Positions 1 to 64,000 of a stretch of DNA of 64,000 nt are shown in pieces. Source of the DNA: Bathymodiolus brooksi (Eukaryota > Mollusca > Bivalvia > Mytilida > Modiolidae); contig OY804582.1 of NCBI GenBank assembly GCA_963680875.1, positions 48,936,646-49,000,645 on the forward strand, read 5' to 3'. Below the pieces are notes generated by a model. It did not search any database and was not told the DNA's origin. It saw nothing but the letters and a program-made list of their open reading frames with translations. The position numbers and the translations under genes were made by a program. Position 1 is the first letter of the stretch. Every line of letters starts with the position of its first letter.

Positions 1-2568
1 TTACTGCTGTCAGCATCGTGAAAAAAAACCCATATGCCTTTATATAATTATGATATCAGACAGATAGTGGGGTACCGTACACCTGTATTTATTCAGCCGT
101 TTCTTTGGCGTCTCCATATTACAATTACTTATAATATACCGCATATACAACTATGATATGCTGACGTAATAGCGTAAACACTGGAAGTCGTCTTACAATC
201 ATTTCTGACGTCACGACACGGAAAATACGGAACGTGGTCGGAATTGACATGATTCAAAACAACCGTAGTGTGACAATATGTTATTACGACAGTAACACCG
301 GTCTAATCCGAACCCCTTTGGGACTGACGAATTTGTTCAGTTTAGACAGGTGTTTGGTTTACACAGGTTCAAATTACTTAGAAATTTAGTAGATGGGGCT
401 GGCAAGTCTGTCTGGCTTAGGCATGTTTTCTGTTTACTCAGGGTTCGGTTTAGACAGCTTTCACTGTATAAAGGAAACTATTAATTAAATATTAAAATAA
501 TAAACTGTTAATCATTTTTGAATATGAACACTGTGAAATGCTCAATGAATACTAACATGTAACCTATTGGTTTCATATTTGTATTGTTTCAGAGACTGCG
601 CTAAATGTGGGTAAGTGTGAAAAACTTTAACTAAATAAGTATGCCTATAATAGACGTTAAACCTAATCAGATAAACTATAGACAGTAAAATTCTCTTAGA
701 TTGGAGAGTTTCCTGTCAGTTCTGTACTGAGAGCAAACTATGAACGGTTTCCTCCTGGTAGAAAACCTTCAATAATATATTCATGAAAACATACTTTTTA
801 TCGATGATAACAAATCCTCACTGTTTACCCCATGACACAGCAATGTCTTCCCTAATAACACTCACTCAAAGAAACAATACTAATCATAATACAACACACC
901 TATATAAGTTATAATTATGTCGAGGAAACACTTCCTACTGTTAAATGAGAAATGTAACATTTTTAACATGTTCAGGGGTTATTATGTGAAAGTCTCAGAA
1001 AGCAAATACAAATATCTGCTGCAATTTATAAATAAGTTTTATGAAAAATAAATAATGGACACAGCAAAACCAATAGATAGTTCAATATATTAAAATTACA
1101 ATGTCGCATGGTAGAGAAACTGACCGCAATAGCTGATAAAAAAACAACATTTTAGTTACCATTGAATTAATGTTTTTGACCAAATTGTAATATTTTCTGT
1201 TAGTTTATTGGACCTCCAACACACTATGGAATGCTTAGATTAGAGTCAGTAGTAAAAAAAAGTAGGTTTGATATAAAGTCAATGAATGTACATCATCTAA
1301 CCATCAATTATGTGTGTTGCCAGGTACGTTCACAATAGACACCATATAATAGTGAACATCACACATACAGCAACCATTCTGCACATATACATACTATTAG
1401 CCCATCGCATTTAGATAATGCGTTCGCATTAAATTATTACATTTTTGTCATAAATTCAATTTAATATGAAAGGAGTTGTTAATACGTAATAAGTAGCTAA
1501 CATTTGGGCTAACTCGGATGTGTAGTTGACGTTAGACCATAAAGTTAGAATGTCGTAAAGGGATATGTGTTACACGTTCTAACTGTGTATAAAGCTATGG
1601 ACTGAATATAATTATAATAGTATCAAGCATTTGACTACAGTATCAGGATATCAACGGTATGAAAGTGTTATTACAGAGATCTAAATTATCACAGTTAGTT
1701 CATGTATTATTATCATCTCCGCTGTTAGCTGCTAGCAACATTGATATACACGTAATAAAAAAACGAAAATGTCAAGATTCGTGCACACAACTTGTTAATG
1801 GGAAAACATTAATCATGTACTCAGAAAATCTAAATGTTGGTCATAAAAAGTATAGAATTTATCACTTTTCCTCCCGCAACAGGACGTAAAATATTAATTC
1901 ATTATATTCTATGTAACATATCGTGTATTCATTAAAATTAATATATACCAGAAATTAAATGAATCAGAACAACTGCCTCTATTATCTGCATTTAACAATA
2001 ATTATCCTTCCGAATTGTTCCAATGTGTGAGGTGGCACTTTTAATATAGAAGTATATAAGGAGATGCCGCTGGAACTATTATGAATTGTACACTTTAGTA
2101 TCTCAATGGGTCATATTTTTACAAGAAAATGCATCTTTTTTTTTGTAATTGAAAAATCAAATTCGTCTATACTTATGTTATAATCTAACATGATCAGGTG
2201 GAAAATCAATATATCCATGTTTATTGTGCACAATAGTATAATATATGAATGGATCACCAATAAAAGAATGATATCAATGGGCATAATTTCCATGTCTAGG
2301 GAATGTATTAATGGTGCTGTTCTAAAACATCAACTTCAGCACGGTACTCAGCTTTGATCATAAGTAAAGCCTCTAACCTTACCCTCTTGTTCCACTTTAT
2401 TGTTTCTAAGTATAAGTGATGTACATATGGTATTTATGCTGACTCATTATTAACACATTTGATTGATTTAAGTAAATGATTTAATACTAGTGATATGTAG
2501 TAAAGAATAATAATGAGCATCATAAACATAAAATTAATTCTATAGATTACATATTAATAAAAACACGC
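1..2568. other. AT-rich intergenic DNA, no gene recognised
   Basis: Apart from the short palindromic element at 289-467, I see no coding exon, RNA gene or repeat array that I can name. The open frames here (for example 1659-1889) are short, start in AT-rich sequence and resemble no family I know. A string at 592-613 looks like a tiny exon between a polypyrimidine-AG and GTAAGT, but it cannot be confirmed. Confidence 0.5.
289..467. mobile_element. MITE-like element with imperfect terminal inverted repeats
   Basis: The left end reads ACAGTAACACCGGTCTAATC. The reverse complement of the right end reads ACAGTGAAAGCTGTCTAAAC, and both continue into CGAACCC. The interior has several GTTCAGTTTAGACAGG-like subrepeats about 33 bp apart. 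The same termini and subrepeat occur at 50982-52250, where the subrepeat is massively amplified. There is no coding capacity, so this is a non-autonomous element. The superfamily is uncertain, because no clear target duplication is visible. Confidence 0.6.
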
Positions 2569-2569
2569 A

Positions 2570-3155
2570 TACACATGTTGACAGCACACAGTTGTATTGA
2601 ATGCATATAAACATGCAACAACACATATACAACATACAATCAAAGGTTGACAGCACATAGCTGCATAGAATGCATATAAACATGCAACAACACATATACA
2701 ACATACAATCAAAGGTTGACAGCACACAGCTGCATAAAATATATATATGCTCATGATAAACCCACAAACACAAAATGCAATCAAAGATTGACATCACACA
2801 GCGGTATAGAATAAATATAATCGTGACAAAATCCCTCATACAACATAGAATCAAAGGTTGACAGCACACAGCTGTATTAATACACATAAACATGACAAAA
2901 ACATACAGACAACATACAATAAAAGGTTGACAACACACAGCTGCATAGAGTACATATTAACCTGAGAAAAACACTTAGACAACATTCAATTAAACGTTTG
3001 AAGAACACAGCTTGCATAGAGTACATATCAACCTGACAAAAATACTCAGACAAAATACAATCAAATGTTGACAACACACGGCTGTATATAATACACATAA
3101 ACATGACAAAAACATACAATCAAAGGTTGACAGTACACAGCTGTATAGAGTACAT
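2570..3155. repeat. 69-bp tandem repeat, left block
   Basis: About 8.5 diverged copies of a 69-bp unit containing ACAATCAAAGGTTGACAGC and ACACAGCTGTATAGAGTACA. The repeat phase stops at 3155 and resumes at 7083, on the other side of a LINE, so this block and 7083-7735 were one array. The minus-strand open frames across it (Cys-rich repeats such as CCQPLIVCC) arise because 69 is divisible by three. I do not regard them as proteins. Confidence 0.85.
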
Positions 3156-3417
3156 TTTTTTGTTTAACAACAATATATTTGTATTCAAAATGCTTGTTAC
3201 ATTCTTACTTCAAAAGCCCAAGCTACTTATGAAGTATTTCATATTAGTATTTTCTTATATAATTAAAATACTTTCAAATAATATAATATAACTGATGAGG
3301 ATCAGACTTTAATTAATTATACCTATAAATACGCACCTACATCTACACACACACATCTATGCATATACACACATACATATGCATGCATACATATACATAT
3401 ATACAATGCATACATAT

Positions 3418-3840
3418 TTACATTTCAATATTTTCCCTAATTATTGCTAACAGTTTACTATTTTGGAGTTTTTGCACCTGGCTTATTCTCGTAATATATT
3501 CTCTCACAAATAAATAATATATGTTTACTTGTTTAGTCTTTTGTTCAGATACATAATATGCTTTGTATATAGAAAATCCTAAAATTGTTAAAAAATAGTT
3601 GAAATCAAAATAATCTTTATCAAATATCTTATACCCAAAAACAATATGTTTTAATGTGACAAAATTTTCTATATTAGATTTTTTCAAAATTTGTTGTATT
3701 TCCACCCAAAATTCTTTCAGATAGGGACAATACATAAAGTAATGTAGATAGTCTGCATCTTGACCACAGAAATTACATTGGCTTTTAATAGCAATTCTCC
3801 ATTTCATTAATAGTTTCTTTGTAGGAATTATATATTGCAA
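3418..3840 (-). pseudogene. LINE ORF2 C-terminal Cys-rich region
   Basis: An open stretch of 140 codons on the minus strand. Near residues 20-45 it has CNFCGQDADYLHYFMYCPYL, a C-x2-C-x8-H-x4-C finger typical of the zf-RVT region after LINE reverse transcriptases. It belongs to the same element as the RT upstream of it. The intervening 3850-4800 still shows fragments such as MIDIGSYFASLRASWVSR (4596-4540), but with stops. Confidence 0.8.
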
Positions 3841-4802
3841 TAATTTCCATCTGAATATTTTTAGCTTATTTTCTTATAAATAATGAAAAATGAAAGAGTA
3901 AAGCTGACTCATGTTTGGTTTTTCATTTATAGACAAGTACATTAACCATGTATTTATACCTATTGGTTTCAAAAATTTTACATTAATATATTCATTATAA
4001 AAATATTTGTTGGACAGTTGTGACGGGTCTATACATTTTCCATTTACTATAAGCTTATCTTTTTGAAAATATACAACACTTTTAATAGAGTGTTGAGCCT
4101 GTAATGTATGATACCATTCATTAGGTATCGCTTTCTTAGGCAGATAAATTCAGATATCCAATTATTCTTGTATTTTAATTTATCTAAAATTAAATTCTGA
4201 CTTATTTCCCTTTTTCATTTAAAATATCATTGATATAAATTAAATCACTATTTATCCAATTATCAAACATTAAACTTTTATTTTTAAATATTATAAATTT
4301 ATTTCCCCATATATTAAAAGCTGTTTTCTAATCTCTGCAAAATGTGATAGCGTTTTTGTTTGACCCCCACCCATTTTTATCCAGGTTTGCAATATTTCTT
4401 TATAAAAATCGGGAATATATCTTAAATAATCTTTAATTTTTTTGTATTCAATATTCATTGGAAATATTAACCAATTCTTACGAAATTGTCTACAGTATTT
4501 ATATAGTATCAATTTCCAATTGTCCATTTCTCCACTAACAAATCTACTTACCCATGATGCTCTCAGTGATGCAAAGTAACTTCCTATGTCTATCATATTT
4601 AAACCCCCATTTCAAAATTACCTATCATAGTGTTTCTTTTAACTTTGTCTGGTTTAACATCCCATATGAATTTGAAACATTTACTTTCAATTTCTTTTCT
4701 ATATTTGTCTGGCACGACACATGCACTAGCCACAAACGTAAATATAGGTATGACTAACGCTTTAATAATCATAATTTTCCCAAGAATAGTTAAATTTCGT
4801 TT

Positions 4803-5690
4803 TCACCAAGAGAAGACTAAAGTATTCATTTTATCTATTTTATTTTCCCAGTTTAATTTTTCACACTCTTCTTTATTGTTACCAAAATATACACCCAATG
4901 TTTTAATAGGTTTTTCTGACCATTTAATGCCCTCTATTTTATCTTTACTGTGCTTAAGTTTTCTTACCCAAATTCCCCCAGTTTTATTTTTGTTTATTAA
5001 TAATCCAGAAAAAGACCCTAAAGTTTCTATTTCATTAAATGCAAAATAAATTTCTTCTTTAGATGTACAAAATAAAGTTGCGTCATCAGCGAGTTGCGAT
5101 ATCTTAATGCTATGAGTTTTTACGTCTATTTTTATTTGAAATCCCTTAATATCTTTATTGTTTCTAAGTCTTGAAGCCATGATTTCCACTGACAAGACAA
5201 ACAACAAAGCTGATAAAGGACACCTTTCCCGAATTCCTCTTGTATTCTTAAACATTTCTGAGACCCACCCATTGTTCATTACACACGTTTGTATATCTGT
5301 ATATAAAGTTTTTACCCAGTTAATGAAAGATTCATTGAATCCAAAATGCTTAAGAGTATTTAGCATGAAATTCCATTCCAAAGAATCAAAAGCCTTTGTA
5401 AAGTCAACGAAAATTAAAGCCCCTTCTATTTTATATATGTCTGCATAGTCTATGATATCCTGTATTTGTCTAAGATTAAAACAAATAAATATGTTTTACA
5501 TACCCTGTTTGATCTACGTTAATTATTTTTGGTAAAACCTTTTTCAAACGTTGTGCTAAAATATGTGCAATCAGTTTAAGATCTACATTCAAAAGAGAAA
5601 TCGGACGATAGTTATCAAGACAAAAAGGATCCCCCTTTTTAAATAGTAACGATAAAATACTTGACCGTTGTGAATAAGACATTAAAGCTT
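4803..5690 (-). pseudogene. LINE reverse transcriptase domain (broken)
   Basis: Two open stretches, 5682-5476 and about 5475-4803, carry the RT motifs in order: NYRPISLLNVDLKLIAHI, then DQTGYVK, motif A FVDFTKAFDSLEW (near 5385-5425), motif B RGIRERCPLSALLFV and motif C LADDATLF, followed by GLLINKNKT. Motif B normally has RQG where this copy has RER. Motif C normally has an aromatic residue before ADD, and here it is Leu. A frameshift after DQTGYVK separates the pieces. The two catalytic Asp of ADD are present, but the enzyme is interrupted. Confidence 0.88.
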
Positions 5691-6188
5691 CATTGTAACT
5701 CTTATTATAGATATTCGTAAGAACAATTTTTAATTACCCCAAAATGCTCTGTAAAATTCTACGGTTAACCCATCTAAACCTGGAGATTTATTCAATTTCA
5801 TGTTTCCTATAGCCTCAGAACATTCGGTATCAGTTACCTCCCCATCACAATCTAATTTTTCTTCGTCGTTTAAAATCTTATCTAATTTTGTATCAAAAAT
5901 ATATTTTTTTGATGAAATTTCATCTGTTTATATCGACGTATAAAGTTTTTCATAGTAGTCCTTAATTGTGTTAAGTATTTCCTCTTGTTCTTTAATAACT
6001 TTACTGTTTTCATCTAGTAACTTACTTATAGATTTGTTAACCTGTCTTTGCTTTTCTAAACCCAAAAAGTATGAATTATTTTTTTCACCCAATTCTACCC
6101 ATTATTCTCTCGACCTAATTTGAGCCCCTTTTGCCTTTTGGTTATAAATTTGTTCTAATTCTTTCTCAATATCATTAATTCGTTTATC

Positions 6189-7080
6189 TTAACTTTTGTC
6201 TGTGATATCTAAAGAGTCCCGATGTGATGATAAATCTTGTAGTTCTTTTTCTAAAGATCGTCTAGCTTCTCGTTTAAATTTTGATCTACTTTTACAATAT
6301 ATAATAGTTGCTTCTCTAATTTCTATTTTTAGAACGTCCCATAAAAGCCGACAATCTACGTTATTGTTTACCTTATCGTAAATATATTTATCAATCAGAT
6401 TATTAATCAATAGTTGGTACTCTACTTCCTGTAGTATTGAATTATTGATTTTCCAATAACCCCTACCCTTTTCTGAAACCCATGGTATAACATTTATATA
6501 TACACTTTGGTGATCAGTAGATTGTATGGTTACAGGTTTAATTTTACATGTTTCTACAAGAGAACAAAAATCAGTCCCAATAAATATCATGTCTATACGA
6601 CTGGCCTGTGTTTTATCCTTCCGTCGCCAAGTAAATTGTTGTTTATCTTGATTAAATTTTCTCCAAATATCTGTTAAATTATTTGTTTTTATAAACGTTT
6701 TTAAACTTGCTACTGGTTGTATCAATGTACCATTTTTACATTTACTTTTCCTATCAATTGGCATAAGAGTTTCGTTAAAATCACCCCCAACTATTGGTAT
6801 TCCAGTCCCATGTAAACTTATCCATAATTTCGTAATTCAATGATTTATTGATAACTATACCTACCCCCTACTTGCGGATGCACCGTTACTACAATAAATA
6901 GCGAAATTTGTTTTGTTTCTTATTTCATTTTCATTATTTTCATCTAAATGAGTTTCCTGTAAAAAAAACTATTGTACACTTTTGTGTTTTTATCCATTCA
7001 ACTACCCTATTTCGTTTTTCTCTCCCGTGAATACCATTAACATTCAAACTACACAAATTTATCATATTTTTAGAAATCAT
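6189..7080 (-). pseudogene. LINE endonuclease domain (broken)
   Basis: The N-terminal part reads MINLCSLNVNGIHGREKR, the usual start of LINE APE-type endonucleases with the catalytic Asn in NVNG. A poly(T) run near 6961 shifts the frame: the QETHLDE motif with the catalytic Glu is in a different frame from the start. Downstream comes GGDFNETLMPIDRK, overlapping the start of the open stretch 6764-6189. That stretch contains SRIDMIFIG and STDHQSV, the last being the conserved S-D-H motif with one changed residue. At least one stop lies between the pieces. The family nicks target DNA to prime reverse transcription. This copy cannot make the full domain. Confidence 0.85.
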
Positions 7081-7082
7081 AT

Positions 7083-7735
7083 TGTATAGAGTACATATTA
7101 ACCTGACAAAAACAGTCAGACAACATACAATCAAAGGTTGACAGATCACAGCTGTATTGAGTACATATAGACATACCAAGAGTACACAGACAACAAAAGA
7201 AGGTGTGCATCACTCAGCTGTAAAACATATATATATATATAGAGACATAACAAAAGCACACAGACAACATACAATCAAATGTTGACAGCACACATCTGCA
7301 TATAATACATATAAACATCACAAAACCACAAAGACAACATACAATTAAAAGTTGACAACACACAGCTGTATAGAGTACATATTAACCTGACAAAAACACT
7401 CAGACAACAAACAATCAAAGATTGACAACACACAGCTGTAAATAGAATATATATAAGCATGACAAAAGCACACAGACAACATACAATCAAATGTTGACAG
7501 CACACATCTGCATATAATACATATAAACATCACAAAACCACAAAGACAACATACAATTAAAAGTTGACAGCACACAGCTGTATAGAGTACATATTAACCT
7601 GACAAAAACACTCAGACAACAAACAATCAAAGGTTGACAACACACAGCTGTATATAGAATATATATAAGCATGACAAAAACACACAGACAACATACAATC
7701 AATGGTTGACATCACAAAACTGTATCAGAATGTAC
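7083..7735. repeat. 69-bp tandem repeat, right block
   Basis: About nine copies of the same 69-bp unit as 2570-3155. Two consecutive multi-unit blocks (from about 7262 and about 7478) are almost identical over some 200 bp, so amplification continued by multi-unit duplication. It starts with the second copy of the LINE target duplication. Confidence 0.85.
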
Positions 7736-9334
7736 GACGATGTTAACAACACAGTAAATATATATATATACATTGACTGACAAAATATTGCTCTTTTTAG
7801 AAAGTCCACGTACCATAGCCCTCTGGGTGAAGCATGATTATATCATAAAGAATAGTTTAGTTTGCTCTTGTTCAACTATAATCATAAGACAACGCAACAG
7901 ATGAACTTGTTTTAGATATTGATCTAGTGTTAAGTTGTAAAGTTGATTCCTTATTGAATTTTGTTTTCACATATTGATCTACTGTTTAATTGAATTTGAT
8001 TTAAATATAAATATAATCTTTGTACGATATACAAACACATGTATTAATTATATAGTATAACTTATATTGAATGATAATATTATAATATACTAAGACTGTG
8101 ATGTGTTTTTGTATTTTTGATCGTTTACTTGTATCTGCATTGCCGTTGGAGATCCAGTTATCAAGAGGGATTCAACCCGCCACATGTGTGTGCTAGTCCC
8201 CCGAATTGACATGGATTTTCAACGTTATATATATATATTGTTTTTTTTGTCCAATGAGCTCAGTTGAGATGCTAGGTGATTGTTTATTTTGTTGCTATTA
8301 GTGAAATATATGACCTATAGCTGTTTAAGCAAATAGTGTCAACAATGATGAATTTTGAGTGTTAGGTCTTGTTAGGATGTAAATCATTGAAAAGTATATT
8401 AACAACATAATACGGAGATCAGTAACAGAGTCCCCAAGTCATAAATAAAACTCAACTAAATAGATGATCTGGATATAAAACAGTACATATATAAAGACGA
8501 AATCACAAGATCATTCAACATTAGCCGCCACATACATGTAATATTTGTTGTGGTTTTTGGAATACTATATATCGGTTGTCTATAATTGCCCCAGAAACAT
8601 TGACTTCTCACTTAATTCACCGTCAATTTTCAAAGTGAAATAATAACACACATGGGTAAATTAAACAATACCGATTTGTTTGTTTATATGGAGTGTTCCA
8701 TGAACTCCAACATTCTTAATACTACATATAGTGTAAATTGTGGTCTTAGCTATTAAGTTGGAACCACTTAAAGATTATTTTTCAATTAAGACAAAGTAAT
8801 AACCAAGTGAAATATCACATGCTCTATTTTGTTTGTAATTTGTTTATTTTTCCACGAACAGATTTATTCATACATGTTTATATATACACAAGGCCTCAGT
8901 ACACAAAAGCCACACTGTACAAAGTTGGTTGTCAAAGCATACTGCATTGTAATAACTTTTGAAATACAAAGGTAGCATTTTAAGCTATGCATATATTTTA
9001 ATATTATCGTAATATTTCAATATTAACTACTCAGTGTTATAATAATCTAAAATCCAGTGAAAATGAAGTAAAATATATTGATTTGAGAAGACAAAATTTA
9101 AAGAAAGAAAATGACAAATTTAATGAAAAATGAAATAAAATATTGTATGTAATAGCGAAGTACAAATGTATAGACCTTTTCATTTGAAAAAAAAACAATA
9201 AGAAAATAAATCATTAATTAAACCTTTAACAGAAACAATGCAATTTAAAACAGTAAAACAAGTATTGACCATTCAAAGGAAAGAAATATACCATATTCTT
9301 AAAATGGATATGTATATATATTTTTATATGTTAC
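7736..9334. other. AT-rich intergenic DNA, no gene recognised
   Basis: Short AT microsatellites and no convincing exon, RNA gene or transposon terminus. Confidence 0.5.
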
Positions 9335-9640
9335 TTTGTTCATATTTCACGTCCGCTTATATTGTTTTAAAGTTCGATATAATTGTTTTGGTTTTTTTCA
9401 TATGTCATATATATTTTTTAGTTTAAGATAAATATTCATTATTATATTTTCATATTTCATGTGTGCTTATATAGTTTTAAAGCTAACATGAACATTTGTT
9501 ATTATGTTTTCATATTCCATGTGTGCTTATATAGTTTTAAAGCTTAATAATAAATATTCCTTTTTTATGTTTTCATATTTGATGTGTGCTTATATGGTAT
9601 TAAAGTTTAACATACATATTCCTTATTATGTGTTCGTATT
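9335..9640. repeat. 60-62-bp tandem repeat, about 4 diverged copies
   Basis: GTGTGCTTATATAGTTTTAA recurs at 9461 and 9521 and in altered form at 9583 and 9351. Each copy is followed by a TATTCNTTATTATGTTTTCA stretch. The short open frame over its left part has no recognisable content. Confidence 0.75.
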
Positions 9641-10189
9641 TTAACTGATTCCATTAATATAGAGAGAGCATCTACCTTTGATTCAACTGTGATTATCCTG
9701 ATAATTCACCTTTAATGGGACCCCTTAATCCCTCTTAAGAAGGAGAGCATTTTTTGACCTTACACAATGTCGGCGTTCAGACATACAGCCGTTTCCCTTT
9801 TTTCTTCTGATATCCTTTTTTTCGAATGGAAAGTGACATAAATACACGAAAAGTGGTAGAAGTTCGTGTGCCGAGAACAGTTGCACATATAACCCAAGAA
9901 AATTGCAATCATGGACGAATTTAATGTGTGAATTTCACTAGAGAAGTACACGATCATTGCCCATGTTAAATTCCATTTAAGTTCCTTACTGTCATACTGT
10001 GTCGACAGATGAACATTCCACAAAAGAATGGATAAAAGCAATAAATAGGACCATCTTGTCACCCAATATGTAGGATCAGAATGAGAATCATTTATAAGGA
10101 CATTGCCAGATACGTAGTCAACTTTTACCAACACCAACAACACGTTGACAGGAGAAAAGGGGATTCAGAGTAACATTGAAGTTGCTAAC
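9641..10189. other. Intergenic DNA, nothing recognised
   Basis: Contains a 127-codon minus-strand open frame (9760-10143). It is rich in hydrophobic residues and I recognise no domain in it. It has no support beyond being open. Confidence 0.4.
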
Positions 10190-11420
10190 ATGCGTGTTCA
10201 ACCAAATTTACAACAGAATATTAATATAAATTTCTTAAAACCTTCGGTAAAACAAAGATTTCCAGACCAGTTCATCCAAATATGGTTCTCGGATATAGAT
10301 AATAATGGATCTAGGGGATAATTATATTCACATTTAAAAAAAATATATACTTGAACCATACTTATTGAGACTCAAACGTGGATTTAGAACTGTTATATGT
10401 AAATTAAGAACTTGCAATACTAAATTTCCATTTGAAACTGGTAGATGCAAGAGTTTGTAAATTATGTCGAACTGGTTTTGGGGACGAATTTCATTATATA
10501 TGTTTGTGTAATTGTGATGAAATGAAATTTTTAAGGCTGAAATATATTCCTCGGTACTATTTAGAATATCCTCATGTCAGCAAACTGCACCAAATGTTAA
10601 CAAATTGTAATACAAGAGTGTTGACTTACTTGAACATCTCTTGAAAAATAAAGTAATTAATCCACTATTGTATATAAACTGTGACCGGTGTGCCCTAATT
10701 ACTACACGTGTCGATCGTTCAGCGATCTGCACGGGTGAATCGTGATATACGGGTCACAGTACCGCTAGGTGTAATACCACTAAGCATGGGTACCAGTCGA
10801 AAAGAACGTACGGAAAAGTAGTATGTAGACACAAATTAATTCCTACATTGTTGGATAAAAAATAAACTCTATTAGATACTGCAAAATACTGAATGTCAGC
10901 AGAAAACTACAGATTTTAGGATAATCTTAAGCCCATATTTGATGTCCTTGTGGTTTTAAATAAAAAGCATGATTGCATTGGAAAGGAACTACTTGAATTT
11001 GTGTTAAATCGAAAGTGAAAGTAGGATTTTTGAGGATAGACATCTTCGGACTGTCTGTTTTTTCTTATATGCCATTAAATGTATGCTGATTTTCGGAGGT
11101 AAGCTTCCAATTAGGTACCCCTTCCATGATAAATGAGTGTCACTTAGATTAATCTTAAGGTGAATCCTGTATGCAATCTCAAAAAGAATTTATTTAACAT
11201 AGAAGGCGATAGAGAATTATTTAGTGGTATTACTCCTATAATTGTATAAGTATTACATGTTTGTTTGTTGTGTTAATATTATTTGTGTATTTTTATTTGT
11301 TAGAACCTCTCATTTCGATTCCATGTATTGTAAAAATGTATGTATGTATCGCTCCTGTTACGCATTTAGCTGTGGCTGAGTGTATTTTTGAATAAACAGT
11401 TGAAACAGTTGAAACCGTTA
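10190..11420 (+). pseudogene. LINE remnant: ORF2 C-terminus and 3' UTR
   Basis: Frame-hopping translation gives KQRFPDQFIQIWFSDI, then LEPYLLRLKRGFRTVICK, then VCKLCRTGFGDEFHYICLC (about 10450-10510). That is the finger-bearing C-terminus of a bivalve-type non-LTR retrotransposon, a different family from the one at 3156-7082. Downstream is a long A/T-rich 3' UTR ending in GTATTTTTGAATAAACAG and short GTTGAAACA repeats near 11400. Several stops and frameshifts are present. The region upstream of about 10190 does not show the RT, so it is a 5'-truncated copy. Confidence 0.72.
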
Positions 11421-11883
11421 CAACTCATGCATGCCAGTTCTTGCCGATAAGTTCACACAGAGACCTACAAGCTTAACAAATGAGGTGAAACTTTCTGCAA
11501 CAATAAGTCATATAGCACATCAAAATACATGTTCGGCATTGTACCGCATAGGACAGTATGTCTATTTCAGTAAGCTTTCGATAGAAGGGATAGCAACAAG
11601 CTTATTGCCGATAATGGATTTTTAAACTACTTACTACCTGGAGGTGTGGTAATGGTAGATCGGGGGTTTTCTTCTTATGACCTAGGTTTCCACCGTCATG
11701 TTATACTTTATATTCACGCATTTATAAAAAAATAAACTTCAATTTACTATTAAGATGTAGCAACAACTAGATAAATTGCACGTGTTAAAATGCACGTAGA
11801 ACGTATAATCCCCAGACATCATTATTGTTTCTGCAGCATTAATTAATTTGAGAGCTGATTTAATAAGAAGCGACGATAATGAT

Positions 11884-12048
11884 CAGGGGCGGATCCAGGA
11901 TTTCAAGTTAGGGGGGGGGGGGCGCACTTAAAAAAATTGCGCCGAGCGAAGGGAGGTGCGAAAATGTTTGGGGTATTTCGTGTGAAAAATCACGATTTTA
12001 CGCCAAACAAATCATATTTTTTCCAATTTTAGGGGGGATCTGCCCCTG
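11884..12048. mobile_element. 165-bp MITE with CAGGGGCGGATCC termini
   Basis: The ends are CAGGGGCGGATCCAGG and (reverse complement) CAGGGGCAGATCCCCC. The flanks ATGAT at 11879-11883 and 12049-12053 look like a target duplication. The interior has a poly(G) run and no coding capacity. Confidence 0.75.
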
Positions 12049-12216
12049 ATGATGAGACATAAAACATATATTTAACTATGACATGTGTAATCTTCAATTC
12101 TAATATGACCTTCTTCTTTCGCTTTGTTAACAAACAAGCGAGTTATACATTCGGTATGATCTCATTAGCACATGCGCCGATGAATGTGACTGACTTTTCC
12201 ATTGGCAGCATAAATT

Positions 12217-12262
12217 GTAACCCGAATAATGGCGATAGAGGGCGCAGTATTATTCGAGTTAC
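12217..12262. repeat. Short perfect hairpin
   Basis: Arms of 14 bp, nearly perfect (GTAACCCGAATAAT against GTAACTCGAATAAT in reverse complement), flank an 18-base loop, GGCGATAGAGGGCGCAGT. It is probably a very small element or the relic of one. No function can be read. Confidence 0.5.
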
Positions 12263-12360
12263 ATAAATTGTGTGCGACATTTTCGGCAAGCGTAAATATA
12301 AATTACCGTCTTCCAATCAAAGCATACTACCGTATTTGTACTCTTAGACATATTAGAATC

Positions 12361-12519
12361 GAAATAAATCATGGAAGCCAGAATGTGTTTTGAGTTTCAA
12401 CATGAATTGGCGAATATTAGGAAATTGTATCCCTCGCTTCTGGCTCGGGATAAAATACTAATATCCGCCAATCCATGCTAAAACTCCCAACACATTCTGG
12501 CTTCCATGATTTATTTCTT
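12361..12519. mobile_element. Fold-back MITE, about 60-bp arms
   Basis: The left arm 12361-12420 begins AAATAAATCATGGAAGCCAG, and the right arm 12457-12519 is its near-perfect reverse complement. The spacer is about 36 bp. It has no coding capacity. The whole element would form a long hairpin if transcribed. Confidence 0.8.
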
Positions 12520-14160
12520 AAGTATCATTTCACGTGTTCAACTATAAAGACAAACAAAACGAAATTGGCCCACTCCAAATAAAAAGGTAATCCCAAAAAA
12601 AGATTAAATATAAAGTATGGGTACTTGAGTATTTTTTATGATGACCAATTCATACATGTGTGGGGCATCCTTTCAACAGAATTCATAACAATATTATTTT
12701 TGTTATCACACTATTAGACTGAATTATGTAGTGTTCTCGTTTTCTGTTGTTTAGGAAAATCAAGAACAATAACAAATAAAACGAATGAAAAAAATGTACA
12801 TGCGTACGTTTTTTGTTGATGTTGACATGTTTTATAAGTCGGCGCATCACTGCCTGTATCAGATATGTAAGGCTAGGAATTCAAAATTGAGGCGAATATG
12901 ATATTTGGTAGTCGGGAGCTCGCTGTACATAGCAGACGATGCATGCATTAGAAATGGAAGTGGCACAATGTGCGCAGACTTGCAATACTTATATCAGTAC
13001 ACTTGTACTGCAAAAAAACGAGTTATGACTTTCCCTCAGCAGGAATCCTGCACAACTCCGTCGATTTCGTTACTCCATCTATGTGGCTCGAAGCAGATTC
13101 TGCCGATGTTTGCCGATTAAATGTAAAACATTCAAAAATCAGCGTTTTGATGAAACCAGCAACTACCTTAATTGGAACCTTATTGAAAATTCAGTTTGAT
13201 TTTTTCTTAAACATATGGTGTACACAATATTTAGAATTAAACCATATGCTTTGTTCAACAGCAATGATAGAACCATTCATTTTTACATCCCACCTAGGAA
13301 AAATGAAAATAATACCTGCTTATCTCCACTCATCTTCGCTAGCCAAGGGTTACGATACGCTTTACTCATCTTCACTCTTGACATCGTTAGACGGATTTCC
13401 GTAATTCCCGCGCACTACCTGCTGGATTTTGACAGTTACGCCCCTTGTAATGATGTCATTTTCAGCCAATCGACGCGAGGATTTCATTCCTTTCGTTTGA
13501 ATGCCCTGAAAATTGACGAGAGATTATAATGTCTCCTCGTACAAACTTTTTGTACGAATAGTGTAGCGGCTAATTGTACAAACTTGTTTACACTATCAAA
13601 ATCGTGCCGGACTGACGATTTTTCGCATTTTTATTTTGTTGACATTTTTTCAACAGAACATGTGCTTTCTGTAAAGCCCGTTCTGATTGGTTGCAACTAC
13701 CACTAGCTGCATGGTGTCTTCAACCTACGCCACCATTTTGAAATATCATATTCAAGGTATGCCAACAAACATTATATTACAGGTGTTTATATAACAATTA
13801 ATGACAGTTACGGGTAAGTAAATTTGGAAATGTGAAATTTATTATATAAGAAAAAATAAAAAAAAATAAGCAAAAAACAATCTAAAAATATAAGAATAAG
13901 TCTGTTAAAATTTGACAACTTGAAAAAAAAAAATTAAACTTTTGTAAAAATTAATATATAAAATTAAATTAAGCAAAAATCTGTAAATAAAAAAGATGAA
14001 AATAAATAATTTTAGAATAATTTAAATAAACAATCTTTCTAAAATGTATGAATTTAAAATATTATATGATACTCATGCAATTAAGCAATTTTCTTAAAAG
14101 TATTTAGTAAAATTTATTTATAAATTTAGAATTATCATAATTTTGAAGAGTATTTTTTAA
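12520..14160. other. AT-rich intergenic DNA, no gene recognised
   Basis: Open frames at 12905-13120, 12970-13404 and 13215-13529 overlap each other in different frames and match no family I know. A small palindrome (TCGTACAAA/TTTGTACGA) sits at 13535-13556. From 13840 the sequence is close to pure A/T. Confidence 0.45.
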
Positions 14161-14163
14161 TTG

Positions 14164-14265
14164 CTCACTCCAAGCTAATTAATCATAAGCTAATTCAGTT
14201 CACTCCAAGCTAATTATTTATAAGATAATTAATTTTACTCCAAGATAATTAATCATAAGATCAGT
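14164..14265. repeat. About 34-bp tandem repeat, 3 copies
   Basis: CACTCCAAGCTAATTAATCA-like units recur three times with small changes (GCTAATT or GATAATT). Confidence 0.65.
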
Positions 14266-14326
14266 CACTTTCATATTGATGTGATTGGGGATAATATTTG
14301 ATTACAGTAATTAATGAATAATATCT

Positions 14327-14490
14327 GTGCCTATAACATCTTTAATTTATTTTCATGAAGTATGATAAAAAATAAATATATGTGCTTATAATATCCTAAT
14401 TTATTTTCATGAAGTATGATAAAAATAAATATATATGCTTATAATATCCTATTTTATTTTCATAATGATGGATGTTAAATTATATGTGGT
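14327..14490. repeat. 53-55-bp tandem repeat, about 3 copies, later split by insertions
   Basis: Units contain GTGCTTATAATATCCTAATT followed by TTATTTTCATGAAGTATGAT. Further pieces of the same unit occur at 15349-15390 and 20025-20075. The 14497-15348 and 15391-20024 elements therefore both inserted into this one array. Confidence 0.7.
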
Positions 14491-14496
14491 TATAAT

Positions 14497-15348
14497 GGTA
14501 GCATCCCAAATTGCCGATTCCCAGTTTGCCGAATCCCAAAATGCCAGTCCAATTAGCCGATTCCCAAATTGCCGACATATGAAAAATATTGTTATTGCAA
14601 GTAGAATAATGCTTCTAATTTATGAAGGAAATTGTAAATAATTAAATAAATATTTCTTTTAAATGGTCCGACATAGCAGGGAGTTTAGATTATAGCATTC
14701 GAGCTCAAAAGGATATACGGTGGATTAGTCCTCCAGACAACCATGATTTCTGTCAAGATGAATGATGCCAAGAAATAATTTCAAAACATATGCTCTGTGA
14801 ATAATAACTAGCATAAACATGAGAGAATACACATTTTTTGTTTAGTAAATACGCCCCAAATTTGTTTGGAGTTAATTAATTGCCGATCATTTATTAAAAT
14901 CTACCATAATCACCTAGCTTGGATAGTGTGGCTATAGTTCTAGTTCATTTTTAGATTACCGAAATCATCAATCAGTTCTAAATAATTTGCTATCTGACGA
15001 CAATTTTCGGCATTTTTTTTCTTTCTTACTTAGTAAAACACTAAAAAAAAACATTTACTAATTTGTAGTTTTTTTTCCATTGTTCTTCAATAGTTTGAGT
15101 AATGAGTATCGGCATCTCCTATTCAACAATCAGTATTCATTTGATTATGGTTTTTCTAATTAAAATTGCGCGAAAAATTACTGCTTTCAATAAAATATGT
15201 ACACATCATCAATATTTTCTTTTTAAATAAAAAATAATATGATGAAATTTTGTCATTTTTAACCAAAGTCGGCAATATGGGATTCGGCAAAATGGAATCG
15301 GCAATATGGTATTCGACAATCTGGGATTCGGCAATCTGGTACTAATTC
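14497..15348. mobile_element. 852-bp element with subrepeat-built inverted termini
   Basis: Both ends consist of several tandem ATTGCCGAATCCC-type 13-mers in opposite orientation (about 14505-14575 and 15270-15342). GTTATAAT occurs at 14489-14496 and 15349-15356 as a candidate 8-bp target duplication. The interior is AT-rich with no transposase. An 8-bp duplication would suit a hAT relative, but the very ends are not well conserved, so the superfamily is open. Confidence 0.7.
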
Positions 15349-16319
15349 GTTATAATATCCTAATTATTTTTATAAAGTTTGATATTAAATCACGGCTGCC
15401 TATCTCCAATTCACAACATTCGGCTGTGAAAAAGAAAACGTGAGAGGTATATCCGGTTGTGATTAAAAGGAAAGCAACTCGCCGCTTCAGAAGTTGATAG
15501 TTTTCTTTTCATAATAACCTTTTTTCTCGAAAAAGGAGAATGTGATCAGCTGTGATATATATTAAAGTTTATGAAACAGCCAATTGCATTTCTATATTCC
15601 GTAAAACTTGAGCAGCATTTAATTTTCAGTACGTAAAAAGGTTTTTTTTTTAGTTTTGTTCACAACACTGAGGTCGTTCAAAGACATGTTGACGATAAGA
15701 TATGCATTTTTTAATGATATTTGCAACAGACATACCTCATTTTAAGTGTACATTTCACAAACAATTCATTCATTTACATACGTTTGATTATTTTCTCAGG
15801 AGTGAAATGTTTTTTGAAGAATTGACGCTTGAGGGGACCGGGTTGTGATTAGAGGGATCGTATGTGATTTAGGGGAATTTTAGCTAACTAGTTTTCATGT
15901 TGGTAAATTTCTCCAGTAACGCTCCATTTTACAGAATCGTAATGCTTTAATAAATGAAAACAAGTTTTCTAAATCATTTTTGTTCTATCATACACAGTCT
16001 TAATTCTGAGGTATGTGTTGATTATGATTTACAGAGACCATTTCTTTGATACAATGGAGAGGGTAAGAACAGCTAAGGAAGAAAAACATTATTTCCCTAA
16101 AGCATCGAATCAGCCGGCGATGGTTTCAAGATTTCAAGATTTATTTGAAAACACTCAGACACATATACAAGTGTAACAAGAGGTCATCTTTTAAATAATA
16201 TATACATTCAAGACATGACAGAATGAACATACGATGAAAAATAATAAATCTGACATTAAATATAATATAAAGTTACAACATGATACAGGCAGTTACATAT
16301 AATCAGAGTAAGGCAGCAG

Positions 16320-16590
16320 CTTTTCTAATAAAAATTGATAATCGCTTATAAAGTTCTGCATTGCAAATAGAAAGAAGAACTTCAAATTTGGCATGATTAG
16401 GGTAAGCTCGATAATAATTTGGCAAATACTTATTTCTAAGGGTGATAATGTTTTCATTTTAACAAACTAATAAAAAATGATATTCGTCTCCTATAATTTC
16501 TTTGCATAAATGGCAAATACGCTCTTCTCGAGGTATATTATACCAACGACCAGTTTCTATAGGTAACTGGTAGAGCAACCTATTAGACTC
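16320..16590 (-). pseudogene. LINE ORF2 C-terminal fragment
   Basis: On the minus strand from about 16590 the translation reads PIETGRWYNIPREERICHLC, continuing KEIIGDEYHFLLVC. This is the C-x2-C...H...C finger of bivalve-type LINE C-termini, then after one stop LRNKYLPNYYRAYPN. It is the same general family style as 10432-10510. It lies inside the long-inverted-repeat element, so it is either cargo or a later insertion. No RT part is visible. Confidence 0.75.
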
Positions 16591-18212
16591 CGATATGGAT
16601 ATAAAATAAATGAGGCAATGCTTTTACCATCCAAAAGACTTGGGATAGAACTAGGCGAATAATTTGAAGACTGTGTACACATATATACTTTTCTTTGTCT
16701 TTTGTCATTATGTTCATATTCAAAATATAATGATGACACACATAATATATTTATCTGTTTCCTAGTTTACCATGGAACACATGTTCTTTACACGCTTTTG
16801 CATATTAGAATCACTAGTAACTGGCTCGAGTACACCACAAGTACTATGGTTTTGATCCGTTTTGTAAATGTACGCACCCAAATTGACATACTTTCCAACC
16901 AATGATACAGGAGAAAGATCGTATTATTAAATTTAAGTGTGGTATTCAAATATTTCGGTGTTGCCTCTGTCTCGTATATAATCTATATAATATTTGTTAA
17001 ACTGAAATATTGGATAATCACATCAAAATTTGAAGGATTATATAATGCTGGAGTATTTTAGTCTGAGTTTTATTTCAAAATATAAAACAAGTTTGGTTGC
17101 GATCCAGAGAATCTGTTTCATGCCCATTTGAACAAAAAAAATCACCCTCAATGTTATTCTTTCCTTTTTATTTCAAATGCTCCTTTTTCAAAGTATAACA
17201 AATATTAAAAACATAAAAGTAAAACATGATTGGTAGAAAAATTAAAAACAATTACCTATCTGCTAAAAAATACAAAAGAAACAACAAAAATAGTTCGCAA
17301 TTAACAGTGTTCATGTAAAAATAATGAAAAAAACATGGAAAAAGAAAAAGAGCCTAAATTAATATTAAAGTTCGTCACTCTGTCTGTTTGTTTTTTCTGT
17401 GTCTTTTATAGATGATTCATAGTTAAATTATTGTCCACAATCCTCACAAACATGGGTGTTGTTGGAGTGTTGTCCGCGAGAATGAACCTTTCGTGCTCTT
17501 TTGGTAGTAAATTCTGCCTCGCACTGGAAGCAGCAGAATTTTCTTTGTTTTTTGTTAGAACATCGGTTTTTTTTCGAAATTTCGTTGTTTTAATTAAGCT
17601 ATGTAAGGAATATTTTTATTTTTTTAACAGGCTATACGATATAACCTGGTTTTGGGTAGTTTACGCTAGCGGTTTATGAATAGGGTAAGCTGTTCCAAAC
17701 CAGGTTATATTTCATAACCTGTTCAAAAATTGAAAATATTCCTTATAATTTAATTTCTCAAACAAAATTTAATCATTCCTTGATTCAAATAAAGATTATT
17801 TCGTGGGACTATTTGAATTTGTCGTTGGCGACGTCACAATATCAAAATAGGTTATACTGTATAACCTGAGTTGCTCAAGGCAGATCAACCAATCAGATTG
17901 CAGTTAATTCATCATATAAAATTATTCATAAAGAAAGACATGTATTCGAATCCCCTATATTAAATGCCGGTAATAACAACATTACCGAACACAGAGGTGT
18001 TAGTCTGAAGGGAAAGACAAGAACCATCTTAAACAAAGTGATAAATCCATAATTCACAACCAGAAAACAGGGGAAACTGTAATGTCCCTGACTTGGTACT
18101 AGCATTTTCAAGTAAATGGTGAATTGAATCGGATTTTACGATGCCAATTTTCCAGTGTTGCCAAATCGTATGAATTTTAAGCCAAAATCATTCCCCTAAA
18201 TGAGGTCCAACC

Positions 18213-19505
18213 TATAATCCGACAGTCCGATAGTCCGACCGTCCGATAGTCCGACGGTCCGACAGTCCGATAGTCCGACGGTCCGATAGTCCGACAGTCC
18301 GATAGTCCGACAAATGCTTTATTTCTTTGAAAGTTAACACAATAACATGTGTAATATGGGGCCAGAAACCGAACCGTTTACTCACCAAAGAAAGGTTCAG
18401 AACATCGGAAACACGATATCAGACAATCGTAACTACTCGGCCATTCTCGCTACCCTACAAATAACCTCGTATGCATTAGGCGTATAAATCGCACTACTTT
18501 TCACATGTCAGTTACATGAAAATTTGATAAAGTTATATTTTAAGCAATTTTCTATATTTCAGTTATTTTCATGGATAAAAGTTAAAGTTTTAATTAGTTC
18601 TGCATGATTAGATTTTACTTGGTATGTCTTCCATATTTGATTTTCGTGGACTATATTTTTGTGCGGCTTAACTTAGCTTAACTTCCGGCAAACAATTTAA
18701 GAAGAATTTCTACTATCTACGTACGAGGTTATTTGCAGGGTAGCGAGAATGGCCGAGTAGTTACGATTGGATATCAGACGGACAAACAATTGGCAGGGCC
18801 ACACAAGAACTCAAAAAACACATATATGAACAACACGGACTCCATAAAAACCTGGATCCAGTCGTGATGAACCGGTAGTGTAAGTATCCCGTATATTTTT
18901 TAGTAGCGACTACTTCAGGCTTTATTCAAGTAGCGTGTAGCCGAGTCCAGCCAAGAAAAGTCACTATTGAAAAGAAAGATGAAATAAATGAATACAAATA
19001 AAAAAAATACAAAATAAAAAAAGAAAAGACAAAAAGAAGAGCGTACCAGTTTTCCCCGCCCTTTATCATGGAATATCTATGTTAAAAAGCAATGTCGACA
19101 CATCAATATAGCTGGATACAATAAAGTGTGCGAATTGATTGATTGATTGATTGCTTAAGGTCCAGCAAGCAATATTTCAGTCATATTCAGGATGAGAAAA
19201 GTTTGTAAACAAAAAATCAGAACGAGGGGACTCTGGAATGGGTCAACATGGGCAACGACTTAACACGGGAACTTGTTTTTCTGTCTCTTCCGACCACAAG
19301 TTGGTCCTATTTATATTCCCCGGGATTCCGACGGGTGACCCTGCTATAGTCGCCTTCTACGACAAGCGCATATAAGTTACGATTGAAGGAATATTCCCTA
19401 AGTGACCCCTTATATCACGGAAAGAAACAGCATCGGAATATGACAAAATAAACAACTGTGCCATCGGACTATCGGACTGTCGGACTATCAGACTGTCGGA
19501 TTATA
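18213..19505. mobile_element. 1.3-kb nested element with CCGATAGTCCGAC-repeat termini
   Basis: The left end is TATAATCCGACAGTC followed by a 100-bp run of GTCCGATAGTCCGAC-type repeats (18213-18310). The right end (19461-19505) is the inverted form, ending GTCGGATTATA. The two ends together make an inverted terminal repeat. The interior carries a further nested element (18424-18769) and a (GATT)n tract at 19136-19152 that may be a LINE-type tail. No transposase is seen. Confidence 0.65.
18424..18769. mobile_element. 346-bp MITE with about 55-bp inverted ends and 9-bp target duplication
   Basis: The left end CAATCGTAACTACTCGGCCA is mirrored at the right end over about 55 bp with few mismatches. 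GATATCAGA at 18415-18423 and 18770-18778 flanks it. Long inverted repeats plus a 9-bp duplication are the pattern of Mutator-like non-autonomous elements. It is innermost in a three-level nest. Confidence 0.78.
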
Positions 19506-20306
19506 GCTACGCCCCCCCCCCCCCCTAAATCACATCCGATCCCTTAAATCCCAACCCGGTCCCCTCAAGCGTCAATTTTTCAAAAACATTTCACTCCTGA
19601 GAAAATAATCAAACGTATGTAGATGAATTAATTGTTTGTGAAATGTACACTTAAAATGAGGTATGTCTGTTGCAAATATCATTAAAAATGCATATCTTAT
19701 TGTCATAATGTCTTTGAACGACCTCAGTGTTGTGAACAAAACTAAAAAAAGACCCCTTTTTTCCGTACTGAAAATTAGATGGTGCTAAAGTTATACGGAA
19801 TATAGAAATGAAATTGGCTGTTTCACAAACTTTAATATCTACCACAGCTGATGACATTCTCCTTTTTTCAGAAAAAAGGTTATTATGATAAGAAAACTAT
19901 CAATTTCTAGGAGTACCTACCTTCTGAAGCGGCGTGTTTCTTTCCTTTTAATCACAACCGGATATACCTCTCACGTTTTATTTTTCACAACCGAATGTTG
20001 TGATTTTGGAGATAGGCAGCCGTGTAAATATATGTGCTGATATACTGATTTTGTGTTTGTTATTTCCATAAAATATGATTTTAAATACTTATTTCCTACT
20101 TAGTTTATTCACTCAATACTCACACAAAAACAAGACTACCGTTCATTAAAAATTAATTGTGGACTTGGAGTACATTAGTGTAAACACTATTTATTGAATA
20201 AATTGCATGAGTTATAACAATTGTACATACGTAGGGATCAGAAAACAAGTGACGCAGCATTGACATCTCCCCCGATTTTACACTAAGTAAACATAACAAT
20301 TAACCT

Positions 20307-20376
20307 ATTCAACCTATGCCAACAATCTTTTTTACCTTTTTATATATATTTTTTAAAATGTTGGCATAGGTTGAAT
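20307..20376. repeat. 70-bp near-perfect hairpin
   Basis: ATTCAACCTATGCCAACA at 20307 is the reverse complement of TGTTGGCATAGGTTGAAT ending at 20376, with an AT-rich spacer. It is probably a miniature element. 20377-21193 shows nothing else that I can name. Confidence 0.65.
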
Positions 20377-21193
20377 GAACCCCCTAATGATATGTGATGT
20401 TTTAACCATTTTATTGACTGCCGATAAGTACTGGTTTACTCGGTTAAATGGACTAATTGATATGTGTATTCCAATATAATTTGTGGAGTATTCAAATGTA
20501 TGTGAGTGTTCATCCCACACTATTCCTGAGCGGGACGGCGGTGCTCCTGCCATAGGAGTGAGATACAGAATATGTAACATTTATAAATATGATACAGTTT
20601 CGAATAAATATTAATAAAACAAGTTCACTATTTTCATCATTTATAGAAGAACATATTTTTTCATATTATATTCAGCATCATAATATAATAAACAAAATAT
20701 TTCGAAATTGATCAATGCATATCAGGATAAATTACTGTTATCTACGAAACTATACAAAGGCCCTTTCTTTAAGGTGAAGGACAGCTTACTTTCGATTTCG
20801 TCTTCAAAAGATCAAGTCTTGATAGATGGTTTATTGTTTGTTATTTTCCGTTATGGTGACTTGGTAATATAATTACACTATTTTGAAATAGTATATATTT
20901 TAATATAGTAACGTTGCCCACAAGAGATCTTCGATAATCTCAGTATTAACACAATATTCATTGACATTGGAGTGTAAAATACGTGAAACTCCCCTTCTCA
21001 GAATTTTTTTTCTTTAGACGATCCGGCCCAAATTGAAAATCGCTCAGAAATTTAAATGAATTTCATTCTTTTGTTCAGTATGTGCATTATCAATTTATTT
21101 GAAAAATATACAGGTACTGTTCTACCATACTATTAACGTTCATCCTACCTAGCTGCGGAACCGTAGCCCTTTAATTTATGGTCCTTTTTTTTT

Positions 21194-21448
21194 GGCGGAC
21201 TATAGGGCTACAAATTTCACCCTATCAAAAATCTGCGGAACTGTGACCAAGAAGTTGTCCCACCTTTCAACAGTAATTTTGTAAATATGAAAAGCGATAG
21301 ATAAATATGTAGCGAAACGACTTATCCACATGACGCCGCTCTCGCAAAGCGTTTTGTTGTGAAAATTACTGTTGAAAGGTGCGACGAATTCTTGGTCACA
21401 GTTCCACAAATTTTTGATAGGGTGAAATCTGTAGCCCTATAGTCCGCC
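21194..21448. mobile_element. 255-bp palindromic element just upstream of TBCK
   Basis: Arms 21194-21280 and 21361-21448 are inverted copies (about 87 bp, few mismatches), beginning GGCGGACTATAGGGCTACA and ending in ACAGTAATTTT. The loop is about 80 bp. It ends 123 bp before the TBCK ATG, so it may lie in the promoter or the 5' UTR. I see no other promoter element there that can be called with confidence. Confidence 0.8.
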
Positions 21449-21571
21449 ATTGTTTTATGTATCAAATGCATTAATTCAATGCATTGCGTTAGATTTGAGC
21501 TATGACATGTGTAGAAAGATTTGAAGATATACGTTGACGTTCGAGGTTGTATATTTTTAGATTGCCACGCA

Positions 21572-21764
21572 ATGTCAGAGTTAGGGAAAGCAGAGTTTGG
21601 TGTCACTACATTCTTTGCCAGAAGTCATCCAAATGACAAATGTGGATCTAATGGACTGCCGTTAACACCTAATTCTATCAAAATATTAGGAAAGTTTCAA
21701 ACCCTGACCACATTACATCACCCAAGATTGTGTAAATATATAGATATCAACAAAGGCAGGCATG
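21572..21764 (+). CDS. TBCK: TBCK exon 1 (coding, start codon)
   Basis: Encodes residues 1-64 plus one base. The ATG at 21572 is chosen because [17 protein letters not shown] lines up with the start of vertebrate TBCK, including the G-x-x-TFFA pattern. An upstream in-frame ATG at 21521 would add 17 residues with no family support. The donor is CATG|GTAAGAA. Confidence 0.93.
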
Positions 21765-24700
21765 GTAAGAATTATTTTAGTGTTTAAGCAAAGGGAATGT
21801 ACCTTTCTTCTGTACATTAGTACAGTCTTCATGCTAACCCACTTGCCTAAAGCACGGACAACTAAAACTGGATTTGGACAAGTGAAAATTAAGAAAGAAT
21901 TTGTTTCAATAAATAAAACATTTTTCTAAATTTGGCTTTCGGGCAAGTAAGTAAAAAAAATTAAGGCAACTTTGTTAGTATTGGTACAAAACAACTCAGC
22001 CAAAAAGACAATCATACTGTTTACAAACTAACAAAACAACTCTGACGTCTATTAAGTAAACTTGGAAACAGTTCAAATATTTCCAAGTTTAAAAACAGGT
22101 CGGCCAGAGTATAGTAGAATATAAACTGGCATAAGAAATGTATATAGTTGAGTAGAGGCAGAAAAATGAGCCATTTATAACTACAAGGGAAAAATGAAAC
22201 ATTAAGGACAATATTTTGATATATACAGGGCTCTACAATTCATACCAATCCCCACTAGCTCTGGCTAGGAAGGAAACATTTTTTACTCGCCAACAAAAGA
22301 ATGTTATTTGCCAGGTTAACAAAGATACCAATTCGTACTATGCAACTTCAATATGTATTTATTCGTGGATAATTATTAATGCTCTGAATGAGACAGAAGA
22401 TGCTTAGTTAAGGAATGGGCTTTTGCTGATACCATACTGAAACATGTTTCAGACTTTTATTTAATAAACAAGACTTTCACGTTTAAACTTTTTATTTCCG
22501 TTAACAAATTCGGTTTTGCTGGTAATATCTGGGTCTGCCTTTCTGCAAACATCACAATACATAGTGTTGTTACTGGAATCATAAATGAGCCACAAAAGCT
22601 CCAGACTTCCAGACCTCGTGAAATTTATGCATTTCAGCTTTAGAACCCGAACCTTCATCACTATTTTCCCTTCATACTTCCGTTGATGTTGCATCAGATA
22701 TGCCAACTTCATGATCTGTTGATTCAACCAGTTTATTTTTATCAAAATTTTGTATGAAGGTTTTGTTTTTTTGCTCATTGTGGTCACTTGCAAGTGTTAA
22801 AAGTATGTGATTTAAAACATTTATGTCTGAGTCAATTGTGCGCTTTAAAAGACCGGATAATTAACGTCGAAATTTAAATTGAAAAATAAGATCGGTAATT
22901 AAGGGAACGAAAATGTTCTGAAAATATCAACTCGCTATCAATACAGAATTTTTACTCGCATTTTACAAAAGTAAATCACAAATGCGAGTGTTTTGGTTGC
23001 ATTGTAGAGCCCTGATATATCTTTATTTTATCAGGTACATGTACAAGATATTTAATTTATTTATTATTTTTATTAAGAGTTAAATAGTAATGTCCAGTTC
23101 ATTATTTTTTTTTATTACATGTATATTGATTAATGTTTATTAATTTATAAACTTGTGTGTTTCCATTAAGAAATCAATATTAACCAATTCTAGTACTAAT
23201 TTGTATAATAATCAAATAATATTTGAATATAAATAAATCTCATCTGAATTTTAATATTTGTATGTGTAAACTCAGATTATTGTTATATGTGTATCACTGA
23301 TAGGTATTTTATTATATGTAAGATTTATATTTCAGAAAGACTGATTGTCGTTCTAGAATATTACAGAGAAAACTTGCAGAAAATTGCAAAAACAGGAAAA
23401 TATTCTAAGTATGTTTCTTTTATTGGTTCAAATAATCTAGAATATTTTTTCCTTCAATTTATGACTAACACTAAAAGGCAGTACACATGTACCATGGTTA
23501 CAACAAACAGAAGAATCTTATTCTATACACAACTGCATCGGTGACATAATGGTTAGCATGTTCGCCTCGAGTGCGGTAGATCTTGGGTTCGAGCTGCGGT
23601 CAGGTCAAACCAAAGATTATGAAATTGGTGTTTGTTGCTTCTCCGCTAAGCACACAGCTTTAAGGAGAAAGAGCAAATACTGGTTTGCTCAGAATCAGAA
23701 TAATGTGTCCGAGTGGAGCGACATGTCTACACGCGGACTGTTGTTTCCGTGAACTAGCACTATAAAAATCCAAGTCAGCGTGTTGGTCTAGTACAAAGCG
23801 GACCTCATCATCATCTCATTGAAAATTAACTTTTTCTCGCCTTGATATAGCTGAAAAATTGCTGAATTGGCGTTAAACAACAATCACTAACTTATTGCAT
23901 ACAAACAAATTCCTGTTTGTACCTTGGCTCCTTTTCATAAAATTCCTTGCAGAAACGAAAAGATAAATTCATTGAATTGTTAACCAATTTTATTTGAAAA
24001 ATAACAATTTCTAGATCATTTAATTTGTTGAGGAAATATACAAAATTGGACTATTGATGCTGAATATAGAATTTATTGGACGAGGCTGGGGTCAACATGA
24101 TTACATTTAGTGTCTATTAGGTGCGTTCCAAAACGCATATCCTTGTCTTGTCAACTGGATTTTGTAGAAGATTGGTAATATATAATACATTTATGTTGAC
24201 CCCTGACATGACTCCTAAAGGAGCGTTTTTAGATCTCACATGCGGCGACTAGTAAATAACTGATAGAAATTAGGAAGCAACTACAGAGATACATATTAGT
24301 ACCACTTTCACTATAAAAAAAATTATATTCATAGAAATAAATATGCATTTATTCTAAAATTTCATTTTCAGTGTAGAAGATTTACTTACTTTAGCATATG
24401 AAATCCTGGAAGGTTTAGCATATCTGAACAAGAAGTCAATCACACACAGAAATTTATCCAAGTCTAATGTATTATTTGATATAAAGGTAAAAGTACTATT
24501 TTTTTTTTAGCTCAGCTGGACCAAATGTCCATGTCATGTATTGTAAACACTTTGTTTACATCATGTACATTCATTAGCTTTTCACAATTCAGTTTTTCTC
24601 AACATTTTATATGATTTTCATTTTATTTGGATCTTCAACATGGCTGCTAGCCCAATTATGCTTTCTGATCGGCTGAACAAAAATTAAAAAATGCAGAAAT

Positions 24701-27700
24701 CACGTCTGTCCTCAAATTGTTACTATTAGGAATGTTCCTTATATGACCCTCTATAAATATTGTGTTTATCTTTGTTGATCTGAAATCCAAGATGGCTTTA
24801 ATGGAAGGACAAAGTATAAAACTCTTTGGGAAAAATATTTTGAAATGATTATTCTCTAAAACAAATTGCCAAATTGTAGAATTTCTAGCACTCATGTGGT
24901 TTCTGGGAATTTTTGGAAGGTAAAAATGAAATACACAATGTACATGCAAAATATTTTAAAAACATTTCCTATCTAAAGTCAATTATAAAGTTATTTTCAA
25001 GTGTTATTATAAATATACATGCACAAAAAAAGTATGAAAAAACCAAGACTTTGGTTGCTCCCAATAATTTTATATTTACTCAGAGATGTAAAATTATATG
25101 GTTTTATAACACAAATATATTTGATCTATTTTGTAGGGTAAAGTGAAGCTGTCAGAGTATGGATTATATCATATTACAGAATATGGTGCTAATGTCTCTT
25201 TTCCTATTGGGTAATATAACTTACTGCTTATTGGTACCCATGTAAAAAAGGCGGGGTAGGGGTATTGGTGTTTAACGGCACTTTCATTAATATTTCAGTT
25301 AAATCATGTTGGTCACTTTTATTGGTGGAGGAAACCGGAGTACCCGGAGAAAACCACTGACCTGCCGCAAGTCACTGACAAGCTTTATCACATAATATTT
25401 TGTCAAGTACACCTCACCATGGTTGGGGCTCGAACACATGACGTTAGTTGTGATAGGCACTGATTGCACAGGTAGTTGTATATCCAGTTACCATATGACC
25501 ATGGCAGCTCTTGTAAATAAAATAAAAATTAACGTAAAACAAATATTTGAATACCAAATACTGCATTTTGATAAATTGACTAGATGAAACATTTCATTGC
25601 TTGATGTAATAACTGGTACACTACAATGATTAACATTAAAACTGTGCATGGTATTTTAAAAATCATATGAGGAAACAAAAGACAATATCTTTACTGGTTT
25701 TAAAGTATAGTCAAACTTGTCTTAGTAGTCACCTTGAATTAACAGTCACCTGGTGTAAATGATCAGTTTAAAACCTTCTTGACTGCATTTATTTGTTATT
25801 TTAACTCAAATAAATGGTCACCTCACTAGCATGGTCAACAGTCTCTCAAAGTTTATTCCATGTTATAAGGTTTACCAATACAATGTATTTAACGGTCACT
25901 TTTTATTCTAGACTACAAAAAACATTGGAAATTAATTTTCGAGGTGGGGGTAACAGATTATAACTTTTGGCTTGTGAAGATGTTCAAATTCAAGAATGCT
26001 GAAATGCTGATCTCAGGGTCTATATGGTCAAGCTCATTCTTTAATGTTGCTGTTGGGGAATGTATTTTAAAAGACAGTCATATTCATTTTTGGAAAGTGT
26101 TATTGGTAATTAGCACATTATTGTCTTAAGTGCTGACATTTAATTAAATTTGAATGATAGTTTTTGATAAACATGTATCGACATGAAATTGAATATTTAT
26201 GTCCCTTCCTTAGGCATAGTGGCCATTAACTTTTACCTATGTCCATCTGTATGTCCCTTCCTTAGGCGAAGTGGCCATTAACTTTTACCTATGTCGTCTG
26301 TATGTCCCTTCCTTAGGCGTAGTGGCCATTAACTTTTACCTATGTCCATCTGTATGTCCCTTCCTAAGGTGTAGTGGCCATTAACTTTTACCTATGTCTG
26401 TCTGTATGTCCCTTCCTTAGGTGTAGTGGCCATTAACTTTTACCTATGTCTATCTGTATGTCCCTTCCTTAGGCGTAGTGGCCATTAACTTTTACCTATG
26501 TCCGTCTGTATGTCCCTTCCTTAGGCGTAGTGGCCATTAACTTTTACCTATGTCCGTCTGTTTGTCCCTTCCTTGGGCATAGTGGCCATTAACTTTTTCC
26601 TATGTCTATCTGTATGTCCCTTCCTTAGGCGTAGTGGCCATTAACTTTTACCTATGTTCGTCTGTATATCCCTTCCTTAGGCCTAGTGGCCATTAACTTT
26701 TACCTATAGATGTCCGTCTGTATGTCCCTTCCTTAGACGTAGTGGCCATTAACTTTTACCTATAGATGTCCGTCTGTATGTCACTTCCTTAGGCGTAGTG
26801 GCCATTAACTTTTACCTATGTCCATCTGTATGTCCCTTCCGTAGGCGTAGTGGCCATTAACTTTTACCTATGTCTGTCTGTATGTCCCTTCCTTAGGCGT
26901 AGTGGCCATTAACTTTTACCTATAGATGTCCGTCTGTATGTCCCTTCCTTAGGCGTAGTGGCCATTAACTTTTACCTATGTCTGTGTGTATGTCCCTTCC
27001 TTAGGCGTAGTGGCCATTAACTTTTACCTATAGATATCCGTCTGTATGTCCCTTCCTTAGGCATAGTGGCCATTAACTTTTACCTATGTCTGTCTGTATG
27101 TCCCTTCCTTAGGCGTAGTGGCCATTAACTTTTACCTATAGATATCCGTCTGTATGTCCCTTCCTTAGGCATAGTGGCCATTAACTTTTACCTATGTCTG
27201 TCTGTATGTCCCTTCCTTGGGCGTAGTGGCCATTGACTTTTACCTATGTCCGTCTGTATGTCCCTTCCTTAGGCGTAGTGGCCATTAACTTTTACCTATG
27301 TCTGTCTGTATGTCCCTTCCTTAGGCGTAGTGGCCATTAACTTCTACCTATGTCTGTCTGTATGCCCCTTCCTTAGGTGTAGTGGCCATTAACTTTTACC
27401 TATAGATGTCCGTCTGTATGTCCCTTCCTTAGGCGTAGTGGCCATTAACTTTTACCTATGTCTGTCTGTATGTCCCTTCCTTAGGCGTAGTGGCTATTAA
27501 CTTTTACCTATGTCCGTCTGTTTGTCCCTTCCTTAGGCGTAGTGGCCATTAACTTTTACCTATGTCCGTCTGTATGTCCCTTCCTTAGGTGTAGTGGCCA
27601 TTAACTTTTACCTATGTCTGTCTGTATGTCCCTTCCTTAGGTGTAGTGGCCATTAACTTTTACCTATATCCGTCTGTATGTCCCTTCCTTAGGCGTAGTG

Positions 27701-30700
27701 GCCATTAACTTTTACCTATGTCTGTCTGTATGTCCCTTCCTTAGGCGTAGTGGCCATTGACTTTTACCTATGTCTGTCTGTATGTCCCTTCCTTAGGCGT
27801 AGTGGCCATTAACTTTTACCTATGTCCGTCTCTATGTCCCTTCCTTAGGCGTAGTGGCCATTAACTTTTACCTATGTCTGTCTGTATGTCTCTTCCTTAG
27901 GCGTAGTGGCTATTAACTTTTACCTATGTCCGTCTGTTTGTCCCTTCCTTAGGCGTAGTGGCCATTAACTTTTACCGATGTCTGTCTGTATGTCCCTTCC
28001 TTAGGCATAGTGGCCATTAACTTTTACCTATGTCTGTCTGTATGTCCCTTCCTTAGGCGTAGTGGCCATTAACTTTTACCTATGTCCGTCTGTTTGTCCC
28101 TTCCTTGGGCGTAGTGGCCATTAACTTTTACCTATGTCTGTCTGTATGTCCCTTCCTTAGGCGTAGTGGCCATTGACTTTTACCTATGTCTGTCTGTATG
28201 TCCCTTCCTTAGGTGTAGTGGCCATTGACTTTTACCTATGTCTGTCTGTATGTCCCTTCCTGAGGCGTAGTGGCCATTAACTTTTACCTATGTCTGTCTG
28301 TATGTCCCTTCCTTAGGCATAGTGGCCATTAACTTTTACCTATGTCTGTCTGTATGTCCCTTCCTGAGGCGTAGTGGCTATTAACTTTTACCTATGTCCG
28401 TCTGTTTGTCCCTTCCTTAGGCGTAGTGGCCATTAACTTTTACCTATGTCTGTCTGTATGTCCCTTCCTTAGGCATAGTGGCCATTAACTTTTACCTATG
28501 TCTGTCTGTATGTCCCTTCCTTAGGCGTAGTGGCTATTAACTTTTACCTATGTCCGTCTGTTTGTCCCTTCCTTAGGGATAGTGGCCATTAACTTCTACC
28601 TATGTCCGTCTGTATGTCCCTTCCTTAGGCGTAGTGGCCATTAACTTTTACCTATGTCTGTCTGTATGTCCCTTCCTTAGGTGTAGTGGCCATTAACTTT
28701 TACCTATGTCTCTCTGTATGTCCCTTCCTTAAGCGTAGTGGCCATTAACTTTTACCTATGTCTGTCTGTATGTCCCTTCCTTAGGCGTAGTGGCCATTAA
28801 CTTTTACCTATGTCTGTCTGTATGTCCCTTCCTTAGGCATAGTGGCCATTAACTTTTACCTATGTCTGTCTGTATGTCCCTTCCTTAGGCGTAGTGGCTA
28901 TTAACTTTTACCTATGTCCGTCCGTTTGTCCCTTCCTTAGGCATAGTGGCCATTAACTTCTACCTATGTCCGTCTGTATGTCCCTTCCTTAGGTGTAGTG
29001 GCCATTAACTTTTACCTATGTCTGTCTGTATGTCCCTTCCTTAGGTGTAGTGGCCATTGACTTTTACCTATGTCTGTCTGTATGTCCCTTCCTTAGGCGT
29101 AGTGGCCATTAACTTTTACCTATAGATGTCCATCTGTATGTCCCTCATGTGGTTTCTGCTCAATAACTTAAGTTCTTAAACAAGTCAATTGAAATTGTAT
29201 GTTAAGGGACCATAAGAGAAAGGCCAAGTTCGATTTAGGATGTTACTACTTTTTTCCATTATGGAGTTATGCCCCTTAATTTGCCAAAAAATACATATTT
29301 ACTTTAGCTGGAAGTGAGGGCATCTGTGTCCTCTGAACACATTCTTCCATTTTTATTTTCAGTCAGCCAGAGTATATGCCACCAGAAGTGTTTTGTGACA
29401 GTACTATTGAAAATGATGATCATGTTGAAACTGACATAGTAACTGAACCATGTGGACCCAAAACTGATATATGGTCTCTAGGACTTATATTGCTGGAAAT
29501 TTTTACAGTAAGTGTATGTAAAATATATATGCTCCACAAAAGATGGATTTTGGTTGAGATAATGGGGTTCTAAAGAAGGAATGAAAACACACTTTACTCT
29601 ATCAGACATGTATTATATGGCACAATTTACAACTGACATTAATTAAGAAGGTATTAAAACATTATTACATTAACATTAAATTGTCCATACAATAATTGCA
29701 ACATAGAACATTTACCCTTCTTACTATTATACATATTTACACATATCTTAAAAGTCATGTATTGTTGCAAGCTGTTTTTGTCCAAAGAAAATGATAGTAC
29801 TGCTCAGCTGCAGGCAAGGGACCTTTTCAGACTCGTTTTAGGCTATGAGTTATTCTCATTATTGAAGACCCTACCGTGGCTGTGAACTGTAGAACAGCAA
29901 TAAAGTTGGTGTCCCTTTACTTAGATTGGATGGTCTCTCAAGTTTGTTTGTATCCATAGCCTTTCTTACTAATAAAGTGGTACTGCACACTAAGCTGTTA
30001 TCTCATAGTTTTACCTCTTGCACAACATTAACAATGATATATTTCTATTTTTTAGAATGTTGATCTCTGGGATGGATTGAGCATTCCACAAAAATTTCAC
30101 AGAACAATTGGTTTTTTCAGTAGAGGTATATTATAAATTGATAAAGTTGAGATACAGTAAAACCCTGATATATTCTCCCTAATATACAGCAAATCTTGTA
30201 TTCCACTATGAAATCTACAGGAACCTATTTCCCCCACATGTTAAACCTGGTTATAATTTCACGTCATTTAAGCCTCGATCAAAAATGTCAATTAAATGAT
30301 TTCACACCTGATTGAATTCACTGTCACTAATTACAGGTAAACATCTAATTGATTACACACCTCTTGGTATTGCAGTAAAAACATTTAAAATTTTCAAACT
30401 TAGTAAAAGTTAAATGGTGCTTAAGTTTTAATGAAAAAATAGAATAAAACACACTTACAATTGTTTGAGTTCATTTAATGTGCTGTTTGACTGAAAGATG
30501 TCTGCATAGAAACAAAAGACAAATATGTTGATTTGAAGCGTGAAAGAGAAATTGTTGATTATCTAACAAATTATCCCAAATCTATGGAATAAGAAATTGT
30601 TGATTACTTTAGGACTTTGTGTGATATTTCAGTAAAATGACAAACAATAAGCAATATTGTCACAAATACATGTAAGTGCTTGATAAATCATTTTTAAATG

Positions 30701-33700
30701 GGTTTCAGATTGAGATACACTTCAATTCAATCCTTTATACTTATAAAAGGATTGAAATGAGTCAAGGAAGAACAACATAGCTCACAATTCGCAGGGTCCG
30801 AGGGATAGCAAAAATTCATGTGCATATCAATAGTCATGATTCACATTCAGAAATTACATTAATACACACATCTTTAAGACTAAGCTAATTGTTAAGAACA
30901 GTCAATCTTAATAAATGAATAAATATATTTTTTCAGGACAGCATCCCCTTGATTTTTATGTAGAAGAGTGCAATTTACAAGACAAAATAAAGGTAGCGAA
31001 CATCATACAAACAACAGCCATTTATAGCCAGTATTTGTTACAGTTGTAGTTGGGTAAAAGTAATGGGTATCATCACCTGTTGATATCCCTGAGGAATTGC
31101 CTGTTGCTCAAATAGGAATTAAATATGTTAAACAAAATTCAATTTTCTTGCACTGTGGAATTGGTAAAACATTTCACCATGTTTAAGCTGTATATTTCTT
31201 TAACAGTTGGGGGCGTATTTTACATAATAAATTGTCTAATGTTTACACTCCTTCAATTTTCTATTTTTATATGTAATTCCTTCAACTTTCAATTTTTAGA
31301 TGTAATTCCTTCAACTTTCAATTTTTAGATATAATTCCTTCAACTTTCAATTTTTAGATGTCACTTTTTAAAACATATGTACAGTCTTGTCCAGTAAGTC
31401 AATCTACTATATAAAAATGTCTAGTTTTTTTAATATTTAACTGATGGGAGCCTTTTATAGATTTTTGTCTATAGTTGAAACACTGTAAGTTGATGTTGGG
31501 CACAATTATAACAGTTTTTGAATGATTACTTCACAGGCCTCTACATTAACATGTTTTTCAACTTGTCGCTTCGGACAACTAACTAAAAAAAGTACTTGTC
31601 CAACTCAATCTTTTAGTTGTCCGAAAAAATTAATAAAATTACAAAAACTAGTGAATAATTATCCAGGGCTCCCACTACTTTCAAATTAGATGGAGAAGTG
31701 ACTTCTCTTTCAGAGAGCTCACAGGGAAAATTCTGGGAGAAGTCAATTGCGATTAATCGAAACATTGTTTCGCGACCCCCCTGCCCAAATTTAGTAAATA
31801 GTTAAAGCTGCCTGAACTGATTTATTCTGGGTTTTTTTTTATTCATAGCTACCTTAAGGACATATATTCAATGTCACATTTTTATTTCTGTCTACCTTGA
31901 TTGGAGTCTTGCATACCAGTGATTTTTATATGTACCCCCCCCCCCCCCCCCCCTTTTCCTTTTGAAATATTACTGTGTTGTGGTCCAATACCACACAAAT
32001 TGTAATAATTCATATTTGTGTTATATAAATCCTTGTTTCTGGTAAAAAAAAAATATACCTAGATACTATATATACCAGTATCTAAGTAATTTTTTTTACC
32101 AGAAACAAGTGCCTGTGATATAAATAAAGCAAAGTATTTTATTTAAATTCACAGAGAAATTACAATTTTAGTGGATCTTTTCAACTAGATCAGGAAAAAG
32201 CTTGTAATATTTGTCCATTTCAAGGGTCTAGGACAATTGCCTCCCTAGGACAATATCCCCCCGGTCAATTGCCCCCCCCCCCCATCCCCCAATTTTTTAA
32301 TTTCATTTTTATTCTTTTTTAAATGAGAAATAAATATGCATTAACTCAGATAAAGTTATTCAAATTACTTTTAAGTTGGATTTTTTTCTTTGTATATTAA
32401 TCACAGGGGCTTGAATCGCTTTCATAGAGGTCACGCGACTTATATACCATATATACTAATGTATATAGGCCACATGACCTCTATGAAAGCAATTCAAGCC
32501 CCTGTGATATTAATCATCAAAAGGATTATACAGCTTGGACAAGCTATGATAAAAATAACTTTCTCTTATTATTTATAGATATTTTATTTTTAGATAGAGT
32601 TTAATGATTTTCCAATTAAGTTTAATTACCTTAAAAAATTGGTCTTCAAAGAAATAGGAGTGTATTTTGAAGTGAAAGTATAGTAGTGCAATGGAGTTCA
32701 TAAGAGTCAGAAAGAGGTAATCAGAAACTAAATATAAAACTGAAAAAAATTTGTGGGGGCCATTTTACTAGGGGGGCTATTGTCCTAGGGGGCAATTGTC
32801 TGGGGGGGATATTGTCCTAGGGGGCAATTGTCTGGGAGGCTATTGTCCGGGGGGCTATTGTCCTGCTCCCCCATTTCAAAGTTTTCAATATTTCCCAAAA
32901 GCCTAAATCGTATTTTGCACAAAAGACAAGTTTAAATTTGGTGCCAAATTGATATCCGATAATGTTTACGTATCCGTTCCGGGGTGATTCTTGTTATTAT
33001 ATTTCAAATATTGATATTTCCGTTCATTAAAGCATTTCTGAGATTGCGACTTTAATTTTGTCAATGTCCTTGAACTTCATCAACGCATGGAGGAACGATA
33101 AATGATATCAATAAAAGAGTTTTGATCTGGCGTTTCACTTTAGTTTTAATCAAAATAAATATGGACAAATTGGAGATCAAACAGGGCTCTTTTATACAAC
33201 AAACCCAGTATTTTATACCAGTGGAAATAGATTTGTCTGTCGTACCGGCACGTTTGAGAATCTCCGATTTTTTCACTTGTCCCATCGGACAACCGTAATA
33301 CAAGATCTACTTGTCCGACGTAAGTTTTCACTGGTATCGGACAAACGTTAATGTCGAGGCCTGCTTCACCCTATTTTTTGTTTGTTTTTGTTTTGATATC
33401 CCAGTATCCTGGACATTAATTTTTATACACCAAATAACATCAAAATGGTGCTCAGATGTAGCGTTTATTGACAGATGTAAAAGTGTATCACTCAACTGCA
33501 GACTAGGGACCGTTTCACACTCATTTCAGAGTATGAGATATGCTCATTATTGAAGACCTACTGTGACTAAAATTTAGAACAACTATTCAAGCTCTGTTAA
33601 TTCTTTTGATGAATGGGTAGTAACTGTCAATATTAGTCAATATAATTGTATAGATTCTGACTGCTGCATCCATCTGTTATTTATGAATTTCAATAATATT

Positions 33701-36700
33701 AAATAAAGGTTCTCAAAGTTCCTGTAAAGTAATTTTTTATCTTGCCATCATTTCATTTGCTGTACAATAATGGTATAAAATAAATAATTGCTTTATTCAT
33801 CTGGTAGACAAATAATAATCTCCTGATACCTGAATCCTCTAGAGCGAACAATAGGAAATGGTAACAGTATATTGTGGACACTCTTTAAAAAAGCTTGGAA
33901 TTACGTTTCTTGTTTCTGTTCTTTTCAGTACAATTTTGCTGTTGTTGTGAACTTTTTGACACAGCTGGATATACCATTTAAGTACAATGTACATTGTTGG
34001 TAAAAAGTCAAATTTATTTTTCCAAAGACTCAATTTCAACCTTTTCGAACACGTAATTGTTATATTTTCACTTAATGTACATGTGTTGTATATATACTTA
34101 TCCACCAATTATGTTATTTGGTTTTTTTTTAATGTTTAATTTTATAATCAAATTCAATGCATTACGTTGTGACTTTGCATTCAGTGTTGTTTAGAGTAAT
34201 TTATTTTATTCTTCAGGATTTACCAGAGGATGTGAGGAATGTTTTAAGACAGTGTTTGACTGTCAATACAGAGGACAGGTAAGACTTCTGAACTTGTTAC
34301 TTCAGGGTTTACCAGAGGATGTTAGGAATGTTTTAAGAGAGTGTTTGACTGTCAATACAGAGGACAGGTAAGACTTATAAACTGTTACTTCAGGATTTAC
34401 CAGAGGATGTTATGAATGTTTTAAGGCAGTGTTTGACTGTCAATACAGAGGACAGGTAAGACTTCTAAGCTGTTACTTCAGGATTTACCAGAGGATGTTA
34501 GGAATGTTTTAAGACAGTGTTTGATTGTCAATACAGAGGACAGGTAAGACTTCTGAACTGTTACTTCAGGATTTACCAGAGGATGTTAGGAATGTTTTAA
34601 GAGAGTGTTTGACTGTCAATACAGAGGACAAGTAAGACTTCTGAACTTGTTACTTCAGGATTTACCAGAGGATGTTAGGAATGTTTTAAGACAGTGTTTG
34701 ACTGTCAATACAGAGGACAGGTAAGACTTCTAAACTGTTACTTCAGGATTTACCAGAAGATGTTAGGAATGTTTTAAGACAGTGTTTGACTGTCAATACA
34801 AAGGACAGGTAAGACTTCTGAACTGTTACTTCAGAATTTACCAGAGGATGTTAGGAATGTTTTAAGACAGTGTTTGACGGTCAATACAGAGGACAGGTAA
34901 GACTTCTGAACTTGTTACTTCAGAATTTACCAGAGGATGTTAGGAATGTTTTAAGACAGTGTTTGACTGTCAATACAGAGGACAGGTAAGACTTCTGAAC
35001 TTGTTACTTCAAGATTTACCAGAGGATGTTAGGAATGTTTTAAGACAGTGTTTGACTGTCAATACAGAGGACAGGTAAGACTTCTAAGCTGTTACTTCAG
35101 GATTTACCAGAGGATGTTAGGAATGTTTTAAGGCAGTGTTTGACTGTCAATACAGAGGACAGGTAAGACTTCTAAGCTGTTACTTCAGGATTTACCAGAG
35201 AATGTTAGGAATGTTTTAAGACAGTGTTTGACTGTCAATACAGAGGACAAGTAAGACTTCTGAACTTGTTACTTCAGGATTTACCAGAGGATGTTAGGAA
35301 TGTTTTAAGACAGTGTTTGACTGTCAATACTGAGGACAGGTAAGACTTCTAAACTTGTTACTTCAGGATTTACCAGAGGATGTTAGGAATGTTTTAAGAC
35401 AGTGTTTGACTGTCAATACAGAGGACAGGTAAGACTTCTGAACTGTTACTTCAGAATTTACCAGAGGATGTTAGGAATGTTTTAAGACAGTGTTTGACTG
35501 TCAATACAGAGGACAGGTAAGACTTCTGAACTTGTTACTTCAGAATTTACCAGAGGATGTTAGGAATGTTTTAAGACAGTGTTTGACTGTCAATACAGAG
35601 GACAGGTAAGACTTCTGAACTTGTTACTTCAGGATTTACCAGAGGATGTTAGGAATGTTTTAAGAGAGTGTTTGACTGTCAATACAGAGGACAGGTAAGA
35701 CTTCTAAGCTGTTACTTCAGGATTTACCAGAGGATGTTAGGAATGTTTTAAGGCAGTGTTTGACTGTCAATACAGAGGACAGGTAAGACTTCTAAGCTGT
35801 TACTTCAGGATTTACCAGAGAATGTTAGGAATGTTTTAAGACAGTGTTTGATTGTCAATACAGAGGACAGGTAAGACTTCTGAACTGTTACTTCAGGATT
35901 TACCAGAGGATGTTAGGAATGTTTTAAGACAGTGTTTGACTGTCAATACAGAGGACAGGTAAGACCTCTAAACTGTTACTTCAGGATTTACCAGAGGATG
36001 TTAGGAATGTTTTAAGACAGTGTTTGACTGTCAATACAGAGAACAGGTAAGACTTCTGAACTTGTTACTTCAGGATTTACCAGAGGATGTTAGGAATGTT
36101 TTAAGTCAGTGTTTGACTGTCAATACAGAGGACAGGTAAGACTTCTAAACTGTTACTTCAGGATTTACCAGAGGATGTTAGGAATGTTTTAAAACAGTGT
36201 TTGACTGTCAATACAGAGGACAGGTAAGACTTCTGAACTTGTTACTTCTGGATTTACCAGAGGATGTTAGGAATGTTTTAAGACAGTGTTTGACTGTCAA
36301 TACAGAGGACAGGTAAGACTTCTGAACTTGTTACTTCAGGATTTACCAGAGGATGTTAGGAATGTTTTAAGACAGTGTTTGACTGTCAATACAGAGGACA
36401 GGTAAGACTTCTGAACTTGTTGCTTCAGAATTTACCAGAGGATGTTAGGAATGTTTTAAGACAGTGTCTGACTGTCAATACAGAGGACAGGTAAGACTTC
36501 TGAACTTGTTACTTCAGGATTTACCAGAGGATGTTAGGAATGTTTTAAGAGAGTGTTTGACTGTCAATACAGAGGACAGGTAAGACTTCTGAACTTGTTA
36601 CTTCAGGATTTACCAGAGGATGTTAGGAATGTTTTAAGACAGTGTTTGACTGTCAATACAGAGGACAGGTAAGACTTCTGAACTGTTACTTCAGAATTTA

Positions 36701-39700
36701 CCAGAGGATGTTAGGAATGTTTTAAGACAGTGTTTGACTGTCAATACAGAGGACAGGTAAGACTTCTGAACTTGTTACTTCAGAATTTACCAGAGGATGT
36801 TAGGAATGTTTTAAGACAGTGTTTGACTGTCAATACAGAGGACAGGTAAGACTTCTGAACTTGTTACTTCAGAATTTACCAGAGGATGTTAGGAATGTTT
36901 TAAGACAGTGTTTGACTGTCAATACAGAGGACAGGTAAGACTTCTGAACTTGTTACTTCTGGATTTACCAGAGGATGTTAGGAATGTTTTAAGACAGTGT
37001 TTGACTGTCAATACAGAGGACAGGTAAGACTTCTGAACTTGTTACTTCTGGATTTACCAGAGGATGTTAGGAATGTTTTAAGACAGTGTTTGACTGTCAA
37101 TACAGAGGACAGGTAAGACTTCTGAACTTGTTGCTTCAGAATTTACCAGAGGATGTTAGGAATGTTTTAAGACAGTGTCTGACTGTCAATACAGAGGACA
37201 GGTAAGACTTCTGAACTTGTTACTTCAGGATTTACCAGAGGATGTTAGGAATGTTTTAAGAGAGTGTTTGACTGTCAATACAGAGGACAGGTAAGACTTC
37301 TGAACTTGTTACTTCAGGATTTACCAGAGGATGTTAGGAATGTTTTAAGACAGTGTTTGACTGTCAATACAGAGGACAGGTAAGACTTCTGAACTGTTAC
37401 TTCAGAATTTACCAGAGGATGTTAGGAATGTTTTAAGACAGTGTTTGACTGTCAATACAGAGGACAGGTAAGACTTCTGAACTTGTTACTTCAGAATTTA
37501 CCAGAGGATGTTAGGAATGTTTTAAGACAGTGTTTGACTGTCAATACAGAGGACAGGTAAGACTTCTGAACTTGTTACTTCAAGGTTTACCAGAGGATGT
37601 TAGGAATGTTTTAAGGCAGTGTTTGACTGTCAATACAGAGGACAGTTAAGACTTCTAAGCTGTTACTTCAGGATTTACCAGAGGATGTTAGGAATGTTTT
37701 AAGGCAGTGTTTGACTGTCAATACAGAGGACAGGTAAGACTTCTAAGCTGTTACTTCAGGATTTACCAGAGAATGTTAGGAATGTTTTAAGACAGTGTTT
37801 GATTGTCAATACAGAGGACAGGTAAGACTTCTGAGCTTGTTACTTCAGGATTTACCAGAGGATGTTAGGAATGTTTTAAGACAGTGTTTGATTGTCAATA
37901 CAGAGGACAGGTAAGAGTTCTAAACTGTTACTTCAGGATTTACCAGAAGATGTTAGGAATGTTTTAAGACAGTGTTTGACTGTCAATACAGAGGACTGGT
38001 AAGACTTCTAAGCTGTTACTTCAGGATTTACCAGAGGATGTTAGGCATGTTTTAAGACAGTGTTTGACTGTCAATACAGAGGACAGGTAAGACTTCTGAA
38101 CTGTTACTTCAGAATTTACCAGAGGATGTTAGGAATGTTTTAAGACAGTGTTTGACTGTCAATACAGAGGACAGGTAAGACTTCTGAACTTGTTACTTCA
38201 AAATTTACCAGAGGATGTTAGGAATGTTTTAAGACAGTGTTTGACTGTCAATACAGAGGACAGGTAAGACTTCTGAACTTGTTACTTCAGGATTTACCAG
38301 AGGATGTTAGGAATGTTTTAAGACAGTGTTTGACTGTCAATACAGAGGACAGGTAAGACTTCTAAGCTGTTACTTCAGGATTTACCAGAGGATGTTAGGA
38401 ATGTTTTAAGACAGTGTTTGACTGTCAATACAGAGGACAGGTAAGACTTCTAAGCTGTTACTTCAGGATTTACCAGAGGATGTTAGGAATGTTTTAAGAC
38501 AGTGTTTGATTGTCAATACAGAGGACAGGTAAGACTTCTGAACTGTTACTTCAGGATTTACCAGAGGATGTTAGGAATGTTTTAAGACAGTGTTTGACTG
38601 TCAATACAGAGGACAGGTAAGACCTCTAAACTGTTACTTCAGGATTTACCAGAGGATGTTAGGAATGTTTTAAGTCAGTGTTTGACTGTCAATACAGAGG
38701 ACAGGTAAGACTTCTAAACTGTTACTTCTGGATTTACCAGAGGATGTTAGGAATGTTTTAAGACAGTGTTTGACTGTCAATACAGAGGACAGGTAAGACT
38801 TCTGAACTTGTTACTTCAGGATTTACCAGAGGATGTTAGGAATGTTTTAAGACAGTGTTTGACTGTCAATACAGAGGACAGGTAAGACTTCTGAACTTGT
38901 TGCTTCAGAATTTACCAGAGGATGTTAGGAATGCTTTAAGACAGTGTCTGACTGTCAATACAGAGGACAGGTAAGACTTCTGAACTTGTTACTTCAGAAT
39001 TTACCAGAGGATGTTAGGAATGTTTTAAGACAGTGTTTGACTGTCAATACAGAGGACAGGTAAGACTTCTGAACTTGTTACTTCAGGATTTACCAGAGGA
39101 TGTTAGGAATGTTTTAAGAGAGTGTTTGACTGTCAATACAGAGGACAGGTAAGACTTCTGAACTGTTACTTCAGAATTTACCAGAGGATGTTAGGAATGT
39201 TTTAAGACAGTGTTTGACTGTCAATACAGAGGACAGGTAAGACTTCTGAACTTGTTACTTCAGAATTTACCAGAGGATGTTAGGAATGTTTTAAGACAGT
39301 GTTTGACTGTCAATACAGAGGACAGGTAAGACTTCTGAACTTGTTACTTCAGAATTTACCAGAGGATGTTAGGAATGTTTTAAGACAGTGTTTGACTGTC
39401 AATACAGAGGACAGGTAAGACTTCTGAACTTGTTACTTCTGGATTTACCAGAGGATGTTAGGAATGTTTTAAGAGAGTGTTTGACTGTCAATACAGAGGA
39501 CAGGTAAGACTTCTAAGCTGTTACTTCAGGATTTACCAGAGGATGTTAGGAATGTTTTAAGGCAGTGTTTGACTGTCAATACAGAGGACAGATAAGACTT
39601 CTAAGCTGTTACTTCAGGATTTACCAGAGAATGTTAGGAATGTTTTAAGACAGTGTTTGATTGTCAATACAGAGGACAGGTAAGACTTCTGAACTGTTAC

Positions 39701-42700
39701 TTCAGGATTTACCAGAGGATGTTAGGAATGTTTTAAGACAGTGTTTGACTGTCAATACAGAGGACAGGTAAGACCTCTAAACTGTTACTTCAGGATTTAC
39801 CAGAGGATGTTAGGAATGTTTTAAGACAGTGTTTGACTGTCAATACAGAGGACAGGTAAGACTTCTGAACTTGTTACTTCAGGATTTACCAGAGGATGTT
39901 AGGAATGTTTTAAGTCAGTGTTTGACTGTCAATACAGAGGACAGGTAAGACTTCTAAACTGTTACTTCAGGATTTACCAGAGGATGTTAGGAATGTTTTA
40001 AAACAGTGTTTGACTGTCAATACAGAGGACAGGTAAGACTTCTGAACTTGTTACTTCTGGATTTACCAGAGGATGTTAGGAATGTTTTAAGACAGTGTTT
40101 GACTGTCAATACAGAGGACAGGTAAGACTTCTGAACTTGTTACTTCAGGATTTACCAGAGGATGTTAGGAATGTTTTAAGACAGTGTTTGACTGTCAATA
40201 CAGAGGACAGGTAAGACTTCTGAACTTGTTGCTTCAGAATTTACCAGAGGATGTTAGGAATGTTTTAAGACAGTGTCTGACTGTCAATACAGAGGACAGG
40301 TAAGACTTCTGAACTTGTTACTTCAGGATTTACCAGAGGATGTTAGGAATGTTTTAAGAGAGTGTTTGACTGTCAATACAGAGGACAGGTAAGATTTCTG
40401 AACTTGTTACTTCAGGATTTACCAGAGGATGTTAGGAATGTTTTAAGACAGTGTTTGACTGTCAATACAGAGGACAGGTAAGACTTCTGAACTGTTACTT
40501 CAGAATTTACCAGAGGATGTTAGGAATGTTTTAAGACAGTGTTTGACTGTCAATACAGAGGACAGGTAAGACTTCTGAACTTGTTACTTCAGAATTTACC
40601 AGAGGATGTTAGGAATGTTTTAAGACAGTGTTTGACTGTCAATACAGAGGACAGGTAAGACTTCTGAACTTGTTACTTCAGAATTTACCAGAGGATGTTA
40701 GGAATGTTTTAAGACAGTGTTTGACTGTCAATACAGAGGACAGGTAAGACTTCTGAACTTGTTACTTCTGGATTTACCAGAGGATGTTAGGAATGTTTTA
40801 AGACAGTGTTTGACTGTCAATACAGAGGACAGGTAAGACTTCTGAACTTGTTACTTCTGGATTTACCAGAGGATGTTAGGAATGTTTTAAGACAGTGTTT
40901 GACTGTCAATACAGAGGACAGGTAAGACTTCTGAACTTGTTGCTTCAGAATTTACCAGAGGATGTTAGGAATGTTTTAAGACAGTGTCTGACTGTCAATA
41001 CAGAGGACAGGTAAGACTTCTGAACTTGTTACTTCAGGATTTACCAGAGGATGTTAGGAATGTTTTAAGAGAGTGTTTGACTGTCAATACAGAGGACAGG
41101 TAAGACTTCTGAACTTGTTACTTCAGGATTTACCAGAGGATGTTAGGAATGTTTTAAGACAGTGTTTGACTGTCAATACAGAGGACAGGTAAGACTTCTG
41201 AACTGTTACTTCAGAATTTACCAGAGGATGTTAGGAATGTTTTAAGACAGTGTTTGACTGTCAATACAGAGGACAGGTAAGACTTCTGAACTTGTTACTT
41301 CAGAATTTACCAGAGGATGTTAGGAATGTTTTAAGACAGTGTTTGACTGTCAATACAGAGGACAGGTAAGACTTCTGAACTTGTTACTTCAAGGTTTACC
41401 AGAGGATGTTAGGAATGTTTTAAGGCAGTGTTTGACTGTCAATACAGAGGACAGTTAAGACTTCTAAGCTGTTACTTCAGGATTTACCAGAGGATGTTAG
41501 GAATGTTTTAAGGCAGTGTTTGACTGTCAATACAGAGGACTGGTAAGACTTCTAAGCTGTTACTTCAGGATTTACCAGAGAATGTTAGGAATGTTTTAAG
41601 ACAGTGTTTGATTGTCAATACAGAGGACAGGTAAGACTTCTGAGCTTGTTACTTCAGGATTTACCAGAGGATGTTAGGAATGTTTTAAGACAGTGTTTGA
41701 TTGTCAATACAGAGGACAGGTAAGAGTTCTAAACTGTTACTTCAGGATTTACCAGAAGATGTTAGGAATGTTTTAAGACAGTGTTTGACTGTCAATACAG
41801 AGGACTGGTAAGACTTCTAAACTGTTACTTCAGGATTTACCAGAGGATGTTAGGCATGTTTTAAGACAGTGTTTGACTGTCAATACAGAGGACAGGTAAG
41901 ACTTCTGAACTGTTACTTCAGAATTTACCAGAGGATGTTAGGAATGTTTTAAGACAGTGTTTGACTGTCAATACAGAGGACAGGTAAGACTTCTGAACTT
42001 GTTACTTCAAAATTTACCAGAGGATGTTAGGAATGTTTTAAGACAGTGTTTGACTGTCAATACAGAGGACAGGTAAGACTTCTGAACTTGTTACTTCAGG
42101 ATTTACCAGAGGATGTTAGGAATGTTTTAAGACAGTGTTTGACTGTCAATACAGAGGACAGGTAAGACTTCTAAGCTGTTACTTCAGGATTTACCAGAGG
42201 ATGTTAGGAATGTTTTAAGGCAGTGTTTGACTGTCAATACAGAGGACAGGTAAGACTTCTAAGCTGTTACTTCAGGATTTACCAGAGAATGTTAGGAATG
42301 TTTTAAGACAGTGTTTGATTGTCAATACAGAGGACAGGTAAGACTTCTGAACTGTTACTTCAGGATTTACCAGAGGATGTTAGGAATGTTTTAAGACAGT
42401 GTTTGACTGTCAATACAGAGGACAGGTAAGACCTCTAAACTGTTACTTCAGGATTTACCAGAGGATGTTAGGAATGTTTTAAGTCAGTGTTTGACTGTCA
42501 ATACAGAGGACAGGTAAGACTTCTAAACTGTTACTTCAGGATTTACCAGAGGATGTTAGGAATGTTTTAAGGCAGTGTTTGACTGTCAATACAGAGGACA
42601 GGTAAGACTTCTAAACTGTTACTTCTGGATTTACCAGAGGATGTTAGGAATGTTTTAAGACAGTGTTTGACTGTCAATACAGAGGACAGGTAAGACTTCT

Positions 42701-45700
42701 GAACTTGTTACTTCAGGATTTACCAGAGGATGTTAGGAATGTTTTAAGAGAGTGTTTGACTGTCAATACAGAGGACAGGTAAGACTTCTGAACTGTTACT
42801 TCAGAATTTACCAGAGGATGTTAGGAATGTTTTAAGACAGTGTTTGACTGTCAATACAGAGGACAGGTAAGACTTCTGAACTTGTTACTTCAGAATTTAC
42901 CAGAGGATGTTAGGAATGTTTTAAGACAGTGTTTGACTGTCAATACAGAGGACAGGTAAGACTTCTGAACTTGTTACTTCAGAATTTACCAGAGGATGTT
43001 AGGAATGTTTTAAGACAGTGTTTGACTGTCAATACAGAGGACAGGTAAGACTTCTGAACTTGTTACTTCTGGATTTACCAGAGGATGTTAGGAATGTTTT
43101 AAGACAGTGTTTGACTGTCAATACAGAGGACAGGTAAGACTTCTGAACTTGTTACTTCAGGATTTACCAGAGGATGTTAGGAATGTTTTAAGACAGTGTT
43201 TGACTGTCAATACAGAGGACAGGTAAGACTTCTGAACTTGTTTCTTCAGAATTTACCAGAGGATGTTAGGAATGTTTTAAGACAGTGTCTGACTGTCAAT
43301 ACAGAGGACAGGTAAGACTTCTGAACTTGTTACTTCAGGATTTACCAGAGGATGTTAGGAATGTTTTAAGAGAGTGTTTGACTGTCAATACAGAGGACAG
43401 GTAAGACTTCTGAACTTGTTACTTCAGGATTTACCAGAGGATGTTAGGAATGTTTTAAGACAGTGTTTGACTGTCAATACAGAGGACAGGTAAGACTTCT
43501 GAACTGTTACTTCAGAATTTACCAGAGAATGTTAGGAATGTTTTAAGAGAGTGTTTGACTGTCAATACAGAGGACAGGTAAGACTTCTGAACTTGTTACT
43601 TCAGAATTTACCAGAGGATGTTAGGAATGTTTTAAGACAGTGTTTGACTGTCAATACAGAGGACAGGTAAGACTTCTGAACTTGTTACTTCAGGATTTAC
43701 CAGAGGATGTTAGGAATGTTTTAAGACAGTGTTTGACTGTCAATACAGAGGACAGTTAAGACTTCTAAGCTGTTACTTCAGGATTTACCAGAGAATGTTA
43801 GGAATGTTTTAAGACAGTGTTTGATTGTCAATACAGAGGACAGGTAAGACTTCTGAGCTTGTTACTTCAGGATTTACCAGAGGATGTTAGGAATGTTTTA
43901 AGACAGTGTTTGATTGTCAATACAGAGGACAGGTAAGAGTTCTAAACTGTTACTTCAGGATTTACCAGAAGATGTTAGGAATGTTTTAAGACAGTGTTTG
44001 ACTGTCAATACAGAGGACAGTTAAGACTTCTAAGCTGTTACTTCAGGATTTACCAGAGAATGTTAGGAATGTTTTAAGACAGTGTTTGATTGTCAATACA
44101 GAGGACAGGTAAGACTTCTGAGCTTGTTACTTCAGGATTTACCAGAGGATGTTAGGAATGTTTTAAGACAGTGTTTGATTGTCAATACAGAGGACAGGTA
44201 AGAGTTCTAAACTGTTACTTCAGGATTTACCAGAAGATGTTAGGAATGTTTTAAGACAGTGTTTGACTGTCAATACAGAGGACAGGTAAGACTTCTAAGC
44301 TGTTACTTCAGGATTTACCAGAAGATGTTAGGAATGTTTTAAGAAAGTGTTTGACTGTCAATACAGAGGACAGGTAAGACTTCTGAACTTGTTGCTTCAG
44401 GATTTACCAGAGGATGTTAGGAATGTTTTAAGACAGTGTTTGATTGTCAATACAGAGGACAGGTAAGACTTCTAAACTGTTACTTCAGGATTTACCAGAG
44501 GATGTTAGGAATGTTTTAAGACAGTGTTTGACTGTCAATACAGAGGACAGGTAAGACTTCTGAACTTGTTACTTCAGGATTTACCAGAGGATGTTAGGAA
44601 TGTTTTAAGAGAGTGTTTGCCTGTCAATACAGAGGACAGGTAAGACTTCTGAACTTGTTACTTCAGAATTTACCAGAGGATGTTAGGAATGTTTTAAGAG
44701 AGTGTTTGACTGTCAATACAGAGGACAGGTAAGACTTCTGAACTTGTTACTTCAGGATTTACCAGAGGATGTTAGGAATGTTTTAAGACAGTGTTTGACT
44801 GTCAATACAGAGGACAGGTAAGACTTCTGAACTTGTTACTTCAGAATTTACCAGAGGATGTTAGGAATGTTTTAAGACAGTGTTTGACTGTCAATACAGA
44901 GGACAGGTAAGACTTCTGAACTTGTTACTTCAGGATTTACCAGAGGATGTTAGGAATGTTTTAAGACAGTGTTTGAATGTCAATACAGAGGACAGGTAAG
45001 ACTTCTGAATTTGTTACTTCAGAATTTGCCAGAGGATGTTAGGAATGTTTTAAGACAGTGTTTGACTGTCAATACAGAGGACTGGTAAGACTTCTGAACT
45101 TATTACTTCAGGATTTACCAGAGGATGTTAGGAATGTTTTAAGACAGTGTTTGACTGTCAATACAGAGGACAGGTAAGACTTCTGAACTTGTTACTTCAG
45201 AATTTACCAGAAGATGTTAGGAATGTTTTAAGACAGCGTTTGACTGTCAATACAGAGGACAGGTAAGACTTCTGAACTGTTACTTCAGGATTTACCAGAA
45301 GATGTTAGGAATGTTTTAAGACAGTGTTTGACTGTCAATACAGAGGACAGGTAAGACTTCTGAACTTGTTACTTCAGGATTTACCAGAGGATGTTAGGAA
45401 TGTTTTAAGACAGTGTTTGATTGTCAATACAGAGGACAGGTAAGACTTCTAAACTGTTACTTCAGGATTTACCAGAGGATGTTAGGAATGTTTTAAGACA
45501 GTGTTTGACTGTCAATACAGAGGACAGGTAAGACTTCTGAACTTGTTACTTCAGGATTTACCAGAGGATGTTAGGAATGTTTTAAGAGAGTGTTTGACTG
45601 TCAATACAGAGGACAGGTAAGACTTCTGAACTTGTTACTTCAGAATTTACCAGAGGATGTTAGGAATGTTTTAAGAGAGTGTTTGACTGTCAATACAGAG

Positions 45701-48700
45701 GACAGGTAAGACTTCTGAACTTGTTACTTCAGGATTTACCAGAGGATGTTAGGAATGTTTTAAGACAGTGTTTGACTGTCAATACAGAGGACAGGTAAGA
45801 CTTCTGAACTTGTTACTTCAGAATTTACCAGAGGATGTTAGGAATGTTTTAAGACAGTGTTTGACTGTCAATACAGAGGACAGGTAAGACTTCTGAACTT
45901 GTTACTTCAAGGTTTACCAGAGGATGTTAGGAATGTTTTAAGGCAGTGTTTGACTGTCAATACAGAGGACAGTTAAGACTTCTAAGCTGTTACTTCAGGA
46001 TTTACCAGAGGATGTTAGGAATGTTTTAAGGCAGTGTTTGACTGTCAATACAGAGGACTGGTAAGACTTCTAAGCTGTTACTTCAGGATTTACCAGAGAA
46101 TGTTAGGAATGTTTTAAGACAGTGTTTGATTGTCAATACAGAGGACAGGTAAGACTTCTGAGCTTGTTACTTCAGGATTTACCAGAGGATGTTAGGAATG
46201 TTTTAAGACAGTGTTTGATTGTCAATACAGAGGACAGGTAAGAGTTCTAAACTGTTACTTCAGGATTTACCAGAAGATGTTAGGAATGTTTTAAGACAGT
46301 GTTTGACTGTCAATACAGAGGACTGGTAAGACTTCTAAGCTGTTACTTCAGGATTTACCAGAGGATGTTAGGCATGTTTTAAGACAGTGTTTGACTGTCA
46401 ATACAGAGGACAGGTAAGACTTCTGAACTGTTACTTCAGAATTTACCAGAGGATGTTAGGAATGTTTTAAGACAGTGTTTGACTGTCAATACAGAGGACA
46501 GGTAAGACTTCTGAACTTGTTACTTCAAAATTTACCAGAGGATGTTAGGAATGTTTTAAGACAGTGTTTGACTGTCAATACAGAGGACAGGTAAGACTTC
46601 TGAACTTGTTACTTCAGGATTTACCAGAGGATGTTAGGAATGTTTTAAGACAGTGTTTGACTGTCAATACAGAGGACAGGTAAGACTTCTAAGCTGTTAC
46701 TTCAGGATTTACCAGAGGATGTTAGGAATGTTTTAAGGCAGTGTTTGACTGTCAATACAGAGGACAGGTAAGACTTCTAAGCTGTTACTTCAGGATTTAC
46801 CAGAGAATGTTAGGAATGTTTTAAGACAGTGTTTGATTGTCAATACAGAGGACAGGTAAGACTTCTGAACTGTTACTTCAGGATTTACCAGAGGATGTTA
46901 GGAATGTTTTAAGACAGTGTTTGACTGTCAATACAGAGGACAGGTAAGACCTCTAAACTGTTACTTCAGGATTTACCAGAGGATGTTAGGAATGTTTTAA
47001 GTCAGTGTTTGACTGTCAATACAGAGGACAGGTAAGACTTCTAAACTGTTACTTCTGGATTTACCAGAGGATGTTAGGAATATTTTAAGGCAGTGTTTGA
47101 CTGTCAATACAGAGGACAGGTAAGACTTCTAAACTGTTACTTCTGGATTTACCAGAGGATGTTAGGAATGTTTTAAGACAGTGTTTGACTGTCAATACAG
47201 AGGACAGGTAAGACTTCTGAACTTGTTACTTCAGGATTTACCAGAGGATGTTAGGAATGTTTTAAGAGAGTGTTTGACTGTCAATACAGAGGACAGGTAA
47301 GACTTCTGAACTGTTACTTCAGAATTTACCAGAGGATGTTAGGAATGTTTTAAGACAGTGTTTGACTGTCAATACAGAGGACAGGTAAGACTTCTGAACT
47401 TGTTACTTCAGAATTTACCAGAGGATGTTAGGAATGTTTTAAGACAGTGTTTGACTGTCAATACAGAGGACAGGTAAGACTTCTGAACTTGTTACTTCAG
47501 AATTTACCAGAGGATGTTAGGAATGTTTTAAGACAGTGTTTGACTGTCAATACAGAGGACAGGTAAGACTTCTGAACTTGTTACTTCTGGATTTACCAGA
47601 GGATGTTAGGAATGTTTTAAGACAGTGTTTGACTGTCAATACAGAGGACAGGTAAGACTTCTGAACTTGTTACTTCAGGATTTACCAGAGGATGTTAGGA
47701 ATGTTTTAAGACAGTGTTTGACTGTCAATACAGAGGACAGGTAAGACTTCTGAACTTGTTTCTTCAGAATTTACCAGAGGATGTTAGGAATGTTTTAAGA
47801 CAGTGTCTGACTGTCAATACAGAGGACAGGTAAGACTTCTGAACTTGTTACTTCAGGATTTACCAGAGGATGTTAGGAATGTTTTAAGAGAGTGTTTGAC
47901 TGTCAATACAGAGGACAGGTAAGACTTCTGAACTTGTTACTTCAGGATTTACCAGAGGATGTTAGGAATGTTTTAAGACAGTGTTTGACTGTCAATACAG
48001 AGGACAGGTAAGACTTCTGAACTGTTACTTCAGAATTTACCAGAGAATGTTAGGAATGTTTTAAGAGAGTGTTTGACTGTCAATACAGAGGACAGGTAAG
48101 ACTTCTGAACTTGTTACTTCAGAATTTACCAGAGGATGTTAGGAATGTTTTAAGACAGTGTTTGACTGTCAATACAGAGGACAGGTAAGACTTCTGAACT
48201 TGTTACTTCAGGATTTACCAGAGGATGTTAGGAATGTTTTAAGACAGTGTTTGACTGTCAATACAGAGGACAGTTAAGACTTCTAAGCTGTTACTTCAGG
48301 ATTTACCAGAGAATGTTAGGAATGTTTTAAGACAGTGTTTGATTGTCAATACAGAGGACAGGTAAGACTTCTGAGCTTGTTACTTCAGGATTTACCAGAG
48401 GATGTTAGGAATGTTTTAAGACAGTGTTTGATTGTCAATACAGAGGACAGGTAAGACTTCTAAGCTGTTACTTCAGGATTTACCAGAAGATGTTAGGAAT
48501 GTTTTAAGAAAGTGTTTGACTGTCAATACAGAGGACAGGTAAGACTTCTGAACTTGTTGCTTCAGGATTTACCAGAGGATGTTAGGAATGTTTTAAGACA
48601 GTGTTTGATTGTCAATACAGAGGACAGGTAAGACTTCTAAACTGTTACTTCAGGATTTACCAGAGGATGTTAGGAATGTTTTAAGACAGTGTTTGACTGT

Positions 48701-51700
48701 CAATACAGAGGACAGGTAAGACTTCTGAACTTGTTACTTCAGGATTTACCAGAGGATGTTAGGAATGTTTTAAGAGAGTGTTTGCCTGTCAATACAGAGG
48801 ACAGGTAAGACTTCTGAACTTGTTACTTCAGAATTTACCAGAGGATGTTAGGAATGTTTTAAGAGAGTGTTTGACTGTCAATACAGAGGACAGGTAAGAC
48901 TTCTGAACTTGTTACTTCAGGATTTACCAGAGGATGTTAGGAATGTTTTAAGACAGTGTTTGACTGTCAATACAGAGGACAGGTAAGACTTCTGAACTTG
49001 TTACTTCAGAATTTACCAGAGGATGTTAGGAATGTTTTAAGACAGTGTTTGACTGTCAATACAGAGGACAGGTAAGACTTCTGAACTTGTTACTTCAGGA
49101 TTTACCAGAGGATGTTAGGAATGTTTTAAGACAGTGTTTGAATGTCAATACAGAGGACAGGTAAGACTTCTGAATTTGTTACTTCAGAATTTGCCAGAGG
49201 ATGTTAGGAATGTTTTAAGACAGTGTTTGACTGTCAATACAGAGGACTGGTAAGACTTCTGAACTTATTACTTCAGGATTTACCAGAGGATGTTAGGAAT
49301 GTTTTAAGACAGTGTTTGACTGTCAATACAGAGGACAGGTAAGACTTCTGAACTTGTTACTTCAGAATTTACCAGAAGATGTTAGGAATGTTTTAAGACA
49401 GCGTTTGACTGTCAATACAGAGGACAGGTAAGACTTCTGAACTGTTACTTCAGGATTTACCAGAAGATGTTAGGAATGTTTTAAGACAGTGTTTGACTGT
49501 CAATACAGAGGACAGGTAAGACTTCTGAACTTGTTACTTCAGGATTTACCAGAGGATGTTAGGAATGTTTTAAGACAGTGTTTGATTGTCAATACAGAGG
49601 ACAGGTAAGACTTCTAAACTGTTACTTCAGGATTTACCAGAGGATGTTAGGAATGTTTTAAGACAGTGTTTGACTGTCAATACAGAGGACAGGTAAGACT
49701 TCTGAACTTGTTACTTCAGGATTTACCAGAGGATGTTAGGAATGTTTTAAGAGAGTGTTTGACTGTCAATACAGAGGACAGGTAAGACTTCTGAACTTGT
49801 TACTTCAGAATTTACCAGAGGATGTTAGGAATGTTTTAAGAGAGTGTTTGACTGTCAATACAGAGGACAGGTAAGACTTCTGAACTTGTTACTTCAGGAT
49901 TTACCAGAGGATGTTAGGAATGTTTTAAGACAGTGTTTGACTGTCAATACAGAGGACAGGTAAGACTTCTGAACTTGTTACTTCAGAATTTACCAGAGGA
50001 TGTTAGGAATGTTTTAAGACAGTGTTTGACTGTCAATACAGAGGACAGGTAAGACTTCTGAACTTGTTACTTCAGGATTTACCAGAGGATGTTAGGAATG
50101 TTTTAAGACAGTGTTTGAATGTCAATACAGAGGACAGGTAAGACTTCTGAATTTGTTACTTCAGAATTTGCCAGAGGATGTTAGGAATGTTTTAAGACAG
50201 TGTTTGACTGTCAATACAGAGGACTGGTAAGACTTCTGAACTTATTACTTCAGGATTTATCAGAGGATGTTAGGAATGTTTTAAGACAGTGTTTGACTGT
50301 CAATACAGAGGACAGGTAAGACTTCTGAACTTGTTACTTCAGAATTTACCAGAAGATGTTAGGAATGTTTTAAGACAGCGTTTGACTGTCAATACAGAGG
50401 ACAGGTAAGACTTCTGAACTGTTACTTTAATATGACATTAAATTAAGAAGAAGAAAAAATATAAGCTTAAATTTCTGATAACTTTTAGATTCATATAATG
50501 ATTTTTCCTATACATTGTATTTTATTTGAAAGTAAAATGAGGTAGAAGGAGTTAGGGTGCATCATTATGCATCTTTATATAAGTTATTTTATGTTATGTA
50601 TACCGGTACCCTTGTAAAGCCTTTCTAGAAAGGTCAAACTAGTTGATTCACTAAATATACCACATCAGTACTCCCCAGTGTTGTCTAATGACCCATTCAT
50701 TTATATCTTTAGTATCAGCTACATAATACTTGTTATGGATCTACATTACAATATTGTGTGCAGGATAGTAGAGAAATTTTTTTATTGTTGAAGCATTTTT
50801 TATTCAGTCAAAGATTAAGCAGATGGTGATTTAGAAAGTGTACAACCCTTTCATTTTGCTGCCTTGTATATACCCCTGCATTTGAATATTTAAATGTGAC
50901 AGAGTAAGAGATTGCTCAAACATTTATTTATCACGCTAAGGACAAATAAATGTAGTATGTTGCACACGTCTACATTGCTATACAGTGAAACCTATCTATA
51001 GAGAACCTCTTTGAGACCAACTTTTGTGTTCATAATAGACAGGTGTTCAGTTTATGCAGGTTGGATTAATACAGATTCCCTACAGTAGAACTGCATTTTA
51101 AGTTCAGTTTATACAGTATTCTTGTTTATTCAGGGTTTGGTTTATACAGGATTCTGGTTTATTGAGGATTCAGTTTATACAGGATTCTGGTTTATTCAGG
51201 GTTCAGTTTATACATGATTCTGGTTTATTCAGGGTTCAGTTTATACAGGATTCTGGTTTATTCAGGGTTTGGTTTATATTGGATTCTGGTTTATTCAGGG
51301 TTCAGTTTATACAAGATTCTGGTTTATTCAGGGTTCAGTTTATACAATATTCTGGTTTATTCAGGGTTCAGTTTATACAGGATTCTGGTTTAATGAGGGT
51401 TCAGTTTATACAAGATTCTGGTTTATTCAGGGTTTGGTTTATACAGGATTCTGGTTTATTGAGGGTTCAGTTTATACAAGATTCTGGTTTATTCAGGGTT
51501 TGGTTTATACAGGATTCTGGTTTATTCAGGGTTTGGTTTATACAAGATTCTTGTTTATTGAGGGTTCAGTTTATACAAGATTCTGGTTTATTGAGGGTTC
51601 AGTTTATACAAGATTCTGGTTTATTCAGGGTTTGGTTTATACAGGATTCTGGTTTATTCAGGGTTTGGTTTATACAAGATTCTGGTTTATTCAGGGTTCA

Positions 51701-54700
51701 GTTTATACAAGATTCTGGTTTATTCAGGGTTCAGTTTATACAAGATTCTGGTTTATTCAGGGTTTGGTTTATACAGGATTCTGGTTTATTCAGGGTTCAG
51801 TTTATACAAGATTCTGGTTTATTCAGGGTTCAGTTTATACAAGATTCTGGTTTATTCAGGGTTCAGTTTATACAAGATTCTGGTTTATTCAGGGTTTGGT
51901 TTATACAGGATTCTGGTTTATTCAGGGTTCAGTATATACAATATTCTGGTTTATTCAGGGTTCAGTTTATACAGGATTCTGGTTTATTCAGGGTTTGGTT
52001 TATACAAGATTCTGGTTTATTCAGGGTTTGGTTTATACAGGATTCTGGTTTATTCAGGGTTCAGTTTATACAAGATTCTGGTTTATTCAGGGTTCAGTTT
52101 ATACAGGATTCTGGTTTATTCAGGGTTCAGTTTATACAAGATTCTGGTTTATTCAGGGTTCAGTTTATACAGGATTCTGGTTTATTCAGGGTTCAGTTTA
52201 TACAAGATTCTGGTTTATTCAGCATTTGGTTTAGACAGGTTTTACTCTATTATAAAGTGTGACTGAAAAAAGATATACCAAATTGTTTGCCTTTCAACAA
52301 TATATATAATTGTTTTTGTTTTCACGTAAATGACAAAATAAGTAAAATCTGCTGTTAGTAAAGCTTCAGAATACTGTATAAAATTGTTTAGTATTACAGA
52401 GAAAGAAATCGTGATTACTACTCCTGGAATACTTATGAAAAGAAAATTTAAACAGTGATGGTTAGCAATTCCACTAATACACACAATCACCTCTCACCAC
52501 TCGCTGAACATAAAAAAAAACCCACAACATCATATTAGGATAGGGGCAGGTGCAAAAATGTGGCCTGATTAAACTAGTTAATAGGATCCCTACACTCTCC
52601 TCTAGATAATTAGATCGCCAATGACACTACGTATATAAACCAGTTAATAGGATCCCTACACTCTCCTCTAGATAATTAGATCTCCAATGACACTACATAT
52701 ATAAACAAAGGATAAAAGACATGAACAGATTCTGTATTGTAATACTGTAAAATGTAGTTTTACTGAAAATTTAACTTCTTACCTTCTTGTAAATTATTTA
52801 ACTTAAGAGTAGCTGCAAGGACAAGATCCTGTTCTTTTTTTTTCTGGTATTTGGTTTAATCTATATATGGATTTGTGTTATTAATAGCTACATGTATATA
52901 TCCTTATAAATGTTGATTTTTAACAAATAGTGATTTCATTTATGATTTCAGACCGTCTCCTGAAACCTTATTACAAGATCAAATCTTTAACCAACATAAT
53001 GCTACTAAGGTAAGATATTTTAACAAATAACATTGATCTGAATGTCGACAACTCTCCTCTTACTGTTTGTTTTATGTAGGTTTATTCCATAGCTTGTTAT
53101 CAGTACTGTATGTATGGATAGTAGTTGTAGATAAAGAAATGAAGTTTGTTTTTTTGGGGGATGGGGGTGGGTGGGAATAAAGTAGTACATTCCGTCCTGT
53201 GTATAATTATCTAATTTAAAGAAGGAACATCCTTCTCTGGTATTTTATTTTTCATATATTATGGAAGGAAAGTTTAAAAAGTGGTGGTCAACAATTCCAC
53301 TAATACCAACAAATCGAACAATCACCTCTCATGTATATATTCTATGTAAAACTACTTGACTGTATGATGGAGAACAGTTATCCTATACAACTTTTATGTT
53401 TTATAATGTTAGTGGCATATGCACATTTTATGCTTGGTATATATATACAGTACAATCTAAGAATACTATTGACCCCAAAGTGATAAGACTTCATACAGTG
53501 AAGATGCAACCTATTTAGTTGAGGCGAATTAGGTAAATAACATATATGACTTGACTGATAATGCACACCTTTAGTCTTATAAAAACGTAGATATCAAATT
53601 TAGTGTGCATGACATATTTCTGGAGAAACCTTCATCAGGTACACTCGGAGCCGAAAAATTGGAAAGCTAAATAATTAAAAAAAAATTAGGAGCAATAAAA
53701 CCAAAAGGCCTAAACAGGATAGCCTAAGTTTATCTTATTGATATATATGAAATTAAGGATTTAATCATTATAAAAACATACTACTATTCTTTTAGAAATC
53801 ATACAAGAATGGTCACCGACTATTCACTGTTGAAATGAGATCTAAAGATCTGGAGTTGCCTGTTTATGGTGAAAATGGTTACACAGAAGGTAAATAAACA
53901 TTTAAATATATTACAGAATAAACAGTTTGCTTTTTTTTTATACAAGTATAATAAATCTGTATGGCTTTAATGTTGTTATTGCTGTCAGAAGTTTTTAATG
54001 ACCTCATTAGCCTCAGATGCAGAAGGTCATGGATTTGATCCCTAGTCAGGTCAAAGCAAAGACAATTATATTGATATTTGCTGCTTGTCTGTTAAGAGGG
54101 TAACATTAGCTATAGAGATAATGAACAAAGATGTGTTGACTGGAAGTCAGGATAATATATCGGAGTCGAGCGACAGGTCTAATTGTGGATTGTTTTATCA
54201 GTGAGTGATGGTTGCTTAATGCCAAATGAGCAATTTTTCAGCTATATCATGGCGAGGAAAAGTTACATTCAATGAAATGATGATGATGTCCACTTTGTAC
54301 TAGACCAACACGCTTAATTGGATCTTTATAGTGCTAGACCACAGAAACAGCAGTCATCAGATAGACATCACTCCACTCTGACACATTATCCTGATTCCGA
54401 GCCATCCAATTAGTTATGCTAAATTATTATGTGTTATTGATGTTGAATATAACTTGTATCTCAGAATTATATCATTCCATATAGAAAATTAACATAGTAA
54501 TAAATACATAAAATGTACAGTGGAAACAGATTCATGTAAATAATTATATGAGGAGGTCGTCAGACTATACATGTTTCCATTTTATGTTTTTTAGACCATT
54601 TGTCAGAGAGGTCTTTTGATGAAGTATATTATTTATGGAGACTAGCTGGTGGAGATTTAGAAGGTGTTCTTAAATCACAAGGTTTAGTTAAAACGAAACC

Positions 54701-57700
54701 ACCTGTTACATTAATACCTAAGTAAGTTCTTAAATCACAAGGTTTGGTCAAAACTAAACCACCAGTTACATTAATATCTAAGTAAGTTCTTAAATCGAAA
54801 GGTTTAGTCAAAACCAAACCACCTGTTACATTAATAGCTAAGTAAGTTCTTAAATCACAAGGTTTAGTAAGGACCAAGCCACCTGTTACATTAATACCTA
54901 AGTAAGTTCTTAAATCACCAGGTTTAGTCAAAACTAAGCAACCAGTTACATTAATAGCTAAGTAAGTTCTTAAATCACAAGGTTTAGTTAAAACCAAACC
55001 ACCTGTTACATTAATAACTAAGTAAGTTGTTAAATCACAAGGTTTAGTTAAAACCAAGCCACTTGTTACATTAATAGCTAAGTAAGTTCTTAAATCACAA
55101 GGTTTAGTTAAAATCAAACCACCTGTTACATTAATAGTTAAGTAAGTTCTTAAATCACAAGGTTTAGTTAAAACCAAACCACCTGTTACATTAATACCTA
55201 AGTAAGTTCTTAAATCACAAGGTTTAGTTAAAACCAAGCCACTTGTTACATTAATAGCTAAGTAAGTTCTTAAATCACAAGGTTTAGTTAAAATCAAACC
55301 ACCTGTTACATTAATACCTAAGTAAGTTCTTAAATCACAAGGTTTAGTTAAAACCAAACCACCTGTTACATTAATACCTAAGTAAGTTCTTAAATTACAA
55401 GGTTTAGTTAAAACCAAGCCACTTGTTACATTAATAGCTAAGTAAGTTCTTAAATCACAAGGTTTAGTTAAAACCAAGCCACCTGTTACATTAATACCTA
55501 AGTAAGTTGTTAAATCACAAGGTTTAGTTAAAACCAAACCACCTGTTACATTAATACCTAATTAAGTTCTTAAATCACTAGGTTTAGTTAAAACCAAGCC
55601 ACCTGTTACATTAATACCTAAGTAAGGTTTTAAATCACAAGGTTTAGATAAAACCAAGCCACCTGTTACATTAATACCTAAGTAAGTTCTTAAATCACAA
55701 GGTTTAGTTAAAATCAAACCACCTGTTACATTAATACCTAAGTAAGTTCTTAAATCACAATGTTTAGTTAAAATCAAGCCACCTGTTACATTAATACCTA
55801 AGTAAGTTCTTAAATCACAAGGTTTAGTCAAAACTAAGCCACCAGTTACATTAATAGCTAAGTAAGTTCTTAAATCACAAGGTTTAGTTAAAACCAAACC
55901 ACCTGTTATATTAATAGCTAAGTAAGTTCTTAAATCACAAGGTTTAGTTAAAACCAAACCATCTGTTACATTAATACCTAAGTAAGTTCTTAAATCACAA
56001 GATTTAGTGAAAACCAAGCCACCTGTTATATTAATAGCTAAGTAAGTTGTTAAATCACAAGGTTTAGTTAAAACCAAACCACCTGTTACATTAATAGCTA
56101 AGTAAGTTCTTAAATCACAAGGTTTAGTCAAAACCAAACCACCTGTTACATTAATACCTAAGTAAGTTCTTAAATCACAATGTTTAGTTAAAACCAAGCC
56201 ACTTGTTACATTAATACCTAAGTAAGTTGTTAAATCACAAGGTTTAGTTAAAACCAAACCACCTGTTACATTAATACCTAATTAAGTTCTTAAATCACTA
56301 GGTTTAGTTAAAACCAAGCCACCTGTTACATTAATAGCTAAGTAAGTTCTTAAATCACCAGGTTTAGTTAAAACCAAGCCACCTGTTACATTAATAGCTA
56401 AGTAAGTTCATAAATCACAAGGTTTAGTTAAAACCAAGCCACCTGTTACATTAACACCTAAGTAAGTTCTTAAATCACAAGGTTTAGTTAAAACCAAGCC
56501 ACCTGTTACATTAATAGCTAAGTAAGTTCTTAAATCACCAGGTTTAGTTAAAACCAAGCCACCTGTTACATTAATAGCTAAGTAAGTTCATAAATCACAA
56601 GGTTTAGTTAAAACCAAGCCACCTGTTACATTAATACCTAAGTAATTATTAATGACGGTTGAGATTAAAACAAAATGGTTATACTCTAGATTTAGATTTC
56701 TGTTATTTTTTTAAATCAAGTGCAGGCCTTTTTTAGTTTATTTCTTTACTAAGAATGATTAATGACTGGTGAAAGGTAAAGAAGAACAAATAGCCAAAAA
56801 TATAAAATAGTATCCATCTTTTGAACAGCAGACCAGAGAACAGCACTTAAAATAATGAAAAGATATAGGACCTATTTTCTATGATTTGTATTTAAATTGT
56901 AGCAGTTATATCCCAGTTTACTTTACCTTGTCTTCTGCTCTGTAGTTATATCCCAGTTTACTTTACCTTGTTTTCTGCTCTGTAGTTATATCCCAGTTTA
57001 CTTTACCTTGTTTTCTGCTCTATAGTTATATCCCAGTTTACTTTACCTTGTTTTCTGCTCTATAGTTATGTCCCAGTTTACTTTACCTTGTTTTCTGCTC
57101 TGTAGTTATATCCCAGTTTACTTTACCTTGTTTTCTGCTCTGTAGTTATATCCCAGTTTACTTTACCTTGTTTTCTGCTCTGTAGTTATGTCCCAGTTTA
57201 CTTTACCTTGTTTTCTGCTCTGTAGTTATATCCCAGTTTACTTTACCTTGTTTTCTGCTCTGTAGTTATATCCCAGTTTACTTTACCTTGTTTTCTGCTC
57301 TGTAGTTATGTCCCAGTTTACTTTACCTTGTTTTCTGCTCTGTAGTTATATCCCAGTTTACTTTACCTTGTTTTCTGCTCTGTAGTTATGTCCCAGTTTA
57401 CTTTACCTTGTTTTCTGCTCTGTAGTTATATCCCAGTTTATTTTACCTTGTTTTCTGCTCTGTAGTTATATCCCAGTTTACTTTATATTGTTTTCTGCTC
57501 TGTAGTTATGTCCCAGTTTACTTTACCTTGTTTTCTGCTCTATAGTTATATCCCAGTTTACTTTACCTTGTTTTCTGCTCTGTAGTTATGTCCCAGTTTA
57601 CTTTACCTTGTTTTCTGCTCTGTAGTTATATCCCAGTTTACTTTACCTTGTTTTCTGCTCTGTAGTTATATCCCAGTTTACTTTACCTTGTTTTCTGCTC

Positions 57701-58508
57701 TGTAGTTATGTCCCAGTTTACTTTACCTTGTTTTCTGCTCTGTAGTTATGTCCCAGTTTACTTTACTTTGTTTTCTGCTCTGTAGTTATATCCCAGTTTA
57801 CTTTACCTTGTTTTCTGCTCTATAGTTATGTCCCAGTTTACTTTACCTTGTTTTCTGCTCTATAGTTATGTCCCAGTTTACTTTACCTTGTTTTCTGCTC
57901 TATAGTTATGTCCCAGTTTACTTTACCTTGTTTTCTGCTCTGTAATTATGTCCCAGTTTACTTTACCTTGTTTTCTGCTCTATAGTTATATCCCAGTTTA
58001 CTTTACCTTGTTTTCTGCTCTGTAGTTATGTCCCAGTTTATTTTACCTTGTTTTCTGCTCTGTAGTTATATCCCAGTTTACTTTACCTTATTTTCTGCTC
58101 TGTAGTTATGTCCCAGTTTACTTTACCTTGTTTTCTGCTCTGTAGTTATGTCCCAGTTTACTTTACCTTGTTTTCTGCTCTGTAGTTATGTCCCAGTTTA
58201 CTTTACCTTGTTTTCTGCTCTGTAGTTATATCCCAGTTTACTTTATCTTGTTTTCTGCTCTGTAGTTATGTCCCAGTTTACTTTAGCTGGAAGCAGAAGC
58301 ATCTGTTTCCTATGGACACATTCGTCCATTTTTTGTTGTTTCGATTTATCATGTCATATTTAATATATATATCTATACATTATCATAACTTATGTTTATA
58401 TTTAGTATGACAGAACTGAAGGGGATACCTAAATCAATTAGTGCTGCAGACCTGTTACAAACAGCCAGTCTGCCATTGATTATTAGAGAAAAAGATGTGG
58501 AGTATCAG
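21572..58508 (+). CDS. TBCK: TBCK orthologue, 5' part: pseudokinase domain and linker (exons 1-12, partial gene)
   Basis: Joined exons: 21572-21764, 23336-23408, 24372-24486, 25137-25210, 29363-29507, 30056-30125, 30937-30992, 34217-34278, 52952-53009, 53796-53889, 54595-54721, 58406-58508. All introns are GT-AG and the phases chain without a stop for 390 codons. The N-terminus aligns with animal TBCK ([17 protein letters not shown] at 29-45). The rest follows the family order: [12 protein letters not shown] (114-125), LSEYGLYHI (132-140), [15 protein letters not shown] (183-192), [15 protein letters not shown] near the linker, and [13 protein letters not shown] at the end. The HRD Asp is Asn and the DFG position is EYG, so it is a pseudokinase, as in other TBCKs. 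Human TBCK is about 890 aa with TBC (Rab-GAP) and rhodanese domains after this point, and those exons must lie past 64000. In human the protein belongs to the FERRY complex on early endosomes and affects mTOR signalling. Exons 8 and 11 are embedded in tandem arrays. Confidence 0.93.
22226..23014 (-). mobile_element. hAT-type element in TBCK intron 1
   Basis: The termini are CAGGGCTCTACAATTCA on the left and, reverse complemented, CAGGGCTCTACAATGCA on the right, the CAGGG...-type ends of hAT transposons. ATATAT-rich flanks (22218-22225 and 23015-23022) are compatible with a degraded 8-bp duplication. It keeps a piece of coding sequence for an N-terminal zinc finger on the minus strand, but no catalytic domain, so it is a non-autonomous deletion derivative. 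Confidence 0.75.
22461..22793 (-). pseudogene. hAT-associated zinc-finger fragment
   Basis: A 110-codon minus-strand frame. Its second half reads [20 protein letters not shown], then [17 protein letters not shown]. This matches the style of the C-x2-C BED/TTF-like finger that opens many hAT transposases, where the normal pattern is W-L...M-x-C-x2-C...F..G...F....L..H. The distal His and the whole catalytic domain are missing, because the frame stops right after LVY. It sits between hAT-type termini. The first 55 residues have no recognisable content. Confidence 0.65.
23336..23408 (+). CDS. TBCK: TBCK exon 2
   Basis: Acceptor TATATTTCAG|AAAGAC, donor TCTAA|GTATGTT. It encodes the end of the β-strand region, [20 protein letters not shown], matching the ERLVVV-E-C/Y segment of other TBCKs. 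Phase 1 in, phase 2 out. Confidence 0.9.
23533..23895 (+). mobile_element. tRNA-derived SINE in TBCK intron 2
   Basis: The head resembles a tRNA gene, with a box-A-like stretch (GTGACATAATGGTTAGCATG) and a box B, GGGTTCGAGC, at 23585-23594. A 250-bp body follows, then a tail GATATAGCTGAAAAATTGC and GGCGTTAAACAACAATC that is widespread in molluscan SINEs. The open frame at 23549-23752 is incidental. A related copy, rearranged, lies at 53985-54420. Confidence 0.8.
24372..24486 (+). CDS. TBCK: TBCK exon 3 (catalytic-loop equivalent)
   Basis: Acceptor TTCATTTTCAG|TGTAG, donor ATAAAG|GTAAAA. It encodes [19 protein letters not shown], then [14 protein letters not shown]. In active kinases this would be H-R-D-x-K-x-x-N. 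Here Asp is replaced by Asn (residue 116) and Lys by Ser, so catalysis is not expected. Vertebrate TBCK likewise lacks the Asp. Confidence 0.92.
25137..25210 (+). CDS. TBCK: TBCK exon 4 (activation-segment start)
   Basis: Acceptor CTATTTTGTAG|GGTAAA, donor ATTGG|GTAATA. It encodes [17 protein letters not shown] and ends in FPIG. The DFG position reads EYG (vertebrate TBCK has KFG). Phase 0 in, phase 2 out. Confidence 0.92.
25245..25510 (-). mobile_element. tRNA-derived SINE, antisense, TBCK intron 4
   Basis: Read on the minus strand, the head starts GAGCTGCCATGGTCATATGG and has the box B GTGTTCGAGCCCC (25424-25436). The body carries the strongly conserved tract seen on the + strand as GGAAACCGGAGTACCCGGAG. 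The tail ends near 25245 in a CCAATACCCC-type sequence. Confidence 0.75.
25705..25935. repeat. Dispersed repeat with GTCACCT subrepeats (unamplified copy)
   Basis: Contains ACTTGTCTTAGTAGTCACCT, then AACAGTCACCTGG, ATGGTCACCTCACTAGCATG and AACGGTCACTTTTTA. The same building blocks open the intron 12 array (58880-58972), where one subunit has been amplified. It is therefore the short form of that repeat family. Confidence 0.6.
26198..29145. repeat. 52-bp tandem array in TBCK intron 4, about 56 copies
   Basis: The unit begins TATGTCCCTTCCTTAGGCGT and continues AGTGGCCATTAACTTTTACC and TATGTCTGTCTG. Some units have four extra bases (TAGATG form), giving 56 bp. Each unit has a pyrimidine-rich tract ending in CCTTCCTTAG, a good match to a 3' splice site, and the true exon 5 acceptor follows 217 bp after the array. 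It has no coding potential. Copies differ by a few substitutions, and groups of units recur. Confidence 0.95.
29255..29345. repeat. Dispersed repeat tail shared with the end of the intron 11 array
   Basis: TTTACTTTAGCTGGAAG, then GCATCTGTGTCCTCTGAACA and CATTCTTCCATTTTT. The same string with few changes occurs at 58272-58335. Both follow a tandem array, so this is the 3' flank of one interspersed repeat family. Confidence 0.65.
29363..29507 (+). CDS. TBCK: TBCK exon 5 (APE and subdomain IX equivalents)
   Basis: Acceptor TTTATTTTCAG|TCAGCC, donor TTTTACA|GTAAGTG. It encodes [10 protein letters not shown], an acidic insert (ENDDHVETD), and [21 protein letters not shown] replaces APE, and the structural Asp and Trp of D-x-W are present. 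The exon is 145 nt and ends in phase 0. Confidence 0.93.
29815..29905. repeat. Dispersed repeat, copy 1 (intron 5)
   Basis: CTGCAGGCAAGGGACC, then TATGAGTTATTCTCATTATTG and AAGACC. It matches 33497-33580 in intron 7 at a lower identity. No terminus or coding content is visible. Confidence 0.5.
30056..30125 (+). CDS. TBCK: TBCK exon 6
   Basis: Acceptor CTATTTTTTAG|AATGTT, donor GTAGAG|GTATAT. It encodes [19 protein letters not shown], in the position of the vertebrate G-R-K-L-F-Q-S-L-D-I-S-E-R segment. Conservation is weak, but the phases (0 in, 1 out) fit both neighbours. Confidence 0.82.
30937..30992 (+). CDS. TBCK: TBCK exon 7
   Basis: Acceptor ATTTTTTCAG|GACAGC, donor ATAAAG|GTAGCG. It is a 56-nt exon encoding [18 protein letters not shown]. 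It corresponds to the G-C-L-D-I-I-K stretch before the LPE motif of vertebrate TBCK. Phase 1 in, phase 0 out, so it joins exon 8 in frame. Confidence 0.82.
31249..31365. repeat. 29-bp tandem repeat, 4 copies (intron 7)
   Basis: CCTTCAACTTTCAATTTTTAG followed by ATGTAATT, repeated four times with small changes. Each unit has a pyrimidine-rich tract ending in TTTTTAG (TTTTTAT in the first). Confidence 0.8.
32031..32109. repeat. Hairpin with CTTGTTTCTGG arms
   Basis: CTTGTTTCTGGTAAAAAAAA at 32031 is mirrored by TTTTTTTTACCAGAAACAAG at 32109, with a 20-40 bp AT-rich centre that continues the symmetry. It is probably a miniature element inside the larger hAT-like one. Confidence 0.65.
32224..32873. 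mobile_element. 650-bp element with GGACAATTGCC-type inverted ends
   Basis: The left end has GGACAATTGCCTCCCTAGGA. The right end has five inverted TATTGTCCTAGGGGGCAATTG-type segments (about 32770-32873). The ends are thus built of tandem subrepeats like those of 14497-15348. No coding region is visible. It is inserted in the 31534-33363 element. Confidence 0.65.
32402..32506. mobile_element. 105-bp palindromic hAT-type MITE with 8-bp target duplication
   Basis: The ends are CACAGGGGCTTGAATCGC and the inverse of CACAGGGGCTTGAATTGC. The arms are about 47 bp with only a few mismatches. ATATTAAT lies at 32394-32401 and 32507-32514. The perfect 8-bp duplication and the CA-GGGG-type ends fit hAT. 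It is the innermost element of the nest. Confidence 0.85.
33497..33580. repeat. Dispersed repeat, copy 2 (intron 7)
   Basis: CTGCAGACTAGGGACC, then ATGAGATATGCTCATTATTG and AAGACC. It is the partner of 29815-29905. Confidence 0.5.
34205..50428 (+). repeat. TBCK: Exon-bearing tandem array: about 180 copies of TBCK exon 8 with its splice sites
   Basis: The unit is 88 or 89 bp: 62 bp of exon (GATTTACCAGAGGATG ... ACAGAGGACAG), the donor GTAAGACTTCT, then a short spacer, GAACTTGTTACTTCAG, giving the next acceptor AG. About 16.2 kb of this gives roughly 183 units. Nearly all keep AG before and GT after the exon. Between neighbours the would-be intron is only 26-27 nt. Copies differ at a few codons (see the finding). 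Rare variants recur at about 3.8 and 4.5 kb spacing, so large blocks were duplicated. The first copy has a normal long pyrimidine tract upstream. The last ends in GTTACTTTAATATG, probably the original intron. Confidence 0.97.
34217..34278 (+). CDS. TBCK: TBCK exon 8, first and probably ancestral copy
   Basis: Acceptor TTTATTTTATTCTTCAG|GATTTA, donor GACAG|GTAAGAC. It encodes [20 protein letters not shown] and two bases of Arg, matching the [21 protein letters not shown] segment of vertebrate TBCK (αG-αH region of the kinase fold). It is 62 nt, phase 0 in and phase 2 out. Codon 6 is GTG here and GTT in the other copies that I read. Reading past the donor meets TAA at once (AG|G TAA), so failure to splice truncates the protein. 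This copy was chosen because it alone has a conventional upstream intron. Confidence 0.9.
50429..50980. other. Intron 8, unique AT-rich stretch
   Basis: Lies between the exon array and the MITE that holds the 33-bp array. No repeat, exon or RNA gene is recognised. Confidence 0.5.
50982..52250. mobile_element. MITE of the 289-467 family with an internally amplified 33-bp repeat
   Basis: The left end is ACAGTGAAACCTATCTATAG. The right end, reverse complemented, is ATAGAGTAAAACCTGTCTAAAC. The left continues with AGAACCTCTTTGAGACC, as in the short copy at 289-467. The interior consists almost wholly of the array at 51120-52232. The element has grown from about 180 bp to about 1.27 kb. Confidence 0.75.
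51120..52232 (+). repeat. 33-bp tandem array, about 33 copies
   Basis: The unit is GTTCAGTTTATACAAGATTC followed by TGGTTTATTCAGG, with GTTTGGTTT as a frequent variant. Because 33 is divisible by three and no frame has a regular stop, two long overlapping + frames result (366 and 321 codons) with 11-residue periods such as [11 protein letters not shown]. They overlap each other, lie in an intron, and have no start context. I treat them as artefacts of the repeat. The mix of GTTCAG and GTTTGG units is non-random, suggesting multi-unit duplication. Confidence 0.93.
52438..52500. repeat. Dispersed repeat fragment, copy 1 (intron 8)
   Basis: TTAGCAATTCCACTAATAC and CAATCACCTCTCACC. It matches 53266-53332 in intron 9 (CAACAATTCCACTAATACC and CAATCACCTCTCATG). 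Confidence 0.55.
52573..52706. repeat. 67-bp tandem duplication (intron 8)
   Basis: Two copies beginning AGTTAATAGGATCCCTACAC at 52575 and 52642, differing at only a few bases, so the duplication is recent. It lies 246 bp upstream of exon 9. Confidence 0.9.
52952..53009 (+). CDS. TBCK: TBCK exon 9
   Basis: Acceptor TTATGATTTCAG|ACCGTC, donor ACTAAG|GTAAGA. It completes the Arg codon begun in exon 8 (AG|A) and reads [19 protein letters not shown]. This matches RPTPDQLMKDKVF, the end of the kinase fold in vertebrate TBCK. That the codon is restored across 18.7 kb of array shows the exon 8 reading is right. Confidence 0.92.
53266..53332. repeat. Dispersed repeat fragment, copy 2 (intron 9)
   Basis: Partner of 52438-52500. 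It has one extra short segment (CAAATCGAA) in the middle. Confidence 0.55.
53796..53889 (+). CDS. TBCK: TBCK exon 10
   Basis: Acceptor CTATTCTTTTAG|AAATCA, donor CAGAAG|GTAAAT. It encodes [20 protein letters not shown] and then [11 protein letters not shown]. It corresponds to the vertebrate stretch ending in S-L-R-C-A-D-L-T-L-P-E before the DYLAERS motif. Phase 0 in, phase 1 out. Confidence 0.88.
53985..54420. mobile_element. Rearranged, partly inverted SINE pair (intron 10)
   Basis: 53985-54190 is a sense SINE head and body (ATTTGATCCCTAGTCAGGTC, a degraded box B and its flank, then GTCAGGATAATATATCGGAG). 54200-54420 is an antisense tail and body: ATTTTTCAGCTATATCATGG is the inverse of the tail at 23840-23870, and ACACATTATCCTGATTCCGA is the inverse of the body. 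The shared body part could fold back on itself in the transcript. Confidence 0.68.
54595..54721 (+). CDS. TBCK: TBCK exon 11 (with first array copy of its donor)
   Basis: Acceptor ATGTTTTTTAG|ACCATT. It encodes [20 protein letters not shown] and [20 protein letters not shown], matching the [22 protein letters not shown] motif of vertebrate TBCK. The donor CCTAA|GTAAGTT at 54722 leaves phase 2, which joins exon 12 as AA|T. The segment from about 54665 to the donor is the first of 33 tandem copies. Translation past the donor gives K then TAA, so a downstream donor would add a stop. For that reason the first donor is chosen. Confidence 0.92.
54665..56645 (+). repeat. TBCK: 60-bp array: exon 11 3' part plus 5' splice site, 33 copies
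   Basis: The unit is GTTCTTAAATCACAAGGTTT, AGTTAAAACCAAGCCACCTG, TTACATTAATACCTAAGTAA. It spans 56-57 bp of exon 11 coding sequence and the donor GTAAGT formed across the unit junction. Almost every copy keeps CTAA|GTAAGTT. Two (units ending near 55560 and 56280) read CTAATTAAG and lose it. The last copy reads CTAA|GTAATT and runs into unique sequence, which is probably the ancestral donor. The antisense frames over the array (302 and 231 codons, period 20) are repeat artefacts. Confidence 0.96.
56646..56900. other. Unique intron 11 spacer between two arrays
   Basis: About 255 bp separate the 60-bp donor array from the 40-bp array. Nothing is recognised in it. Confidence 0.6.
56903..58286. 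repeat. 40-bp tandem array in intron 11, about 34 copies
   Basis: The unit is AGTTATATCCCAGTTTACTT followed by TACCTTGTTTTCTGCTCTGT. The main variant is ATATCCC or ATGTCCC. Each unit ends in CCTTGTTTTCTGCTCTGTAG, a long pyrimidine tract plus AG that looks like a strong 3' splice site. The real exon 12 acceptor is about 120 bp after the last unit. The array ends in the same dispersed repeat (TTTAGCTGGAAG...) that follows the intron 4 array. Confidence 0.95.
58406..58508 (+). CDS. TBCK: TBCK exon 12
   Basis: Acceptor ATGTTTATATTTAG|TATGAC, donor TATCAG|GTACTA. It encodes [20 protein letters not shown] and [14 protein letters not shown]. The last 13 residues match the [13 protein letters not shown] motif that comes shortly before the TBC domain in vertebrate TBCK. 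It ends in phase 0 at residue 390. The next exon is not in the window. Confidence 0.93.
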
Positions 58509-58971
58509 GTACTAGTCAATATTATATGTCTGTCTTGTCATAAGTGTTGAATCCTTGTTTCCTTTTTCCCAATTATTGCCCTTTGTAATGTACAGTTTTG
58601 GCATATGCAAATCACTAATAAGTTGTAGACAATCTATGTAATAAAAAAAATGGAGAATTTGAAGGAGGCATGTTTTTTGTATCAAAATCAACTTTGTTAT
58701 TCCATTTTAGTTCCAGTGGTTAGTTCACCTTATGGATGAATGAATTGTGTAGAGAAAGCAAATCTTTAGTAAATGACATGCTTCCTCAATTATACTTGAC
58801 CATTTCTTCTACTGTGAAGTGTTATTACCTTAACATATTGAACAATTGGGGAAAGAAACACAGTTTAAACTTGGCCTAATGGTCACCTCCCAGCTGCTGT
58901 AGATGACAATTTAAGACCCTCCTGGCCAGCTTAATGTAATATTTCAACTCTAATAAGTAATCACCTCACAG
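58509..58971. other. Intron 12, unique part and array lead-in
   Basis: Mostly unique. From about 58870 it has the GGTCACCTCCCAGCTGC and AAGTAATCACCTCACAGC blocks of the dispersed repeat also found at 25705-25935, then the array begins. Confidence 0.6.
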
Positions 58972-61900
58972 CTGTCAGTCTAAGTTTATCACATCATGTC
59001 ACTTTACCGGTGACCTCACTAATGCAGACAGTTGTCAGTCTAAGTTTATAACATTGTGTCACTTAACCGGTGACCTCACTAATTCAGACAGCTGTCAGTT
59101 TAAGTTTATCACATCGTGTCACTTAACCGGTGACCTCACTAATGCAGACAGTTGTCAGTCTAAGTTTATAACATTGTGTCAGTTTACCAGTCTCCTCACT
59201 AATGCAGACAGCTGTCAGTCTAAGTTTATCACATCGTGTCAGTTTACCAGTCACCTCACTAATGTAGACAGCTGTCAGTCTAAGGTTATCACATTGTGTC
59301 AGTTTACCGGTCACCTTACTAATGCAGACAGCTGTCAGTCTAAGTTTATCACATCATGTCAGTTTACTGGTCACCTCACTAATGCAGACAGCTGTCAGTC
59401 TACGTTTATCACATCGTGTCAGTTTACCAGTCACCTTACTAATTCAGACAGCTGTCAGTCTAAGTTTATCACATTGTGTCAGTTTACCAGTCACCTAACT
59501 AATGCAGACAGCTGTCAGTCTAAGTTTATCACATTCGTGTCAGTTTACCGGTCACCTCACTAATTCAGACAGCTGTCAGTCTAAGTTTATCATATCGTGT
59601 CACTTTACCAGTCACCTCACTAATTCAGACAGCTGTCAGTCTAAGTTTATCACATCGTGTCACTTAACCGGTGACCTCACTAATGCAGACAGCTGTCAGT
59701 CTAAGTTTATCACATTGTGTCACTTTACCAGTCACCTCACTAATGCAGACAGCTGTCAGTCTAACTTTATCACATCGTGTCACTTTACCAGTCACCTCAC
59801 TAATTCAGACAGCTGTCAGTCTAAGTTTATCACATCGTGTCACTTAACCGGTGACCTCACTAATGCAGACAGCTGTCAGTCTAAGTTTATCACATTATGT
59901 CAGTTTACCGGTCACCTTACTAATGCAGACAGCTGTCAGTCTATGTTTATCACATTGTGTCACTTTACCGGTGATCTTACTAATGCAGACAGCTGTCAGT
60001 CTATGTTTATCACATTGTTTCACTTTACCGGTGACCTCACTAATGCACACAGCTGTCAGTCTAAGTTTATCACATCATGTCACTTTACCGATGACCTCAC
60101 TAATGCAGACAGTTGTTAGTCTAAGTTTATAACATTGTGTCAGTTTACCGGTCTCCTCACTAATGCAGACAACTGTCAGTCTAAGTTTATCACATCGTGT
60201 CAGTTTACCAGACACCTCACTAATGTAATGCAGACAGTTGTTAGTCTAAGTTTATCACATCATGTCAGTTTACTGGTCACCTCACTAATGCAGATAGCTG
60301 TCAGTCTAAGTTTATTACATTGTGTCAGTTTACCAGTCACCTCACTAATGCAGACAGCTGTCAGTCTATGTTTATCACATCGTGTCAGTTTACCAGTCAC
60401 CTCACTAATGCAGACAGCTGTCAGTCTAAGTTTATCACATTGTGTCAGTTTACCAGTCACCTCACTAATGCAGACAGCTGTCAGTCTTAAGTTTATCACA
60501 TCGTGTCACTTTACCGGTGACCTTACTAATGCAGCCAGCTGTCATTCTTAAGTTTATCACATCGTGTCACTTTACCGGTGACCTCACTAATGCAGACAGC
60601 TGTCAGTCTAAGTTTATCACATTGTGTCACTTTACTGGTCACCTCACTAATGCAGACAGCTGTCAGTCTAAGTTTATCACATCGTGTCAATTTACTGGTG
60701 ACCACACTAATGCAGACAGCTGTCAATCTAAGTTTATCACATCGTGTCAGTTTACCGGTCACCTTACTAATGCAGACAGCTGTCAGTCTTAAGTTTATCA
60801 CATCGTATGAGTTTACCAGTCACCTCACTAATGCAGACAGATGTCAGTCTAAGTTTATCACATCATGTCAGTTTAACGGTGACCTTACTAATGCAGCCAG
60901 CTGTCAGTCTTAAGTTTATCACATCGTGTCACTTTACCGGTGACCTCACTAATGCAGACAGCTGTCAGTCTAAGTTTATCACATTGTGTCACTTTACCAG
61001 TCACCTCACTAATGCAGACAGCTGTCAGTCTAAGTTTATCACATCGTGTCAGTTTACCGGTGACCTCACTAATGCAGACAGCTGTCAGTCTAAGTTTATC
61101 ACATCGTGTCAATTTACCGGTGATCTTACTAATGCAGACAGCTGTCAGTCTATGTTTATCACATTGTTTCACTTTACCGGTGACCTCACTAATGCACACA
61201 GCTGTCAGTCTAAGTTTATCACATCATGTCACTTTACCGATGACCTCACTAATGCAGACAGTTGTTAGTCTAAGTTTATAACATTGTGTCAGTTTACCGG
61301 TCTCCTCACTAATGCAGACAACTGTCAGTCTAAGTTTATCACATCGTGTCAGTTTACCAGACACCTCACTAATGTAATGCAGACAGTTGTTAGTCTAAGT
61401 TTATCACATCATGTCAGTTTACTGGTCACCTCACTAATGCAGATAGCTGTCAGTCTAAGTTTATTACATTGTGTCAGTTTACCAGTCACCTCACTAATGC
61501 AGACAGCTGTCAGTCTATGTTTATCACATCGTGTCAGTTTACCAGTCACCTCACTAATGCAGACAGCTGTCAGTCTAAGTTTATCACATTGTGTCAGTTT
61601 ACCAGTCACCTCACTAATGCAGACAGCTGTCAGTCTTAAGTTTATCACATCGTGTCACTTTACCGGTGACCTTACTAATGCAGCCAGCTGTCATTCTTAA
61701 GTTTATCACATCGTGTCACTTTACCGGTGACCTCACTAATGCAGACAGCTGTCAGTCTAAGTTTATCACATTGTGTCACTTTACCGGTCACCTCACTAAT
61801 GCAGACAGCTGTCAGTCTAAGTTTATCACATCGTGTCAATTTACTGGTGACCACACTAATGCAGACAGCTGTCAATCTAAGTTTATCACATCGTGTCAGT

Positions 61901-64000
61901 TTACCGGTCACCTTACTAATGCAGACAGCTGTCAGTCTTAAGTTTATCACATCGTATGAGTTTACCAGTCACCTCACTAATGCAGACAGATGTCAGTCTA
62001 AGTTTATCACATCGTGTCAATTTACCAGTCACCTCACTAATACAGACAGCTGTCAGTCTAAGTTTATCACATCTTGTTACTTTACCGGTGACCTCACTAA
62101 TGCAGACAGCTGTCAGTCTAAGTTTATCACATCGTATCAGTTTACCAGTCACCTCACTAATGCAGACAGCTGTCAGTCTAAGTTTATCACATTGTGTCAG
62201 TTTACCAGTCACCTCACTAATGCAGACAGCTGTCAGTCTTAAGTTTATCACATCATGTCAGTCTACCGGTGACCTTACTAATGCAGCCAGCTGTCAGTCT
62301 TAAGTTTATCACATCGTGTCACTTTACCGGTGACCTCACTAATGCAGACAGCTGTCAGTCTAAGTTTATCACATTGTGTCACTTTACCGGTGACCTTACT
62401 AATGCAGCCAGCTGTCATTCTTAAGTTTATCACATCGTGTCACTTTACCGGTGACCTCACTAATGCAGACAGCTGTCAGTCTAAGTTTATCACATTGTGT
62501 CACTTTACCGGTCACCTCACTAATGCAGACAGCTGTCAGTCTAAGTTTATCACATCGTGTCAATTTACTGGTGACCACACTAATGCAGACAGCTGTCAAT
62601 CTAAGTTTATCACATCGTGTCAGTTTACCGGTCACCTTACTAATGCAGACAGCTGTCAGTCTTAAGTTTATCACATCGTATGAGTTTACCAGTCACCTCA
62701 CTAATGCAGACAGATGTCAGTCTAAGTTTATCACATCATGTCAGTTTACCGGTGACCTTACTAATGCAGCCAGCTGTCAGTCTTAAGTTTATCACATCGT
62801 GTCACTTTACCGGTGACCTCACTAATGCAGACAGCTGTCAGTCTAAGTTTATCACATTGTGTCACTTTACCAGTCACCTCACCAATGCAGACAGCTGTCA
62901 GTCTAAGTTTATCACATCGTGTCAGTTTACCGGTGACCTCACTAATGCAGACAGCTGTCAGTCTAAGTTTATCACATCGTGTCAATTTACCGGTGATCTT
63001 ACTAATGCAGACAGCTGTCAGTCTATGTTTATCACATTGTTTCACTTTACCGGTGACCTCACTAATGCACACAGCTGTCAGTCTAAGTTTATCACATCAT
63101 GTCACTTTACCGATGACCTCACTAATGCAGACAGTTGTTAGTCTAAGTTTATAACATTGTGTCAGTTTACCGGTCTCCTCACTAATGCAGACAACTGTCA
63201 GTCTAAGTTTATCACATCGTGTCAGTTTACCAGACACCTCACTAATGTAATGCAGACAGTTGTTAGTCTAAGTTTATCACATCATGTCAGTTTACTGGTC
63301 ACCTCACTAATGCAGATAGCTGTCAGTCTAAGTTTATTACATTGTGTCAGTTTACCAGTCACCTCACTAATGCAGACAGCTGTCAGTCTATGTTTATCAC
63401 ATCGTGTCAGTTTACCAGTCACCTCACTAATGCAGACAGCTGTCAGTCTAAGTTTATCACATTGTGTCAGTTTACCAGTCACCTCACTAATGCAGACAGC
63501 TGTCAGTCTTAAGTTTATCACATCGTGTCACTTTACCGGTGACCTTACTAATGCAGCCAGCTGTCATTCTTAAGTTTATCACATCGTGTCACTTTACCGG
63601 TGACCTCACTAATGCAGACAGCTGTCAGTCTAAGTTTATCACATTGTGTCACTTTACCGGTCACCTCACTAATGCAGACAGCTGTCAGTCTAAGTTTATC
63701 ACATCGTGTCAATTTACTGGTGACCACACTAATGCAGACAGCTGTCAATCTAAGTTTATCACATCGTGTCAGTTTACCGGTCACCTTACTAATGCAGACA
63801 GCTGTCAGTCTTAAGTTTATCACATCGTATGAGTTTACCAGTCACCTCACTAATCCAGACAGATGTCAGTCTAAGTTTATCACATCGTGTCAATTTACCA
63901 GTCACCTCACTAATACAGACAGCTGTCAGTCTAAGTTTATCACATCTTGTTACTTTACCGGTGACCTCACTAATGCAGACAGCTGTCAGTCTAAGTTTAT
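58972..64000. repeat. 60-bp tandem array in intron 12, at least 83 copies, cut by window end
   Basis: The unit is CTGTCAGTCTAAGTTTATCA, CATCGTGTCAGTTTACCGGT, CACCTCACTAATGCAGACAG. Occasional units have one extra T (GTCTTAAG), and one recurrent unit has six extra bases (AATGTAATGCAG at 60227, 61376 and 63249). Those marks repeat at 1149 and 1873 bp, showing higher-order duplication. Many overlapping open frames exist on both strands because the unit is 60 bp. None looks like a protein. Confidence 0.96.

Follow-up and report, generated by a model that had tools for sequence, protein, structure and literature searches.

The window, a 64,000-nt stretch of a Bathymodiolus brooksi contig whose positions are used as coordinates throughout, carries the 5' coding part of TBCK on its + strand. 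The identification of the gene made in the original prediction is confirmed by protein matches to TBCK with E values down to 3.8e-98 and a coverage of the gene model of 100%. The model has a Pfam Pkinase match (2.8e-30), and both the N-terminal kinase-like domain and TBCK-specific sequence are present. With a single copy of exon 8, it consists of twelve coding exons with matching phases, which encode 390 aa with no stop. The TBC and rhodanese domains would lie past the 3' limit of the window.

Exons 1 (21572–21764, with the ATG at 21572), 2 (23336–23408), 3 (24372–24486), 5 (29363–29507), 11 (54595–54721) and 12 (58406–58508) were located by tblastn and a phase check. Exon 4 (25137–25210) was located by a human probe and a phase check. 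Exons 6 (30056–30125) and 7 (30937–30992) have weak sequence matches and are placed by phase and splice sites. Exon 9 (52952–53009), the downstream partner of the repeated exon described below, and exon 10 (53796–53889) were found in targeted searches with E values of 0.005 and 0.004, respectively; phase and splice sites agree in both.

An array of exon 8 copies

Exon 8 is part of a tandem array at positions 34211–50427 (+ strand), detected by TRF as a single array with a period of 89, 183.0 copies and 96% matches. A wrap-around alignment, independent of TRF, also yields 183 units, of which 110 measure 89 bp and 73 measure 88 bp, in agreement with the approximately 180 repeats of 88–89 bp in the original prediction. 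The units are arranged head-to-tail and each consists of a 62-nt coding exon and a 26–27-nt spacer, with acceptor CTTCAG and donor GTAAGA. In the alignment the exon copy is exactly 62 nt in 183/183 units, variation in unit length is confined to two spacer columns, and the spacers are almost identical among units. There are 57 distinct unit types in a complex order, 21 of which occur once. Block duplications have lags of 43, 47, 51 and 94 units. Exact repeats reach 1642 bp, with others of 1374 and 1145 bp, and their lags are ~3.8–4.5 kb. A head-to-tail arrangement, units of tens of bp that are near-identical, and block duplications are properties of minisatellites. The size of the array excludes a chance occurrence.

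Copy 1 (34217–34278) has the native acceptor tract and specifies 20 residues and a split R codon in the C-terminal end of the kinase-like domain. The phase check shows phase 0 in and phase 2 out, as predicted. Copy 1 differs from the array consensus by one base, and a G at exon position 18 is unique to it among the 183 copies. Copy 183, the last one (50343–50404), has a C13R change at a cysteine that is nearly invariant when aligned with relatives.

It is quite improbable that the copy number of the array is a product of assembly, either by expansion of a shorter array or by merging of two haplotypes. The long exact repeats are the type of block that mis-assembly could add, but the number and complex order of the unit types, the singletons and the several block lags argue against this, and tens of units would probably be left after removal of the repeated blocks. 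In addition, TRF finds five other large arrays of different units near the exon 8 array. Of positions 26198–64000, 76% lie in tandem arrays selected from the TRF results, and the region is thus prone to tandem growth.

Reading frame and splice sites of the copies

Exactly one exon 8 copy gives an open message. A copy in second place is read in a stop-containing frame and on translation meets a stop in 183/183 cases, and no multi-copy set tested is open. None of the 16,653 ordered pairs is open, nor is any of 3,000 random sets of four copies, and a stop is present in all sets tested with zero, two, three, four, 181 or 183 copies. Skipping of exon 8 produces a stop, and reading through a donor does so in all 183 units, the latter as had been foreseen. 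The original prediction also held that 1, 4, 7 and so on copies would keep the frame. This is correct arithmetically, but four or seven copies are not workable because the second copy hits a stop. The frame part of the proposed one-copy filter is therefore stricter than was claimed. As the frame permits one copy per message, the cell has to pass over or eliminate all others.

The AG and GT dinucleotides are both intact in 159/183 units. The statement that almost every unit keeps both was thus too strong. AG precedes 163/183 units and GT follows 176/183; AG is lost before 20 units and GT after 7, with both lost in 3. The splice-dinucleotide columns have a mean minor frequency of 0.038 compared with 0.021 over all 89 columns, and 79% of 20,000 random four-column sets are as low or lower. 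No constraint is seen on the splice sites, i.e., there is no support for selection on them.

The T content at positions -20 to -4 is 71% in copy 1 and 41–59% in copies 2–183, and the pyrimidine content of the acceptor tract is 76% and 65–76%, respectively. The other exons of the TBCK model have 47–71% T at these positions, with only 47–53% in exons 2, 7 and 10, and by the standard of the gene itself the array acceptors are thus not weak. By appearance, 146/183 copies are fully usable. The spacers had been considered to be below the normal length of animal introns. This fits the gene, where the window's other ten introns span 548–4152 nt, but introns as short are reported in dicyemids (n = 16, mean 26.2 nt, PMC2222250); a later dicyemid genome gives a mean intron of 38.2 bp (PMC6736024).

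These properties bear on one of the two outcomes that had been proposed, a giant mutually exclusive cluster. Any splice-intact copy would be picked approximately at random from a large redundant exon pool, with steric exclusion and decay enforcing one copy per message. The open message obtained with one copy and no other number, the many copies with intact dinucleotides or usable appearance, and array acceptors with a T content similar to that of some other exons of the gene are consistent with this. Short spacers have a precedent as well, in that >45% of the inter-variant introns of Dscam1 exon 6 are reported to be <50 bp in Coleoptera (PMC8042237). The cluster is nevertheless unlikely. The splice sites are without constraint, the near-identical spacers offer no evident copy-specific selector, and the gain in protein diversity would be small, as seen from the peptides.

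Variation among copies and a second exon array

The peptide of copy 1 is encoded by 60/183 copies, itself counted among them; 95 copies carry a single residue difference, 26 carry two and 2 carry three. Distinct replacement and silent variants number 18:7, compared with 133:37 possible changes (Fisher p = 0.45), in a test that is rough, like the other tests of constraint, since the array units share ancestry. Replacement changes are not depleted and the changes among copies look neutral. A TGA is created at the exon junction by 8/183 copies, and five further splice-intact copies break C13 or R21, residues conserved in 39/41 and 38/38 of the aligned relatives with a residue at the site. No copy of the 183 has a stop within its first 20 codons, where a hand estimate gives ~1.4 distinct stop-making variants as the expectation. 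Variability is 0.017 in exon columns and 0.031 in spacer columns (Mann-Whitney p = 0.18), and indels are found in 0/62 exon columns and 2/27 spacer columns (p = 0.09). Selection on splice sites or peptide was rejected, as the tests give no support for it. Distinct variants under selection, which characterize a Dscam-type array, are not found here; there are few peptide differences and the changes appear neutral. A docking-site model was rejected too. The longest exact complement to the unit is 9 nt both in the 3218 nt upstream and in the 2511 nt downstream, a length inside the range given by 50 mononucleotide shuffles per side. There is no sign that the copies are retained for use.

A second array in TBCK is at positions 54666–56652 (+ strand), defined by TRF and unit analysis. 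It consists of 33 units of 60 bp, each made up of the last 56 nt of exon 11 and GTAA; the 3' part of exon 11 is unit 1. The donor GT is intact in 31/33 units, and an in-frame TAA ends 33/33 units. Judged from its units, this donor-only array can only be productive through the donor of the first unit. Two other arrays were considered. The 40-bp array at 56904–58285 has an acceptor-like unit end and was evaluated as a third exon array, but it is read as an intronic repeat because the sequence past its last unit resembles, by eye, that at ~29.29 kb, before exon 5. A 60-bp array at 58968 gave a first impression, by eye, of a TBCK coding stretch, which was rejected given its position past exon 12. 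By a rough hand estimate, the occurrence of two in six large arrays at exon edges is not a significant preference.

The presence of 182 surplus exon copies and 32 surplus donor-region repeats in one gene could also signify a broken allele or gene copy, in which the array prevents correct splicing and reduces TBCK to a hypomorph or a pseudogene. A targeted search of the window did not recover approximately 47 residues that relatives have around model residue 362, an absence that would be in keeping with such damage. However, the junction of exons 11 and 12 is in frame without this piece, and the twelve exons are open and phase-compatible over a stop-free model that relatives cover completely. 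A broken gene is thus very improbable.

Origin and significance of the array

The alternative outcome in the original prediction, constant use of copy 1, is favored by the variable splice sites, the undepleted replacements, the copies that create stops or break conserved residues, the lack of an exact docking complement beyond shuffles and the donor-only second array. The T-rich acceptor tract of copy 1 points the same way; array acceptors that are not weak for this gene, the many copies of usable appearance, the absence of stops from the first 20 codons and the somewhat less variable, indel-free exon columns speak against it. The exon 8 array is probably an intragenic minisatellite, the unit of which comprises an entire coding exon and its two splice sites, that grew by block duplication; copy 1 would normally be used and 182 copies would be decoys. 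We assign this explanation a probability of about 0.72. A founding tandem duplication would have joined the exon 8 acceptor region to the intron just downstream at a CTT homology of at most 3 nt, and the pair may then have grown to 183 copies through repeated block duplications. We infer the order of these events; the unit structure and the block duplications are directly visible. The duplication would have been tolerated because a single copy suffices and copy 1 retains its own upstream intron.

Copy 1 would most likely be spliced to exon 7 through its own acceptor, and its donor would then be joined to exon 9 across an 18.7-kb intron in which copies 2–183 remain as decoys. Binding of U1 and U2 should interfere at the later copies, since each acceptor ends 26–27 nt after a donor begins. 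Zero-copy, multi-copy and donor-read-through messages have the early stops found by translation and would presumably be removed by nonsense-mediated decay. With faulty messages destroyed, the extra copies would be near-neutral for the protein and drift.

Several known systems have partial similarities. In human IFI6 (6-16), a minisatellite is reported to supply multiple splice donors (Turri et al. 1995, via PMC4526556). There, a short tandem repeat is at an exon edge and its units act as donors, an anatomy matched by the second array of TBCK, and both TBCK arrays have splice-site consensus in their repeat units. The exon 8 array differs in that each of its 183 units holds an entire coding exon between an acceptor and a donor, whereas IFI6 has donors only. 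In IFI6, sites carried by the repeat are reported to be used in RNA. Dscam1, with 48 exon-6 variants in D. melanogaster, also has tandem exon copies, with one per message as the frame demands in TBCK, and short inter-copy introns in some insects; it differs in its many protein isoforms and its docking and selector elements, as described in PMC8042237, whereas the TBCK copies are near-identical and yielded no element of this type. The LPA kringle IV-2 repeat is likewise a coding VNTR with exons and introns in its units, which are 5.6 kb long with two exons each and number 1 to ~40. Its units are coding, however, and are reported to form up to 70% of the protein (PMC11462820), whereas a second TBCK exon copy creates a stop. 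Tetrahymena LRR genes have arrays of 90-bp exons of one length that arose by intragenic duplication, but there each exon is flanked by phase 2 introns, of ~257 bp in T. thermophila, and the array is translated whole, according to PMC6564038. The 62-nt TBCK exon is asymmetric, and its spacers are 26–27 nt.

The locus represents a natural extreme test of splice-site choice, with 183 almost identical exons and near-equal donors where exactly one is required. The copy that is chosen, and the precision of the choice, would separate models based on transcription order, acceptor strength and steric blocking, and a single-base marker already sets copy 1 apart. The array also shows that a minisatellite can engulf an exon yet leave the gene model open. 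This suggests that such exons may be overlooked or wrongly counted when repeat-rich genomes are annotated.

An exon array within TBCK

Array 1 consists of tandem units that each carry TBCK coding exon 8 (62 nt) and a spacer of 26–27 nt with the donor GTAAGA and the acceptor CTTCAG. TRF reports a single array at positions 34211–50427 with a period of 89 and 183.0 copies. A wrap-around alignment, separate from TRF, also splits the assembled array into 183 units, of which 110 have a length of 89 bp and 73 a length of 88 bp, which bears out the original prediction of about 180 copies in 88–89-bp units. In this alignment the exon is 62 nt in every copy, and the 1-base length differences between units are confined to two spacer columns. 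The array is so large that it is not due to chance. The last exon copy (positions 50343–50404) is followed by ordinary intron sequence.

The amplified exon was correctly assigned to TBCK. Exon peptides read off the window and used as query return TBCK protein matches, and tblastn of 41 hit proteins places the exons in order on the + strand among the matches listed. Weaker TBCK exons were added through targeted search; the support for exons 6, 7, 9 and 10 consists of weak matches (best targeted E 0.004 to about 0.04), phase and splice sites. The model has twelve coding exons with phases that agree and is open over 390 aa with one array 1 copy. Its match to TBCK relatives reaches an E value of 3.8e-98 with coverage of 100%, and Pfam Pkinase is recognised in it (2.8e-30). 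The window is not expected to include the TBC and rhodanese parts of TBCK. When the model is aligned with 45 of the 83 proteins returned, it lacks about 47 residues around residue 362. This piece is conserved in TBCK relatives and was not found by a targeted search of the window, including positions 54722–58405; the junction of exons 11 and 12 is in frame without it.

Splice sites and choice of copy

It had been stated that almost every unit keeps both splice dinucleotides. This holds for 159 of the 183 copies and fails for the other 24: the upstream AG is missing in 20 (counted per copy; the column count of 21 also takes in the tail after the last copy), the downstream GT in 7, and both in 3. 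Among relatives with a residue at the position, three residues of the exon 8 peptide are conserved: C13 (39/41), L14 (41/41) and R21 (38/38). Fully usable-looking copies, i.e., those with AG and GT intact, an open frame and C13, L14 and R21 kept, number 146 of 183.

With zero array 1 copies the model stops after 245 residues. Single-copy models are open for 175 of the 183 copies, and in the other eight a TGA is formed at the exon 9 junction. Example sets of two, three, four, 181 and 183 copies stop after 272 residues, and no open model is present among 16,653 ordered pairs or 3,000 random four-copy sets. Multi-copy models are closed because the frame shifts for the second copy: in second place, 183/183 copies meet a stop. 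The proposed rule that 1, 4, 7... copies keep frame therefore shrinks, as a productive rule, to one copy. Reading through a donor leads to a stop in 183/183 copies, as predicted.

The T content at −20 to −4 is 71% in copy 1 (positions 34217–34278) and 41–59% in copies 2–183; the pyrimidine content of copy 1 is 76%, hardly above that of the others (65–76%). The acceptor tracts of the other exons in the model have 47–71% T. Since pyrimidine content is nearly equal and some other exons are T-poor too, tract strength alone does not mark out copy 1. Position probably argues more strongly for it. Every later copy has an acceptor that ends 26–27 nt after the start of a donor, and with U1 bound to this donor, access of U2 to the short branch region should be impeded. 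Copy 1 would also be favoured by order, being transcribed before the other copies. The other TBCK introns are 548 to 4152 nt, and the array intron from copy 1 to exon 9 is 18,673 nt. The view that 26–27 nt is too short for a normal animal intron agrees with the other TBCK introns but is not general, as 26-nt introns occur in dicyemids (PMC2222250, available portion of the text); nothing suggests introns of this kind in the TBCK gene here. Splicing of copy 1 to any copy beyond copy 2 would be sterically possible and would yield a stop, so that some waste via nonsense decay is expected.

Array 2 and other tandem arrays

Array 2 (positions 54666–56652, + strand) has 33 units of 60 bp, each made up of the 3′-terminal 56 nt of exon 11 followed by GTAA. 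The donor GT is kept in 31/33 units and an in-frame TAA ends 33/33. Reading beyond the first donor gives an immediate stop; judged from the sequence, this donor is the only one that can be productive. Array 2 resembles the donor-bearing minisatellite of IFI6 (PMC4526556, as partly available) in that the repeat units carry donors.

Eleven of the arrays reported by TRF were selected; together they represent 47% of the window, and those from 26198 on represent 76% of positions 26198–64000. A 40-bp array (56904–58285) has about 34 units with an acceptor-like, pyrimidine-rich tract ending in TAG. The AG is retained in 33 of 36 parsed rows, two of which are partial, and the array is read as intronic. 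Tandem arrays are also found at 26198–29123 (52 bp × 56), 51102–52222 (33 bp × 34) and 58968–64000 (60 bp × 83, continuing past the window end). Pieces of a LINE-type retrotransposon are present at 3418–7209 on the minus strand, with a reverse transcriptase recognised by protein match and an endonuclease part by eye. Among the 120 of 213 hits listed for the reverse transcriptase piece, the one assigned to an organism is from Mytilus galloprovincialis (63% identity over 62% of the query), and there are other matches of higher identity; the window probably comes from a bivalve. These pieces are roughly between arrays 2577–3118 and 7092–7731, which by eye seem to have a unit of about 70 bp in common.

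Growth and variation of array 1

Array 1 has 57 distinct unit types. Units are most alike when they lie 51, 43 or 94 units apart, and the longest exact repeat is 1642 bp, which shows growth by block duplication. The outer edges, upstream TATTCTTCAG and downstream GTTACTTTAAT, have CTT in common at the junction (by eye), which points to a founding duplication that may have needed little homology. A G at exon position 18 is the only departure of copy 1 from the consensus, and it is present in no other copy.

The mean minor frequency is 0.038 in the four splice-dinucleotide columns vs 0.021 over all 89 columns, and a value no higher than that of the splice columns is obtained for 79% of random four-column sets. 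The first 60 exon bases have 25 distinct variants, 18 replacements and 7 silent, and the possible changes number 133 and 37, respectively (Fisher p=0.45). The first 20 codons are free of stops in every copy; as stop-making changes are 10 of 180 possible, this is unsurprising with only 25 variants. The peptide is the same as that of copy 1 in 60 copies (copy 1 included), one residue off in 95, two in 26 and three in 2. Exon columns are less variable than spacer columns (0.017 vs 0.031, p=0.18) and indels are found only in the spacer (p=0.09); both lean toward constraint but are not significant. The units are kin by descent, and these tests are therefore rough.

No exon array of this kind was recognised in the open-access literature searched, judged by title, abstract and passages of text. 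Precedents besides IFI6, each from a partial text, are the Dscam1 exon clusters (PMC8042237), the LPA KIV-2 repeat (PMC11462820) and 90-bp exon arrays in Tetrahymena (PMC6564038). The original prediction offered two possibilities, a giant mutually exclusive exon cluster or constant use of copy 1. The neutral-looking variation disfavours the cluster, and array 2 lends support to first-copy use. Array 1 is a real and striking structure, and it is best read as a tolerated exon-bearing minisatellite rather than a giant alternative-splicing device.
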